A DNA stretch of 64,000 nt from Geomonas azotofigens. GTDB lineage: Bacteria > Desulfobacterota > Desulfuromonadia > Geobacterales > Geobacteraceae. Made by a program: the position numbers and the translations under genes. Under the pieces are notes generated by a model. It had not been told where the DNA came from. It worked only from the letters and a program-made list of their open reading frames with translations, and made no database searches. The stretch covers positions 1 through 64,000 of the forward strand of contig NZ_JAHLME010000004.1 of assembly GCF_018919395.1 (NCBI RefSeq), read 5' to 3'. Numbering within the stretch: the first letter of the stretch is position 1; every line of letters begins with the position of its first letter. This document shows, piece by piece, positions 1 through 64,000 of this stretch.

Positions 1-2
1 CC

Positions 3-3000
3 AATACCACACAAAACATCACCATGCCGTTTGTTACTCTAAGTGGTAAGACTACTGACAACAACGGAGTGCCTGTATCTAACGTGAAAATAATTCAGGA
101 GTGGGGCCATTACGTCAGTCAAAGCGTAGGTTATTATCTGACATGGAACGGCCAATTCGAGCCGGTTACCTCTGACGCACTGGGCAATTACAGCATAACT
201 GTAGTGTCAACGTCTGCCGATTCCATGACAATTGTCCCACCAATAGGAAGCGGGTTTGCCCAAACGGTTGTCAACGGCCTAAACGTAACTAAGGACATCC
301 TGCAGAGCATTATTCTCTCGATGCCGGACACCAGTGCCCCCATCATCCTCTCCGGTCCGACGGTCTCATCATACGGCGACACCACTGCCACCATCGAATG
401 GCAAACCAATGAGCCTGCCAAAGGTGCATTGGTTTATGGCACCAGCAATCCTCCGACTGGTACATCTGTTCCGGAATCGGCATTTACAGCAACCCACTCT
501 CAGTCGCTTACCGGCTTGAGTGCCAACACCACTTACTACGTCAAGATAACCGCCACCGATGCCGCCAACAACGGCCCGACCACAAGCTCGATCATAACTT
601 TTACCACCAAGCCGACAGCGGACAAAACACCGCCAGAGATCCTGACGGGTCCGACTATGAGCAGTATCACCGATACATCGGCGGTGGTGGAATGGACTAC
701 CAACGAACCCTCCACCGGCTCGGTTGTATATGGCTTCTCGAGCGCACCCAACCTGACCGTACCCGATGCTACCCTTGCCACCAGTCATCGCGTTACACTA
801 ACGGGCCTTACGGCGGAGACGGTGTACTACGTAAAAGTTGCTGCGACCGATGCCTCCAATAACGGCCCCACATCCTCCTCGGTTATCTCGTTCTCGACTG
901 TTGCAGCGCCAGACACCAAAGCTCCGGTGATCATCGAAGGCCCCATGGCCATTAATGTCAGTGATTCGGGCGCCACAATAGTCTGGAAGACCGATGAGCC
1001 TGCCACCACCGGTGTCTCCTGGAATGACGGCACCGTTTATGGTGTTCTGTCTGACAACAGCCTGACCACGAACCACTCCGTGACGATTACCGGACTTGCT
1101 GCTACGAAAACTTACAGCTATACCGTGTCATCCAAGGACGCCTTCAACAATGGGCCGACCCTGAGCACTGCCAAAACCTTCACCACATCGGCCACGCCCG
1201 ATATGAAGCCGCCGGTCTTTATCCAGACGCCGATCGTAAAGAACACCACCCATGAATCGGCTGTGCTTTACTGGGAGACGGACGAGCCGTCAAGCTCCAC
1301 CATACAGTACGGCACTACGGAATCATTCGGCACAGCAGACGCCAAGGCACAACTGCTTACCAAGCACAACCGCCCGCTGACCGGCCTGCTGCCCGGTACT
1401 ACCTACTACTTCCGTGTACAGGCAACAGATGCCAGCGGCAATACCGCCACCAGTCAGACTTATACATTCACCACAGACATAAATCCGGATACCAAAGCAC
1501 CGGTAATTACCCAGGCCGCATCGATAATCTACTCTACCGATACTGCCGCCACGGTCGCTTTTAAGACCGACAAACCTTGTGATACCGTTGTAAACTACGG
1601 CCCTAACGGCACCACAGGCAACCAGAAGTCCAACAGCGAAAAGGTCAATGACCACCAGGTTACCCTGTCCAATCTAACCCCCAACACATCCTACAGCGTG
1701 CAGGTCTCCTGCACCGACATGTCGGGCAACACGGTAGTGGCATCGGCGGGGACACCGTCCACCATGATGGCATTGAACTATGCCGCCTTCATCCTGAGTG
1801 ATGCCGTCATCGGCGCTGCCGGGACCGGCTTCACCACGCCCTCGCTGCCTGATACCACGCCGCCTGTCATCACCGCCGTTCCCGCGGCTACAGCGATCAC
1901 GTCCTCCATGGTGCGCATCGTCTGGTCCACCAACGAGATCGCCGACTCCCAGGTTTACTTTGGCGTGTCCGGCCAGAATCTGACCAACTTTGCTGGGGAT
2001 ATCGTCCAGGTGACCGGCCATTCGGTGGCTCTGACCAACCTGGCTCCTAATACCACCTATCAGTTCAAGGTGCAGACCACGGATCCGTCCAACAACACCA
2101 CTGTCTCTTCGGTCTACAGCTTCACAACTGCCGCTTTGGCAGATACCACGCCTCCTGTTATCTCCGCCATTTCGGCAAGTGGCGTGAACTCCAGCCAGAT
2201 CCATGTCGCCTGGACGACCAATGAACCCTCAACTACCGTGCTCAAGTACGGTACAACCCCTTTCACCCTCACGGCCCAGGTTTCGATCGCCGGAACAAGC
2301 ACGGATCACTCCGTCACCCTCTATAACCTGATTCCCGGTACTACCTACTATGTGGCGCCGGTTTCTGCGGACGGCTCGGGCAACGCAACGCAAGGGGCGA
2401 CTCAGTCGGTCACCCTGGCCGGGCAACAGCCAGTTTCCTACACGGTTACTGCAGCGGCGGGCGCAGGGGGGAGCGTCACCCCGGTCAGCCAGGCAGTCTA
2501 TAGCGGCTACCAGCTCGCTCTCGCGGTGGCGCCGTCCCAGGGCTACATGGTCAATTCCATCACCGGTTGCGGGGGGACACTGGTCGGCAGCGTATATACC
2601 ACTGCCGGGATTACCAGCAACTGCACCGTCTCCGCTTCATTCAAGATCGACCCGAACTTTACAGGAACCATCCTGGCCACCACCGCATATCCGCCTGCAG
2701 GCACGTATGCCGGCGGCACCCTGATGGTGAAGCTAAAGGTCAGCACCCCGTCCGCCGCCATCTACTACACTACCGACGGCAGCACCCCCTCCACGTCTTC
2801 CGCGGTCTACAGCGCGGCGATTCCTGTGGTCGGAAACAAGACGATCAAATTTTTCGCAAAAGACGGCACCACGCTGGAAACGGCCAAAAGTGCCGCCTAC
2901 ACCGTCACCGCCACGGGGCAACCGGGAGCGAGCTTCAGCGGCCTGAAGCCGGGCTCCAGCTTTACCGTCTACCGTGCAGAGGGAGGCAAAGCGCCGACGT

Positions 3001-3641
3001 CCATCTACAGCGGCACCCAGACGAGCTTCGCCGACAATGGTGTGCTGAAACCCAACACCATCTACACCTATACGGTAGCTTCCGACCAGGAGGGGGCTAC
3101 GGAGCTGATCAGCGTCAAAACGCCGCTCTATAATGGCTGGAACATCATTGCGGTGCCTTACAACACCACCGGCATCGCTCCGACAAGCTTCTTCGCCAGC
3201 CCGGTCAGCTCCATCTACGAGTGGCTCCCCACCGGCGCTACGACGGAGAGCAGTACAACGCAGTTGGGCTCTTACAAAACGGTGACAGCCCTTGCCCCTG
3301 GCTTGGGGTATTTTGCCAAGGCATCCAGCAGCAGCACCCTACTCACCTACAGTGGCGCAGCTGGCCCAGCCAGCGTGACCGTGACCCTGAAGCCGGGCTG
3401 GACGATGATCGCCAATCCCAACGTCGCCAACAAAACCAACATCGGAACCACCTGGCTCATAGATGGCAGCCCTCTTTCCGACGCCATCAACACCAACAAG
3501 ATCGGTGGCAGCATCTACTGGTGGAACGGCACGACCTACGACTCCTGGACCATCTTGGGCAACAACCCGCAAGTAGAGCCTTGGAAAGGTTACTGGATGA
3601 TCAACCTGGAATCCGTCAACCACACCCTGACGATCCAGTAA
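3..3641 (+). CDS. Fibronectin type III multi-repeat surface protein, 5'-truncated
   Basis: The reading frame is open to the window edge. The first Met codon (position 24) has no ribosome-binding site, so the true start lies upstream and this is a partial gene. Residues below count from that Met. Residues 4-98 look like a carboxypeptidase-regulatory-like beta domain. About seven fibronectin III units follow (roughly 102-806), each with the pattern DTxAPVI, WxTNEPA, TGLxxxTTYY and ATDAS. Next come a bacterial beta repeat with AGAGGSVTP (about 812-880), a chitobiase C-terminal-like domain with YYTTDGSTPS (about 885-970), and a C-terminal domain with GWNIIAVP and GWTMIANP motifs. It is probably an exported adhesin or structural protein. 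It has no C-terminal sorting signal of its own. The next gene starts one base after its stop codon, so it heads the exosortase cassette operon. Sure of the fold class, unsure of the role. Confidence 0.85.
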   Translation, partial: NTTQNITMPFVTLSGKTTDNNGVPVSNVKIIQEWGHYVSQSVGYYLTWNGQFEPVTSDALGNYSITVVSTSADSMTIVPPIGSGFAQTVVNGLNVTKDILQSIILSMPDTSAPIILSGPTVSSYGDTTATIEWQTNEPAKGALVYGTSNPPTGTSVPESAFTATHSQSLTGLSANTTYYVKITATDAANNGPTTSSIITFTTKPTADKTPPEILTGPTMSSITDTSAVVEWTTNEPSTGSVVYGFSSAPNLTVPDATLATSHRVTLTGLTAETVYYVKVAATDASNNGPTSSSVISFSTVAAPDTKAPVIIEGPMAINVSDSGATIVWKTDEPATTGVSWNDGTVYGVLSDNSLTTNHSVTITGLAATKTYSYTVSSKDAFNNGPTLSTAKTFTTSATPDMKPPVFIQTPIVKNTTHESAVLYWETDEPSSSTIQYGTTESFGTADAKAQLLTKHNRPLTGLLPGTTYYFRVQATDASGNTATSQTYTFTTDINPDTKAPVITQAASIIYSTDTAATVAFKTDKPCDTVVNYGPNGTTGNQKSNSEKVNDHQVTLSNLTPNTSYSVQVSCTDMSGNTVVASAGTPSTMMALNYAAFILSDAVIGAAGTGFTTPSLPDTTPPVITAVPAATAITSSMVRIVWSTNEIADSQVYFGVSGQNLTNFAGDIVQVTGHSVALTNLAPNTTYQFKVQTTDPSNNTTVSSVYSFTTAALADTTPPVISAISASGVNSSQIHVAWTTNEPSTTVLKYGTTPFTLTAQVSIAGTSTDHSVTLYNLIPGTTYYVAPVSADGSGNATQGATQSVTLAGQQPVSYTVTAAAGAGGSVTPVSQAVYSGYQLALAVAPSQGYMVNSITGCGGTLVGSVYTTAGITSNCTVSASFKIDPNFTGTILATTAYPPAGTYAGGTLMVKLKVSTPSAAIYYTTDGSTPSTSSAVYSAAIPVVGNKTIKFFAKDGTTLETAKSAAYTVTATGQPGASFSGLKPGSSFTVYRAEGGKAPTSIYSGTQTSFADNGVLKPNTIYTYTVASDQEGATELISVKTPLYNGWNIIAVPYNTTGIAPTSFFASPVSSIYEWLPTGATTESSTTQLGSYKTVTALAPGLGYFAKASSSSTLLTYSGAAGPASVTVTLKPGWTMIANPNVANKTNIGTTWLIDGSPLSDAINTNKIGGSIYWWNGTTYDSWTILGNNPQVEPWKGYWMINLESVNHTLTIQ

Positions 3642-3642
3642 G

Positions 3643-4170
3643 ATGAGGCCGAACATCGTAAGAGCATTCGCAGTGATAGTTGCAACCTTGAGTCTTACCT
3701 GTGTGGCGGCCATGGGTTTTGAACCCATGACCGCCACCATCAGGGTCTCGAGCGGCGCCCTCTACGACTACGTTGTCATTGGAGAGCACCCTAAGGCAAA
3801 TAACGGTTTCGACAACGCCTATGACACGATCTACCCCGGCAACTTGAATGCGGACATGGGCGAGCCGTACATCAGCATCGTCATTCCACAGCCGGAATGG
3901 AATCCTGCCCTGAGGGAGCTGAAGGGGGATGTTCGCTCCCCTGCCAAGGGCCAGAAGTGGCAATTGGTGATCAGTTCCAGCTTGGCCAAAGGCACCCCGC
4001 TTAAGCTGGAACTCCAGGCTGAAGGGACCTCTCTGCCCCCGGCGCTGAAGCTGATGTTGATAGAGGGGGAAGGTAGAAAGAAGACGGACCTGAGGCTAGG
4101 GGAGTATATCTTCCCTGCGCCGGGGGCGGGCAAAACAACCACACTTTTCATTACCGCTGAACAACCATAG
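3643..4170 (+). CDS. Small secreted protein of unknown function
   Basis: A 175-residue protein with an N-terminal signal peptide (charged start, hydrophobic stretch to about residue 22, AAMG region). The mature part is beta-rich and has no recognised catalytic motif. It begins one base after the stop of the fibronectin-repeat gene and ends 12 bases before the next gene, so the three are probably co-transcribed with the exosortase. No clear Shine-Dalgarno sequence precedes the ATG, which suggests translational coupling. It may be a partner or subunit of the large upstream surface protein; that is inference from position only. Confidence 0.75.
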   Translation: MRPNIVRAFAVIVATLSLTCVAAMGFEPMTATIRVSSGALYDYVVIGEHPKANNGFDNAYDTIYPGNLNADMGEPYISIVIPQPEWNPALRELKGDVRSPAKGQKWQLVISSSLAKGTPLKLELQAEGTSLPPALKLMLIEGEGRKKTDLRLGEYIFPAPGAGKTTTLFITAEQP

Positions 4171-4182
4171 AAGGAGCCAACT

Positions 4183-4377
4183 ATGAAACGAAATCTTCAC
4201 CGAATCGCCGAAAATCTTATCATGGCAGCCATCGCCCTCGGCAGCATTTGCACGGCAAGCTGGGCCGGCCCTCCTCCTCCGCCGAGCATCCCCTCCACTC
4301 CAGTAGGCAATGCCGAGATGAGTGCCGTAACCATGGTCGCGGTTGCCGCATACGGGTTCTGGAAGATGCGCAAGTAA
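4183..4377 (+). CDS. 64-residue putative exosortase substrate
   Basis: A good Shine-Dalgarno (AAGGAG) lies 6 bases before the ATG. The protein has a signal peptide (residues 1-28, ending ASWAG), a proline run (GPPPPPSIPSTP), then a short polar motif (VGNAEM), a hydrophobic segment (SAVTMVAVAAYGFW) and a basic end (KMRK). Motif, membrane helix and basic tail is the tripartite layout of exosortase sorting signals, though the motif is not PEP. The exosortase gene follows 2 bases after the stop, which supports the pairing. The mature peptide would be only a dozen residues or so, so it could be a tag, an anchor or a pilin-like subunit. Confidence 0.7.
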   Translation: MKRNLHRIAENLIMAAIALGSICTASWAGPPPPPSIPSTPVGNAEMSAVTMVAVAAYGFWKMRK

Positions 4378-4379
4378 CC

Positions 4380-5378
4380 ATGCCTTTATTGCGTAATTCC
4401 GATAACGAAGCCCTGCAGCCTGGCTCCGCCTTTGCTGTACTCTTCATGTTTTGTGTTATCTCTGTGACGGCTTTGATGGCATACATCCCTGCTTCCTGCC
4501 AGATCGCATTTCGTGACCTGACCATCCTGGTCACTAAGGCGCTTGGTACAGTGCTGGGCTTTGCCATGACCAGTAACGCCGATATTCTCACAGTAAACGG
4601 CTTCGCCATGCGGATAATCAACCAGTGCACCGCAGTCGACTATGTGGCGATTTTGGCTACGGCGATTCTCCTTTATACCCGCCACAGCCTCTCCTATCGA
4701 TTGTTCGGTCTTGCCGTCGCGGTACCAGCGGTGGTATTCGCCAATGCCTGCCGTTTGCTCATCTCCGGCGTCGTTGGTACCTTCTCAAGGCGCGCATTTG
4801 ATTTCGCTCACGACTATCTCTGGGTGATAGGCTTCGCCCTCATCGTATTTGCCCTGTGGACCCTATGGGTCAATGGCCGCTTCTTCGTCTCCAGGTCGGC
4901 GGCATGGCGCGTTGGGCTAACTGTCGTCAGTACCATAGGTGTCTATGGATTGATTTTGTTTTGTCATGATGTCTACGGCGACCTCATGGCACAGGCGAGT
5001 TCTTTTTTTTACAGGCTAATGAACGATGACCCTTTAGCATCGATTATCCGTGATGGGGACGTGATGGTCTACAGCCGTCCCGGGGCAAGTATCGTCCTGG
5101 AGTATATGTTGGAGCAGGTGAACATTGCTTTGTACGTCGGCCTGATGGTGCCGCTGCAGAAAAAGGGTGATTGGGAAATGCTGGGGATCACCATCATTGG
5201 CCTTCTTTGCGTTGTACTGTTGAACGCTATCTTTATAGCCCTGGGATGCCGTTTTGCTGTTACCTCAGGAGAAGCAGGTCTAATTAATTTTCAGGGCATA
5301 GGAAGTGTAGTACACATGGCACTGCCCATGACTATGTATTGGATATTGACGAGCGAAAGAAGAGAAGCGGCTGTGTGA
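4380..5378 (+). CDS. Exosortase/archaeosortase family transpeptidase
   Basis: 332 residues, multi-pass membrane protein. The three family-defining catalytic positions can be read: Cys83 in NQCTAVDYVA, Arg125 in ANACRLLISG, and His144 in DFAHDYLWVIGF, all in or next to membrane helices. The family cleaves C-terminal sorting signals of exported proteins in the inner membrane and probably joins them to a surface anchor. The C-terminal third has extra helices beyond the core. The ATG at 4380 lies 2 bases after the previous stop and lacks a clear ribosome-binding site, so translation is probably coupled. No EpsI or exopolysaccharide genes are nearby, so this appears to be a small dedicated system serving the 64-residue protein and perhaps the upstream proteins. 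Confidence 0.85.
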   Translation: MPLLRNSDNEALQPGSAFAVLFMFCVISVTALMAYIPASCQIAFRDLTILVTKALGTVLGFAMTSNADILTVNGFAMRIINQCTAVDYVAILATAILLYTRHSLSYRLFGLAVAVPAVVFANACRLLISGVVGTFSRRAFDFAHDYLWVIGFALIVFALWTLWVNGRFFVSRSAAWRVGLTVVSTIGVYGLILFCHDVYGDLMAQASSFFYRLMNDDPLASIIRDGDVMVYSRPGASIVLEYMLEQVNIALYVGLMVPLQKKGDWEMLGITIIGLLCVVLLNAIFIALGCRFAVTSGEAGLINFQGIGSVVHMALPMTMYWILTSERREAAV

Positions 5379-5389
5379 TAAAGAGGGAC

Positions 5390-5405
5390 GTGACTACGTA
5401 GTCAC
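5390..5405. promoter_or_regulatory. 16-bp perfect palindrome after the exosortase gene
   Basis: GTGACTACGTAGTCAC reads identically on both strands and begins 12 bases past the exosortase stop codon. It is followed by an A-rich stretch, not T-rich, so on the plus strand it is not a standard intrinsic terminator. It could be a protein-binding site or a weak transcript end. Confidence 0.4.
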
Positions 5406-5441
5406 TCCTTGAGAAAAAATAAATATCATCGGTATGTTAAC

Positions 5442-5500
5442 GCCCGGAGTTCAAGATTGAAATCCTCGTGTCGGCGGTTCGATTCCGTCTCTGGGCACCA
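5442..5500 (+). pseudogene. tRNA-Phe relic lacking the D arm
   Basis: The 59-base stretch begins GCCCGGA and ends TCTGGGC-A-CCA. These ends pair as a full 7-bp acceptor stem with one G-U. The T arm is intact (GGCGG, TTCGATT, CCGTC). The anticodon region GATTGAAATCC resembles tRNA-Phe(GAA) with one A missing from the loop. The D arm and the 5' side of the anticodon stem are absent, so it cannot be a working tRNA. An intrinsic terminator follows directly, as for real tRNA genes. It most likely marks an old integration or deletion event at the edge of the AT-richer exosortase block. Confidence 0.65.
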
Positions 5501-5510
5501 TAAAGAAACA

Positions 5511-5545
5511 AGCCATCTACGTTAATTCGTAGGTGGCTTTTTTTG
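5511..5545 (+). terminator. Intrinsic terminator after the tRNA relic
   Basis: AGCCATCTACG pairs with CGTAGGTGGCT (11 bp, one G-U wobble) around a 6-base loop, followed by a run of T residues. It ends any transcript from the tRNA relic or the exosortase operon. Confidence 0.85.
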
Positions 5546-5737
5546 TTTCCAGATGCAGCTCTTGACTGAGATGGTTTTTACTGTTACGAGAAACTAAGAT
5601 GTCTTCGGCTTATGAAGAACATACAGTCATAGCACTAGTGCATTGAGTATGGCTGCTGGTACTGGTTGTTTGCCGGTCTGTCGATCCATACTGACGTCGA
5701 TGCGGGGAAGGTTCGTCGTGTTAGAGGAGGTGGCAGC

Positions 5738-6151
5738 ATGTTGCGTGTGATCAAGCGTTTCGAGCGAGTAATCATCATGGTTCTCGTGGTCCTGATGTCG
5801 GTGGTGTTGCTGCTCAGCACCCTGGAACTCGCGTGGATCATCATCCAGGACATCATATCTCCACCCGTGTTGCTGCTCGACATCAACGAGTTGCTCGACA
5901 TTTTCGGCCTCTTCATGCTGGTCCTGATAGGTATCGAACTTTTGGATACCATCGCCAAGACCTACATGGCCGAATCTGTCGATCATGCGCAGATAGTCAT
6001 GTCCGTCGCAATTATTGCCATTGCCAGGAAAGTCATCATTCTCGATGTAAAGGAGCTGTCGGGTCTGGCCTTGGTGGGAATAGCCGCTATCCTTTTGGCC
6101 CTCACGGTCGGCTATTTCCTGATCAAAAAGAAGGATCCGGCAGAGGGATAG
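5738..6151 (+). CDS. PsiE-like small membrane protein
   Basis: 137 residues. The ATG at 5738 is chosen because AGAGGAGG lies just upstream; the frame is open further 5' but without a start signal. There are about four hydrophobic helices (near residues 13-35, 45-70, 85-105 and 113-130) and a basic tail (IKKKD). The length and the layout of the helices around the acidic stretch LLDINELLDIFG resemble the phosphate-starvation-inducible PsiE family, whose biochemical role is not established. It is apparently monocistronic, with a non-coding gap on each side. Confidence 0.65.
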   Translation: MLRVIKRFERVIIMVLVVLMSVVLLLSTLELAWIIIQDIISPPVLLLDINELLDIFGLFMLVLIGIELLDTIAKTYMAESVDHAQIVMSVAIIAIARKVIILDVKELSGLALVGIAAILLALTVGYFLIKKKDPAEG

Positions 6152-6358
6152 GAACGGTCCGCCAAGGGACCGCAGAAGCCGCCGTACCCGGCAGCCCTCC
6201 GAGCCGCCGTCGACGCTTTCCAAAAGAGCTCGGCGTGGCGGGTTTTCACCGGCGAGAATCTGGAGGCCCGTGCGCCGTTTAGGGGCGAGGGTGCGGAGTT
6301 GTTCGGGGGGGCTCGCCGACTGTTTCACGACGCGGGGCAAATGAGAGGGGAAAAGAGC

Positions 6359-7189
6359 ATGGTATGGAACAGGTTCGCTTGCTGTCTGGTGGCTTTGTCC
6401 CTTTTCAGTGCGGTCGGAGTCGGCAGGGCGGCGGTCGCGCCGCTTACGCCGGCCAAGAAGGTGGAGCAGGGGAGTGAACCGGCGGCGAGCCGCGAAGAGT
6501 TCCACCTGGCCATGGCGAAGCTCCTGAAGGATGAGGGCTTCCTCGACAAGAACAACACCTTCAAGAAGGGAACGAAGATGCACCGGCTCTTCGAGTCCTA
6601 CCTGCGGGAGACCTTGTCGGACCCGGTGGTAATCGACTTTTTCTACACTTCGCTGAAGGACAACGCCGACCACGTCACCGATTACGACGCCTTCGGCAAG
6701 GCCCTTGCTGGTGACTACGCGGTGCGCGGGCTGACGCGCCTCCCCGAGCATGACTTCCAGGAGCTGCTGCGCGTGATGAACGCGATGGCCGGCAAGCTCC
6801 CCGAACGCGACTGCGCGGGCATGCTGCGCCCCGGCAGCAACTTCGACTACCACTGGCTGGAGCTCCTCCCGCTGGAGGATGCCCAGCTGTACCTGCGTCT
6901 TACCAAGAAGGCGCTGGTCGCGGAGATCTCCCGGTCGCCGCGCCTGCCGGCCAACACCAAGGAGCAGACCGCGGTGGCCTACCAGGCCCTGTTCGCGGAA
7001 ATGAAGAGGCGGCTGTCGCCGGAAAAGCTGGAGCAGTTCGGGAAGATATGGGGCCAACCCGAGGTCGCCGAGGACGCCGATCTTTGCTGGGGATACCGGG
7101 TGCTCCTCACCGGCATCCTCGATCTCCCCGCCGAACCCAGGCGGTGGATGCTGCGCGAGTACTCCAACCTTTTGCGCCCCCGGGAATAG
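6359..7189 (+). CDS. Secreted protein of unknown function
   Basis: 276 residues from the ATG at 6359, which has GAGAGGGGA upstream and gives a normal signal peptide (MVWNR, hydrophobic core, GRAA cleavage region near residue 25). Longer in-frame starts exist but would bury the signal peptide. The mature part is helical and charged, with no recognised catalytic motif. A strong terminator follows about 40 bases after the stop. Confidence 0.7.
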   Translation: MVWNRFACCLVALSLFSAVGVGRAAVAPLTPAKKVEQGSEPAASREEFHLAMAKLLKDEGFLDKNNTFKKGTKMHRLFESYLRETLSDPVVIDFFYTSLKDNADHVTDYDAFGKALAGDYAVRGLTRLPEHDFQELLRVMNAMAGKLPERDCAGMLRPGSNFDYHWLELLPLEDAQLYLRLTKKALVAEISRSPRLPANTKEQTAVAYQALFAEMKRRLSPEKLEQFGKIWGQPEVAEDADLCWGYRVLLTGILDLPAEPRRWMLREYSNLLRPRE

Positions 7190-7231
7190 GTCCCGTGAGG
7201 GGCCGGCGGGGGGGGGGGTACGGTTTCAAGG

Positions 7232-7267
7232 AAAGAGGATCGCCTGAAAAGGCTTTCCTCTTTTTTT
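7232..7267 (+). terminator. Intrinsic terminator
   Basis: AAAGAGGA pairs with TCCTCTTT, with an inner GCCT-GAAA-AGGC stem-loop and a T run. It ends the transcript of the secreted-protein gene before the kinase array. Confidence 0.85.
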
Positions 7268-7388
7268 GTTTGATCGCGCATGTTTTTCCATCGGGCGCAT
7301 TGCTATGACGGCAAAGTTGAAGCAAAATACTGGACTAGAGAGTGATTTCCTGCACAGCAACTGACAGCGGCAGTTTGAGCGTGTGGAT

Positions 7389-9572
7389 ATGAAAAATCTA
7401 AATACAGAGCCTGATACAGCCTTAGGCTGGTCAGTCGATGTCCTCAAGCGCCACCTCTTTTCCGGTGTGCTGCTGCTGAACCTTGTCGTGGCGGGAATGA
7501 TAACCTACGCCCTGGTACAAAGCAGGGAGGCGCACCGCGACCGGACCGCCATAACCACCCAGAACCTGGCCAAGGTCCTCGATGCCAACATCTCCGGCAT
7601 CTTCTCCAAAATAGACGTCGCCTTGCTCGCGGTCTGCGACGAGTACGAGCGCCAGCTTAAAAACGGGGCGGTGACGCCGCAGGAACTGAACCAGTTCATC
7701 GTGCGCCAGCAAAAGAGGCTCCCCGAACTGGTTGCGCTGCGGGCCACAGACCCCGCCGGGTTGGCGGTGTACGGCCCGGAAGTGACGCCGGCCACCACCA
7801 AGAGCCTCGCCCACCGCGACTATTTCACCACGCAACGACAGAACCCGGGCCTGGGGCTGGTCATCTCCAAACCCCTGGTCGGGGGCATCTCCGGAAAGAG
7901 GATGGTCGTGCTGTCCAGGAGAGTAAACTTCCCGAACGGCTCCTTCGCCGGCCTTGTCTATGCCGGCATCACGCTCGACTACCTCTCGCAAAGCTTCGCC
8001 ACCGTCAACGTCGGGAAGCGGGGATTGCTGTCGCTGGTCGCGGCGGACCGGACCCTGCTGGCACGATACCCGAAATTGAATCCACCGCTCGATGCGCCTG
8101 GGGTAAGGATCAACTCGCCGCAGTTCGAGGCTTTCCTCGCCGCACGTCAGGACGCGGGGACGTACCGGACCAAAAGCAGCATCGACGGGCGCGACCGTAT
8201 CTACTCGTTCAGGAAGGTCTCGCTGTCGCAACCGCTCTACGTCTTCGTGGCGCTGGCCACCTCCGACTACCTCGCCAACTGGTACCGGGAGGTTTACGAT
8301 GGCGTCTTTTTCATGCTCGTCTTCATGACCATCACCATCGCCCTCGCCATGGTTTTCAGCCGGCAGTGGGACCGGAGCCGGAAGGCGGAGCAGGCGCTGA
8401 AGACGTTGGAAGACGAGCGGCTGAAGATGGAGAAGCTGGAGTCCCTGGGGGTGCTGGCGGGCGGCATAGCTCACGATTTCAACAACATCCTGACCGGTAT
8501 CCTCGGCAACCTCTCGTTCGCCAAGCTGCAGTTGGCGCCGGAGCACGGCGCGCAATCGCTGCTGGAGGCGGCGGAGAAAGCGGCGCTGCGCGCAGGCGAC
8601 CTGGCCAAGCAGCTCCTTACCTTCGCCCGGGGGGGAGTGCCGGTACGGGAGGTCACCTCGGTAGCGCTCCTGGTCGATGAGGCCGTTTCCCTCACCCTGA
8701 GCGGTTCCAACGTCAAGGGGGTGGTCGAGATCCCGCAGACCCTGAGCGCGGTCCAGGCCGACGTGGGGCAGATGTGCCAGGCCTTCAGCAACATCATCAT
8801 CAACGCGGCACAAGCCATGCCTGACGGCGGGGTCTTGAACATCACGGCCAACGAACTCGTTCTGGATGTCGGCAATCCCGCCAAGCTCCCCCCGGGACCG
8901 TACCTGCGCATCGACTTCACGGACCACGGCGAGGGGATACCGGAGGCTTCTCTCAAGAAGGTTTTCGACCCGTACTTCAGTACCAGGCCCAAGGGGAGGG
9001 GGCTGGGGCTCGCCTCGGCGTACTCCATCGTGACAAGGCACGGCGGAAGCCTCAGCGTCGCTTCCCGTGTCGGCGAGGGGAGCACCTTCACCATCCACCT
9101 GCCGTCACTGGGCAGGCCTCTCCAGCTGCGGGAACCGGAGGCTGCGGTGCCGGGGCTTGAGGACGGCACCCCGCTTTCCATACTGGTCATGGATGATGAG
9201 GAAGTCATACGGCAACTGGCCGAGGGGATGCTGCAGCATCTGGGGCACGAGGTCCGTACCTGTGCGGACGGCGCGGAGGCGGTGGAGCTTTACCGGGGGG
9301 CGCTGCGGGACGGGTCGCCGTACAACCTGGTTCTGGCCGATCTCACCATCCCGGGAGGGATGGGAGGGCGGGAGGCGGCCCAGCAGATCCTGGCGCTTGA
9401 TCCTCAGGCACGCCTCGTGGTGATGAGCGGCTATTCCAACGACCCGGTCATGGCCGACTTCAAGGAGTACGGCTTCGTCAAGGCCCTCCCCAAGCCGTTC
9501 GGGGTCGAGGCGCTGGCCGCGCTCCTCGATTCGCTGGGAGCCGCCACCACGGAGGCAAGGGACAAACGCTGA
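7389..9572 (+). CDS. Cache-domain hybrid histidine kinase with C-terminal receiver
   Basis: About 727 residues. It has a membrane helix near 24-43, a periplasmic dCache-type sensor (HRDYF motif), a second helix near 305-325, and a coiled linker. The dimerisation/phosphoacceptor domain has GGIAHDFNNIL with His about 362. The HATPase has NIIINAAQAM and GRGLGLASAYSIV. The C-terminal receiver starts LVMDDEE, with the phospho-Asp (VLADLTIPGG) near 651 and a KPF lysine. The HDFNN-type kinase fused to a terminal receiver suggests an internal phosphorelay; no output domain is present. The start could be the GTG at 7383 instead, as no strong ribosome-binding site decides between them. Confidence 0.88.
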   Translation: MKNLNTEPDTALGWSVDVLKRHLFSGVLLLNLVVAGMITYALVQSREAHRDRTAITTQNLAKVLDANISGIFSKIDVALLAVCDEYERQLKNGAVTPQELNQFIVRQQKRLPELVALRATDPAGLAVYGPEVTPATTKSLAHRDYFTTQRQNPGLGLVISKPLVGGISGKRMVVLSRRVNFPNGSFAGLVYAGITLDYLSQSFATVNVGKRGLLSLVAADRTLLARYPKLNPPLDAPGVRINSPQFEAFLAARQDAGTYRTKSSIDGRDRIYSFRKVSLSQPLYVFVALATSDYLANWYREVYDGVFFMLVFMTITIALAMVFSRQWDRSRKAEQALKTLEDERLKMEKLESLGVLAGGIAHDFNNILTGILGNLSFAKLQLAPEHGAQSLLEAAEKAALRAGDLAKQLLTFARGGVPVREVTSVALLVDEAVSLTLSGSNVKGVVEIPQTLSAVQADVGQMCQAFSNIIINAAQAMPDGGVLNITANELVLDVGNPAKLPPGPYLRIDFTDHGEGIPEASLKKVFDPYFSTRPKGRGLGLASAYSIVTRHGGSLSVASRVGEGSTFTIHLPSLGRPLQLREPEAAVPGLEDGTPLSILVMDDEEVIRQLAEGMLQHLGHEVRTCADGAEAVELYRGALRDGSPYNLVLADLTIPGGMGGREAAQQILALDPQARLVVMSGYSNDPVMADFKEYGFVKALPKPFGVEALAALLDSLGAATTEARDKR

Positions 9573-9991
9573 CTACGGGCAGCCGCTGGAACAGTCCCGT
9601 TTGGTCTCGCAGACGCCTTCTTCCCTGATATATCGATCAGGTAAGGTGGCATCGTTCAAGATGTTCGGGCAGGATGGGTGGCCGGACACTTTCTGCCATT
9701 GATCGTCTTCCTGATGGCGGATTCGAATGACACTTTTACTTTTCCCCTTAATTGTAAAAAATCAACTTTGATGTACTATCTAGGATGTGCCGCGGCATTA
9801 CGGGGCGGAGTTTACTGTCATCGTGATTTCGCTGTGGGATACCGGCGCTGGTGTGACACATTGCACCCGGGAGATTACTTTTGGTTTGACTGAACATATA
9901 TCCTCTACTGACAGTGGAGGGGTTGGCGCACTCTGGATAAACCCACAGAGAAACGGCAAGGTTTCTGAAGCGGCCGTTGCTAAGGACACGC
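9573..9991. other. Non-coding gap before the kinase operon
   Basis: About 420 bases without a convincing gene. It probably holds the promoter of the four-kinase operon, but no good -35/-10 pair is certain. Two overlapping hairpins just before the start of the next gene (AGAAAC/GTTTCT and AACGGC/GCCGTT) cannot form together, so a leader-based control is possible. It does not match a c-di-GMP riboswitch. Confidence 0.4.
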
Positions 9992-12483
<2,492 letters not shown>

Positions 12484-12487
<4 letters not shown>

Positions 12488-14679
12488 GCCGGCGCCGGAC
12501 GCACTGGAGCGTACCCGCGGTGGTGCTGTCGGGGCTGCTGGTCACCTTGGTGCTCTTCTTCCTGGTGCGGCGCTCGGAACTCGCTTCCTTCGATTCGCGC
12601 CTGGAACGTGACGTCGCCAACTGTGCCGACACCTTCGGCAACAAGGTCGATGACACCCGGCTGGTGCTCCTGGCCCTGCGCAACCACTTCGTCTCCAGCA
12701 AGGAGGTGAGCAGGGGCGAGTTCGCCTCCTTCACCGGTCCCTTTCTGAAGGAGCGCACCGAGATCAAGGCGCTGTCCTGGAATCCCGCCGTGGCGCGCAC
12801 CCAGAGGGTGCCTTTCGAGGAGCGGGGGCGCAGGGAGGTGAACCCCGGTTTCGCCCTTACCGAGCGCGGCGCGAGCGGGGTGCGCGTCCCGGCAGGGGAG
12901 CGCCCTTTTTACTACCCGGTGTGGTACATCGAGCCGATGGCGGACAACGGCAAGGCCGTCGGCTTCGACGTGGGATCGGACCCGGTGCGGCTCGCCGCGC
13001 TGGAGCGGGCGCGTGACACCGGGCAACCGGTGTCGACGGAACGGATCAAGCTGGTGCAGGATCGCACCTCGACCCACAGCGTCCTCGTCTTTTACCCGGT
13101 CTATGCGGGGGGGCTCCCCCCCGGCGGGGTGGCGGAGCGCAGGGGGACGTTTCAGGGCGCGACCGTGGCCGTGCTCAACATCGAGAAGCTCCTGCAGGCG
13201 ACCTTCGGCGACGCGACCCCGTCCGGCCTCGATTTCGACCTGCTCGACCTCTCCGCCCCACAACGCGAACAACTGCTCTACCGCTGGAGCGCGCGGCGCC
13301 CGGGGGGCGCGGCGTGGTACGCACCGCTGCTCCCCCCCTCCCGGACCCTGGTCAGGACCTTCGAGTTCGGCGGGCGCCGGTGGGGGATGAGGCTTGTCCC
13401 CAGCGCGGAGTACCTCGAACGCAACGCGCCGGTGGCCTATTGGCTGCTGCTGCCGGCGGGGGCGCTGCTCAGCATCTTCCTTGGGCTGTACTTCCGCGGG
13501 CTCTACGCGCAGCGCGAGGACCTGGAGCGGTTGGTCCTGGCCAGGACCGCGGAACTGCGCTCCAGCGAGGCGACCCTGCGGGAACTGAACGCCCATCTCG
13601 AGGAACGGGTCAAGGACAGGACCGGCAAGCTGGAGGCCGCCATCGAGGCGCTGTCGCAGGCCAAGGAGCGGGCCGAAGTGGGGAGCCGGGCGAAGAGCAT
13701 CTTCCTGGCTCACATGAGCCACGAGATCCGCACGCCGCTGAACGCCATCCTCGGTTTCAGCCAGATCGCCCTGCACGATGCCACCCTCACCGCGGAGAGC
13801 CGCCACAACCTGGAGATCATCAACCGCTCCGGCGAACAGCTCCTGGCGCTGATCAACGACGTGATCGAGGTGGCCAGGATCGAGTCGGGGAGCGCCAGCG
13901 TGGAGCACGGCGTCTTTGAGCTTCCCGCGCTTTTGGAGGAGGTGGTGGCGGGTTTTCGCGACAAGGCGTGCGCGAAGGACCTGCAGCTGATGCACGAACC
14001 GGCGGGGGAACTGCCGCGCTACGCGGCGGGCGACGAGAAAAAGATCCGCCACGTGCTGGGCGACCTGATCGGCAACGCCATCAAGTTCACCCGGGAGGGA
14101 GGGGTCTCGGTGCGCAGCCGCACCGGCGCCCGCGACGGTCGGCAGTGGCTGGAGGTGGAGGTCGAAGACAGCGGGCCGGGCATCGCGCCCGAGGACCAGG
14201 AGCGGATCTTCAACGCCTTCGAACAGGGGCGGGTGGGGGAGGCGGACCTGGGAGGGACCGGGCTCGGCTTGACCATCAGCCGGCAGTACGCCCGTTTTCT
14301 GGGCGGCGATCTCACGGTGCGGAGCACACCCGGAACGGGCTCCTGTTTCCGCCTCATCCTTCCCTTGGACCAGGCCACCGCCCAGCAACTGGCGGCTGCC
14401 CTCGGGAGCCGGCCGGATGGCGGCAGCATGGAGCGACAGCCGGAACCGGCGTCGGCGGAACTGGACCAGGAGCTGGCGCGCTTGCCGCTGGAACTGTGCC
14501 AGCTTCTCGCCGCGGCTGCCCGGGCGCTGGACAAGAACTCGCTCCTTGAGCTGTTGCAGTCGGTGGCGCAAAGCGCCCCCGGGGTGGCCCGGAGGCTGCG
14601 GGGGCTGGCGGAGAGCTACCGTTTCGACCTGATCGAGGAGCTGGTCGCGCAGGCGGGAGCGGGAGAGCGGCAGGGGTGA
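12484..14679 (+). CDS. CHASE-domain sensor histidine kinase
   Basis: 731 residues, starting at a TTG that overlaps the previous TGA (TTGA). A membrane helix near 9-28 is followed by a CHASE-type periplasmic sensor (about 55-250, [10 protein letters not shown]), a second helix near 320-338, and a coiled coil. HisKA has [12 protein letters not shown] (His about 413), and HATPase has DLIGNAIKF and GTGLGLTIS. There is no receiver. The core is a close paralogue of the previous gene's core (same [14 protein letters not shown] and LLALINDV segments), and the tail ending [12 protein letters not shown] matches the previous gene's tail. The pair therefore arose by duplication with a sensor swap. Confidence 0.88.
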
Positions 14680-14715
14680 CACGGGGGACGCCCCGCCAAG
14701 CGACAGGGAGCGGAA

Positions 14716-15981
14716 ATGACAAAGAGCAGAGCAAATATCCTGGTGGTCGACGACACCCCGGCCAACCTGCAGTTGCTGGAGTCGATCATCCAGGAGCGCG
14801 GCTACACCGTCCGGGCCGCCATCAACGGCCGGCTGGCCATCAAGGCGGCGCGGCTCCAGGTCCCCGACCTGGTCATGCTGGACATTAACATGCCCGAGAT
14901 GAACGGCTTCGAGGTCTGCCGGGAACTGAAGGGCGACCCGCGGCTGGCCGGCATCCCGGTGATCTTCGTTTCGGCGGCGGTGGAAACCGCGGACAAATTG
15001 CGCGCCTTCGAGGAGGGTGGGGTGGACTACGTCACCAAGCCGTTCCAGCCGCTGGAGGTGCTGGCCCGGGTGGAGACCCACCTCGAACTGGCCCGCATGC
15101 GCGCCGAGCTCGAGCGGCAAAACGGGGTCCTGGCACAGACGCTGCGGGACCTGACCCGGGCGCAGGCGCACCTGGTGCAGTCCGAGAAGATGGCGGCGCT
15201 GGGGCTTCTGACCGCCGGCGTCGCCCACGAACTCAACAACCCCCTCAATTTCATCTCTGCCAGCGTGCAGGGGCTGCAAAAGACCGTGGCCCCGGTTGAC
15301 GAGCTGATGGCGCTGTGCCAGGACCTCTCCGGGACGGCGCCCGACGAGGCGCTGCGGCGCATCCGGCACTGGAGCAGCCAAAACCACCCGGGCGAGTTGC
15401 GCCAGGACATGAACGAGCTGGTCAGTAACGCCTGCTACGGCGCCAACCGGGCCGCCGAGATCGTCGCCAGCCTGCGCATATTCTCCCGCCTGGACGAGGC
15501 AGACAGAAAGAGCGTCAACCTGCACGAGTGCCTGGATGCGGCGCTGCTGCTTTTGCACAACCGCTACAAGGACCACATCCGCATCGAACGCGACTACGGC
15601 GACCTCCCCCTGTGGCTGTGCCAGCCGGGACGGCTCAACCAGGTGTTCATGAACCTGTTGGGCAACGCCGTGGACGCCATCGACGCCAAGTCCGCTCCCG
15701 CGGGTGACGACGAGATCCGGATCAGCACCAGGATGCAGGAGCGCGACGGGCGCTGCTGCGCCGTGGTGGAGATCGCCGACACCGGCACCGGCCTGAGCGA
15801 CGAGGTCAGACCGCACCTCTTCGAGCCTTTCTTCACCACCAAGGAGGTGGGGAAGGGCGTCGGCCTCGGGCTCGCCATCTCCCACGGCATCATCCGCGAC
15901 CACCAGGGGAGCATCGAGGTGGAGAGCCGGGCCGGGCAGGGGACCCTGTTCCGGGTGGTGCTGCCGCAGTTTGAAGCCTAG
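14716..15981 (+). CDS. Receiver-histidine kinase without membrane sensor
   Basis: 421 residues, start supported by AGGGAGCGGA. An N-terminal receiver (ILVVDDTPAN, phospho-Asp in MLDINMP about 56, KPF lysine) is followed by a coiled coil, a phosphoacceptor domain (AGVAHELNNPLNF, His about 171) and HATPase (NLLGNAVDAI, GLGLAISHGI). It has no membrane helix, so it is cytoplasmic and probably takes its signal by phosphotransfer to its receiver, likely from the neighbouring kinases. Lies between the CHASE kinase and the multi-domain kinase in one operon. Confidence 0.88.
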   Translation: MTKSRANILVVDDTPANLQLLESIIQERGYTVRAAINGRLAIKAARLQVPDLVMLDINMPEMNGFEVCRELKGDPRLAGIPVIFVSAAVETADKLRAFEEGGVDYVTKPFQPLEVLARVETHLELARMRAELERQNGVLAQTLRDLTRAQAHLVQSEKMAALGLLTAGVAHELNNPLNFISASVQGLQKTVAPVDELMALCQDLSGTAPDEALRRIRHWSSQNHPGELRQDMNELVSNACYGANRAAEIVASLRIFSRLDEADRKSVNLHECLDAALLLLHNRYKDHIRIERDYGDLPLWLCQPGRLNQVFMNLLGNAVDAIDAKSAPAGDDEIRISTRMQERDGRCCAVVEIADTGTGLSDEVRPHLFEPFFTTKEVGKGVGLGLAISHGIIRDHQGSIEVESRAGQGTLFRVVLPQFEA

Positions 15982-15997
15982 GAAAGGAAGTGACGTC

Positions 15998-18277
15998 ATG
16001 GAAGAGCCGCAAGCCGCCAAACCCAAACTCCTTTACGTCGACGACGAGCGCCCCAACCTGGTGGCGTTACGGGCGCTGCTGCGCGATACCTATGAGGTGT
16101 TGATAGCGGAGACGGCACATGAGGCGTTCCTGCTGCTCGAGGACCAGGACATCCCCCTGATCGTGTCCGACCAGCGCATGCCGGGTATGACCGGCACCCA
16201 GTTCCTGGAGAAGGTGGCCGAGGCCTATCCCCACAACGCCCGTATGATTCTGACCGGTTACGCGGACATCGAGGCCGTCATCGATGCCATCAACCGCAGC
16301 CAGATCTACTACTACTTCAAGAAGCCGTGGAACGAGACCGAGATCCGCCTTACCCTGGCCAACGCGCTGGAGTCGGTGCAGACGCGCCGCAAGCTGATCG
16401 ACAGTGAGCGCCGCTTCCGCAGCACCTTCGAGCAGGCGGGGCTGGGCATCGCCCACCTCCAGCTGCACGGCGAGGTGCTGAGGGCGAACTGCCAGCTGCA
16501 GGATTTCCTGGGGAGAACGGAAGCGGAACTGCTGGGCCAGCCTTTTCGTTGCTGGTTCGCCGAGTTCGACGCCGAGGAACTGCTGCCGGCGCCGGGCCGG
16601 GTCGTGGTGCGGGAGGCCTCCGTTCCCACCCCCAGGGGGGCGCGCTGGAGTCGGCTCACCTCATCGGTCTCCCTGGACAGCAGGGGGGCTCCCGATTACC
16701 TGATCGCCCTGGTGGACGACCTGACCGATCGCCGCCATACCGAGGAACAGGTCCTCAAGCTGTCGCACGCCGTCGAACAGTGTCCGGTGTCCATCCGCAT
16801 CACGGACCGGGACGGGGTGGTCGAGTTCGTCAACCCGAGGTTCATCGAGATGACGGGGTACGCGGCGCAGGACGTGGTCGGCAAGCCCGCGGACATCTTT
16901 CTCGCCGCGCAGCAGGACGCCGGCCAGGCGCAAAGCGAGCTCAGGGCCTGCCTCGCCGCCGGCACCCCCTGGGAGGGGGAGCTCATGAACCGGAGAAAGG
17001 ACGGCGCGCCCTTCTGGGCCCGGATCACCGTCTCGCCCATCTGCAACAAAGGGGGGGAGGTGACCCACTACCTGATCCTGAAGGACGACATCACCGAGCG
17101 GCACAAGCTCGAGGAGCAGCTCCGGCAGTCGCAGAAGATGGAAGCCATCGGACAGCTCGCCGGCGGCGTCGCCCACGATTTCAACAACATCCTGATGGTG
17201 ATCATGGGGTACGGCTCCATGCTCACCGCGGACGCTCTGCTCGCGCCCCAGCAAAAGGAGAAGGTGGAGCACATCCTCGAGTCGGCGGACAAGGGGGCAC
17301 AGTTGACCGCGAGCCTGCTGGCCTTCTCCCGCAAACAGGTGATGAAGCTCGAAGTGGTGAATCTCAACGACGTGATCCTGCACGTGGAGAAGTTCCTGAA
17401 CCGGGTCATCGGCGAGGACGTCCAGCTCAGGCCGCTGGTAAGCGTCACGCCCCTGCCCGTCAACGTCGACTGCGGCCAGATCGAGCAGGTGCTCATGAAC
17501 CTGGCCACCAACGCCCGCGACGCCATGCCCAAGGGGGGCGTGCTGGCCATAGAGGCCACGCGCCAGGTGATCGAGGAGCGCCACCTGATGCCTCACGACG
17601 CGGTGGAGCCCGGGGTCTACGCGGTCATCTCGGTCTCCGACACCGGCCTGGGCATGGACGAGACCACCCGGTCCAGGCTCTTCGAGCCCTTTTTCACCAC
17701 CAAGGAACAGGGGAAGGGGACCGGCCTCGGCATGTCCATCGTGTACGGCATCGTGAAGCAGCATAACGGTTTCATCAACGTCTACAGCGAGCCTGGCCTG
17801 GGCACCACCTTCAGGATCTACCTGCCGCTCATGGAGAGCGCGGAGTCGGCCGAGCAACAGCGGGGGAGCTACGATCCTCCCAAGGCCGGCTCCGAGACCA
17901 TCCTGGTCGCCGAGGACGAGCCGGTCCTGCGCGAAATGCTGGAGAGCATCCTGGCCGAGTACGGCTACCAGGTGATCCTGGCCGAGGATGGCCTGGATGC
18001 GGTCGAGAAGTTTCGCGAGGCGGGCGGGGTGGACCTGGTGCTGATGGACATGATCATGCCGAGGATGAACGGCAGGGAGGCCTGCGACGCCATCAGGGCC
18101 ATCGCCCCGGAGGTGAAGGTCGCCTTCACCAGCGGCTACACCCGCGACTTCGTTTACCTGCGCGATTCGGTAGATGCCGGGACCGAACTGATCATGAAGC
18201 CGGTGCAGCCGCTGGAGCTTTTGAGGCGGGTCAGGGACATCCTGGACAGGGAAGCGGCGCCGGGAGCACCCGGCTAG
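15998..18277 (+). CDS. Receiver-PAS-PAS-kinase-receiver hybrid protein
   Basis: 759 residues; the ATG at 15998 has AAGGAAG upstream. Receiver 1 has YVDDERPNL and VSDQRMPGM (Asp about 58), the RpfG-like type. Two PAS domains follow (about 130-245 and 255-375). The kinase core has GGVAHDFNNIL (His about 393), NLATNARDAM and GTGLGMSIVYGI. Receiver 2 has LVAEDEP and LMDMIMPRM (Asp about 684). It has no membrane helix, so it is cytoplasmic. With receivers at both ends it could accept and pass on phosphate, and is the last gene of the four-kinase operon. The last stretch of the previous gene may contribute its ribosome-binding region. Confidence 0.88.
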   Translation: MEEPQAAKPKLLYVDDERPNLVALRALLRDTYEVLIAETAHEAFLLLEDQDIPLIVSDQRMPGMTGTQFLEKVAEAYPHNARMILTGYADIEAVIDAINRSQIYYYFKKPWNETEIRLTLANALESVQTRRKLIDSERRFRSTFEQAGLGIAHLQLHGEVLRANCQLQDFLGRTEAELLGQPFRCWFAEFDAEELLPAPGRVVVREASVPTPRGARWSRLTSSVSLDSRGAPDYLIALVDDLTDRRHTEEQVLKLSHAVEQCPVSIRITDRDGVVEFVNPRFIEMTGYAAQDVVGKPADIFLAAQQDAGQAQSELRACLAAGTPWEGELMNRRKDGAPFWARITVSPICNKGGEVTHYLILKDDITERHKLEEQLRQSQKMEAIGQLAGGVAHDFNNILMVIMGYGSMLTADALLAPQQKEKVEHILESADKGAQLTASLLAFSRKQVMKLEVVNLNDVILHVEKFLNRVIGEDVQLRPLVSVTPLPVNVDCGQIEQVLMNLATNARDAMPKGGVLAIEATRQVIEERHLMPHDAVEPGVYAVISVSDTGLGMDETTRSRLFEPFFTTKEQGKGTGLGMSIVYGIVKQHNGFINVYSEPGLGTTFRIYLPLMESAESAEQQRGSYDPPKAGSETILVAEDEPVLREMLESILAEYGYQVILAEDGLDAVEKFREAGGVDLVLMDMIMPRMNGREACDAIRAIAPEVKVAFTSGYTRDFVYLRDSVDAGTELIMKPVQPLELLRRVRDILDREAAPGAPG

Positions 18278-18298
18278 GGGTACCTGGTGGGAAAAGGC

Positions 18299-18316
18299 CT
18301 CCCCGGCGGCGGGGAG
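18299..18316. terminator. GC-rich hairpin between convergent genes
   Basis: CTCCCCG pairs with CGGGGAG around a 4-base loop in the gap between two converging genes. There is no T run, so it is a weak or bidirectional transcript end at best. Confidence 0.45.
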
Positions 18317-18380
18317 TCTCGAGGCTAATCCGGGCCTAGGGGAGGGGTGGAGCGGAGAGGAGCGGTGCGCCGCAGCGGCC

Positions 18381-21248
<2,868 letters not shown>

Positions 21249-21424
21249 CGCTTACGGCGTCCTTGCAACGATAAAGTGGAGGATGCTGCCATCATACGTA
21301 TCGGCACGTTGAGTGAAAAGTTGAGGTGCCCGGAAAGGCACAGGGGGGGCGGCGGATCGTTGAAAAAGGCGACGTGGTCGCTACACTTTGTTGGCTGTTT
21401 TTCATAAAAGAGCGGAGGCGCGCC

Positions 21425-22921
21425 ATGGAAAGCTACAAGGAAATTGTCGCTATAGTCCTCGCGGGAGCCACCGCTTTCTTCTACCTCCTCTGGTTCTTTC
21501 TCCCCCCCATCCGCCTGGTCTGGCGCTGCCTCTCCATCCAGGAAAACCTCCCGGTCTTGAACACCCTGAAGGCGTGCTATGACTCCGCCTGGCCCTTCCG
21601 CCCCGCCATGTTCAGAAGGCAGATGCGGCTTTGGCTCGAACTGAGACTCCTGCACCCCAAGCCGCGCCGGAAGCCGAGATGGTTTTTCGACCCCAGGACC
21701 AAGCGCTACCAGCTGCAGTACGACGACACCGGTTACCGTCAGGAGGTGGCCGAGTGGAAACGCGCCACCCGCGCCAAGTTCGGGGCGTTGAAGATAAAGG
21801 AGAAGGGGCCGGTGATCGAGGTGGTGGATGCCTTCCGCCTGAACGACGACAGCACCAAGGACGGCATCAAGCGGTACCTCCTCGCCGTGTCGCAGTTGAG
21901 ACTCTCGCTGGACGAAGAGGCCTCCTTTCTCTGCAGCGTGAAGATCGAGCACGGCTTTTTGTTGCCGCTGAACCTCCTGGCGGGGCTCATGTCCCGCTTC
22001 GCCGACGACTGGGGCCCGATCATCTCATGTTACGACCGGATGGCCAGCCGGGCCTTCTCGGCGCCGCAGATGACCATCTTCAACCTGTGGCTTTTGTGGG
22101 GACCGAGCGTGCCGATCTGCTGCTGCGACCAGTGGGCCGGGCCGGTCACGCTGCAGTACGGCTTCGGGGACGAGAACAGCTCGGTGCGGGTCAGGGTGAG
22201 GGACGAGAGAAAAGAGCAACTGCTGGCGGACCTGCGCAAGGCGGTGGCGGGACGGAACAGCACCGCCCACCCCGCGTTGCACGCGAGCATCACCGGGAGG
22301 CTCTGGCCCCCGAGCAGCTTCTTCCAGGGTGAGATCTGCGGGGCGCAGCAGGAGCTTTTGAATCCGGACCGCGAGGCCTTCATCCTCGAGTACGAGGGGC
22401 ACAGCGTGATCGGCAACCCGGCGAGTTCCCGGCTCTTCTACACCGGGTACGTCTGGGCGCTCTTCGTGGTGGGGAGGGAACAGAAGCCTTCCGGGGAGCA
22501 GGTGCGCCAGGAGCCGTGGCTGCACGTGATCCCCTTCTTCGAGCATGGCAACATCGTGGACGAGTCCTGCTACAACATGGCCAAGCTGCAGCTGGCGCTC
22601 AAGGTGATCAACTTCGTGAAGACCAGCGGCCACCTGGAGGCCGACCCGGGGCTCGCCCCCCTGAGGCTTTGGTACGTCTGCGCCCTGGACGACTCCGGGT
22701 GCGGCCGGGACATCGGGGTGCTCCCAAAGGGGAAGACCATTCGGAGGACCCTCGATGAACTGCTGTCGGAGAGCGAGCACCGGCCGCTCAAGAAGCGGAT
22801 CATCACCGATGACCGCGGCTATTGCCAGTTCCTGTCGGGGTGCCACCTCTCCACGATGGTGTCCGAGCTGTTCGATACCATCGCGACCGAGGCGGGGCGC
22901 GCCGGGAGCCGGCGGGGTTAG
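21425..22921 (+). CDS. Membrane-anchored protein of unknown function
   Basis: 498 residues from the ATG at 21425 (GCGGAGG upstream). One N-terminal helix (about 8-28) is followed by a long soluble part with a Trp- and Arg-rich stretch (LWLELRLLHPKPRRKPRWFF) and two Cys-rich spots (PICCCDQWAG, DDSGCGRD). I do not recognise a family. It ends overlapping by four bases the stop of the convergent DUF4337 gene. Confidence 0.7.
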   Translation: MESYKEIVAIVLAGATAFFYLLWFFLPPIRLVWRCLSIQENLPVLNTLKACYDSAWPFRPAMFRRQMRLWLELRLLHPKPRRKPRWFFDPRTKRYQLQYDDTGYRQEVAEWKRATRAKFGALKIKEKGPVIEVVDAFRLNDDSTKDGIKRYLLAVSQLRLSLDEEASFLCSVKIEHGFLLPLNLLAGLMSRFADDWGPIISCYDRMASRAFSAPQMTIFNLWLLWGPSVPICCCDQWAGPVTLQYGFGDENSSVRVRVRDERKEQLLADLRKAVAGRNSTAHPALHASITGRLWPPSSFFQGEICGAQQELLNPDREAFILEYEGHSVIGNPASSRLFYTGYVWALFVVGREQKPSGEQVRQEPWLHVIPFFEHGNIVDESCYNMAKLQLALKVINFVKTSGHLEADPGLAPLRLWYVCALDDSGCGRDIGVLPKGKTIRRTLDELLSESEHRPLKKRIITDDRGYCQFLSGCHLSTMVSELFDTIATEAGRAGSRRG

Positions 22922-23508
22922 GAGAGGGCCTTTACCAGGGCGGTCGGGTGCAGCGCCAGTCCGAACAGCCCGGCCACCCCCATCACGACGCCGAAAAAGG
23001 CGAACGCCAGCGCCAGGTAGAGGAGCTTCCTCTTTCCGGTGAGCGACGTGATCGCCAGCATGGCCAGCGACACCGCCAGGGTGGCGTCGGAGAGGTCGAA
23101 CTGGTCGTCGCGGTAGTTGAGGTCGTCGTACTGCTTGCCGAAGGCGTTCGCCTTGTCGGCGAGCTTCGCTTCCTCCACCTTGTAGCGGGCGATGTTGTCG
23201 CCGTACTGCTTCTGCTGCGCCGCCAGGGGAGCCGAGACCTTCCCGGGCGCCATGGACTCCAGGGCCACCACCTGGTTCAGCCCAAGCTCCGCCAGGTGCT
23301 GTTTGAGTTTCTTGGCCTGGTACTCGTTCCAGGTGTCCACCTGGTCCGACTTCGCCTGCAGCATGGCCTGCACGATATTGTCGTCCTTCACCTTGCAGAC
23401 TGCCATGAAGACCGAGATGAGCGCCACCGTGATGGCGACCCAGTTGTTGAGGGCGTTTCTGGCCTCGGACGTGTCGAGCCGATCCTGCAAGTCGTTCAGT
23501 TCTGACAT
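22918..23508 (-). CDS. DUF4337-like membrane protein
   Basis: 196 residues; the ATG at 23508 is set by AGGAGAGGAA upstream, while the frame runs open much further 5' without a start signal. A first helix (NNWVAITVALISVFMAV) is followed by a long charged helical stretch (QAKSDQVDTWNEYQAKKLKQ) and two C-terminal helices. The layout and the A-K-x-D-x-x-x-x-W-x-x-Y-Q-A-K motif fit DUF4337. The family function is unknown. Converges with the previous gene. Confidence 0.75.
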   Translation of the reverse strand: MSELNDLQDRLDTSEARNALNNWVAITVALISVFMAVCKVKDDNIVQAMLQAKSDQVDTWNEYQAKKLKQHLAELGLNQVVALESMAPGKVSAPLAAQQKQYGDNIARYKVEEAKLADKANAFGKQYDDLNYRDDQFDLSDATLAVSLAMLAITSLTGKRKLLYLALAFAFFGVVMGVAGLFGLALHPTALVKALS

Positions 23509-23661
23509 CAGTTTCCTCTCCTTTTGGACCGCCGGGGATTGGCTCCGCAGGTGCCGGTCCCCCTTCGTGACGGGAAGAAGATATTTTAAAAGAGAATAAC
23601 TTGCAATCAAATGACAAACGGATGACAAAGGCGTCATCTTGAAAGAGCCGCATCCAACGAC

Positions 23662-23695
23662 AAAGGGGCAGCCGTGCTGAGACGGCTGCCCCTTT
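23662..23695 (-). terminator. Perfect 14-bp terminator hairpin
   Basis: AAAGGGGCAGCCGT pairs perfectly with ACGGCTGCCCCTTT around a 6-base loop. It sits downstream of the secreted-protein gene on the minus strand and before the DUF4337 gene. Confidence 0.85.
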
Positions 23696-23721
23696 GTCAT
23701 GAGTTGACGAACGTGAGACGC

Positions 23722-24381
23722 TTACGGTGCCGGGAACAGGGTGCCGGAAACCAAGGTGTCAGCGATCTGTGCGCCGGTCGGGTCGACCAGATAGGCCGAG
23801 TAGGAAACGCCGGTGATCTTGACCGAACCGGAGACCAGGGTGGCCCCGGTGGGGATGAGGGCCGGGTCAACGATCTCGTCCAGCGGCACGATGGAGTAGA
23901 CGGCGTTCCAGTCGTAGCCGGTGATCTTGCCGTTGGGGTTGAGGCGGCCGTCCTTGGTGACGGTCGGGGCCTTGACGGCCTTCATGCCGGAGGCAGACAG
24001 CTTCTGTGTCGTCTTGACGGTGGTGTCGATATTGAAAGCCTTGTCCTCGGCAAACTCCTTGTTGGTGCAGGCGCCTTCGCCGATGATCTGAATCTCGCCG
24101 TTATGCTTCTTCTTGGCGCAGACCACGGTGCCGGTCTCGGTGACGATCTGGTACTCGAAGGAGTAGTCGAAGGAGTAGTCGACGACGACGGACTTGCCGC
24201 TCTGGATGGCGCCGTTGTTGACGGATCCGGTGAGGGTGACGTCGCCGCCGGTGGCGTCGCCGGGGTTGGTGTAGGTCGCGCTCGCCAATTTGAAATCGCC
24301 GGTTACGTCAGCGGATGCGCCGGTCACATTGCCGGCCAGGCACGCGAGCATTGCCAAGGCTGCTACAAATATCTTTTTCAT
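23722..24381 (-). CDS. Secreted protein of unknown function
   Basis: 219 residues with a signal peptide (MKKIF, core, GASA cleavage near residue 24) and GGAGGG upstream of the ATG. The mature part is beta-rich, with two Cys (about 88 and 104) that may form a disulfide, and a direct repeat of four residues (DYSFDYSFEY) coded by a duplicated 12-base unit. No family is recognised. It has its own terminator and its own AT-rich upstream region, so it is probably monocistronic and regulated. Confidence 0.7.
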   Translation of the reverse strand: MKKIFVAALAMLACLAGNVTGASADVTGDFKLASATYTNPGDATGGDVTLTGSVNNGAIQSGKSVVVDYSFDYSFEYQIVTETGTVVCAKKKHNGEIQIIGEGACTNKEFAEDKAFNIDTTVKTTQKLSASGMKAVKAPTVTKDGRLNPNGKITGYDWNAVYSIVPLDEIVDPALIPTGATLVSGSVKITGVSYSAYLVDPTGAQIADTLVSGTLFPAP

Positions 24382-24457
24382 TTCTGCCCTCCATAGGAAT
24401 AAATGGCAAGTGGTGCCGAGAGATTGTCCTACGTATATGACAAAAATCGTGAATACT

Positions 24458-24502
24458 GAATATATATCCAGGTATAAACCGTCTATAACTTTGGATATAT
24501 TC
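24458..24502. promoter_or_regulatory. AT-rich inverted repeat upstream of the secreted-protein gene
   Basis: GAATATATATCC and GGATATATTC face each other 23 bases apart, 77 to 121 bases upstream of the minus-strand start codon. It is a plausible operator or part of the promoter; no regulator is identified. Confidence 0.45.
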
Positions 24503-24555
24503 GCTCAATGAAGAGGCACGTCTGAGGACAATCAACCCCAAAAGGAACAAAAAGA

Positions 24556-24581
24556 AAACCCCGCTCGTGAAAGCGGGGTTT
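24556..24581 (-). terminator. Terminator of the magnesium-transport operon
   Basis: AAACCCCGCT pairs with AGCGGGGTTT around a 6-base loop; on the minus strand a T-rich run follows. It closes the mgtA-EIIA transcript. Confidence 0.85.
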
Positions 24582-24619
24582 GTCGGTGAGCTGAGACGGC
24601 CAAGCCTGTGGCTCGACGT

Positions 24620-25408
24620 TTATTTTCCGGAAGTCCTGAGGGCGAGGCAGTCGACGAGAAGGCGCTCGCCGGTGAAGGAGGCCTCTTTCCGTTTGACGAT
24701 GCGCCAGCCGCCGGTATTGAAGGCACTGTGCCCGGTCAACTCCTGGGCCAGCCCCGGGAACCCTTCCAACAGTTCGACGAGCGCCTGGTCGTGTCCGAGC
24801 ACGACCGGCTTCAGCCCGTCGCCCACCAGGATGGTGATCGGCTCAACGACCAGGTTGGCCAGGTCGTAGGGGGCGGGCTCCACCGCGGCGGCCCTCCCCT
24901 GCAGGCGGATCATCCGGGCGCGCGAGTCGGGGCCGACGGTCCCCTTGGTGGTGCTGATCAGGTCGAGCAGGTGGTCGCGGATGTCGTTCAGGCTGTCGGC
25001 CGCGTTCAGCCGCTCGATCTCGGGGTAGATCTCCAGCGCCTTGGCAAGGAGGGAGACCTCGCGCAGGTAGTTGCTGCGCTGGTTCTCCGGGACCAGGTAC
25101 ATGGCGATCACCTTGACCGCCTTGCCGTCGGGTGAGCCGTAGTCGATCCCCTTGGGGCTCCAGCCGACGACGCAGATCAAGTCCTCCTCGAAGGGGACGC
25201 GGGCGTCCGGGCAGGCCCACCCCTTGCCCAGGGCGGTCTTGGCGGTCCCCTCCTTGGCGAGGATCAGGCCGGCGACGTCGGTGTCCGGCGGCAGCGACGG
25301 CACGGCCTCGAGGATGTGGGCCAGAAAGCGCAGCGCATCCTCCTTGTCGTAGTCGTCGGGTATCTCGAGGAGACGTCCTTCCTGTAGTGCGTCGAGCAAG
25401 CTATCCAT
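24620..25408 (-). CDS. EIIA-type-2-like regulatory protein lacking the phospho-histidine
   Basis: 262 residues. Residues 1-130 or so match the fold pattern of PTS EIIA type 2 / PtsN proteins (LAKEGTAKTALGKGWACP, then PFEEDLICVVG). In that family the segment after the Pro carries the phosphorylated His; here it reads CPDAR, with Asp68 in that place. So it probably cannot carry phosphate from EIIB or NPr and would act by binding. Residues 140-262 form an extra C-terminal domain I do not recognise. Its ATG shares one base with the stop of mgtA (TGATG), so it is translationally coupled and likely acts on or with that pump. Confidence 0.8.
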   Translation of the reverse strand: MDSLLDALQEGRLLEIPDDYDKEDALRFLAHILEAVPSLPPDTDVAGLILAKEGTAKTALGKGWACPDARVPFEEDLICVVGWSPKGIDYGSPDGKAVKVIAMYLVPENQRSNYLREVSLLAKALEIYPEIERLNAADSLNDIRDHLLDLISTTKGTVGPDSRARMIRLQGRAAAVEPAPYDLANLVVEPITILVGDGLKPVVLGHDQALVELLEGFPGLAQELTGHSAFNTGGWRIVKRKEASFTGERLLVDCLALRTSGK

Positions 25409-28092
25409 CAGTCACCTCCAAAGCGGTTGAAGAACCAGGTCTTCACGAAGTGGGTCATTACGGAGTAGGTCAACAGGAAACCGATGATCCAGATCCAGTA
25501 GACCGGCGGCAGCGGCACCAGGTTGAGCGCCGCGGCGAAGGGGGAGTAGGGGAGCCAGACGCCGATGCCCATGATGCCCAGGGTGGTCAGGGTCATGGGG
25601 AGCGAGGCGCAGCTGCCGAAGAACGGGATGCGTCGGGTCCTGATGATGTGCACGATCAGGGTCTGGGTCAGAAGCGACTCCACGAACCACCCGGTCTGGA
25701 ACAGCTTGGCGAAACCCTCCTGCTGCAGCGCGCTGACGCCCGGTGCGTTGTAGGCGGCGCAGCCGAAAACATACCACATAAGGGCGAAGGTCGCGTAGTC
25801 GAAGAGCGAGCTGATCGGGCCGACGCAGAACATGAAGCGCTTGATGTTCTCGATGTTCCACTTGAGCGGCTTGGCGATGAGTTCCGGGTCGACGCGGTCG
25901 GTCGGGATGCCGGTCTGCGAGAAATCGTAGAGCAGGTTGTTGGTCAGGATCTGCACCGGCTGCATGGGGAGGAAGGGGAGCAGGTAGCTCGCCCCCATCA
26001 CGGAGAACATGTTGCCGAAGTTGGAGGAGGCTCCCATCCTGATGTACTTGACGATGTTGGCGAAGACGCGGCGCCCCTCCATGATCCCCTCCTCGAGGAC
26101 CAGGAGGCTCTTCTCCAGGAGCACGATGTCGGCGGTCTCCTTGGCGACGTCGACCCCGGAGTCGACCGAGATGCCGACGTCGGCGGCCTTCAGTGCCGGG
26201 GCGTCGTTGATGCCGTCCCCAAGGAAACCGACCACGTGGCCGCTGGCGCGCAGGCTGCGCACGATCTGCTCCTTCTGCGCGGGGGAGAGCTTCACGAAGA
26301 CGTCCACGTCCTGGACCACCTGGGCGAATTCATCCTCGCTGACACGGGAGAGCTCGGCGCCGGTCAGCATGCGGTCCGCCTTGAGGCCGACGTTGGTGCA
26401 GACCCTCTGGGTGACCAGGCCGTTGTCGCCGGTGAGCACCTTGACCCGCACCCCCGCTTCCTGCAAAAGGCCCAGCGCCTCGCTGGCCTGGGCCTTCGGG
26501 GGGTCGAAGAAGGCGATGAAGCCCAAAAGGATCATCTGCGACTCGTCCTTCACCTCGAACTGGGTCTTCTGGCGCGGGAATTCGCGGTAGGCGATGGCGA
26601 GTACGCGGAAGCCGTCGCGGTTGTGGCGCTCGACCTCCTCGAAGAGGTTGTCCCTGATCATGTCGAAGAGGGGGTAGACCTCCTCGCCGATCTGGTAGTG
26701 GCTGCAACACTCGTAGATCTCCTCCACCGCACCCTTGCAGATCAGCACGTGGTCGTCCTCGAAGTCCACCACCACCGACATGCGGCGGCGCTGGAAATCG
26801 AAGGGGAGCTCGTCCACCAGGCGGCAGAGCTGCACGTTCATGTCGGTGTGGTCGAGGATGGCGCGGTCGATCAGGTTGCGAAGCCCCGTCTGGTAGTGGC
26901 TGTTCAGGTAGGCGTAGGTGAGGACGTCCTCGCTGGTGCGGCCGGTCAGGTCGACGTACTTCTCCAGGACGACCTTGTCCTGGGTCAGGGTGCCGGTCTT
27001 GTCGGTGCACAGGATGTCGATGGCGCCGAAGTTCTGGATCGAGGGGAGCCGCTTGATGATCACCTTCTTGGCCGCCATGGTGAGGGCGCCCTTGGCGAGG
27101 TTCACCGTCACGATCATCGGGAGCATTTCCGGGGTGAGGCCGACGGCGATGGAGAGGCCGAAGAGGAGGGCGTCGACCCAGTTCCCCTTGGTCATGCCGA
27201 CGATCATGAACACGGCGGCGGTCATCACCAGCATGAAGCGGATCATGAGCCAGGTGAAGGAGCGGGTCCCCTTGTCGAAGCTGGTCTCCTCCGGCTTCTC
27301 GGCGAGCGAGGCGGAGATGGAGCCGAACAGGGTGCGCACGCCCGTGTTGACCACGACGGCGCGGGCCGAGCCGCTGTTCACGCTGGAGCCTAAGTAGCAG
27401 GCGTTGGGGAGCTCCCAGGCGGAAAGGCCGGCCTCGTGCTCCTTGTCCACCAGCGCGCTCTTCTCCACCGGCATCGATTCGCCGGTGAGCGCCGACTGGC
27501 TGACGAAGAAGTCTTTCGCGGAGAGGAGCCTGACGTCGGCGGGGATGATGGAGCCCGCCATGAGGAGCACGATGTCGCCGGGGACCACGTCCGAGATCCT
27601 TATCTCGGTCTCCTCGCCGTCCCTCAGTACCAGGGTCCGCGACTGCACCCTTTTCCCCAGCGCCTCGACCGCCTGCCCGGAGCGGCGGTCCAGGATGAAG
27701 GAGAGCCCGACGCTCAGGATGATCATTGCGGTGACGATGGCGGCGGACTTGGTCTCGCCGACGGCGCCGGAGAGGATGGCGATCACCAGGAGTTGGATGA
27801 CGAGCGGGCTCTTGCAGCGCTCCAGAAGGTCGGCCATGACGCCCAGGCGCTTGGCGTGGGCCAGTTCGTTGGCGCCGTATTCGTCGAGGCGCTTTTCGGC
27901 CTCCTCGGTCGTGAGCCCTTCCTTGGCCTTGGTGTCGAGCTCTTTAAGCGTGTCGCGCACCGACATGGAGCAGAGCTCGACCAGGCGGCGCTCGCTGGCG
28001 CCCTGGGTCGCGGTCTTATGCGCCGCTGCGCGCTGGGCGGGAGTCTGGTGCTTGGCCGAACGCCCGGTGGGTATATTTGAAATCATGAGCAT
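25408..28092 (-). CDS. mgtA: Magnesium-translocating P-type ATPase (P3B)
   Basis: 894 residues from the ATG at 28092, which has AGGAG 8 bases upstream. Residue 364 is the phosphorylated Asp in CTDKTGTLT; TGES is at 203-206; the hinge reads GDGINDAPALK. The membrane segments with GLTPEMLPMIVTVNLAKGA and the C-terminal NNLLYDFSQ motif are typical of MgtA/MgtB magnesium importers, which move Mg2+ into the cytoplasm. The gene is preceded by an M-box riboswitch and its terminator, so it is expected to be switched on by magnesium starvation. The EIIA-like gene follows with a one-base overlap. Confidence 0.93.
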   Translation of the reverse strand: MLMISNIPTGRSAKHQTPAQRAAAHKTATQGASERRLVELCSMSVRDTLKELDTKAKEGLTTEEAEKRLDEYGANELAHAKRLGVMADLLERCKSPLVIQLLVIAILSGAVGETKSAAIVTAMIILSVGLSFILDRRSGQAVEALGKRVQSRTLVLRDGEETEIRISDVVPGDIVLLMAGSIIPADVRLLSAKDFFVSQSALTGESMPVEKSALVDKEHEAGLSAWELPNACYLGSSVNSGSARAVVVNTGVRTLFGSISASLAEKPEETSFDKGTRSFTWLMIRFMLVMTAAVFMIVGMTKGNWVDALLFGLSIAVGLTPEMLPMIVTVNLAKGALTMAAKKVIIKRLPSIQNFGAIDILCTDKTGTLTQDKVVLEKYVDLTGRTSEDVLTYAYLNSHYQTGLRNLIDRAILDHTDMNVQLCRLVDELPFDFQRRRMSVVVDFEDDHVLICKGAVEEIYECCSHYQIGEEVYPLFDMIRDNLFEEVERHNRDGFRVLAIAYREFPRQKTQFEVKDESQMILLGFIAFFDPPKAQASEALGLLQEAGVRVKVLTGDNGLVTQRVCTNVGLKADRMLTGAELSRVSEDEFAQVVQDVDVFVKLSPAQKEQIVRSLRASGHVVGFLGDGINDAPALKAADVGISVDSGVDVAKETADIVLLEKSLLVLEEGIMEGRRVFANIVKYIRMGASSNFGNMFSVMGASYLLPFLPMQPVQILTNNLLYDFSQTGIPTDRVDPELIAKPLKWNIENIKRFMFCVGPISSLFDYATFALMWYVFGCAAYNAPGVSALQQEGFAKLFQTGWFVESLLTQTLIVHIIRTRRIPFFGSCASLPMTLTTLGIMGIGVWLPYSPFAAALNLVPLPPVYWIWIIGFLLTYSVMTHFVKTWFFNRFGGD

Positions 28093-28513
28093 CTTTCCTT
28101 CTCCTGTCACATCTGTGCTGCTGGTGGCCGCCTGCGCGCGGCGGACCACGGCCTTGCGCCGGCGAGCCAAGAAGGATGCCGGCAAACCGGTTACGCGAGG
28201 GTGCGGCTGGTCGGGGAGGGAACGCGCGCGCGGATGACGTCGCTGTTCGCACCACGGCCTGCACGCGGCCGGGCGGACGAACTGCCGCCGATGCGTGAAC
28301 CGATCGTTGATTGCACTAATGAGGGAGTGTACGACAACACCCCGCTGCTTCTTAAGTCCCGTTCTTGGGCGGAAAGCGGGTCAAAGCAGGCAGGGAAGGA
28401 GGATGGCTTTGAAAGGGGGCTAGCGCCGCAGGAACGGGATGGGTAACGGATATTCGCTACTATGACTGTCCAATTTGTAGAACCACCACCTTTCTCATGT
28501 GACGTGAAGATAC
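28093..28513 (-). other. Long 5' untranslated region between riboswitch terminator and mgtA
   Basis: About 420 GC-rich bases between the attenuator and the mgtA start codon. No convincing gene is seen. Two 8-base segments, TCCCGTTC (28357-28364) and GAACGGGA (28432-28439), can pair and would enclose a structured region. It may hold a second layer of leader control or simply be an unusually long leader. Confidence 0.4.
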
Positions 28514-28542
28514 GAAAAAAGGCCACGGGAGAACCCGGGCCT
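28514..28542 (-). terminator. Expression-platform terminator of the M-box
   Basis: On the minus strand AGGCCCGGG, a 4-base loop and CCCGTGGCCT form a hairpin with one bulge, followed by TTTTTT. It lies about 25 bases downstream of the M-box aptamer, the usual arrangement for transcription attenuation at high Mg2+. Confidence 0.85.
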
Positions 28543-28563
28543 GAACGTCTGCCTCTGATTCCC

Positions 28564-28718
28564 CACTCGTAGGTTTTCGGCAGAGCACAACGTAGGTCGC
28601 GGGGACCAGCTACCTTAAGTAAAGCCTTAATCCGGCAATACCTGGTCTACCCATTGGCGTCTTTCGACGTTTCCGGGCAGTAGCCTGTGTTTGTGCAAAC
28701 GCCTCATCTTAACGAGGA
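28564..28718 (-). ncRNA. M-box (ykoK) magnesium riboswitch
   Basis: The minus strand carries the core signature of the M-box: CTACTGCCC, then GTCGAAAGACGCCAATGGGT, closely like the mgtE leader of Bacillus subtilis. Later elements are GGTAGCTGG, GCTCTGCCGAAAACCTACGAG. The outer CTCGT and ACGAG segments pair as the closing stem. A terminator follows and mgtA is next downstream, so in high Mg2+ the folded aptamer should favour termination. The antisense-looking 79-codon frame in this stretch is the riboswitch, not a gene. Confidence 0.88.
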
Positions 28719-28860
28719 ATTCGGTGCTGCTATGCGTATGTGGCCGGAGCCGGGCGGGTTTGCAGCGGTACCCGCATGGTCTGACCAAAAATTTGTAACA
28801 GGTTTGGCTGCGGGTGGCAAGCAAAAAGTACCGGCGGTGGTGCCGACTTAGGACGACGAA

Positions 28861-28886
28861 GGCCACCGTGGTGAGCCGCGGTGGCC
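28861..28886 (-). terminator. Hairpin after the small periplasmic-protein gene
   Basis: GGCCACCG pairs with CGGTGGCC downstream of the small secreted-protein gene on the minus strand. The T run is poor, so it is a weak terminator. Confidence 0.5.
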
Positions 28887-28919
28887 ATCGCCTGCCGAAG
28901 ACGTGTGTCGGATGAGATG

Positions 28920-29195
28920 TTAATGGCCGGGCTTGTTCAGATCCTCAAGGATGTCGTTGGCCTCTTTGAGTTTTTCGTGGAGTTTTTTCAACTCGTCGGC
29001 GGTGTAGACCCTGCCCCCCTTGTTGATCTCTGCCTGCAGTTTGGCGATCTTCTGCTGGATGCTGTCTACCTCGTTTTTGCAGTCCTTGGAGATGAGCAGG
29101 CACTCGTCCTTGCCGCCTGTGTCCGCGGCATAAGCCGGTACGCTACCCAGTGCCAGGAAACCTGCCATCACAACCAGAGCAATCCTTTTCATCAT
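28920..29195 (-). CDS. Small secreted coiled-coil protein
   Basis: 91 residues with AGGAGG upstream and a clear signal peptide (MKRIALVVMAG to AYA, cleavage near residue 23). The mature part is one or two amphipathic helices (VDSIQQKIAKLQAEI, ELKKLHEKLKEANDILEDL), with two Cys near the mature N-terminus (CLLISKDC). No family recognised; such proteins are often periplasmic helpers. Monocistronic, with its own hairpin. Confidence 0.7.
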   Translation of the reverse strand: MMKRIALVVMAGFLALGSVPAYAADTGGKDECLLISKDCKNEVDSIQQKIAKLQAEINKGGRVYTADELKKLHEKLKEANDILEDLNKPGH

Positions 29196-29378
29196 GCGCC
29201 TCCTGTTTGAAGTGAGATTTCCAGAATCGGTGGTAACAACCCCGCCGCCTGTGTCGAGGTTATGCCGGAACGTCGGGCACTCTATGACTTAGGCCGTGGG
29301 GTTGATACAGAGATTATCTCACATAATCACTCTGCAGGATAGCATGAGGTGGAAAATCGTCGCCTGAGGGTGGCTGCG

Positions 29379-31961
29379 CTAAAGGATCACCATGAAGACC
29401 GCGGCGGCGGCGAGGATGAGCAGGCGGTGCCCGAAGAGCGCCTGCCGGGGCAGGCCGTCCTGGCGCTGCAACTTGGCCAGGATCACCCAGGAGAAGAGGG
29501 CGGCCAGCAACAGCAGCGGGTAGATGAGCAGCCGAAGCGTTCCCAGTTCCGGGGTGAGCGCCGCCGCGTCGAGCACGTTTTCGAGCCCGAGCGCCTGGAT
29601 GAGGAGCGGGACGATCTGCGCGCCCCCCTCGACCAACGCCCGGAAGAAGATCATGAACAGCCCGGCCACGGCCAACGGGAGATAGGCGAGCCCGCTGGTG
29701 GTGAAGACCGAGCGCCAGCCGGTGCCGCGCACGGAGGCGGAGGCGAGGCAGGCGAGCAGGGGGAAGCCGGCCGCGATGCCCAGCGCGAGCAGGTAATCCT
29801 GCACGCTCCAGATGGTGCGCGAGAAAATTTCCAGCTGGCGCCCCGCCACCAGTGGCGTCCCCTTGGCGGCGATGACGACGCCGATGAGCGTAGTGCTGAA
29901 GAGCGCCTCGCGGAAGCCGCGCCGGGCCCGGTTGAAGCCGCCCCAGGTGGGGTTTCTCAGGTCGAGCTGCATGGAGCGGTGCGGGCAGCTCCTGACGCAG
30001 TTCAGGCAGAGCACGCAGTGATCGGAGCTGTCGACGCCGGAGGGGTGCAGCCCCATGGGGCACCCCTTCTCCTTGATGCAGTCGTCGACGCGGCAGCGGC
30101 TCAGGCAGACATTGTGGTTACTGTGCATCTCAAGCGGCGAGATGCGCGACACGAGGCTCACGATCCGCCCCAGGGGGCACAAAAACTTGCACCACCCCCG
30201 GCGGCCGATGACCAGGTCCGCGCTCACGGTGGCGCAGAGTATCCCGGAGAGGAGCACCCCGGTGGCCCCCGCGTAGCTGAACATGCCGGTCGCCTGCTCC
30301 AGAAGGAGGATCACCACCAGCGCGGCGAAGGAGAGCGACGGCCCCCAGCGGCGCAGCCAGGGGGCGGGGTCGCGCACCACGCGGCTGGAGACCCCGAGGT
30401 ACTCGCCGATCGCCTCCATGGGACAGAAGCTGCACCAGCCGCGGGCGAACAGGAAGGCGGTGAGCAAAAGCGCCGGCCAGCCGATGGTCCAGGCGGCCAG
30501 GTTGGCGGCGTTATGCTGGCGCGGTCCGAACAGCGCGTAGAGTGTCACGCCGAGAAAAAGCGGCACGGTAAGCCAGCGCAACAGGCGCGGGAAGCGCGGG
30601 TTCCTAGCCAGGTTCTCCACGGCCGGCAGCGTGAGCAGGTTGAAGCGGCCGTCCCCGAAGGGGTGCCCCTGCAGCGAGATGTGCTCGGGCTGGATCTCGT
30701 CATCGTTGCAGACCACCACCGCGCGCGAGACGACCTGGTACAGCTCGCTGGCGTTCAGGGGCCAGTCGTGGTCCACCAGGCGGTTCAGCGCGTCCTGGGA
30801 GAGGCGGCGTACCTGTTTGTGGTGCTTGGCGTTCAGGGACTTCAAAAGGCTCCGGGCGATGACCGGGATGTCCTTCTTGCGCTCCCTGAGCGGCACGAGC
30901 TCCAGGGTCTCGACGGAAAGCTTCTTGAAGAGCACCGCGTTGAACTTGCCGCTTTCCACCAGGGGGCGCAGCGGCTTGCCGCTGGTGGCGATGATGCGCA
31001 CCTGGGCGCTTCTGAGCTTGGTCTCGCCGCGGCGGGTGAAATGGCCGGTCTCCATGAATTCGACCAGCTCCTCCTGCACGGCGCTGGAGAGACAGTCGAT
31101 GTTCCTGAGGATGATGTCGCCACCGGCTGCGAGCTCGATCATGCCGCGCCTGACCCTGCGCGCGTACATGGCCCCCTCCGGCGCGTGCCCGAACAGGGCG
31201 GCCTCCTGGGCGAGCCCCAGGAGGAGCGAGTTCTGCTGAGCCGAGTCGCTGGCGGAGCATTCCTCGCCCATCACCGGGGGAGGGGAGGCGCAGTCGAGAA
31301 AGAGGATCGGACGGTCCCCGGTGCTGTGGAAATGGATCAGGCGGGCGGCAAGGTCCTTCCAGGTCCCCGGCTCGCCGAGGATGAGGACGTGGCTCCTGGT
31401 CCCGGAGAGGTGCTGCAGGCGCTGGTTGAGAAGACGCACCCACTGCGAGGTGCCGGGGAACTCGCCGAACTCGGGAAGAAGCTGCCAGCCGATGATGTTG
31501 GTGATCACCTCGCGGTGCTCGCTCTCCTCGCGCTGGTGGCGGTGCGCCCAGCTCCCCAACTGCGCGGCCAGGATGCGGCTCAAGTTGGCGTAGAGCAGCG
31601 GCATGCTCTCCAGCAGCTCCTCGAAGTGCTCCCGGGTGAGCCGGCCGGCCTGGACCTCGGTGATGGCGCGAACGTCGGCGGAACGTTTCTCGTCGGTGAG
31701 GATGGCCCGCTCGCCGATCACGTTGCCGATGCCAAGCTCGGTGAGGTTGAGGATCTGCCCGCAACGGTCCAGGAGTTCCACCCGGATCCTGCCGGAGAGG
31801 ATCACGTAGAGCTCCTGCGCCGGTTCGCTCCTGGCGAGGATCACGTCGCCGGCGGCGAAATCGCGCAACTCCAGGCGCTGCGCGATGCGCTCCAGGTCGT
31901 GCTGGTTTAGGCCGTTGAAAAGGCGTATGCCCGAAATGGTCTCGGAACTGATTGAAGCCAT
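29379..31961 (-). CDS. Fusion: cyclic-nucleotide-binding, degenerate AAA+ and polyferredoxin membrane domains
   Basis: 860 residues; GGGAGA precedes the ATG. Residues 10-125 form a Crp-type cyclic-nucleotide-binding domain. Residues 155-430 align with the central domain of sigma54 activators (ALFGHAPEGA, GMIELAAGGD, ELVPLRERKKDIP), but the Walker A reads GEPGTWKD, the Walker B acidic pair is RNID, and the sigma54-contact loop is GAMYAR. Residues 455-860 are a NapH/YccM-like membrane part with GWCSFCP (510, 513), GWCKFLCP (591, 595), a four-Cys cluster (619-634) and a canonical CxxCxxCxxxCP cluster (649-659) for iron-sulfur centres. Together this suggests a membrane redox protein gated by a ligand, not a transcription activator. 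No partner gene adjoins it. Confidence 0.85.
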   Translation of the reverse strand: MASISSETISGIRLFNGLNQHDLERIAQRLELRDFAAGDVILARSEPAQELYVILSGRIRVELLDRCGQILNLTELGIGNVIGERAILTDEKRSADVRAITEVQAGRLTREHFEELLESMPLLYANLSRILAAQLGSWAHRHQREESEHREVITNIIGWQLLPEFGEFPGTSQWVRLLNQRLQHLSGTRSHVLILGEPGTWKDLAARLIHFHSTGDRPILFLDCASPPPVMGEECSASDSAQQNSLLLGLAQEAALFGHAPEGAMYARRVRRGMIELAAGGDIILRNIDCLSSAVQEELVEFMETGHFTRRGETKLRSAQVRIIATSGKPLRPLVESGKFNAVLFKKLSVETLELVPLRERKKDIPVIARSLLKSLNAKHHKQVRRLSQDALNRLVDHDWPLNASELYQVVSRAVVVCNDDEIQPEHISLQGHPFGDGRFNLLTLPAVENLARNPRFPRLLRWLTVPLFLGVTLYALFGPRQHNAANLAAWTIGWPALLLTAFLFARGWCSFCPMEAIGEYLGVSSRVVRDPAPWLRRWGPSLSFAALVVILLLEQATGMFSYAGATGVLLSGILCATVSADLVIGRRGWCKFLCPLGRIVSLVSRISPLEMHSNHNVCLSRCRVDDCIKEKGCPMGLHPSGVDSSDHCVLCLNCVRSCPHRSMQLDLRNPTWGGFNRARRGFREALFSTTLIGVVIAAKGTPLVAGRQLEIFSRTIWSVQDYLLALGIAAGFPLLACLASASVRGTGWRSVFTTSGLAYLPLAVAGLFMIFFRALVEGGAQIVPLLIQALGLENVLDAAALTPELGTLRLLIYPLLLLAALFSWVILAKLQRQDGLPRQALFGHRLLILAAAAVFMVIL

Positions 31962-32068
31962 CGTTCTCCCGGCTTCGGCAGGAGGTTACCCGGTGCGGTG
32001 GCCGTTGGGCCGGGGCGGCTGCCGAAGAGGTTTACGATGGTAGCGTAAAAGGCGGGGCGGTGTCTAAA

Positions 32069-32103
32069 GCGTATACCGCGCTTAGGGTTGCGGGCGCGTA
32101 TAC
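32069..32103. repeat. Pair of GCGTATAC direct repeats
   Basis: Two copies of GCGTATAC start 27 bases apart, upstream of the fusion gene. A TTGACG element adjoins the outer copy on the minus strand. Possible operator and promoter region; weak evidence. Confidence 0.35.
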
Positions 32104-32164
32104 GTCAATGGGGCGGGCGGGGATCAGTGACGCACGAGGGAAGAGGTGCTGCGGGGGAGGGGGG

Positions 32165-33397
32165 TCACCAACTGCGGCGGACGGCCGCCACCACGCGCCG
32201 GGCCCCGTGCAGCGCGCCCAGAGGGCCCTTGTCCGGGCCGTAGGGGAGATCGCCCCCGACGGTGACCTTCCAGGTGTCGGTGACGTTGTAGCCGACCTCC
32301 GCCTTGACGAGGCCGTCGCCCCGTTCGAGGCCGCAGTCCCAGACCAGCTTCCAGGCGCCCCACTCCTCGGTCTGGTTCCAGGCCACGATCAGGGCGGGGA
32401 GGAGACCGCGGTCGAAGAGGAGCGTCGGATCGACCGGCGGGTCGATGGCGTTGCCGGCCAGGGTGATGAGGAGCGTCCCGTCCCCGAAACCGCGCTCGAC
32501 GCTCAGGGTGCCGATCAGGGCATCGCCCAACTCGCGGTCCGACGAGAAGAGGGCGGCAGCCTCGCCGCGCACCACGTAGGGACCGGCCACCCGGGACACC
32601 TCGACGCCGACCCCGTGCTCGCGCGGATAGCGCCGTCCCACCGAGATCACCGGGACCGGCCCGCCCTGCAGGGCGGGGTCGAGAGAGAAGGCCAGGATGG
32701 GGGCGGGGCGCACCCCGCTTCTGGCCCAGACGCCGAGGTCCCAGTCGCCGTGGGTCGCCAGGAGGCGCAGGGCGGCGAAGCCGGGGAGCGGTGGCGCGTC
32801 CTCCACCTCCTGGAATCTGGTCCCGGCCGGGAGGGCGCCCGAGGCGATGGGGGCGTTGCGGCTGCCCAAGGGGGGGAGGCGCCAGGGTGTGGTCACCGGC
32901 ACCAGCACCGCCTGGTAGCGCAGGTTCTCCTCCTGGCCGCTCAGGCGGACGGCCCAAAGCGGCAGCTTCTCGTCGGCGAAGGGGTCGGTAACGTCGCGGG
33001 GGAGGAAGGCGTCGGCGGGGGAGTAGCCGTCGGTCTTGCCCCAGCCGAGCTGGAAACGCCCGAACTCCAGGTCGTGCGACGGGGCGAGCGGGACGCGCAG
33101 CCAGAGCTCCGGGGCCGAGAGCGGCGCTCGCCGGAGCTTTCTGTCGGCCGGGTCGAAGACCAGCGGGCTCGTCTGCGGCGAGGTGAGCCACTCGGCGCGC
33201 AGGGAGGCGGTGAACTGGCTCTCGGCGAGGCGCTGTTCCCACTTGCCGTAGAGCGTGCCCCAGCCGGCGCCGTAGGGCTCGCCGGCGAAGCGCTCGCCGT
33301 AGGCGAAGCCCTTCAGCTCCGCGTAGCCGGAGAAACCTTCGGCCAACGCGGAGCAGGGGAGCAGCAGCAGTACTAGGAGCAGGAGGAACGGTCTCAA
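32165..33397 (-). CDS. Outer-membrane beta-barrel protein
   Basis: 410 residues. The start is a TTG overlapping the previous stop (TTGA), giving a signal peptide (RPFLLLLVLLLLPCSALAEG). The rest is alternating beta strands rich in aromatic residues (GYAELKGFAYGERFAG, LEFGRFQLGWGKTDGYSP), ending in Trp. It resembles DUF1302-type or porin-like barrels. It is the last gene of the TetR-ABC1-ABC operon, next to a LolA-like protein, so it may be the outer-membrane partner of that export system. Confidence 0.75.
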   Translation of the reverse strand: MRPFLLLLVLLLLPCSALAEGFSGYAELKGFAYGERFAGEPYGAGWGTLYGKWEQRLAESQFTASLRAEWLTSPQTSPLVFDPADRKLRRAPLSAPELWLRVPLAPSHDLEFGRFQLGWGKTDGYSPADAFLPRDVTDPFADEKLPLWAVRLSGQEENLRYQAVLVPVTTPWRLPPLGSRNAPIASGALPAGTRFQEVEDAPPLPGFAALRLLATHGDWDLGVWARSGVRPAPILAFSLDPALQGGPVPVISVGRRYPREHGVGVEVSRVAGPYVVRGEAAALFSSDRELGDALIGTLSVERGFGDGTLLITLAGNAIDPPVDPTLLFDRGLLPALIVAWNQTEEWGAWKLVWDCGLERGDGLVKAEVGYNVTDTWKVTVGGDLPYGPDKGPLGALHGARRVVAAVRRSW

Positions 33398-34200
33398 TCG
33401 CCCCCCTCGCGGGTCAGGTTCTGCAGCGTGAAGCGGCTGGCGGGCTGGGGACGGTTGAAGGAGATCTGTTTCAGCGTCACCGTGGTGTGGCTCCCCTTCT
33501 TCAGGTCGGTCATCTCCATGCGCGCGGCGACGTAGTGCCCCTCGACGTTCTTGATGTCCGAGAGGATCAGGCGCTTGGCCGGCTCCTTCTCCCCCTTCCT
33601 GATCAGGTCCTCGCGCACCAGGTAGAGGATGTCCTTTCTCAGGTAGAGGATCAGCTTCTGGTAGATCGACTTGCTCCCCTTCTCCAGCGGGATCGCGGTG
33701 ATGACCCAGCAGGGCTGGCCGTCGAGCGTTTCCTCCCCCTGCAGCGAGACCTTGTACTTCTCGTGGTCGAACTCCTCCATGTCCTCGTAGTTGAAGTCGG
33801 TGCCGACGAAGGAGGCGTCGCGGTCCTGCGGCGCGATGCGCCGTTCCCGTTTCATGGAGGGGAGGTAGAGCCACTGGTCCGGGTTGTCCGACCCCGGCCG
33901 CGGCAGGGAGAGAAAGCCCACCCCCTTCACCTCGGGAGGATCGGTGAAGCGGATCAGGTTTTTGGAGTCGCCCGCGTACCCCTGGCGGTAGCTGTTCCAC
34001 CCCTTCTTGCGGACCTTCCCCTCCTTGTTGACCACGGTGAGGTCGCCTGAGTACTGCTGGGTCTTGGTGCGGTGCCGGCTCTCCGATTCCTTCAAGAGCG
34101 CGCGCGCGTCGGGGGCGGCGAAGGTGGGGGCGGAGTAAAGGGGGACGAGGAGCGCGGCTGCGACAGCGAGCAGCAGCGTCTTGGCGAGATTTCGGATCAT
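33394..34200 (-). CDS. Outer-membrane lipoprotein-sorting (LolA-like) periplasmic protein
   Basis: 268 residues with GGAGG upstream and a signal peptide ending near APTFA (residue 28). The mature part has the fold pattern of LolA-like proteins (QQYSGDLTVVNKEGKVR, RFTDPPEVKGVGFLSLPR, DQWLYLPSMKRERRI). Such proteins sit beside FtsX/MacB or RND exporters and carry hydrophobic cargo across the periplasm. Located between the permease gene and the outer-membrane barrel gene. Confidence 0.82.
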   Translation of the reverse strand: MIRNLAKTLLLAVAAALLVPLYSAPTFAAPDARALLKESESRHRTKTQQYSGDLTVVNKEGKVRKKGWNSYRQGYAGDSKNLIRFTDPPEVKGVGFLSLPRPGSDNPDQWLYLPSMKRERRIAPQDRDASFVGTDFNYEDMEEFDHEKYKVSLQGEETLDGQPCWVITAIPLEKGSKSIYQKLILYLRKDILYLVREDLIRKGEKEPAKRLILSDIKNVEGHYVAARMEMTDLKKGSHTTVTLKQISFNRPQPASRFTLQNLTREGGD

Positions 34201-34287
34201 TGGAAAATACCTCCGTTGGATAAATGTGCAGACGGCAGTACCCTTGGCCGTCCATCCCCCCTCCCTCCGGGAGAGGGACGGTCCGAC

Positions 34288-34396
34288 TGTAGGGGCGAAT
34301 GATTATTCGCCCAACTGCCGGTGGCCCGACCGCCGTCAATGGCGAGAGAGGCTGCGGTGCGACAAAGGGGGGCGAATGATTATTCGCCCCTACAGG
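34288..34396. repeat. REPIN-like element: two inverted-facing palindromes
   Basis: GGGGCGAAT and ATTCGCCCC arms around GATT occur twice, at 34289-34312 and 34366-34395. The outer ends are inverted copies (GTAGGGGCGAAT on the left, ATTCGCCCCTAC on the right), so the roughly 105-base unit has the layout of two REP sequences forming a REPIN. A third single copy lies inside the CHAT gene at about 48976. It sits between two genes of one operon. Confidence 0.7.
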
Positions 34397-34415
34397 TTTC
34401 CGATGCCCACGGGCA

Positions 34416-36964
34416 TCATTCGTACTCAATCGCCTCGGTCACCTTGACCCCGGCGGCCTGGCGCGCGGGGATGCCGGCGGCGAGGAAGGAAACCAGGGGG
34501 AGCGCCACGATGAGCTCTCCCAGCACCTCCCACGGGTAATGGTGCGGCATGGCCCAGCCGGTGAAGGCCCTGGCCACCGGCCCCTCCATGAAGGAGGCGA
34601 AGAGGTTCCCTGCCGGAAGCGCCAGCATGAGCCCCACCATGGCGAGCACCAAGGCCTCCAGCACCACGCTGCGCGCGATCTGCCCGGGGAGCGCCCCGAG
34701 CGCCTTCAATATCCCGATCTCGCGGGTGCGCTCCGCCACCGAGATCAGCAGCGAGGTGACGATGCCGAGGAAGGCGACCCCGAGCGCCAGCAACACCGTG
34801 ATGCGCATGACGGCGTAGAAGGCGTCGATCGCCTTGCCGATCTCGTCCTTGAACTCGCGCTGGGTCGAGATGAGCGCGGGATAGCGGCCGGAAAGCTTGG
34901 CGCGGATAGCGTCGCGCACGCGGCCGGGATCGGTCCCCGGCGTCACCGAGACGTCGTAGATGTCGACCCGGTCGTCCTGCCAGTGCCTCAGAAAGACCTT
35001 GCGGTCGAGGAAGACGGCCCCCTGGTCCGAGGAGTAGTCGCGGATCACGGCGGCGATGGGGAACTCCACCATCCCTCCCGGCGTGTTGAGCGGCACCTTG
35101 TCGCCGATGCCGAGGCCGAAGCGGTCGTGGAAGTTCTCGGTGACGGCGCACATCTCCTTGTTGAGCAATCCCTCCCGCATGGCATCCCGATTTCCCTGGG
35201 CGAAGTCGTAGCGCACCCGCTGCATCAGCGTGTCCATCTCCACGGAGCCGACCAGGATCTGCCGGCCGCGAAACTGGGGGCGGATGGCGCGGTAGCTCTC
35301 CACGGTGCGCACGCCGGGAAGCGCCAGGATCTCACCCTTCACCGCGCCGGGATAGAGGAAGTCGGGACGCGAGAAGTTGGCCGAGGCGCGCACGAAGAGG
35401 TCGCAGGTGAGGATGTCGTCCATCCAGCGCACGATGGTGAGCCTGGTGGACCCCATGTACCCCCCAAGCCCCAGCACGAAGGTGAGCGAGAGCGCCATGG
35501 CCATGATGGTGCCGGCGCTGCGGCGCGGGTTGCCCAGGAGCGAATCCGAGGAGAGCGGGCCTGCGGAGGGGAAGAGGCGGGTGAGCAGCGGGCCCAAGGC
35601 GACCAGGACGGCGCGGGAGAGCGGACCGATCAGGAGCACGAGGCCGACGCCGCCCAGAAGGAGCACCGAGAGCACCAGGGCGTTTCCCTTGACCACGCTG
35701 CTCAAGGCGAGCGCCACGGCGCCGGCCACCAGGGCGACCCCGGCGGCGATGCGCGGGCCGATCCGGCGCTGCACCCGGGCCTGGAACGAACCCTTGGCGA
35801 AGGCCTCGGTGGGGGAGATGCGCGAGGCGGAGAGGGCGGGCCCCCAGGCGCCGACCAGCGAGGCGATCAGTCCCAGCAGCATGGACTGCAGCACGATCGC
35901 CGGGGTGAGGTGGACCACGCCGGAGCCGGAGATGCCGTACACCATCTCGGTACTCTGCCCCATGCTCACCAACAGCGCCTGCGAGAAGGCGGTGCCGGTC
36001 AGGCAGCCGAGCGCGCCGCCAAGGAGGCCGATGATGAGCGCCTCGGCCAGGAACAGGACCTGCACCTGGCGCGGCGTGGCGCCCAGGGCGCGCAGCGTGC
36101 CGATGTCGCGGCGCCTGCGGTTCACCGAGACGTTGAAGGCGTTGAAGATGAGGAAGATGCCGATGGAGAGGGCGAAGGCGCTGGAGACGTTGAAGCCGGC
36201 GGTGAAGTTGGCCACCAGGCGCTCCATCTGCTCGCCGCGCCTGGCCGGGGTCTCGACGCGGTAGGCCGGGCCGAGCGCCTTTTGCAGCAGCTCGGTCCCC
36301 TGGGCCACGCTGACCCCGTCCTGGAGGCGCACGTCGATGCGGTCGAAGCGCCGTCCGCGGCCGAAGAGTTCCTGCGCGGCGTAGACGTCCACCACCATCA
36401 GGTTGCCGCCGAAGGCCTGGGCGAACCCCTTGGGGCTCATCAGGCCGCGCGCGGTCACCTTCCTGACGCCGCTGGGGACCTTGACGGCGAGGGAGGTGCC
36501 GGTGGCGAGCCCTGCGCGTTTGGCGAACTCGCGGGTGAAGAGGGCGGAGTCGGGCTGGGCCAGGAAGAGTAGCGGATCGTCCAGGTCGGCGTCGTCCCCT
36601 TCGAAGCCGTAGTCGCGCATCTCGCGGTCGCCCAAAAGATCGACGCCGATCACCATCAGGCTTCCCAGTTCCCCCTTTTCCGGGACCACGATCTGCTCGA
36701 TCACCGGGGAGGTGGCCCGGATGCCGGGGAGGTTGCGGAGCCGTTCCTGCAGCGCCTCGGGGACGCCACCCTCCATGGTCACCTGGAGCTGCGCCTTGCC
36801 GGCGACCCGGTCCACCGTGGAACCGATGCCGACCACCAGCGCGTCCTGCGCCGTCTTGATGGAGCTGAAGGTGGTGACGCCGACCACCACCCCCAAGAGG
36901 GTGAGGATGGTCTTGGCCAGGTGGCGCCGCGCGTAGGAGAGGGAGAGGTGACGCAGCAGGAACC

Positions 36965-36968
<4 letters not shown>
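34416..36968 (-). CDS. FtsX-type ABC transporter permease
   Basis: 850 residues with an N-terminal helix (about 18-40), a MacB-like periplasmic domain, and two FtsX blocks of three to four helices (about 268-420 and 715-850), plus a central pair of helices. RRRRDIGTLRALGATPRQV and RTREIGILKALGALPGQI are the conserved cytoplasmic loops that contact the ATPase. This is the double-FtsX architecture of exporters that extract lipids or lipoproteins from the inner membrane. Its ATG overlaps the ATPase stop (ATGA). Confidence 0.88.
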
Positions 36969-37654
<686 letters not shown>

Positions 37655-37715
37655 GGTTGGTTCCTCCTTGGCAGGGGCGAACGTCTTTCGTCCCTGCACG
37701 ATGTTATGCCTGTTA

Positions 37716-37806
37716 CTCCTCCCCCCGGAGGGGGGAGGTTGGGAGGGGGGCAGCACGCAGGTTGCTACGCTCCCCCTCCCTAACCCTCCCCCTCCGGGGG
37801 AGGGGA
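37716..37806. repeat. Second REPIN-like element, CT-rich hairpins in inverted pair
   Basis: Two GC-rich hairpins, CCTCCCCCC-GGA-GGGGGGAGG (37718-37738) and CCTCCCCC-TCC-GGGGGAGG (37785-37803), flank a roughly 45-base centre. The second half is close to the reverse complement of the first. This is a different family from the GGGGCGAAT repeat but has the same layout. The right-hand hairpin overlaps the 3' end of the ABC1 gene and supplies its last codons and stop. Confidence 0.6.
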
Positions 37807-39273
37807 GGTTTCATTTCGAGCGGCCATCGTTGCGCTCATTTCTCCACCGTCCCTGCCGCTCTCCCGCCGGTAGATCTCCTGGAAATCGCAGCGCCCCTTC
37901 AAGCGGTACACGACGCCCCGCGCCCCCAGGACGAACCGGGTGGTCCAGATGTGCACCGGCATGCCGCGCATGAACCCCTTGCGCGTCACCTCGACCATGG
38001 CGTCCATGCCGCGACGGAAGAAATCCTCGTCGCCGAAGTCGAAGGTCCCCTCGGTGAGCCACGGCTCCAGCTGCCAGCGGATCACGCGGCCGATCAGCTC
38101 CAGGCGCTCCCGCCCCATCTCTTCCGCGGATTCGTACAGCGACGACTTGACGATGAGCCGCTCCATCTCCGCCTCGTCCCGGCGCAACAGCGCCTCCTCC
38201 ACCTCGACCTGCAACTGCCACTCCTCGTCGGTCAATTGCCGGGTGCAGCCGAAGTCGACCAGCCCGAGCCGCCCGTCCGGCATGAAGATGTAATTGCCGG
38301 GATTGGGGTCGGCGAGAAGCCAGTGGGTGCGGTACAGCATGCGCATGGTGGCGACGGTCATCAGGTGGGTGTAGCGGTCACGCAGTTCCTGTGAGGGGGC
38401 GGAGTCGAGTAATTCTTCCAGGTGCACCCCCTCCAGGTGCTCCGTGGTCAGCACCCGGCGCGAGGAGAATTCCGGGTAGACGCGCGGGATGACGATACCC
38501 TCCTCCGGGACGAAGGAGTCGCGTACGGTTTGGGCGAAGCTCGCCTCGGCGAGGTAGTCGGTCTCCGCCAAAAGCACCCGTTCCACCTCGGCCAGCTTGG
38601 CGACGACGTTGCCCCAATCCTCCCCCAGCCGCATCGGCTGCATGAGCAGGCGCAGGTTCTTGAGATCCGCCTCGATGGTGCTGGCGATGCCGGGATACTG
38701 GATCTTCACCGCCACCAGTTCGCCGGAGTGGAGCCGGGCACGGTGCACCTGCCCCAGCGAGGCGGCGGCGAAGGCCTCCCTCTCGAAGCTCGCGAACAGC
38801 TCGTGGGGCTCCTTGCCGAACTCGTCCAGGAAGACCTCGCGCACCATGGCGTAGTGCATGGGGGGAGCCTCGAAGTGGAGCGCCGGGAGGAGGCGGGCGA
38901 ACTCGTCGGGAAGGGCGTCCGGGAAGGTGGCCAGCATCTGACCGAGCTTCATGACCGCCCCGCGCAGGTAACCCATGGTGCCCAGGAGCTCGAGCGCCGC
39001 CTTCAGGTGGGTCTCGCTTTTGAGCCGCTCCCGCTCGTCGGCGTCGGCCCAGCGGCTGCGCAGCCAGTAGGCGAGGTAGGCGCAGGTGACCTTGGCCTGC
39101 AGCGACCCCAGGATCCAGAGCCGGGAGAACGAGGTGGTGGGAGGACGCCTGGCGGCGACGCTTTCGACCAGCTCGGCCAGGCGCCTTCGTGCCGCCTCTT
39201 CCTGGCGCGGCATCAGGTCGAGCAGCGCCGCCCGGTCCTCGATCCCCCTTTTGCGCCGGGTCTCAGCAGTCAT
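37780..39273 (-). CDS. ABC1/UbiB (AarF) family kinase-like protein
   Basis: 497 residues. Conserved ABC1 signatures are visible: LGQMLATFPDALPDEF (the KxGQ-type motif), the Ala-rich loop AAASLGQVHRA, the Lys in VAVKIQYPG, LAETDYLAEA, DPNPGNYIF and LVDFGCTRQL. The family is ATP-binding and supports ubiquinone or lipid metabolism. Its place after a TetR regulator and before an ABC exporter suggests a role in handling the exported hydrophobic molecule. The C-terminal NETSPPPEGEG is coded by a repeat element. The start overlaps the regulator gene by 11 bases. Confidence 0.88.
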   Translation of the reverse strand: MTAETRRKRGIEDRAALLDLMPRQEEAARRRLAELVESVAARRPPTTSFSRLWILGSLQAKVTCAYLAYWLRSRWADADERERLKSETHLKAALELLGTMGYLRGAVMKLGQMLATFPDALPDEFARLLPALHFEAPPMHYAMVREVFLDEFGKEPHELFASFEREAFAAASLGQVHRARLHSGELVAVKIQYPGIASTIEADLKNLRLLMQPMRLGEDWGNVVAKLAEVERVLLAETDYLAEASFAQTVRDSFVPEEGIVIPRVYPEFSSRRVLTTEHLEGVHLEELLDSAPSQELRDRYTHLMTVATMRMLYRTHWLLADPNPGNYIFMPDGRLGLVDFGCTRQLTDEEWQLQVEVEEALLRRDEAEMERLIVKSSLYESAEEMGRERLELIGRVIRWQLEPWLTEGTFDFGDEDFFRRGMDAMVEVTRKGFMRGMPVHIWTTRFVLGARGVVYRLKGRCDFQEIYRRESGRDGGEMSATMAARNETSPPPEGEG

Positions 39274-39880
39274 GGTCGCCTCCCTGGGTGACGCCGGAGA
39301 TCATCTGCACGAAGGTGCGGATGGCGTAGTCGATGAGGGCCCGGGAGGATTCCTGGTTCTCGGATTGATCGCCGGTCCAGGAGGCGAGGATGCCGAGGTA
39401 GAGCGACCAGTAGATGGTTGCGGCGACGTCTTCGGGAGTAGCGGCGAAGCCGTGGCGCAGCATGATCTGCCGCACGCACTCCAGGTGCTCCTGGCGCGCC
39501 GTTTCCCCCTCGGGGCAGACGCTCTTGCGCGGAAAGGGGCTCAGGGAGCGCTCCAGCACCGGACCCAGGAAGGGGCGCAGGGGGCGCAGGCGGCGCAGCT
39601 CCGTGCCGATCAGCAGGAACAGCTCCTCCTCCAGCGATTCGCTGCCGTCCAGGCGGGTCAGGAATTCCTCCCGTCCCCGCGCCAGCGCCTCGTTCACCAT
39701 GGTCATCGCCATGGTCTCCTTGCTGGGGAAGTAGTTGAACATGGTGCCGGCGGCGACGCCGGCCGCGAGCGCGATGTCGCGGGTGGTGGTCTGGTCGAAG
39801 CCGCGCGCGGCGAAGAGCTCGGCGGCTTTATCCAGGATCCGGGCCCGGCACAACTGTTTCGCCTGCTCGCTGATGCGCAT
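39263..39880 (-). CDS. TetR family transcriptional regulator
   Basis: 205 residues from the ATG at 39880 (AAGGGAG upstream). The N-terminal helix-turn-helix (ILDKAAELFAARGFDQTTTRDIA, split across helices, then AGVAAGTMFNYFPSKE) is typical of TetR repressors; the C-terminal ligand domain is variable. It is the first gene of the operon and lies next to a promoter flanked by two like palindromes, so autoregulation and control of the ABC1-ABC-barrel genes are expected. Confidence 0.9.
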   Translation of the reverse strand: MRISEQAKQLCRARILDKAAELFAARGFDQTTTRDIALAAGVAAGTMFNYFPSKETMAMTMVNEALARGREEFLTRLDGSESLEEELFLLIGTELRRLRPLRPFLGPVLERSLSPFPRKSVCPEGETARQEHLECVRQIMLRHGFAATPEDVAATIYWSLYLGILASWTGDQSENQESSRALIDYAIRTFVQMISGVTQGGDHDC

Positions 39881-39899
39881 CGACTGCTCCCTTAAGAAA

Positions 39900-39960
39900 A
39901 TGAACGCGCTCACTATAGCAGAAGCGCGGCGGCAGTCAATGTAAAAGTGAGCGTGCTCAC
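39900..39960 (-). promoter_or_regulatory. Promoter of the TetR operon with two palindromic operators
   Basis: On the minus strand TTGACT (39939-39934), a 16-base spacer and TATAGT (39917-39912) form a near-consensus sigma70 promoter. It is flanked by GTGAGCGTGCTCAC (39947-39960, perfect palindrome) on the upstream side and by TGAACGCGCTCA (39901-39912, one mismatch pair) on the downstream side. These are the likely binding sites of the TetR protein encoded next. Confidence 0.75.
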
Positions 39961-40025
39961 AAAGCCGTCGTCCATGGTTCCCTCGGGAGGGGGTGGGGGA
40001 CGGTGCCATTACTTCAAGCGGCGAG

Positions 40026-40054
40026 GGGGACTGGCACCTGCGGAGCCAGTCCCC
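40026..40054. repeat. 10-bp hairpin in intergenic space
   Basis: GGGGACTGGC pairs perfectly with GCCAGTCCCC around a 9-base loop. It lies in the gap between the TetR promoter and the cytochrome gene. No T run. Probably a dispersed repeat; otherwise nothing was found in the gap. Confidence 0.5.
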
Positions 40055-40128
40055 TGTCAGTTTCCGTGCCGGGAGCAAGGGGTGCAGGACGGAAGGGAGC
40101 CAATGAATCGAATATAATTGCCGTTTCG

Positions 40129-40156
40129 TTGTCTGTCATAGCCCGTGTGCTATGCT
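40129..40156 (+). promoter_or_regulatory. Possible promoter of the cytochrome gene
   Basis: TTGTCT, a 16-base spacer and TATGCT lie about 95 bases upstream of the start codon. Moderate match only. Confidence 0.3.
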
Positions 40157-40250
40157 TTTCGGGTAACCATGAATCTGGCAGTTGTTGTAGCAATGGTGAT
40201 TAAAAACAGTCAGATACGGAGCTTGATGACCCCTTAAACATAGGTGACTT

Positions 40251-40673
40251 ATGGTCGAGTCAGGGAAGGTGCATTTAAGGCTGCAAGCAATGACTGCTAT
40301 CGCCTTGGGTGGCATGCTCTTCTTCGAGATGGGCGAAGCCAACGTCTACCATCAGACCAGCGCTAACCACATCCTGACCATGGCAGAATGCATGGCCTGC
40401 CACTCTGAAGACTCCACCCGACCGGTTTCCATCTGTCTCGATGATCACTGCCTGTATTCCAATGACCACCCGGTGCTGCGCCGGTATCCCCCTCCGGCGA
40501 AAGCGGACAAGTTCGCGCCGGTGTCGGACCTGCTGGCGGCCGGTTGCGTTCTGGAGGACGGCAAGATCACCTGCCTTTCCTGCCATAACCTGACCAAGCC
40601 GGCGCCGCACCTGGTCAGGGACGGCGACGAGCTCTGCTACATCTGCCACAGGTACCTGCGGTCCACCTACTGA
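40251..40673 (+). CDS. Three-heme c-type cytochrome
   Basis: 140 residues with a signal peptide-like start (charged residues then AMTAIALGGMLFF). Three heme-binding motifs are seen: CMACH (47-51), CLSCH (108-112) and CYICH (129-133). An extra Cys pair (62 and 67, ICLDDHC) is not a CxxCH. It resembles the doubled-motif multiheme cytochromes of electron-transferring anaerobes and should be periplasmic. An ATG at 40290 would shorten the signal peptide but lose its basic residues. Monocistronic. Confidence 0.8.
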   Translation: MVESGKVHLRLQAMTAIALGGMLFFEMGEANVYHQTSANHILTMAECMACHSEDSTRPVSICLDDHCLYSNDHPVLRRYPPPAKADKFAPVSDLLAAGCVLEDGKITCLSCHNLTKPAPHLVRDGDELCYICHRYLRSTY

Positions 40674-40686
40674 GGGGCGATCCGGT

Positions 40687-40715
40687 TTGACTTTAAACGG
40701 CGGAGATGGTAACAA
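40687..40715 (+). promoter_or_regulatory. Possible promoter of the YdbH-CHAT operon
   Basis: TTGACT, a 17-base spacer and TAACAA lie 45 to 70 bases upstream of the first gene of the operon. The -10 is poor, so this is tentative. Confidence 0.3.
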
Positions 40716-40758
40716 AAACTCTTCGTAATTTTCCTCCGCACCCCTGGGACATTGACTG

Positions 40759-43700
40759 ATGCGCCGTCGCCTCCTTGCCTACATCAGTACCCTCCGCGTC
40801 AGACGCGTCCTCTTCGTCGGCTGCATCCTGGCGTTGTCCGCCCTGCTCCTGCTGGTGCTGCTGGTGGTGTCGATGCCGGCCATCCTTTCCACCGATCCCG
40901 CACAGTCCCTGCTGCGGCTGGGCATCTCCAGGGCACTGAAGAAGCCGGTTTCCTGGTCCGACCTCCAGGTCTCCTGGTCCGACGGCATCGCCCTTACCGG
41001 CCTTGTGTTGGGGGACGGTCCGCCGCCGCTGCTGCATGCGTCCCTGCAGCAACTGCACCTGGAGCCGGGCCTTTCCCGGGACAAGGCGACCAGGCGCTGG
41101 TGCGTGCGCATCGACCTCAAGGTGAAGAAGCTGGAGGCAGAGCTGGCGCCGGGTCCCCCGAAGCCCCCCGAGGCGAAGCCGGTCAAGGATCCGCTCACCC
41201 GTATCGCCGAAGGGGTACAGAAGTTCCAGTCCCTGGAGTGGCCGCTGCCGCTCGATCTGCGCCTCTCCGTCGACGCTTCCCCCATGAAGTTCTCCTACGC
41301 CGATCCCGTCTCCAAGCGCGAAGCGCTCTTGAGCGACTTCTCCTTCGGCCTCGCCGTACCGTCCCTGGGCAAACTCCCCATTCGCACTTCCGTTTCCGGC
41401 AAGGTCGCGGTGGACGCGGGCAAGCCGCAGCCGATCACCCTGAGCCTGGAGGTCGCCGACCTGGTCACCGCCGCCTACCGTATCAAGCCCGCGGCGGCCT
41501 CGCTGGCGGCACGTGCGGATCTTCCCGGAGTCGCCTTCAGCGCGGCCGGCGGGGTGACGCGACCGGAGGGGCTCAAGGCGAACCTGGCACTTTCCCTCCC
41601 GGAGCTCGCCCGACTCGCTGCCCCCTTCGCCAAGAAGCCACTTCCCGAGATCGCCGGGAAACTGGGGCTCGACCTCAAGGCCCAGGCCGACCGGGCGGGG
41701 GACCTGCGGGTGGCGCTCGCCCTGGACGGCGACGGACTGGCGGTGAGCCGGCTCCCGGGCAGGAAGGCCGGCCTCGCCCCGCTGGACCTGCACCTGCGCC
41801 AGAAGCTGGTCAGTAACCACGAGCGCCAGCAGGTGGCGTTCGACGAGGGGAGCCTGGCCAGCCCCGGACTCATCACCGCGTCCTGGCACGCGCTGGTCGA
41901 TCGCCCCACCGAAAAGTCGCGCAGCGTGGCGGCGGAGCTGGGGCCGTTGCGCCTGGACCTGGGTCGGGCCCGGCAGGTGGCGGCGCCTTTCCTGCCCAAA
42001 AACCTTCCGGTGCGGGATTTACAGGGGACGGCATCCCTCGCCAGGCTGAGCGCGCGGCTCAAGGGGCCGGACAACGACGGGACCGTGCAGATCGAGAAGC
42101 TGGGGCTGGAGCTGCCGCGGCTGCAACTGGCGCTTGCGGGAGGCCCCCTGCAGGGGGAGGGGATGACCCTCTCCCTAGACAAGGGGATGATTCCCCTGAG
42201 AAAGATGAAGCCGGTGCGGGTAGCGGCCGACCTCTCCTGGTCCGGGCGCCGCGTTGACCTCGCGGGGAAGAAGCCGGTCCGTATCGACGGCATGAAGGGG
42301 GGCGTGAGCCTCGTCCTGACCGAGATCGACCTGAAGGGGAAACGCGCCCTGGTCGACGCCCGGCAGAAGCTGGAGCTGGAACGGGCCACCGTGGGGAGCG
42401 AACTGGCGCTGGAGCAGTTGCGGGAGGATCTGGAACTGAAGGCGCGCGCCTTTAGCGGCGGCGCCCTGGACCTGGCGCTCCCGGCGCTGCAGGTTTCCGC
42501 GAAGAGCGTGCAGGCCCATCAGCAGGGTAAAGACGTGACGCTGCACCCCTTCACCGCCCGCCTCGCCGCCGAAGGGGTGCACCTGCCGCCCAAGGGGCAG
42601 GGGAGCCCGACCGTGCAGCGCGCCACCTGCTCGCTCTCCGCGTCCGACGCGCTGGCCTTCGACGCCGAAGCGGCGCTGACCGGGCAGGGGCGCCAGCTTG
42701 CCGCCAGCAAGGGGAAGCTGCGCCTGGACTTGCGCCGCCTGATGCCAATCGCGCGCCCGTTCCTTCCCGCCGGCTTCGACGCCGCGGGGCTCGCCGCCGC
42801 CTCCTGGGATATCGCGGCGCCGCTGCCGGTGCCCCAACTCGCCAAAGAAGAGAACCCGCTGCGCAAGGCGAAGGGGAGCCTGGCGTTACTGGAGCGCGCT
42901 GACCTGGCGCTCACCCTGGACGACCTGGACCTGCGTCTCCCCAACGCCCAGGGGAGCTACCGGGTGCAGGGGCTTGCCACCGCGCCGCAACTGCGCCTCG
43001 CCCTGCCGCACCCCGGCGCGCCGCTCACCGTGGATGGCGCTTTCCGCTTCGCCTCGGTTAACGGCCTTTCCGGCACGGCCGGGACCCTGCCGCTGCAGGC
43101 CGGGACGCTGACCCTGCAGGGGGATTTGGCGGGGTGGAAGGAGTTGCGGCTCACCGAAGAATTGAAGGTCGCCTCGCTGGGGCTCTCGCAGATCGCCGAC
43201 CTCACCGTGGGGCGCATCGACGCGCTCCTGGAGGATCACGGAGGCAAATTCGACGCCGCCACGCTTTTGAAGCGCCTCGACGCCACCATGTTCGCCCACC
43301 TGGAGGGGACCTTCCCGGCCGAGGCGAAGAAGGTGCTGGCGGGTTGGCAGTTGGCGGGGAACGTTTCCGCCGGCGCGCGCGTCGACCTCACCGCGGCGCG
43401 TGAACTGAGGGTGCGCGGCTACGGCAAGTGCCGCGACTTCGGGGTGGCGGACGGCAAGGGGGTGGCGGCCAGCGGGGTCCGGGCCGACCTGGTGCTCGAC
43501 CGCAGCTACGCCCTGGCGCAGGCGCAGGGGAAGGGCGAGGAGTGGGTGCCGCTTTCGGCCGGGCTGGTGCGTCCGGCGCCGGTGACATCCTTGGGTGCGG
43601 CCAATTCCGATCTCGCCGCCCGCATCTACGAGGACCTGCGCGGGCTGATGGGGGCGCCGCGCAAGATAAGCGTCCAGCGTGCCTCCTTCAAGTCCGGCGC

Positions 43701-44376
43701 GGTCCCGCTCGAGGCGAACGCCTTGGAGGCGGATCTCCTCCTCGAACCCGAGGCGCTGGGGGTGAGCTTCTTCCAGGCCGAGGTGGGGGGAGGAACGGTG
43801 CGGGCACGGGGCATGATCGATCTCTCCCGCGAGGTCCCGGTACTCACCACCTACTGCAATTTCTCGAAGCTGGACCCGGTGCTTCTCTTCCCGGCGGCGG
43901 GGGGGCAGCGTCCCGGCGGGGAAGGTGAGCTGACCGGCGAATTGAGCCTGTCGGCGCCGCTTGCCACCGAGCAGCGCGCGCTCCTGGAGGGGATGCGCCT
44001 GAACCTCAACCTGCGCCGGTTCAGTTCGCGCATCCTGGACCGCGTCCTCTTCGCGCTCGATCCGTACCAGCGCAACGAGAAGATCGTGGCGCAGCGTAAA
44101 TCGTTGCAGACCGCTGATTTGAAGGGGCTGCGGGTCAGCGCCGTCGACGGCGCCCTCGACTGCGAAGGGGAGCTGGCCGTCAAGGGGATCGACATCGCCA
44201 TCCCGAGGATCGAGCGTCTGCGCCTCTCCGAGCTTCCCATCCAAAACGAGTTGAAGCGGCTCCTCGTCTCTATCGCCTCGTCCCGGACCCTCCTGGACCT
44301 GGTCCGTTCCGACACCCTGGTGATCGACGAAAAAGGCAAGCCGTCCCTGAAAAGGAGGAGCAATGCGGGAATCTAA
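40759..44376 (+). CDS. YdbH/AsmA-like intermembrane bridge protein
   Basis: 1205 residues. One N-terminal membrane helix (about 17-40, LALSALLLLVLLVVSMP) anchors a very long periplasmic part of repeating short beta strands with LxLxL patterns, typical of AsmA-like/TamB-like proteins that form a lipid groove across the periplasm. The last 150 residues (NLNLRRFSSRILDRVLFALDP region, then VKGIDIAIPRIERLRLSEL) recall YdbH. The next gene is a DUF1318 lipoprotein like YdbL, and in Escherichia coli ydbH, ynbE and ydbL form one operon. So a role in phospholipid transport to the outer membrane is inferred. Confidence 0.75.
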   Translation: MRRRLLAYISTLRVRRVLFVGCILALSALLLLVLLVVSMPAILSTDPAQSLLRLGISRALKKPVSWSDLQVSWSDGIALTGLVLGDGPPPLLHASLQQLHLEPGLSRDKATRRWCVRIDLKVKKLEAELAPGPPKPPEAKPVKDPLTRIAEGVQKFQSLEWPLPLDLRLSVDASPMKFSYADPVSKREALLSDFSFGLAVPSLGKLPIRTSVSGKVAVDAGKPQPITLSLEVADLVTAAYRIKPAAASLAARADLPGVAFSAAGGVTRPEGLKANLALSLPELARLAAPFAKKPLPEIAGKLGLDLKAQADRAGDLRVALALDGDGLAVSRLPGRKAGLAPLDLHLRQKLVSNHERQQVAFDEGSLASPGLITASWHALVDRPTEKSRSVAAELGPLRLDLGRARQVAAPFLPKNLPVRDLQGTASLARLSARLKGPDNDGTVQIEKLGLELPRLQLALAGGPLQGEGMTLSLDKGMIPLRKMKPVRVAADLSWSGRRVDLAGKKPVRIDGMKGGVSLVLTEIDLKGKRALVDARQKLELERATVGSELALEQLREDLELKARAFSGGALDLALPALQVSAKSVQAHQQGKDVTLHPFTARLAAEGVHLPPKGQGSPTVQRATCSLSASDALAFDAEAALTGQGRQLAASKGKLRLDLRRLMPIARPFLPAGFDAAGLAAASWDIAAPLPVPQLAKEENPLRKAKGSLALLERADLALTLDDLDLRLPNAQGSYRVQGLATAPQLRLALPHPGAPLTVDGAFRFASVNGLSGTAGTLPLQAGTLTLQGDLAGWKELRLTEELKVASLGLSQIADLTVGRIDALLEDHGGKFDAATLLKRLDATMFAHLEGTFPAEAKKVLAGWQLAGNVSAGARVDLTAARELRVRGYGKCRDFGVADGKGVAASGVRADLVLDRSYALAQAQGKGEEWVPLSAGLVRPAPVTSLGAANSDLAARIYEDLRGLMGAPRKISVQRASFKSGAVPLEANALEADLLLEPEALGVSFFQAEVGGGTVRARGMIDLSREVPVLTTYCNFSKLDPVLLFPAAGGQRPGGEGELTGELSLSAPLATEQRALLEGMRLNLNLRRFSSRILDRVLFALDPYQRNEKIVAQRKSLQTADLKGLRVSAVDGALDCEGELAVKGIDIAIPRIERLRLSELPIQNELKRLLVSIASSRTLLDLVRSDTLVIDEKGKPSLKRRSNAGI

Positions 44377-45058
44377 AACGGGTTCTACGTTCTGCGTTCT
44401 ACGTTCTACGTTTGAGTGGACGAAAGGACGTTCGAGGTTCAACGTTCAACGTTTGCAGCGCCGTCCATGGTCCATTCCCGCCGTCGCCATCGCGCTGCTG
44501 CTGGCGCTAAGCTCCGGCTGCACCCTGGCCAAGGTCGACGTCAACGTGGTGAGCGAGCGGACTTCGCTGGAAAATCAGGTGCTCGGCACCTACAACGCGC
44601 TCTCGGAGGACGTGCTCCTGGTGGCGTCGGTGCGCGGGGTGTCGCCCACGGGCAAGGTGGAAACGCCGCCCAAACATTCCCCGGAACAGCAGGAGGCGGC
44701 CCAGGCCCTGGAGAATATCGCGTTCCACGCCGACGATGTCGAGGCCCTGAAACGGCTGGGATGGGTGGGGGAAAACCTGGAGGGGACCCTGACCAGCTTC
44801 AGCCGCGAGGTCCCGGAAAAGGCCCCGGCCGACCTGAAGGCCTTCGCCGGTCGCTTCGGAGAGGGTGAGTTCCGCCAGGTAGTCAATGAAGTCAACCGCT
44901 CCCGCGAGATCCTGATGCTCAGGGTGGTGCAGACCAACGAGAACTTCACCGCCAAGGACCTCCCCGCCATCCGCAAGGTCTTCGCGCGGGTGAACCGCCA
45001 GAACAGCGCCCCCGGCACCAGGGTGCAGGAGGACGACGGGAAGTGGGTAACCCGATGA
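44363..45058 (+). CDS. YdbL-like (DUF1318) lipoprotein
   Basis: 231 residues; AGGAGG sits just before the ATG at 44363, which lies inside the end of the previous gene. A lipobox (LALSSGC, Cys 53) follows a normal hydrophobic core, but some 30 extra residues (up to NVQR) precede it and are coded by heptamer repeats. An in-frame TTG at 44453 would give a standard lipoprotein signal instead. The C-terminal 60 residues (QVVNEVNRSREI, DLPAIRKVFARVN, APGTRVQEDDGKWV) match DUF1318/YdbL, which helps YdbH and YnbE. Here lipid anchor and YdbL domain are in one chain, so it may combine YnbE and YdbL roles. Confidence 0.78.
   Translation: MRESKTGSTFCVLRSTFEWTKGRSRFNVQRLQRRPWSIPAVAIALLLALSSGCTLAKVDVNVVSERTSLENQVLGTYNALSEDVLLVASVRGVSPTGKVETPPKHSPEQQEAAQALENIAFHADDVEALKRLGWVGENLEGTLTSFSREVPEKAPADLKAFAGRFGEGEFRQVVNEVNRSREILMLRVVQTNENFTAKDLPAIRKVFARVNRQNSAPGTRVQEDDGKWVTR
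44383..44451 (+). repeat. Heptamer repeats inside the lipoprotein gene start
   Basis: Four tandem heptamers TTCTACG/TTCTGCG (44383-44410) and, after a 20-base gap, TTCGAGG-TTCAACG-TTCAACG (44431-44451). They lie between the ribosome-binding site and the lipoprotein signal. Seven is not a multiple of three, so a copy-number change would shift the frame. Confidence 0.75.
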
Positions 45059-48000
45059 ACGCCGCAACCAGGAAGATCACCCTGTTGCTGGCCGTGGCCG
45101 CGCTCCTCTCCGGGACGGCGCAGGCGGTGCCGCTGGGTGAGGAACTGCTGGCCCCGGCGGCGCCGCGCCCGGCCCCGCGCTCGCGCCCGGAGGTCGCGCC
45201 GACGCCGGCGGTCTACACCCCGCAGTCGGTGCTCTACGCGGCGCGCTCCCGGGACGGCAGGTGGACCGCGACGGTGGAGAAGGGGGACGCGGGGTACGAG
45301 CTCTGGCTGCACCCCGCCGGCAACGGCGCCGAACTGCCGCGCCTTCTCACCAAGGGGCCGGTGCGCATCTCCGCTCCCGCCTTCGACGCCACCGGGACCA
45401 GGCTCGCCTACGCCGACGAGCGCGACGACCTGAAGGGGGACATCTGGCTCATCGACCTGGCCAGGCCGGGCGCGGAACCGCGTCGGCTGACCGGCAACGA
45501 CGCCGGTGAGGACGCCCCGGGCTTCGCCCCCGACGGCAGCGCCGTCTATTACCAGCGCCAGCTCCCCGGTGCCGAGCGGCGCGACCTAGTGCGCCTGGAG
45601 CTCGCCTCCGGCAAGGGAGAGGCGCTCCCCATCGGCATCGACGCGGCTTTCGCTGCGGTTTCTCCCGACGGCAACCGGATCGCCTTCGTCTCCCGCGACA
45701 AGGATCCCGGTGGCGACCTCTGGCTCTGGGACAAACAGGGCGGACGCCTGACCCAGTTGACCGCCGGCGCCGAGCGCGACCTCTACCCGGTCTGGCAGGA
45801 CGCCGAGACCCTCCTCTTCACCCGCTTCGCGCCCCCAGCCGGGGATGCGGCCAACGGACCGGACGGTGGCGCCGTGTTCCGGCTGCGGTTAACGCGTGAC
45901 GGAAGCCACGGCTTCCCGGCCGCCTTCCCGCTCACTTCAGGCCTTCTTTCCACCGCGGCCCCGATCCCTGCCGGCGAGCGCGTGCTCTTCGTGGCGGGTG
46001 CGGCGGCGGGGGGGCAGGTGCTGTCGCTGCCATCCTCCGGCGAGATCCCGGAACAGGCGGATGCCGCCGCCCAGTGGCAGGTCGCCCGGGTGATCCTGGA
46101 GCGCCAGCCGGCGGACCCGGCCACGGCGCGCCTTGCCTGCCTGCGCGTGCTGGCGCGGGAGGATGCCCCGACCCGGGAAGGGGCGCTGGCGTCCTTGGCT
46201 TTAGCCGGGCTCCTGGAGCAGGGGGGTGAGCGGGCCCAGGCGCAGGACCGCTACGCCGAGGCGGCGCTGCGCTACGCCGCCTTCCCGGAAGCGGCCCTGG
46301 CCGAGATCGCCCGGCTGCGCCTGGAGGCGGAGAGCCGCTGCGAAGAGGTGGTGGTCGCGGGACGCCGTAAGGGTGTCATCGCCGACGCGCAGGAGGATAT
46401 GCTGCGGGCGGCGAAGGGGAAGGGGGCGGACGCGACGGCCCGGGCCCTGGTGGACGGCGCACGGCTCCAGGCCGAATACGGTTCCGGCGCCGAGGACCAG
46501 TTGGCCGCCATCGCCCGGTTCGAGAAGGCGCTCGCCGAAGCTGCCGCCGCTCCCGACATCCTGGCCGAGGCGGCCTACCGCCGCGCGCGGCTTTTGGCCC
46601 GCATCGAGGGCGGGGAGGGGTCGGTCGCGGCCCTGGTCGAGGTGGCCAAGAAGTACGACCGGCAGGAACAGTGGGCCGAGGCTGCCATCGCCGAGATCCT
46701 GGACCAGCTGACCGCGAAGAACGCCGACGCGCGCGAGCGGCTGGCGGCCCTGGCCGAGCAGTACCGCACGAGTCTACCGCGTCTCGCCATGGGGGCCTGG
46801 AACCGGGTCGGCGATCTCGCCTACCGCGGCGGCGACTGGGTCCGCGCCAAGGACGCCTACCGCACCGTGCTGGAGCAGTTCCCCGCCATCGCCACCCCGA
46901 CCGCCGCGGCCCGCTTCGCGCTGGCCGAGATCCTCTACCGCGAGGAGCGCTACGGCGAGGCGACGGCGCTCTACGAGAAGGAGATGGGGGAGCACCCCGA
47001 GGACGCGCCGCTGTACCAGCTGGCCCGCGCCGCCTACCTGAGAAAGAGCCTCGCCGCCGGCGAAAGCCTGTACCGGCTGGGCGAGGTCTCCGCCGCCCGC
47101 GCCGCATTCCTCGATCTGATCCGCTACGAGGGGAGGAGCCTCGAGGCGCACCGCGGCTACATCAAGTCGGTCGCCGCGCAGGGGCAGGCCCCGGAACTGC
47201 TGGCGCTGTACCAGAAGATGCTGCACTCCTATCCGGACGATCCCGTCCTCCTCTACGGCGCCGGGCTCTGCCACACCTACCTCCCGGGGAAGGATGCCCT
47301 CAAGGAGGGGGACCGCCTGATCGCGCGCGCCGCCGAGCGGCTGCCGGGGTCCGAGTACCCCTTCCAGACCCGCGGTTACATCGCCGAGGTCCTGGAAACG
47401 GTGCATGGCGAGCAGGGCGGGCTGGAGCGGGCGCTGAACCTCTACCGCCGCGCCAAGCTTTTGAACCGTCCCCAGGAGAACCCGGAGAACAGCGCCAACC
47501 TCTCGCTCAACATCGGCAACATAGCCTATCTTTTGGGGCGCAACGCCACGGCCTGGAGTTTCTACAGCCAGCGCCTGGCCGCCAAGGTCCCCTTCGACAA
47601 CGTCGACACCGAACTCCTCTTCGAGCAGCGCTACGGCGCGGTCGCCTTCCAGGTGGGAGAGAAACAGGCCGCCATCGACGGCTACGGCCGGGCGCTGAAG
47701 CTCGCCGAGTCCCGCCTCGATCCGGCCCGATCCCTGGAGCAGTTCGGCCGCCTGACCCGGCGGGTGAACGAACGTCTCTTCGCCGGCCAGAAGCTCTCCC
47801 CCCAGCAGGAGCAGCGGCTTGGCGAACAGCAGGCCATCAACGCGGAGCTGGAATTGCTCGGGGCGGACCGGGTCGAAGCCCCTCCCGCACCGGGGTGGCA
47901 GAAGTTCGACGCCGCCCTCAGGACCCTTCTGGCGCGGCAGCGCAAGCTGATCGCCGCGGCCTGCACCGGAGTGCCGCAGGGGGACAAGTTCCTCGTGGAG

Positions 48001-51000
48001 CTGAACGGGATGGCGGGCGCCGTGGAGCGCGAGCTCGACAACGTGCCGCGCCTGGTGGAGACCGGGGCGGAGCTTAATGATCGGCTCGGCCTTGCCAACT
48101 TCGACGCCGAACGCTTCCAGCCGGCCCTGGCGCACTTCGACCAGGCCTACCGGCTGAACCGGGCCCTCGGGCGCCACGCCAACCTGGCCGCCAACCGCCG
48201 CTCGGCGAGCATCGCCGCCTACCGCCAGGCCGAGACCGCCTCCGGCGCGGAGAAGAAAAGGCTCCTGTTGCTGTCCCGGGACGGTTTCACCGAGGTGCTG
48301 GCGCTTTTGGACCAGTACCCTCCCGAGAAGAAGAGCGCACCCAAGCGCGGCGGCGGATTGATCAACGTATCCGCCAACGTCGCCCTCAACAAGGGGGGCG
48401 CCACCGAGGCCGCGTACGGTTTCTCGGCGGAGCAGGAGCGGCGCCTGGCGCAAAGCTACTTGGCGCGCATCGCCACCGACCTCGGCGACAACGCGGCGGC
48501 CGAAAAGCTCTTCAAGGAACTGCTCGGGCGCTACCCGGAGCGGGTGGACCAGGTAGCCGAGGGGGATCTCTTCGGGGTGGGCCTTCTGAGCCACCGCGCC
48601 GCCCAGCTCGCCTACGCGCGCGGCGACCGCGCCGCGGCAGCCGCCGGTTTTAAAAAGGCGACCGCCATCGCGCTCAAAAACGGCAACGCCGTGGGTGCCA
48701 TGTTGAACCTGGTCAACTGGGGGATGCTGCTGCCCCAGGATGCCGCGCCGGGCGAGGTGGCGGAGTTGCTGGAGTCGCAGGCGGCCTGCTCGGCGCTGGC
48801 CGACTCCTACCGCGCCGCCCTTCCCCCGGATGCCGTGGCCCGCTACGGCAACGATGCCGGCGCCATCCTGGCGCGGCTTGCCGCCGGGCGTGCCGACGAG
48901 GCCAGCAGGCAGGCGCTGTTGTACAAGGCGGTAGCCGCTTGGGACAAGGTGCTGAAAGCCGGCGCGGCAGTGGGGGGGGCGAATGATTATTCGCCCCTAC
49001 AGGGACGGCACACCGTGGGGGCACGCCTGGCGGCGCGCCTGAACCGGGCGGCGACGCTTGCCCAACTGGGGCTTGCCGAGGCGGCCAACGCCGGCTACAC
49101 CACCGCGCTCGCCGAGGCGCGCGCCGCCGGCAGCGACGCAATGGCCTGGCGCGCCCAGGCGGCCCTGGGCGACTACGACGGCGCCCTCAAAATCCTGGAT
49201 CGGCTCCCTCCCACCGACTACGACCTGCGCCTCGGCGAACTCACGGAGCGCTTCTCGCCGCGCATCGAGGCGCTGACCGTCAAGGACCCGGAGCAGGGCT
49301 TCGCCCTGGTGGAGCGTCTCTCCGAAGTGGAGCGGGTGCAGATCCTGGGGCGGAGCCTCCTCGGCGTCGACGATGACGCCACCGTGGAACTCCTGGCCAA
49401 GGCCGCACCGCACCTGGCCGAGTTGGACCGGGTGCGCGCCGCGTTTGCCAAGGCCGCACCGGAGGATGCCGCTTATCTCAAGCTGCGCGCGCAGCAGGAA
49501 GAGGCGGTCCTGGACGCGCTCCTGGGCAAACAACGGGAACTCCTTCCCCCTTACTACGCCGTCGCCGGCCCCGGCGCGCTCCGCCTCGCCGCATCGTCGG
49601 CCGCACTTTCCAGCGGCAGCCCTGCGGAGCGCGACCGCTTCGCCGCCCTTCTTACCTCCTTCCGCAAGGAGTGCGCCTCCGGCAAGGGAGCGAAGCTGTG
49701 CCAGGCCCTGACGCCGCAGCCGGCCGAGGCGATCGATGTCATGGAACGCCTCGCCGGGCGTCCCGTGCTGCGCCTGGTCGCGCTCCCCGGCGACCGCTTC
49801 CTCGTCTTCGCCTTTGGCACGAAGGACGGTGTCAGCGCCCAGACCCTGCCGCGCGCGGCCGTCGCGGCGCGTTTGAACGACCCCGAGGAGGTCGCCATCT
49901 ACGAACGCCCCGAGCAGTTCGCCTCGGCCAGGCCGCTCAGTTGGGGGGTGAGCGCCAGCCAGTTGCTGAAGAGCGTGGAGGGACGCCGCCCCCTGCGGAC
50001 CCGGGTGCTCGACCCGGCTGGGCTGTGGCCCGCACAGGCGCCCTTTGCCAAGCTCCCGGCGGACTCTCTCCCGGCTCGCCTTCCCGATGCCCATACCCTC
50101 GCGCTTCCTGCCGCCGCTGGGCTTCTTCCTTCGGCTCCCAACCGTCCCGGTGCCGGGGGCGCGTACAGCGCCGCCTGGGAGGATGCCGCCGGCGTGCGCC
50201 ACGACCTGGTGCAGCTTGCCGACGGCGACTCGGTGTCGCTGCTGCTGGCGCCCAGAGGGGGGACGGGACAGGCGTGGTACCTGGGGCAGTTGGCCTCGCT
50301 GATCGGGGTGCCGAGCCTCCTTTTGGGTGACCGCTCCGCCGATCTCGCCCCCTTCGCCAAGAGCTACGCCGACCGCTCGCTGGCCCAGGCGCGGCGGGAA
50401 CTCCCCGGGGACTGGCTCTTGATCGGCGACTGGGGGGGCGACGCCGCCGAGAGCGCCACGCTCGCCAAGAAGCTCTTCAGCGACTACGTGAAAAAGGCGG
50501 TGCAGGCGCACAACGACGGGCGCTACGCGCAGGCCCTGGCCCTCTTCGACAACGCCCTGGTGGTTGCCGAGGCGACGCCGGAGCTGGCCAAGAACCGCGC
50601 CGCGCTGCACCGTCACGCCCGCGAGAGCGCCTTCGGCGCCGGCTTCACCGAGCGCGCCGTGAGCCATGCCGAGAGCCTCGTGCAGCGGCTGGCCAAGGAG
50701 AAACCGTATTCCGCCGAGCACGCCGACGCCCTGTTGCGGCTCGGGCTGTTACAGGGGCGCCTGGAGCACTTCCATGAGGCGACCGCCGCCCTCAAGGAGG
50801 GGATCTCCATCTTCGCCGACTTGGGTCTCGCCAAGGACCGGGCCGCCGCCCTCTCCGATTTCGGCGTGGTCATGGAAAATGCGGTCGATTACCCCGCCGC
50901 GCGCTCGCTCTTCGAGGAGGCGGCCGGGCTGCGCGCCCAGTTGAAGGACGAACTGAATCTCGCCGACCAGTACCGCAATCTCGGGCGCATCTTCGACCTG

Positions 51001-53307
51001 CGCCTGAACCAGTTCGCGGTCGCCGAAAGCTACTACCGGAAGGCCCAGGAGCTCTACGCGAAGAACGGCAGCGCGGCCCTTGAGGCCGAGACCATCCTCG
51101 AGCGCGGCCGCTGCCAGCGCCTCCTGGGGAACTTCCCCGCCGCCGATCTCCTCTACCGCGAGGCGCTTGCCAAGGTGGGCAACTCCGAACTGAAGACCCG
51201 GATGCGGATCGTCCTGGAGCAGGGGAACAACGCCTGGTTCCAGGGGCGCTACCAGGAGGCCTTCGACCTGCGCGAGCAGGTGGAAAAGGCGGCGCTCAAG
51301 GAGAACTGGGCCCTGGAGCAGGTGATGGCCAAGAACACCGGCGGCCTGATCTGGTGGACCCTGGGGGACAACAGCCGCGCCCTGGTGGAACTGAGGCAGG
51401 CCCTGGAGCTGGCCGGCAAACTGGAGGTCCGCCGCGACGAGAGCGCCACCACGCTGAACAATATCGGGCTGGTGCGGCGCGAGTCGGGCGACTACCAGGG
51501 GGCGCTGGAGAGCCTCGGTCAGGCGCTCGCCATCGACCGCGCCCTGGGCTCGCGCTGGGCCATCGCCTACGACCTGAGAAACCTGGGGCAGACCCGGCTC
51601 AAGATGGGTGACCCGGCCGGCGCGCTGAAACTCCTCACCGAGGCGGCGGGACTTGCCGACGCCATCGGCGACAAGGTGAACCAGGCCAAGATCCACCTGG
51701 CGCTGGGAGACGCCCGGGCCCGCAGTAACCAGGGCGCCCCGGCGGCGGAAAGCTACGGCAAAGCCTTGGAGCTCGCCGACGCCATGCTGCTCAGGGAGGT
51801 GCGCTGGCGCGCCCTGCTCGGTCTCGCTCGCTTGAAGGAAATAGGTGGCGACCGTGACGGCGCCGTCGCCTCGTACCGGCAGGCGCTGGAGACGGTGGAG
51901 GGACTGCGCGCCGAGATCAAGCTGGACCAGTTGAAGGACGGCTTCCTGGCCGACAAGATGGACGTCTACCAGGGGCTGGTCGGGCTCCTGGTGGAGCTCG
52001 GCCGCCACGACGAGGCCTTCGCCGTCGCCGAGCGCTCCCGCGCCAGGAACCTGATCGACATCCTGGGGCGGCAGCGGCTCTCGCTCGCCGGGGGCGCGGA
52101 CCAGGACCTCTACGACCGCCAGGGGCGGCTCAGGGAGCAAATCCAGGAGCAGGAACAGCTCGCGCTGCAGGCGGCTACCCCCGCCGAGCGCGCCATGTAC
52201 GCGGCCGCGCTGGACAAGCTGCGCGGGGAGTACCAGGACCTCCTGCTCGACATCGAAAGGCGCCGCCCCGAGCTCCTTTCGCTGGTGAAGGTGGCCCCGG
52301 TCACCGTTGGCGAGGTGGAGTCCCTGCTGGAGCCGGGGGTGACGCTGTTATCCTACTACCAGCTCCCGGACCGGCTCCTGTGCTGGCGCCTGGAGCGGCA
52401 GGGCTCGCGGCTCTTCGTGCTCAAGGTCTCGGCGCGCGAGGTCGCCGACAAGATCGCCACCTACCGGCGCATGCTGCAGAACCTGGAGCCGCTGGAACAG
52501 AACTCCCGGGAGCTGTACCGGATCCTCCTCGCCGAGCCGCTCACCGGCGTACCCGAGGGGCAGACCGTCGGCATCGTCCCGCACGGCAGCCTGCACTACC
52601 TCTCCTTCGCCACCCTCTACGACGGCAGGGACTACCTGGTGGACCGGCACACCCTGTTCCACCTCCCGGCCGCCTCGGTGTACCGTCACACCCTGGCCCG
52701 GCGCCAAGCCGCCAAGAACCTGCGCATACTGGCCATCGGCAACCCGGATCTGGGCAACGCCGCGCTGGATCTCCCCTTCGCCGAAAAGGAGGCCGGGACG
52801 CTGCGCTGGAACTACAGCGACGTGACCACCCTGACCCGGGAGCGGGCCACCGAGAGCTGGGTGCGTGAGAACATCGCCAGGTTCGGTATCATTCATCTCG
52901 CCTCGCACGGCGAGTTCGACACCGTCAACCCGCTCTTCTCCTCGATCCGGCTCGCCAAAGACGGCAAGAACGACGGCCGGCTGCAGGCCGAGGAGGTGTT
53001 CGGGCTGGACATCAAGGCGGACCTGGTCGTCCTCTCCGCCTGCCAGACCGGCCTGGGGGACGTGAAGAGCGGCGACGACGTGATCGGCATGAACCGCGCC
53101 TTCCTCTTCGCCGGGACCCATGCCCTGGTCTCCAGCCTCTGGCGCGTCTCCGACGTCTCCAGCGCCATACTGATGAAGCAGTTCTACCGGGACTACAGCC
53201 GAAGCGACAAGGCCCAGGCGCTGAGGCTCGCCATGCTGCACGTGAGAAACCGTTACCCGCACCCCGGTTACTGGGGGGCGTTCGTATTGACCGGCGATTA
53301 CAAGTAA
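45055..53307 (+). CDS. Giant exported TPR protein with C-terminal CHAT protease domain
   Basis: 2750 residues from the ATG at 45055, which overlaps the previous TGA (ATGA). A signal peptide (cleavage near GTAQA, residue 23) shows export. Residues about 60-330 are TolB-like beta-propeller blades (RLLTKGPVRIS, GGDLWLWDKQGGRLTQLT). Long TPR arrays follow (about 340-1500 and 1800-2350). The C-terminal 300 residues are a CHAT (caspase-like) domain with catalytic His 2618 (HLASHGEFD) and Cys 2663 (LSACQTGLG). A region near 1540-1815 looks like a second, dead CHAT copy. A REP sequence is inserted in frame near residue 1310. CHAT-TPR proteins elsewhere act as proteases; a periplasmic one beside an M48 protease suggests envelope control. 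Confidence 0.88.
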   Translation: MNAATRKITLLLAVAALLSGTAQAVPLGEELLAPAAPRPAPRSRPEVAPTPAVYTPQSVLYAARSRDGRWTATVEKGDAGYELWLHPAGNGAELPRLLTKGPVRISAPAFDATGTRLAYADERDDLKGDIWLIDLARPGAEPRRLTGNDAGEDAPGFAPDGSAVYYQRQLPGAERRDLVRLELASGKGEALPIGIDAAFAAVSPDGNRIAFVSRDKDPGGDLWLWDKQGGRLTQLTAGAERDLYPVWQDAETLLFTRFAPPAGDAANGPDGGAVFRLRLTRDGSHGFPAAFPLTSGLLSTAAPIPAGERVLFVAGAAAGGQVLSLPSSGEIPEQADAAAQWQVARVILERQPADPATARLACLRVLAREDAPTREGALASLALAGLLEQGGERAQAQDRYAEAALRYAAFPEAALAEIARLRLEAESRCEEVVVAGRRKGVIADAQEDMLRAAKGKGADATARALVDGARLQAEYGSGAEDQLAAIARFEKALAEAAAAPDILAEAAYRRARLLARIEGGEGSVAALVEVAKKYDRQEQWAEAAIAEILDQLTAKNADARERLAALAEQYRTSLPRLAMGAWNRVGDLAYRGGDWVRAKDAYRTVLEQFPAIATPTAAARFALAEILYREERYGEATALYEKEMGEHPEDAPLYQLARAAYLRKSLAAGESLYRLGEVSAARAAFLDLIRYEGRSLEAHRGYIKSVAAQGQAPELLALYQKMLHSYPDDPVLLYGAGLCHTYLPGKDALKEGDRLIARAAERLPGSEYPFQTRGYIAEVLETVHGEQGGLERALNLYRRAKLLNRPQENPENSANLSLNIGNIAYLLGRNATAWSFYSQRLAAKVPFDNVDTELLFEQRYGAVAFQVGEKQAAIDGYGRALKLAESRLDPARSLEQFGRLTRRVNERLFAGQKLSPQQEQRLGEQQAINAELELLGADRVEAPPAPGWQKFDAALRTLLARQRKLIAAACTGVPQGDKFLVELNGMAGAVERELDNVPRLVETGAELNDRLGLANFDAERFQPALAHFDQAYRLNRALGRHANLAANRRSASIAAYRQAETASGAEKKRLLLLSRDGFTEVLALLDQYPPEKKSAPKRGGGLINVSANVALNKGGATEAAYGFSAEQERRLAQSYLARIATDLGDNAAAEKLFKELLGRYPERVDQVAEGDLFGVGLLSHRAAQLAYARGDRAAAAAGFKKATAIALKNGNAVGAMLNLVNWGMLLPQDAAPGEVAELLESQAACSALADSYRAALPPDAVARYGNDAGAILARLAAGRADEASRQALLYKAVAAWDKVLKAGAAVGGANDYSPLQGRHTVGARLAARLNRAATLAQLGLAEAANAGYTTALAEARAAGSDAMAWRAQAALGDYDGALKILDRLPPTDYDLRLGELTERFSPRIEALTVKDPEQGFALVERLSEVERVQILGRSLLGVDDDATVELLAKAAPHLAELDRVRAAFAKAAPEDAAYLKLRAQQEEAVLDALLGKQRELLPPYYAVAGPGALRLAASSAALSSGSPAERDRFAALLTSFRKECASGKGAKLCQALTPQPAEAIDVMERLAGRPVLRLVALPGDRFLVFAFGTKDGVSAQTLPRAAVAARLNDPEEVAIYERPEQFASARPLSWGVSASQLLKSVEGRRPLRTRVLDPAGLWPAQAPFAKLPADSLPARLPDAHTLALPAAAGLLPSAPNRPGAGGAYSAAWEDAAGVRHDLVQLADGDSVSLLLAPRGGTGQAWYLGQLASLIGVPSLLLGDRSADLAPFAKSYADRSLAQARRELPGDWLLIGDWGGDAAESATLAKKLFSDYVKKAVQAHNDGRYAQALALFDNALVVAEATPELAKNRAALHRHARESAFGAGFTERAVSHAESLVQRLAKEKPYSAEHADALLRLGLLQGRLEHFHEATAALKEGISIFADLGLAKDRAAALSDFGVVMENAVDYPAARSLFEEAAGLRAQLKDELNLADQYRNLGRIFDLRLNQFAVAESYYRKAQELYAKNGSAALEAETILERGRCQRLLGNFPAADLLYREALAKVGNSELKTRMRIVLEQGNNAWFQGRYQEAFDLREQVEKAALKENWALEQVMAKNTGGLIWWTLGDNSRALVELRQALELAGKLEVRRDESATTLNNIGLVRRESGDYQGALESLGQALAIDRALGSRWAIAYDLRNLGQTRLKMGDPAGALKLLTEAAGLADAIGDKVNQAKIHLALGDARARSNQGAPAAESYGKALELADAMLLREVRWRALLGLARLKEIGGDRDGAVASYRQALETVEGLRAEIKLDQLKDGFLADKMDVYQGLVGLLVELGRHDEAFAVAERSRARNLIDILGRQRLSLAGGADQDLYDRQGRLREQIQEQEQLALQAATPAERAMYAAALDKLRGEYQDLLLDIERRRPELLSLVKVAPVTVGEVESLLEPGVTLLSYYQLPDRLLCWRLERQGSRLFVLKVSAREVADKIATYRRMLQNLEPLEQNSRELYRILLAEPLTGVPEGQTVGIVPHGSLHYLSFATLYDGRDYLVDRHTLFHLPAASVYRHTLARRQAAKNLRILAIGNPDLGNAALDLPFAEKEAGTLRWNYSDVTTLTRERATESWVRENIARFGIIHLASHGEFDTVNPLFSSIRLAKDGKNDGRLQAEEVFGLDIKADLVVLSACQTGLGDVKSGDDVIGMNRAFLFAGTHALVSSLWRVSDVSSAILMKQFYRDYSRSDKAQALRLAMLHVRNRYPHPGYWGAFVLTGDYK
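48974..49004 (+). repeat. REP palindrome inserted in frame in the CHAT gene
   Basis: GGGGCGAAT-GATT-ATTCGCCCC with the flanking CTACAGGG is the same repeat as at 34.3 kb, in the same orientation. It codes GGANDYSPLQG and keeps the frame open. It falls between two TPR stretches. Confidence 0.8.
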
Positions 53308-53358
53308 ATTCGACAGCACGGCCGGAGCGAGATCCGGCCGATCCACGGAGGTGAATCC

Positions 53359-53868
53359 ATGAAGAAGAGAGCTTTGGGCGGCGCGCTGCTGCTCCTGGCG
53401 CTGTGCGCGGGCCAGGTGCTTGGCGCCGAGAAACGCTGGGTGGTGAGCGAGGGGACCACCCTCAAGAAGGAACAGTCGGTGACTGCTGCGAACCTGGCGG
53501 ACCTGCCGGTGGGCGCGGAACTGACGCTCGTGGAAGGCGAGGGGCGCTGGCTCAAGGTGCAGACCGCCGACGGCAAGGAGGGGTGGGTCTACGCCGGGCG
53601 CGTTTCCGACACCCAGCCCGTTGCCGAGGTGGGCGGGGGTGACGGCCTTCTCGGGGACAGCATGCAGAAGAGCCAGATCAACACCGCCAAGGCCGACAGC
53701 GCCCGCAGCGTGCGCGGCCTCTCCCCGGAGACCGCCGCCTACGCCAAGCAGCACGGCACGCCGGAGGCCCTGAAGAAGGAGCTGGACAAGATCCTGGCGC
53801 GCAAGGTTTCCAACAACGATGTCAAGGCCTTCCTCAAGGAAGGTAAAATCGGCGAGTACGCCCAGTAA
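53359..53868 (+). CDS. Exported SH3-like domain protein
   Basis: 169 residues with GGAGG upstream and a signal peptide ending near VLGA (residue 23). Residues 25-85 are a bacterial SH3-like domain (LPVGAELTLVEGEGRWLKV, GWVYAGRVSD), usually binding peptidoglycan or peptides. The C-terminal part is helical and charged, with no known motif. It lies between the CHAT gene and the M48 protease gene with short gaps, so it belongs to the same operon. Confidence 0.82.
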   Translation: MKKRALGGALLLLALCAGQVLGAEKRWVVSEGTTLKKEQSVTAANLADLPVGAELTLVEGEGRWLKVQTADGKEGWVYAGRVSDTQPVAEVGGGDGLLGDSMQKSQINTAKADSARSVRGLSPETAAYAKQHGTPEALKKELDKILARKVSNNDVKAFLKEGKIGEYAQ

Positions 53869-53878
53869 GGAGGGAGCC

Positions 53879-54769
53879 ATGAACAAACTACGTCTTTTAC
53901 CGCTGGTGGCGCTCTTCTGCCTGGTCGCGGCACAGGCCCACGCCGGATGGCAGGACACCATCAACAACCTCATGAAACCGGATTCCAAGGAAGGAAAGAT
54001 CCTCTCCGGGGCCACCCAGGTGCTCTCCTCGTCGCAGGAGATGACCTACCAGACCGAGTGCACCGTGGGCGAGAGCCTCGCCCTGGACAGCATGCAGCGC
54101 TTCGGCAAGCCGGTGCAGAACGAGGCGCTGCAGAAGTACGTGAACCTGGTGGGGAACGCGGTGGCCAGAAACAGCCGGCGCTCCACCATCCCGTACCGCT
54201 TCGTGGTGCTGGACAGCCCGGTGCAAAACGCCTTCGCCGCCCCCGGCGGCATCGTCTTCATCAGCCGGGGGCTCCTCGACGTCCTCGACAACGAGGCCGA
54301 GCTCGCCGGGGTCCTGGCCCACGAGGTGGGGCACGTGGCCGAGAAGCACGCGCTGAAAAGCATCCGGCGCGCCCAGTTCCTGCAGGGGGCCAGCGCCATC
54401 ACCGCCGCCACCATGAAGGGGAGCAAGGGGCAGCAGTTCGAATCGATGGTCGGCGACCTGCAGAACACCCTCTTCGACAAGGGGCTCGACCAGGGGATGG
54501 AGTACGAGGCGGACCAGGCCGCGCTGGAGACCACCTACCGCACCGGCTACGACCCTGCCGCCTTGGTCAGCGTGCTGCAAAAGCTCAAGAAACAGGAGGC
54601 GACCGCGGCCAAAACCGGCTCCTGGTTCTCGACCCACCCGCCGCTGGACGAGCGGATCGCCAGGCTCTCGGCCCAGCTCGCCAAGTACCCGGCGGCAGGG
54701 TCGGCGAAGCTTCCCGCCAGGTTCGCGAAGTATGTGAAGCCTGCGAAGGGCGGTAAAACGACCAAGTGA
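53879..54769 (+). CDS. Periplasmic M48 family metalloprotease
   Basis: 296 residues; AAGGAGGGAGCC precedes the ATG at 53879. Signal peptide cleavage near AQAHA (residue 22). The zinc site reads HEVGH (His 148, Glu 149, His 152), with a third ligand Glu in EYEAD (about 208-211). The family includes BepA/LoiP, which clear misassembled outer-membrane proteins. It has no TPR of its own, in contrast to BepA; the TPR-rich CHAT protein two genes upstream could supply that role. A terminator follows. Confidence 0.9.
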   Translation: MNKLRLLPLVALFCLVAAQAHAGWQDTINNLMKPDSKEGKILSGATQVLSSSQEMTYQTECTVGESLALDSMQRFGKPVQNEALQKYVNLVGNAVARNSRRSTIPYRFVVLDSPVQNAFAAPGGIVFISRGLLDVLDNEAELAGVLAHEVGHVAEKHALKSIRRAQFLQGASAITAATMKGSKGQQFESMVGDLQNTLFDKGLDQGMEYEADQAALETTYRTGYDPAALVSVLQKLKKQEATAAKTGSWFSTHPPLDERIARLSAQLAKYPAAGSAKLPARFAKYVKPAKGGKTTK

Positions 54770-54820
54770 GGTGACCGGCTGTCATAGTCCAGCGGACTGT
54801 GGCGGTAACTCTCAGAAAAG

Positions 54821-54856
54821 AAAAGGGGAGGCTCAAAGAGCCTCCCCTTTTCTTTT
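54821..54856 (+). terminator. Strong terminator of the YdbH-CHAT operon
   Basis: AAAAGGGGAGGCTC and GAGCCTCCCCTTTT pair around a 3-base loop, followed by CTTTT. Ends the five-gene operon. Confidence 0.9.
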
Positions 54857-54912
54857 AGATTGGAAACTATGCCTGTGTTCATTTGACTACTGAGATCTCG
54901 TGCTAAAATTAA

Positions 54913-54942
54913 TTGCACTTTGTTAGCTTCTCGTCATATATT
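54913..54942 (+). promoter_or_regulatory. Possible promoter of the SBP-kinase-regulator operon
   Basis: TTGCAC, an 18-base spacer and TATATT lie in the AT-rich gap before the solute-binding protein gene. The -10 is good, the -35 poor. Confidence 0.35.
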
Positions 54943-55052
54943 TGTTCACAAAGTTGCGTGACTATGCCTGCAAGTGGTCGTTCGGAAAGAACAGGAGAGT
55001 CTGTGGCCGCTGTCGACAAACCGCGGAAGCCGCGCCGGACCCAAAGGAGTGG

Positions 55053-56060
55053 ATGCTGAGAGCTGTGCTCGTACTGATACTGTGCCTGCTCGCTGGCGGG
55101 TGTCAAAGTCCCGTCCAGCACCAGACGGGGCCGCCCGTACCCCTGCGCCTCGCCTACTCCACCCAGCACGACTGCGCGCTGGTGCATATCGCCGTCGCCC
55201 GCGGCTTTTTCCGGGACGAGGGGCTTAAGGTAGAGGCACACAGCTTCGGCTACGGCAAAGAAGCGCTGCAGGCGGTGCTGGAAGGGAAGGCGGACCTGGC
55301 CACCGTCGCCCAGACGCCGGTCGCCTTTGCCGCCCTGCAGGGACAGAAACTTTCTGTGTTGGCTAGCATCTTCACCTCGAACAACAATCACGCCATCATT
55401 GCCGACCGTAAAAGCGGCGTCCTCCGCCCCGGCGATTTGAAGGGCCGGCGCATCGGGTTCACGCCGGGAACCACCACCCACATGTTCCTTTCGTCCTTCC
55501 TTATCGCCAACGGCATGAGCATCGAGGATGTGGTCCCGGTCCCCTTGACGCCGGAACTGATGCGGGATTCCCTCCTCTCCGGCCGGGTTGACGCGGTCTG
55601 CACCTGGAGCCCCAACGAGAGGCTCATCGCCAGGAGCCTTGCCGGTAGAGACGTCATCTTCGAGGACCCTTACATCTATACCGAGACCTTCGTTATTGCC
55701 GGGCAGACCACCTACGTGGCGGGCAACCAGGAGGCGGCGAGGCGGCTCCTGCGCGCCCTGGTTCACGCCGAGGAGTTCGCCTCCGCCCACCCTGGGGAGG
55801 CCCAGGCCATCGTTGCTTCCACCTCCAAGCTTCCCCCCCCCGTGCTCGAGGAGTGCTGGGGCAAGAGCGCGCGCAAGGTGAGCCTCGACCACGCGCTGCT
55901 GATAGCGTTGGAGGATGAGACGCGCTGGGCCGGTAAGCTTGGCCTGGCGCGTGAGGCAGGAATGCCCAACTATCTGGAGTACATCGACCCGCGCCCGCTC
56001 TTGTCGGTGAAGCCCGAGGCGGTCGAACAGCAGGTGCTCAAAAGTGACCTTCGCCCGTAG
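55053..56060 (+). CDS. Solute-binding lipoprotein, SsuA/NMT1-like
   Basis: 335 residues from the ATG at 55053 (AAAGGAG upstream). Lipobox LLAGGC anchors it. The mature part has the fold pattern of nitrate/sulfonate/taurine/thiamine-precursor binding proteins (YSTQHDCALVHIAVARGFF, EGKADLATVAQTPVAFAA, KGRRIGFTPGTT). No ABC permease or ATPase gene is nearby; instead a histidine kinase overlaps its end by 17 bases and a response regulator follows. It may be the ligand-binding part of that sensor system. Confidence 0.85.
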   Translation: MLRAVLVLILCLLAGGCQSPVQHQTGPPVPLRLAYSTQHDCALVHIAVARGFFRDEGLKVEAHSFGYGKEALQAVLEGKADLATVAQTPVAFAALQGQKLSVLASIFTSNNNHAIIADRKSGVLRPGDLKGRRIGFTPGTTTHMFLSSFLIANGMSIEDVVPVPLTPELMRDSLLSGRVDAVCTWSPNERLIARSLAGRDVIFEDPYIYTETFVIAGQTTYVAGNQEAARRLLRALVHAEEFASAHPGEAQAIVASTSKLPPPVLEECWGKSARKVSLDHALLIALEDETRWAGKLGLAREAGMPNYLEYIDPRPLLSVKPEAVEQQVLKSDLRP

Positions 56061-57981
56061 ACTCAGGATAATCTCGCTGCTCTCCTTCACCCTGCTGGTG
56101 ATCGTGGCGGCACTATTGGCCTGGTCCTCCAGGGAGTTGGCCGTCGCCGAGCGCAACCACGTCGTGGCTGACCAGATCCAGGCCGCCGTGTTCCACCGGG
56201 TCACCGTGCGCGACGAGTACTTCATCTTCGGGCTGGAACGGGCCAGGCAGCAATGGTTCGCCGTCAACGAGGCAGCCACGCATCTGCTGGCGCAGGGGCT
56301 GCCCCAGGCCGATGACCAGCGCGCCAGGCAGATCCTGGAACGGAGCCGGCTCTCCCTGGCTGATTCGGTGCAGATATCGAAGCGCCTGGTTGAACAGATG
56401 CGGCGGGTCCCTGCCGCCGACTCGGCCGTAGCCCATCACGACGAGTTCGCCAGCCGGCTTTACAGCCAGATCATGCTCAGGGACTCGGCCCTCCAGCAAG
56501 ATGCGGTGAACCTGCAAACTCTGGCCCGTGATCGTTTTCAGCGCGCCAGCGACCGGATGATTTATCTCACCCTGCTGTTCGTCATCCTGATGGCGCTGGG
56601 CACCATCCTCAATTCGGCCTTCCTGACCGGGGTGCTGCATCGGCGGGTGGCGGCCATCAAACGGGGTGCGGACGTCATCGCCTCCGGGGACCTGAGCGGC
56701 GGCATCGAGGTCGAGGGCAACGACGAACTGTCGGAACTGGGCCGGGTCTTCAACAGCGTGACCCACAAGATCCGCGACTACACCCAGGCGCTTCACGACA
56801 GCGAGCAGCGCTACCGCATGCAGCTGCAGGAGTTGGCCAACATCTACACCCACACCCCGGTCGGGCTCTTCGCGGTGGACCGCGACCTCCGCTATTTGCG
56901 TATCAACGAGTACCTGGCGAGGCTCAACGGCAGGAGCATCTGCGAGCACGTGGGGCGCACGGTGGAGGAGGTCCTGGCACCGGGATTGGCCGCGCAACTG
57001 AAGGATGTCTGGCGCCCGGTCCTTGAGCGGGGGGAGTGCGTCCTGAACGTCGAACTGCAGGGGACTGCGGATCCCTCCGACCAGGCCCCGCGCCACTGGC
57101 TGGCGAGCTATCAGCCCCTTCTCTCCGAGGGGGGGAGCGTGGCCGGTCTCATGGGGGTGGTGCTGGAGATCACCGAACGCAAGCGGGCCGAGGAGATGAT
57201 GGACGGCGTGCGCCAGCACCTCGAGGAGGAGGTGCAGCAGCGGACGGCCAAGCTGCAGCTCATCAACGAGCACCTGACCCAGGAGATCGAGATCCGGAAG
57301 AGGGTGGAGGTCGAGCTCCTGGCGCAGCAGCAGAAGCTCCAGGACATGGCGCTGGACCTCGCCATGGCCGAGGAGCGCGAGCGTGACCGCATCGCCAGCG
57401 AGCTGCACGACCAGGTCGGCCAGCGGCTGATCCTGGCCAAGATCAAGCTGGACTCGTTGGCGAGCAGCGCCCCCGCGGGAGAGTGCGAGGCCGAGGCGGT
57501 CGGAGCCTTGGTACAGCAGACCATACAGGACATCAGGTCGCTCACCTTCCAGCTCCGCCCGCCGCTGCTGGCGAGCGCCGGGCTCGAGGCGGCGCTGCGC
57601 TGGCTCGGCGAGGAGCTTGCCGCCGACTTCGGGTTGCAAACAGAGTTCGACGATGACGGCAAGGATAAGACCTTGCCCTACGAGATCCGCTCCACCGTGT
57701 TCCAGGCCGTCCGCGAGCTCATGCTGAACGTGGTGAAACACGCCGGCACGCTGCAGTGCCGGGTCGCGTTGTTTAGGAGCGACGGGTTCCTGGTCATCGC
57801 GGTCGAAGACGACGGCATCGGCTGCGGCGCGGAGCAGGGTGAGGCGGAAACACGAGGCGGCGGCTTTGGCCTCGCCAACGTAAGGCAGAAGATACAGCAT
57901 CTGGGCGGGACTTTTACCATCACCAAAAAGGGAGCAGGCGGAACCCTGGCCACCATAACGGTGCCGCTCGGGTCAGGCTGA
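56044..57981 (+). CDS. NarL-type sensor histidine kinase (HAMP-PAS-HisKA_3)
   Basis: 645 residues from a GTG inside the end of the previous gene. Two membrane helices (about 8-28 and 175-198) flank a helical periplasmic sensor. HAMP follows, then a PAS domain (about 255-380), a coiled coil, the HisKA_3 phosphoacceptor (ERDRIASELHDQVGQRL, His about 455) and a NarL-type HATPase (AVRELMLNVVKHA, GGFGLANVRQKI). Works with the next gene, a NarL-type regulator. No strong Shine-Dalgarno, so translation is probably coupled. Confidence 0.88.
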   Translation: MTFARRLRIISLLSFTLLVIVAALLAWSSRELAVAERNHVVADQIQAAVFHRVTVRDEYFIFGLERARQQWFAVNEAATHLLAQGLPQADDQRARQILERSRLSLADSVQISKRLVEQMRRVPAADSAVAHHDEFASRLYSQIMLRDSALQQDAVNLQTLARDRFQRASDRMIYLTLLFVILMALGTILNSAFLTGVLHRRVAAIKRGADVIASGDLSGGIEVEGNDELSELGRVFNSVTHKIRDYTQALHDSEQRYRMQLQELANIYTHTPVGLFAVDRDLRYLRINEYLARLNGRSICEHVGRTVEEVLAPGLAAQLKDVWRPVLERGECVLNVELQGTADPSDQAPRHWLASYQPLLSEGGSVAGLMGVVLEITERKRAEEMMDGVRQHLEEEVQQRTAKLQLINEHLTQEIEIRKRVEVELLAQQQKLQDMALDLAMAEERERDRIASELHDQVGQRLILAKIKLDSLASSAPAGECEAEAVGALVQQTIQDIRSLTFQLRPPLLASAGLEAALRWLGEELAADFGLQTEFDDDGKDKTLPYEIRSTVFQAVRELMLNVVKHAGTLQCRVALFRSDGFLVIAVEDDGIGCGAEQGEAETRGGGFGLANVRQKIQHLGGTFTITKKGAGGTLATITVPLGSG

Positions 57982-57994
57982 TAAAGGGGGAAGC

Positions 57995-58645
57995 ATGAAG
58001 TTGAAGGTTCTGATCGCCGACGATCACGCCATCGTGCGCCAGGGGCTGCGTGCGCTGATAGACAAGGAAGACGACATGATGGTGAGCGCCGAGGCGGGGA
58101 CCGGCGCCGAGGCTATCAGCTTGACCCGGGAGGAGCGCCCCGACATCATCGTCATGGACATCTCCATGCCCGACACCAACGGCATCGATGCCACCCGCAG
58201 CATCACGGCTGCCTTCCCCGAGGTGAAGGTGCTGGCCCTGTCCATGGAGTCGGACCGCCGCTTCGTGGTCGAAGTGCTGAAGGCGGGGGCCAACGGCTAC
58301 GTGCTCAAGGATGCCGCCTTTTCCGAGCTCGCCACCGCCATCCGCGCCGTGGCCGCCGGTGAAACCTACCTCCCTTCGCGGGTGACCACCCTCTTGATCA
58401 AGGAGTACCTGCAGCGCATCCCCGAGGACGTTCCGGCGACCTACGAGAACCTCTCCACGCGGGAGAGAGAGATCCTGCAGCTCATCGCCAACGGCTCCAA
58501 CGCCAAGGAGATCGCCTTCGCCTTCGGCGTCAGCGTCAAGACCGTGGAGAACCAGCGCCACAGCATCATGAAGAAGCTCGACCTGTTCAGCATCGCCGAA
58601 TTGACCAAGTACGCCGTGCGCCAGGGGCTGACCTCCTTGAAGTGA
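57995..58645 (+). CDS. NarL/LuxR family response regulator
   Basis: 216 residues, with AAAGGGGG upstream. Receiver (LIADDHAIVR, phospho-Asp 55 in IVMDISMP) followed by a LuxR helix-turn-helix (LSTREREILQLIANG, AKEIAFAFGVSVKTVENQR). Target genes are not visible; the solute-binding protein operon itself is a natural candidate. Confidence 0.92.
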   Translation: MKLKVLIADDHAIVRQGLRALIDKEDDMMVSAEAGTGAEAISLTREERPDIIVMDISMPDTNGIDATRSITAAFPEVKVLALSMESDRRFVVEVLKAGANGYVLKDAAFSELATAIRAVAAGETYLPSRVTTLLIKEYLQRIPEDVPATYENLSTREREILQLIANGSNAKEIAFAFGVSVKTVENQRHSIMKKLDLFSIAELTKYAVRQGLTSLK

Positions 58646-58778
58646 GGCCCATCCCAAGGCCCGCGCTGCTTGTGATATGCCGCAGCCGGGCCTGCCGATT
58701 CACCTATTTATTTGCGGGTGCGCTTCACCGCATACTGGCGCAGTCTCAACTGCAACCCACGCGCGCCAGGGGTAGGAA

Positions 58779-59036
58779 ATGCACACGAAAGTCCAACCGG
58801 AGGAGGTCCGGGACTCCACGAAAGAGCAAGCGGACGAGGCGCGGGAGCCCTCCGGCGCCGCGACCGATCAGCCCGACGAGGCCCGCTGCCGCACCCAGTC
58901 GCTGGTCTCGGCGTTTTCCATGTGCCTGCTGAAGAAGCGTTCCTGCCCCTACGCCATGTCGTTCGGCCACCAATATTTGTGCCGGCATCCCAATCACACC
59001 AGGTTCCTGGTCCCTTCCCAAAAGCCTAAAAAGTAG
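58779..59036 (+). CDS. Small Cys-containing protein of unknown function
   Basis: 85 residues; GGGGTAGGAA precedes the ATG. A charged, disordered N-terminal half (many Glu, Asp and Gln) is followed by a basic half with four Cys (positions near 37, 49, 56 and 68) and several His, which could bind metal or form disulfides. No family recognised. Confidence 0.5.
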   Translation: MHTKVQPEEVRDSTKEQADEAREPSGAATDQPDEARCRTQSLVSAFSMCLLKKRSCPYAMSFGHQYLCRHPNHTRFLVPSQKPKK

Positions 59037-59077
59037 ACCGCGTCCTCCCTCGTCCCGGCATCCCCGCCATCTATCGC

Positions 59078-59105
59078 TTGACACGAAAGCGACCCACTAT
59101 ACACT
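59078..59105 (+). promoter_or_regulatory. Promoter of the CsbD cluster
   Basis: TTGACA (perfect -35), a 16-base spacer and TACACT, followed by an AT-rich stretch, about 140 bases before the CsbD start codon. Confidence 0.5.
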
Positions 59106-59246
59106 TGTCCAGTTGTAAATTAATAAAATCTAATATTTGAACAGCGCTTCCCCTGTCAGCCGTCGCGTCGATCGCCAGCAGAGCGACCGCAGTCACCATG
59201 CAACCTGCATCCTCCCGGCACAAAGGTATGACTCAGGAGGTACACC

Positions 59247-59426
59247 ATGAAAGCGAGTACGAAGGACCAAGCCAAAGGCAAAATGCATGAGTTGAAAGGA
59301 CAGGTAAAGGAATCGGCAGGAAAGACCACCCGTAACGTTTCCATGGAGCAGCAAGGCAGGGGGGAGAAAATCACCGGCAAGGTTGAGAAGAACGTCGGTA
59401 AGGCGGAGAAAAAACTGGAGAAATAA
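59247..59426 (+). CDS. CsbD family stress protein
   Basis: 59 residues; AGGAGG lies 6 bases before the ATG. The sequence is almost all charged and small residues (STKDQAKGKMHELKGQVKES, KITGKVEKNVGKAEKKLEK), the helical heptad-like pattern of CsbD/YjbJ stress proteins. These proteins are strongly induced by general stress; their molecular function is unknown. First of a group of very small genes. Confidence 0.85.
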   Translation: MKASTKDQAKGKMHELKGQVKESAGKTTRNVSMEQQGRGEKITGKVEKNVGKAEKKLEK

Positions 59427-59576
59427 CGCCACACCTGGCCTGCCACCGGGTGGAACAACGCTGCGGGGGGTGCCGTCACGGGACTTTCCCGGATGCCCGG
59501 TGGTGGCTGCGGTCGCTCTGCTGGTGATCGTGGCGTTACCTTGAGTGAAGCGAGCCGGTCAAAGAGGAGGTCCTTC

Positions 59577-59768
59577 ATGCCGCTGGTACATGTCCTACTG
59601 GTTCTGATCGTGGTCGGCGTTTTGCTGTGGCTCGTCAACACCTACATCCCCATGGCGGGGTCGATCAAGTCGATACTCAACGCCGTCGTCGTCATCGTGG
59701 TCGTGCTCTGGCTTCTGAACGTCTTCGGACTCATGGACAACCTGACGAGGCTCAGAGTGGGTAAGTGA
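59577..59768 (+). CDS. Thivi_2564-like small membrane protein
   Basis: 63 residues; GAGGAGG lies 7 bases before the ATG. Two hydrophobic helices (VHVLLVLIVVGVLLWLVN and SILNAVVVIVVVLWLL) joined by a YIPMAGSIK loop. The pattern fits the Thivi_2564 family of unknown function. Lies between CsbD and another micro-membrane protein. Confidence 0.78.
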   Translation: MPLVHVLLVLIVVGVLLWLVNTYIPMAGSIKSILNAVVVIVVVLWLLNVFGLMDNLTRLRVGK

Positions 59769-59822
59769 CAACAGGCAACCGGGAGCCGCGGCAGGTAACT
59801 GGAGGTTCCCAAAGGAGGCAAC

Positions 59823-59972
59823 ATGCTCTGGACGATCGTAGTGATACTTCTGGTACTGTGGCTGCTGGGACTGGTAACCAGCTACACCTTGGGCGGGTTC
59901 ATCCATCTGTTGCTGGTCATCGCCATTATCATCGTTATACTGAACCTGATACAGGGACGCAGGCCTCTATAG
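59823..59972 (+). CDS. Lmo0937-like micro membrane protein
   Basis: 49 residues; AAAGGAGG lies just before the ATG. Two helices (TIVVILLVLWLLGLV and HLLLVIAIIIVILNLI) joined by TSYTLGGFI, and a basic end (QGRRPL). The pattern fits the Lmo0937 family, commonly next to CsbD and other stress genes. The last codons end in TAG at 59972. Confidence 0.8.
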   Translation: MLWTIVVILLVLWLLGLVTSYTLGGFIHLLLVIAIIIVILNLIQGRRPL

Positions 59973-60045
59973 CCAGAGAGGCTGCGGCAAAGACAACGGG
60001 ACGGGGTGTCAAACCGTCTCGACACGGTACGAGGGGGAGCCGCCA

Positions 60046-60867
60046 GTGAAAACAGTGTTAACACTCTTAGCAGTTCTTGCCGCCTTGCCGGCCTTCGCCG
60101 CCGGCCCTGACGCCATGCCGGGAATGGACGCCGCGGTGCCCGCCTCCCCCGGTTACGTGATGAAGCGCCCCATGGCGGGCCAGATGATGCGCTCCCCGGA
60201 GCACCAACTGATGATGGCCTACCACAAAAACGTAGCGAACTTCGGCCGTCTGCTCTACAGGGCGGCGGAAGAAGGGGCCACGGTCTCGCCGCAGCTGGCG
60301 CGGGTGGCGGTGGCCGAGATGAGGCGCAGCGTCGATGAGATGGAGAAGTACCGCGCGTCCGTAGCGGGGCAGATGCCCCCCGAGCGGCAGCGCATGATGG
60401 ACGGGCACCTGGTGCAGGTGAAGAGCCACCTGAGGGAGCTGGAGCTGGTGGTGCGGCAGGACCGGATCGACTCCGAACAGGTGAAGCGGCTTGTCGAGCC
60501 GATGCTTTCCGGTCGCGGTGCCCCCGACTGCGCCCCCGGGAGGGGAAGCGGGGACGGGTGGCGCGGCGGGGCTCCCGGGCCCGGCATGATGATGGAACGG
60601 ATGCTGGGTAAGGTGAAGGAGCAGGACGCGGAGCTGGCGGCGCGGGTGCGCGAGATGGAACAGGCGCCGCGCGAGAAGAAGCTGGATCTCCTGGCGGCAA
60701 TCGTGGCCAGTATGGTGCGGCAGCGGGCCGAGATGACGGAGGAGATGGAGAAAAACCACCACGAGATGATGCACCGGTTCGGGCCGATGCCGCAGCAAGA
60801 GATGAATGAGGATGACTCCGACGACGAGGACCATGGCTGGAACGGCGACGAGTCGGACGAGGATTGA
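60046..60867 (+). CDS. Met-rich periplasmic protein of unknown function
   Basis: 273 residues from a GTG (GGGGGAG upstream). Signal peptide to about residue 18 (LPAFAA). Met-rich throughout (MAGQMMRSPEHQLMM, GPGMMMERMLGKV) with His spots and a Glu/Asp-rich tail (EDDSDDEDHGW). Helical in the middle. Met/His/acid-rich periplasmic proteins often bind metals such as copper; that is inference. No family recognised. Confidence 0.7.
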   Translation: MKTVLTLLAVLAALPAFAAGPDAMPGMDAAVPASPGYVMKRPMAGQMMRSPEHQLMMAYHKNVANFGRLLYRAAEEGATVSPQLARVAVAEMRRSVDEMEKYRASVAGQMPPERQRMMDGHLVQVKSHLRELELVVRQDRIDSEQVKRLVEPMLSGRGAPDCAPGRGSGDGWRGGAPGPGMMMERMLGKVKEQDAELAARVREMEQAPREKKLDLLAAIVASMVRQRAEMTEEMEKNHHEMMHRFGPMPQQEMNEDDSDDEDHGWNGDESDED

Positions 60868-60908
60868 CCGGTAACGGTGCGGCGCGTGCCGCACGTGTCT
60901 GACACCAA

Positions 60909-60956
60909 AAGAGGCCGGCGCATGGGAGGTGATCTTCTTTCCCGCGCCGGCCTCTT
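60909..60956. terminator. Long-stem terminator between convergent genes
   Basis: AAGAGGCCGGCGC pairs with GCGCCGGCCTCTT (13 bp), enclosing a second small stem (GGGA/TCCC). It can serve both the Met-rich gene on the plus strand and the GGDEF-EAL gene on the minus strand. Confidence 0.75.
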
Positions 60957-60986
60957 CTCGTTTGCCGAACCGCCAGCCTGACCTTT

Positions 60987-63557
60987 TCAGAACTGCTTCG
61001 CCTGCATCCGCCCCCGGGGGTTGTGCAGGAAGTTGGCCTTCTCCTTGAGCAGCGCGGTTATCGTCCGTACCGGTACCGGGCGGCTGAAGTAGTACCCTTG
61101 CGCCTCTTCGCTCCCCTCTGCCTGCAGCCAGGCCAGTTGCGACGCGTTCTCCACCCCCTCGGCGATCACCTTGAGCTGCATGCTGCGCCCGATGCTGATC
61201 ACCGCCCGCACCACGGCCGCGTTATCGCTGTCGCGGGCGATGTTGCGGATGAAGGACTGGTCGATCTTCAGTTTGTCCACCGGCAGCTTCTTTAAATAGC
61301 TGAGGCTCGAGTAACCGGTGCCGAAATCGTCGATGGAAAGCTGCAGCCCGAGCGCCTTCATGGCAGCCATGCTCCCCAGCACCCGCTGCGGGTCGCTCAT
61401 GATGGTGGCCTCGGTGAGCTCAAGCTCCAGGGACTCGGGCGGGATGCCGGTCTCCAGCAGCGAGGCCTCGATGGTCTCCTCGAAGTCGCGGTGCTGGAAA
61501 AAGCTGGCGGAAAGGTTGACCGCCGCCGATACCTGCCCAAGCCCCTGCTGCTGCCACTGGCGCAGCTGCCGGCAGACGGTGGGGATGATCCACTTGCTGA
61601 TCTGGTGCAACAGGCCGCTGTCCTCGGCGGTCTGGATGAAATACTCGGGCATCATCAGGCCGTGCACGGGGTGCTGCCAGCGGATCAGTGCCTCCATGCT
61701 GCAGAAGTGGCCGGTGGCCAGGTCCACCTTGGGCTGGTAGTGGAGCACGAACTCGTCGTGTTCCAGAGCGTGCCGCAACTCGGCCTCCAGGGCGAAGCGC
61801 TGGTTGGCCATCTCGTTGAGCCTGTGGGTGAAGAACTCGAAGTTGTTCCCCCCTCCTTTCTTGGCGTGGTACATGGCGATGTCGGCGTGCTTCAGGAGGG
61901 AGAGGTAGTCCTTGCCGTCCTCGGGGTAGATGCTGATGCCGATGCTCGGGGTCACGATGACGTTGGTCCCCGGGAGCGGGAAGCCGGCATTGATGATCTT
62001 TTCCGCCACTACGGTCGTCTCGGTTACGCCGCAGTCCCAGAGCACCACCACGAACTCGTCGCCGCCGAGCCGGGCCACCACGTCGCAGGAGCGGGTGCAG
62101 TCTCCGAGCTTGCGCGCCGCCGACTGCAACAGTCGGTCCCCCACGTCGTGCCCCAGCGAGTCGTTGATCTGCTTGAAACCGTCGATGTCGAGGAACAAAA
62201 GGGCCACGCTGGTGCGCGTTTTCTGGGCCACCTTGAGGACGTCCTCGATCCTGGCGTAGAGGGTACTGCGGTTGGGGAGCTTGGTGAGCGGGTCGTGGTG
62301 GGCGAGGAAAAAGATGTTTTCCTCGGCGCGCTTGATGTCGGTGATGTCGAGGATGAAACCGTCCAGGCGGGATATCGCGATGCGGTTCCCCTTGCGGACC
62401 CGTTGCACCGCGCAGTTGTTGAGGATCCAGCGTATCGACCCGTCCTTGTGCATGATCCGGTGCCGGATCGGGTCCTGGTCTTCTCCAGCGAAGATGCTGT
62501 TGAGGAACTGGACCACCTGGTTGCGGTCCTCCTCGTGGATCATGGTGAACCACAAAAGGGGATCGCGGTAGTACTCCTCCGGGCTGTACCCGGTGATATC
62601 CAGGCACTTGGGGCTGTGGTAGATGGACTTGATGTCGCCGTCCTCGAAGCGGACGCTGTAGACGTACTCGTTGATATTGCTGACGATGGTGCGACACTGC
62701 TCCTCGCTTTTCAAAAGCGCTTCCTCCGCGTTCTTGCGCACCGTGATGTCGCGGATGTTGAACTGCAGCACCTTGCTCCGGTCGATACGGTAGCCGGTGA
62801 CCACCACCTCGACGATGACGCCGCGGCCGTCGCGCGTGGCGAGGCGCAGGTCGTCGTTGTGCAGGTAATCCCGGTGCTGGAGCACCGCGAACTCGGCGTC
62901 GCTCGCGGCGAGGGGGGTGAGGGGGGGGACTTCCCAGAGCAGCTTTCCCACCAGTTCGTCCCGTTGGTATCCCAGCATCTCGGTGAGGTAGGGGTTGACG
63001 TCGTGTATCTCGCCGGTGCCGGCGTCGACGATCATGATGCCGTCCTTGGCGGCCTCGAAGAGACCGCGGTAGCGCGCCTCCGTGATCTGCAGGGCCTTGG
63101 CGGCCTTCTCGCTTTCGGTGATCTCTATCAGGGCGAGCCTGATCTCGGAGCCGTCCCGGCAGGGGATGGCCTCGATGCGTAGCTGTTGCAACGCGTTGCC
63201 GGCGTCGGAGAGCAGGGCGTTGCAGGAGTTTCTCTGGTTCGAGGCGAGCAGGCGCTCGAAAAAGTCGGCCAGCGGCCGGCGTGAGCTCTCGCTGAACAGG
63301 TCCGCGAACGGGCGCCCGATCAGGGAGTCGCGCTCCACGCCGAGCATCTGTGCCCCGGTAAGGTTGACGGCGCGGATCACCCCGAAGCGGTCCAGGGTGA
63401 TGTGGGCAACCGGTGCATGCTCGTAAAGGTCGGCATACAGCTTGAGTTCCGCAGCGAGTTCGTTGCGGGAAAGGCGCGTGGCCTTGGCGGTTTTTTTCGA
63501 GTTGCTTTTTTCGGAACGAATCCGGGTGGTACTCTTCGTTCCTACTGCTCCGCTCAT
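60987..63557 (-). CDS. PAS-GGDEF-EAL cyclic-di-GMP signalling protein
   Basis: 856 residues from the ATG at 63557 (GGAGGAG upstream). There is no membrane helix. Three PAS domains (about 35-150, 155-275 and 285-410) precede GGDEF and EAL. The cyclase site is intact (RLGGDEF), and the phosphodiesterase has SMEALIRW, DDFGTGYSSLSYL and KIDQSFI, so either activity is possible. The RxxD inhibitory site before GGDEF is not seen where expected. Transcribed alone, divergently from the flavoprotein gene. Confidence 0.9.
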   Translation of the reverse strand: MSGAVGTKSTTRIRSEKSNSKKTAKATRLSRNELAAELKLYADLYEHAPVAHITLDRFGVIRAVNLTGAQMLGVERDSLIGRPFADLFSESSRRPLADFFERLLASNQRNSCNALLSDAGNALQQLRIEAIPCRDGSEIRLALIEITESEKAAKALQITEARYRGLFEAAKDGIMIVDAGTGEIHDVNPYLTEMLGYQRDELVGKLLWEVPPLTPLAASDAEFAVLQHRDYLHNDDLRLATRDGRGVIVEVVVTGYRIDRSKVLQFNIRDITVRKNAEEALLKSEEQCRTIVSNINEYVYSVRFEDGDIKSIYHSPKCLDITGYSPEEYYRDPLLWFTMIHEEDRNQVVQFLNSIFAGEDQDPIRHRIMHKDGSIRWILNNCAVQRVRKGNRIAISRLDGFILDITDIKRAEENIFFLAHHDPLTKLPNRSTLYARIEDVLKVAQKTRTSVALLFLDIDGFKQINDSLGHDVGDRLLQSAARKLGDCTRSCDVVARLGGDEFVVVLWDCGVTETTVVAEKIINAGFPLPGTNVIVTPSIGISIYPEDGKDYLSLLKHADIAMYHAKKGGGNNFEFFTHRLNEMANQRFALEAELRHALEHDEFVLHYQPKVDLATGHFCSMEALIRWQHPVHGLMMPEYFIQTAEDSGLLHQISKWIIPTVCRQLRQWQQQGLGQVSAAVNLSASFFQHRDFEETIEASLLETGIPPESLELELTEATIMSDPQRVLGSMAAMKALGLQLSIDDFGTGYSSLSYLKKLPVDKLKIDQSFIRNIARDSDNAAVVRAVISIGRSMQLKVIAEGVENASQLAWLQAEGSEEAQGYYFSRPVPVRTITALLKEKANFLHNPRGRMQAKQF

Positions 63558-63677
63558 GGGCTCCTCCGTGTTGTCGGCCAAATGAGGTTTGCGGCTAGTT
63601 TCGATGCTGTGATTCCAGTGGGTTACCCGTAGGGGGGCGGTCACTCTCCTAATTGGTCCGGCGCCCCTGTCGTTATT

Positions 63678-63707
63678 ATGATAAAAATGATAAGGGAAAA
63701 GGAGCAA
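63678..63707 (-). promoter_or_regulatory. Possible promoter of the GGDEF-EAL gene
   Basis: On the minus strand TTGCTC, an 18-base spacer and TATCAT lie in the AT-rich part of the divergent gap, about 120 bases from the start codon. Tentative. Confidence 0.35.
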
Positions 63708-63805
63708 AAGTGCACCGGGAATTATCGAAACAAAGGTTCATTTAGCCCCTGCAATGGGCGATATTTCAGCATGTTGCGGGGTGGCAGCCTGAAACGGGAA
63801 CGGCC

Positions 63806-64000
63806 ATGATCACCAACGACCTGGAACCATTGCCGGATAACGAGGAGAACCGTTTGCTTGCGGCGAACGTGCATCCCGAGGGGTGGTGCAACCCGCAACC
63901 CGCGGAGCGCTACAACCTTGTCGTCGTGGGTGCCGGAACCGCCGGCCTGGTCTGCGCGGCGGGCGCCGCCGGCCTCGGAGCGCGGGTGGCCCTTGTCGAA
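63806..64000 (+). CDS. Flavin-dependent disulfide oxidoreductase, 3'-truncated
   Basis: 65 codons to the window end, starting at the ATG at 63806. An N-terminal stretch (HPEGWCNPQP) is followed by the FAD-binding Rossmann motif VVVGAGTAGLVCAAGAA and a beta strand ending ALVE, as in mercuric reductase and dihydrolipoamide dehydrogenase-type proteins. The active-site disulfide lies beyond the window, so the substrate cannot be told. Confidence 0.7.
   Translation, partial: MITNDLEPLPDNEENRLLAANVHPEGWCNPQPAERYNLVVVGAGTAGLVCAAGAAGLGARVALVE

Follow-up and report, generated by a model that had tools for sequence, protein, structure and literature searches.

Five adjacent genes at positions 40759 to 54769 of the window (the whole stretch of 64,000 nucleotides of Geomonas azotofigens DNA that was analysed) raise the question whether a lipid bridge across the cell envelope can be equipped with proteases of its own. 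We know of no earlier AsmA-type bridge that has proteases dedicated to it. Our best reading of the locus is a lipid bridge that would be regulated by a separase-like protease of its own, with M48 and SH3 as a quality-control arm.

Organization of the operon

All five ORFs were located on the + strand at the position given in the earlier note. The first gene (40759..44376), encoding an AsmA-superfamily protein of 1205 aa, shares 14 nt with the gene of a DUF1318 lipoprotein (44363..45058, 231 aa as listed). The latter overlaps the giant propeller-TPR-CHAT gene (45043..53307, 2,754 residues) by 16 nt if translation begins at GTG; with the alternative ATG at 45055 the overlap shrinks to 4 nt (ATGA). 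After a spacing of 51 nt follows the SH3 gene (53359..53868), encoding a predicted exported bacterial SH3 protein, and after a further 10 nt the M48 gene (53879..54769), encoding a predicted exported metalloprotease with the motif HEVGH. This last gap refers to the preferred start ATG 53879, which is preceded by the ribosome site GGAGGGAGCC and yields 296 aa, rather than to position 53819, from which the ORF is listed. The overlaps and short gaps claimed before were thus found at every junction. The strong terminator said to close the operon was recovered, too, as a terminator-like hairpin (54816..54856, + strand), whose stem of 19 bp carries a loop of 3 nt (-33.3 kcal/mol, z -6.5; an equally good fold in 0 of 200 shuffles).

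All five products are predicted to be exported or membrane-anchored. In a hydropathy test each of the five families clearly surpassed control ORFs in the share of strong N-terminal hydrophobic windows, whereby the stretch considered was 70 to 170 residues depending on the family and 120 for the control, longer stretches being slightly favoured (46 of 131 control ORFs with a strong window at 120 residues, 38 of 131 at 70).

Conservation of the operon in other genomes

All five genes, with order and strand kept, were found in 36 of 40 loci of the same order, a sample comprising 40 of the 46 other AsmA-positive genomes (G081, G082, G085, G089, G095 and G112 were omitted). That the genes stay together in related genomes had been set beforehand as a test of the operon, which was not refuted and is confirmed as a real unit of five genes inherited together. 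A wider sample covered 80 of 144 confirmed loci from a scan of genome contigs, 44 lying outside the Geobacteraceae-like set; these 80 named loci overlap in organisms with the 40 order-level loci. There, 75 of 77 assessable loci have the AsmA gene upstream of DUF1318, and 72 of 78 have the CHAT gene downstream of it. AsmA-DUF1318 is the tightest pair of the operon. Beyond the order of the window, the unit is present in loci of Desulfobacterales and Desulfovibrionales kinds and of Deferrisomatales. Since order and strand are conserved across orders, chance is untenable as an explanation.

The unit ends where conservation ends, as the commonest flanking family was seen in only 15 of 68 loci. A small CxxCH (c-type cytochrome-like) gene upstream (40251..40673, + strand) is a neighbour at genus level and lies outside the conserved unit: it was present in 13/13 loci of the same genus vs 0/27 other loci.

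SH3 and M48 are looser partners compared to the AsmA-DUF1318-CHAT core. Among the same 80 of 144 loci, SH3 was unseen beside CHAT in 7 of 21 assessable far loci and M48 in 5 of 15, where far loci with only about 1.1-1.4 kb beyond CHAT were counted as assessable. Furthermore, the parts of the core can live apart: AsmA-DUF1318 occurs without adjacent CHAT at loci L183, L193, L196, L201 and L202, DUF1318-CHAT without adjacent AsmA at L189, and DUF1318 alone at L170.

The AsmA-DUF1318 loci without adjacent CHAT, together with a second pair elsewhere in the source genome (see below), speak for an explanation different from ours, namely that the genes are co-regulated without contact of their products, in an envelope-stress or outer-membrane biogenesis operon whose bridge and proteases would act in parallel on different clients. 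The loose SH3-M48 linkage and the CHAT-SH3 gap, reaching about 0.9 kb in some relatives, point in this direction, too. However, overlapping gene junctions recur among relatives, and the AsmA-DUF1318-CHAT order persists across orders whereas the surrounding genes do not. We regard co-regulation without contact as unlikely, but as an explanation to be taken seriously.

The AsmA-like protein

The first protein by itself matched no model of Pfam or NCBIfam at a threshold of 0.1, and its assignment to the AsmA superfamily therefore comes from the matches of its relatives. Among 35 family members including the window protein (matches counted at E <= 0.1), 18 matched the DUF748 model (best 1.8e-16), 17 the YhdP model (best 2.2e-10) and 15 the AsmA model (best 6.5e-14). 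The predicted architecture consists of an N-terminal membrane helix, a long all-beta body and a low-confidence C-terminal helix. In the AF2 model the N-terminal helix spans residues 2-43 (pLDDT 79, pTM only 0.50). Structure matches of this moderately confident model in the PDB were mostly generic outer-membrane barrels; an N-terminal fragment of Vps13 (Z 9.8, residues 46-254) appeared amid many barrel rows. A sequence search of solved structures using AsmA profiles found no match. We consider the protein a candidate trans-envelope lipid bridge.

The earlier label "AsmA/YdbH-like" can be kept in its first half. An identity as YdbH was rejected, as PF11739 matched 0 of the 35 family members at E <= 0.1 and an hhalign comparison with the single E. 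coli YdbH was not significant. In the whole genome nothing exceeded the PF11739 cut-off; the best score, 15.8 of 26.3 bits, belonged to another gene.

The DUF1318 lipoprotein

The second protein matches PF07027 (9.6e-7, 29.7 bits vs a cut-off of 27), and the domain was found in 20 of 20 family members at E <= 1 (best 6.6e-9). Its C-terminal part appears as a YdbL-like domain; comparison with E. coli YdbL by hhalign (probability 94.6, E 7e-8) shows homology of the two proteins. The lipobox Cys codon lies at 44519-44521, and the near-invariant segment TLAKVDVNVVSERTSLENQVLG comes next. Cys-Thr/Ser occupies the anchor position in 82 of 86 sequences, a strict lipobox being present in 60 of 86. The designation as a DUF1318 lipoprotein agrees with these data. 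Side by side with this, an SVRG-x-SP-like motif is common to the DUF1318 and SH3 proteins, possibly by chance. In the CC-licensed PMC literature only unrelated work on DUF1318 was found.

In the E. coli ydbH-ynbE-ydbL intermembrane bridge, YnbE supplies a strand and YdbL acts as chaperone. The partnership of YdbH with YnbE is named in two papers, one of them PMC12977461, which describes the phospholipid route to the outer membrane and the partners of AsmA-type bridges as not settled. Our operon resembles this system in that a DUF1318 gene related to ydbL comes after one of the AsmA superfamily. It differs in that its large protein is not detectably YdbH, and in that the 10-kb stretch of E. coli is without an annotated CHAT, SH3 or M48 gene. 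Furthermore, there is no separate YnbE gene at the window locus: AsmA and DUF1318 overlap, so that no room is left between them, and the DUF1318 chain carries the lipid anchor itself. YnbE homology of the DUF1318 N-terminus was rejected, the alignment being limited to the lipobox (probability 18).

The DUF1318 segment behind the lipid anchor is almost invariant in 20 order-level sequences and still recognisable in sequences of 37-58% identity. This would fit a role of CHAT as maturation factor, making a single required cut in DUF1318 or AsmA as a part of assembly rather than in response to stress. A precedent is the CHAT protease Csx29, which, according to an excerpt of PMC10028731, cuts Csx30, the product of a neighbouring gene. 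The segment may, however, equally serve as docking strand, and AsmA-DUF1318 pairs occur without any adjacent CHAT, which makes a maturation role improbable in our view.

A second AsmA-DUF1318 pair

The source genome contains a second AsmA-DUF1318 pair (at 270 kb of contig C1). It shares with our operon the two-gene unit and a DUF1318 protein that likewise begins like a lipoprotein; unlike the operon, it has an AsmA partner of the DUF748 type and no CHAT, as there is a single CHAT gene in the genome. Tightest pair of the operon and present as a second, CHAT-less copy in the same genome, AsmA-DUF1318 is thus a recurring unit.

Outside genus g1, to which the window belongs, the other AsmA gene was found in 7 of 33 operon-bearing genomes vs 48 of 89 without the operon (Fisher p 0.002; 7/31 vs 39/63, p 0.0004, in genomes at least 90% complete), statistics that ignore shared ancestry. 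In genus g1, both systems occur together in 14 of 14 genomes. Over all 141 genomes the difference was not significant (21/47 vs 53/94, p 0.21), and neither was it within family f3 alone (0/2 vs 8/11, p 0.13). The 47 AsmA-positive genomes omit G042 (weak AsmA match, E 5.5e-4); the 74 genomes positive for the second AsmA omit the weak G132 and G135 and include the partial match of G100 (1.9e-16). Outside g1 the two systems behave as if they tended to exclude each other, one perhaps replacing the other.

The giant propeller-TPR-CHAT protein

In Pfam, the giant protein matches CHAT (PF12770, 5.5e-57), a PD40 propeller (2.3e-10) and many TPRs. The PD40/TolB-like beta-propeller region (45208..46062, + strand) covers residues ~56-340 with approximate limits; PD40 is over its cut-off and the TolB model (43 bits) under its own. 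The best conserved regions are the C-terminal CHAT domain and the TPR stretches ~600-850 and ~2050-2350. A strong N-terminal hydrophobic window was present in 75 of 78 orthologues vs 46 of 131 control ORFs, and the CHAT protein looks exported, in line with the signal peptide noted earlier.

The C-terminal CHAT domain (52504..53298, + strand) is a predicted protease keeping the His/Cys dyad: His2622 (codon 52906-52908) is conserved in 42 of 42 sequences and Cys2667 (53041-53043) in 41, the remaining one having a gap. Searched against solved structures, the CHAT domain by itself picked up Csx29 chains (5e-4 to 4e-3), the CHAT-region profile only designed TPR, and the whole sequence only designed TPR and PINS chains. 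With Csx29 and eukaryotic separase, the enzyme that parts chromosomes in human cells, the giant shares a helical-repeat scaffold joined to a caspase-like protease, and its catalytic His and Cys align with those of Csx29. In contrast to Csx29, it is predicted to be exported, has an N-terminal propeller and is nearly four times as long. It also conserves Asp2704 (codon 53152-53154), presumably corresponding in position to the neighbourhood of the separase P1 aspartate that Csx29 has lost. A type III-E Craspase was rejected on the NCBIfam Csx29 model (39.6 bits vs a cut-off of 300); no Cas7-11/gRAMP gene is among the five genes.

Unlike Csx29 and separase, the giant has two CHAT modules, one apparently dead. 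This internal pseudo-CHAT module (49180..50502, + strand, residues ~1380-1820; model pLDDT 92.4, pTM 0.91) looks like a separase/CHAT fold. VIA-align, with which helical models can reach Z 14, gave separase Z 15.4, Csx29 Z 14.0 and DdvA Z 13.5; each of the 37 rows at Z >= 8 (range 8.7 to 15.4) belongs to a separase, TPR-CHAT, DdvA, central-pair or gingipain entry, and the next row has 6.6. We accept the module because of this result, sequence comparison and Foldseek being weak or negative. Foldseek gave nothing significant (best separase, E 0.055), and a first profile comparison with the active CHAT was negative. With more diverse sequences hhalign yielded a weak match (P 5e-4, probability 31 local, 62 global), and at 0.005 the Pfam CHAT model covered the module in one member out of 41. 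No widely conserved Cys or His stands at the catalytic places in the wider sequence set; Cys 1544, Cys 1553 and His 1823 are invariant in the 20 order-level sequences only.

The likeness of this module to DdvA, a transmembrane anti-sigma factor, would suit a periplasmic sensor, in which CHAT cuts an anti-sigma factor or another signalling protein under bridge stress. Cleavage of Csx30 by Csx29 is proposed in an excerpt of PMC10028731 to lift sigma factor inhibition, and the activating signal of DdvA is called unknown in an excerpt of PMC4374960. No sigma or anti-sigma gene is among the five operon genes, though, and we judge a sensor of this kind very unlikely.

Some TPR-CHAT proteins (Craspase) act in defence according to source excerpts, so that a defence or programmed-death module working at the envelope was considered. 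For the giant, however, PADLOC yielded no more than a weak BovA match (2e-5) and a TPR model of generic kind, and the other four proteins had no hit. AsmA-type bridges maintain the outer membrane in E. coli and Pseudomonas, and the CxxCH neighbour is retained in all 13 loci of the genus, unlike in a mobile island. A defence role is hardly credible.

The SH3 and M48 proteins

The description of the last two genes as an SH3-like protein and an HEVGH metalloprotease was confirmed by Pfam (SH3_3 8.6e-8; M48 family model 1.1e-35). The C-terminus of the SH3 protein is conserved and ends with IGEYA plus one residue; SH3b domains bind peptidoglycan. The HExxH motif is present in 37 of 37 M48 orthologues, so that both predicted proteases retain their catalytic residues. 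SH3 and M48 are fused in at least 8 loci (80 of 144 confirmed loci). All 7 fusions in the tree belong to a single clade of 10 rows, and the remaining 3 rows of that clade show neither gene.

The NCBIfam models nearest to M48 are the envelope proteases BepA and LoiP, both under cut-off. BepA scored best with 94.6 bits vs an equivalog cut-off of 570, and BepA identity was rejected. BepA, an M48 protease, acts on LptD in E. coli according to an excerpt of PMC8423444. The operon's M48 resembles it in its predicted export and in the proposed tie to an envelope lipid-transport machine; it differs in that the M48 domain alone is recognised in its 296 aa, and in its pairing or fusion with SH3.

Proposed function

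From the gene unit we infer a mechanism and a substrate: that the operon encodes a dedicated, protease-controlled envelope bridge is a tentative proposal, to which we give somewhat less than even weight. The AsmA-like protein would be anchored in the inner membrane and cross the periplasm as a lipid-conducting beta-groove, its far end being taken at the outer membrane by the lipidated DUF1318 protein. The single DUF1318 chain would serve as anchor and strand, as YnbE does, and as chaperone, as YdbL does. Via its propeller and TPR scaffold the giant may dock onto this assembly, kept inactive unless signalled to act, for instance when a bridge is misassembled or idle. Once activated, it would cut specifically, once or a few times, most likely in the DUF1318 or AsmA protein, and thereby release or rebuild the bridge. 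SH3 on peptidoglycan and the cutting M48 would dispose of failed assemblies, similarly to the action of BepA on LptD.

Among the matches listed, no described periplasmic CHAT protease was found in the CC-licensed PMC literature, nor was the present system found described there in a search for a CHAT domain with signal peptide, TPR and periplasm. If our reading is true, a separase-like protease would be placed in the periplasm. That the separase principle works outside the cytoplasm, with a lipid bridge switched by a giant that combines a dead CHAT and a live one, and backed by a peptidoglycan-tethered M48, is a possibility we hold with more doubt than belief. Strains of Geomonas and Citrifermentans, of which there are named isolates that are culturable and harmless, would offer a naturally occurring bridge whose proteolytic control is built in, and the CHAT-less second pair provides an internal comparison in the same genome. 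The conserved operon suggests protease-controlled building of the outer membrane in many anaerobic soil and sediment bacteria.

Gene layout and conservation

The five open reading frames of the unit (40759-54769, +), encoding an AsmA protein, a DUF1318 lipoprotein, a giant CHAT protein, an SH3 protein and an M48 protease, lie at the positions proposed in the earlier note, all on a single strand. The AsmA and DUF1318 genes overlap by 14 nt and the DUF1318 and CHAT genes by 16 nt (GTG start) or 4 nt (ATG 45055). Gaps of 51 nt between CHAT and SH3 and of 10 nt between SH3 and M48 follow, the latter if M48 starts at 53879, where the ribosome site is superior, and a 19-bp hairpin stands at the end of the unit. 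Directly upstream lies a small gene with three CxxCH motifs (40251-40673), and TetR and ABC1-kinase genes are located upstream on the opposite strand. The window also contains a large protein (24-3641) with matches to fn3 and several purple-acid-phosphatase N-terminal domains, as well as several histidine kinases and response regulators with Cache, CHASE and PAS domains (7383-21248). Judged by the DUF1318 gene, the nearest named relatives of the 4.97-Mb source genome are Geomonas species.

A strong AsmA match was detected in 47 of 141 genomes of the order, a 48th, weak match (G042) being left out. The giant was matched at E 1e-131 or better in 46 of these 47, in some cases only piecewise at contig ends; the single genome without a giant match (G082) is 78% complete. 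The genes are conserved together in relatives, as the proposal of the earlier note required: 36 of 40 loci, sampled from 46 positive genomes other than the source, carry all five in the same order and strand. Three loci were not judgeable, either because the contig end was reached (L079, L096) or because the CHAT gene is split between contigs (L078), and L097 shows no SH3 or M48 over the 20 kb covered. The CxxCH gene was present upstream in 13/13 same-genus loci compared with 0/27 other loci, and the commonest flanking gene family occurred in 15/68 loci, indicating that the conserved entity is the five genes and not their surroundings.

At L066, in the one-contig genome G045, CHAT is split over two ORFs and DUF1318 has a short ORF. 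A second AsmA gene elsewhere in this genome is likewise split in two. Sequence errors or decay may account for these. In G027, a genome of the same family in which an AsmA gene of this kind was undetected, a 119-residue piece (C98:16787-17143) shows 77% identity to the giant's end and may be a contig-edge fragment or a remnant.

Predicted export and the giant CHAT protein

All five proteins have export-like starts. A crude hydropathy test, used in place of trained signal-peptide prediction, found the N-terminal window strongly hydrophobic in 73/76 AsmA, 79/86 DUF1318, 75/78 CHAT, 54/55 SH3 and 50/53 M48 proteins compared with 46/131 control ORFs of the same loci, which supports the signal peptide previously noted for the giant.

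In the giant (45043-53307, +; 2,754 residues), this start is followed by a PD40/TolB-like propeller, TPRs and the CHAT domain. After the signal peptide, the stretch PLGEELLAPAAPRPAPRSRPE (45130-45192) is strongly conserved among order-level loci and is possibly a docking peptide. The active-site motifs are intact: His2622 is present in 42/42 sequences and Cys2667 in 41/42, the remaining one having a gap, and both align with the dyad H585 and C627 described for Csx29 (PMC9729208). Asp2704 is likewise found in 41/42 sequences, with a gap in the other. For the P1 Arg, separase is described as using an Asp, which is replaced by Lys in Csx29 (PMC9729208). The CHAT domain of the giant may prefer Arg or Lys.

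A second module of separase fold, without catalytic residues, lies within the giant (residues 1380-1845; model from 41 sequences, pLDDT 92.4, pTM 0.91). Foldseek alone gave no significant match for it. VIA-align, a second look at the 1,000 best Foldseek chains, yielded Z 15.4 over 266 residues for separase and Z 14.0 for Csx29, and all 37 rows at Z of at least 8 were of separase, CHAT, DdvA, central-pair or gingipain kinds. Evidence for the fold from sequence comparison is weak. The sole Cys column above 50% is residue 1395 (23/42), located among the helices at the N-terminal side of the module, and His columns stay at or below 33/42; two Cys and one His are invariant, but only among the 20 order-level sequences. 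Since broadly conserved catalytic Cys or His columns are missing, the module is read as a separase-fold pseudoenzyme.

AsmA and DUF1318 proteins

The AsmA protein of the window alone had no family match. Family members matched DUF748 (18/35), YhdP (17/35) and the AsmA model (15/35) and in no case YdbH (0/35), so that the YdbH label given earlier is not supported. The AF2 model of the window's AsmA protein, with a pTM of just 0.50, has a helix at the N-terminus followed by an elongated body of beta structure; PDB matches were mostly generic barrels, besides a Vps13 N-terminal fragment (Z 9.8). The DUF1318 protein (44363-45058) has Cys-Thr/Ser at the anchor place in 82/86 sequences (strict lipobox pattern in 60/86), followed by a near-invariant stretch, and its C-terminus is homologous to YdbL. 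A short conserved-looking motif is common to this protein (SVRGVSP) and SH3 (SVRGLSP; 53359-53868).

The only other DUF1318 match in the source genome belongs to a second, lipoprotein-like pair with a 1,184-aa AsmA/DUF748 gene (G000:C1:270078-274371; L210:9076-13372, minus strand); CHAT is matched once in the whole genome. The second AsmA gene was matched in 76/141 order genomes, two weakly. Outside the window's genus it occurs in 7/33 genomes with the CHAT system vs 48/89 without (p 0.002), and in genus g23 in 6/30 vs 6/9 (p 0.014). Within the window's genus both occur together in 14/14 genomes, and the full set of 141 genomes gives p 0.21. These counts, which ignore ancestry, fit a partial functional replacement between the two AsmA-DUF1318 systems. 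AsmA-like proteins are described as redundant in E. coli and Pseudomonas (PMC8593681; PMC10900882).

Distribution beyond the order

In a phylum sample, the DUF1318 subfamily was found in 13/395 genomes. CHAT adjoins DUF1318 in 9 of the 11 outside the order, seven of these nine loci having a profile-recognised AsmA; of the remaining two, one contig begins too close and the other has an unrecognised 1,449-aa upstream ORF. At one of the nine (L115), neither SH3 nor M48 was found over the stretch covered. L122 in G200 carries a distant member of the DUF1318 subfamily (E 1e-38) on a 12-kb contig, where AsmA and CHAT were not found in the 10 kb seen.

A collection scan of 84,980 species confirmed 144 loci. 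Among the best 80 of these, titles include Geomonas, Citrifermentans, other Geobacteraceae, Desulfobacterales, Desulfovibrio, Humidesulfovibrio, Desulfocurvus, Desulfobulbaceae, Deferrisomatales and one Nitrospirota bin. AsmA lies upstream of DUF1318 in 75/77 assessable cases and CHAT downstream in 72/78; SH3 is present in 42/51 and M48 in 37/44. The corresponding values for the 44 far loci within these 80 (L160-L204 without L165) are 39/41, 36/42, 14/21 and 10/15. The parts are separated at L170, L183, L189, L193, L196, L201 and L202. At L189, the Nitrospirota bin (Candidatus Magnetocorallium) outside the phylum, DUF1318-CHAT occurs without adjacent AsmA, SH3 or M48, perhaps by transfer or bin contamination. 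SH3 and M48 are fused into a single protein at 8 of the best 80 loci; seven of these are present in the tree, all within one 10-row clade, in whose other three rows neither gene was seen.

Proposed function

In the likeliest reading, AsmA and the lipidated DUF1318 protein would together form a lipid bridge, on which the giant would act as a scaffolded protease, silent by default, and M48 with SH3 might remove failed assemblies. The latter role is modelled on BepA, described as acting in like manner on LptD (PMC8423444). The main alternative is that bridge and proteases are co-regulated and work without contact. Taken as a whole, a protease-controlled lipid bridge with M48/SH3 clearance is a tentative reading to which we give slightly less than an even chance; its lipid transport, contacts between the parts, substrate and regulation are inferred.
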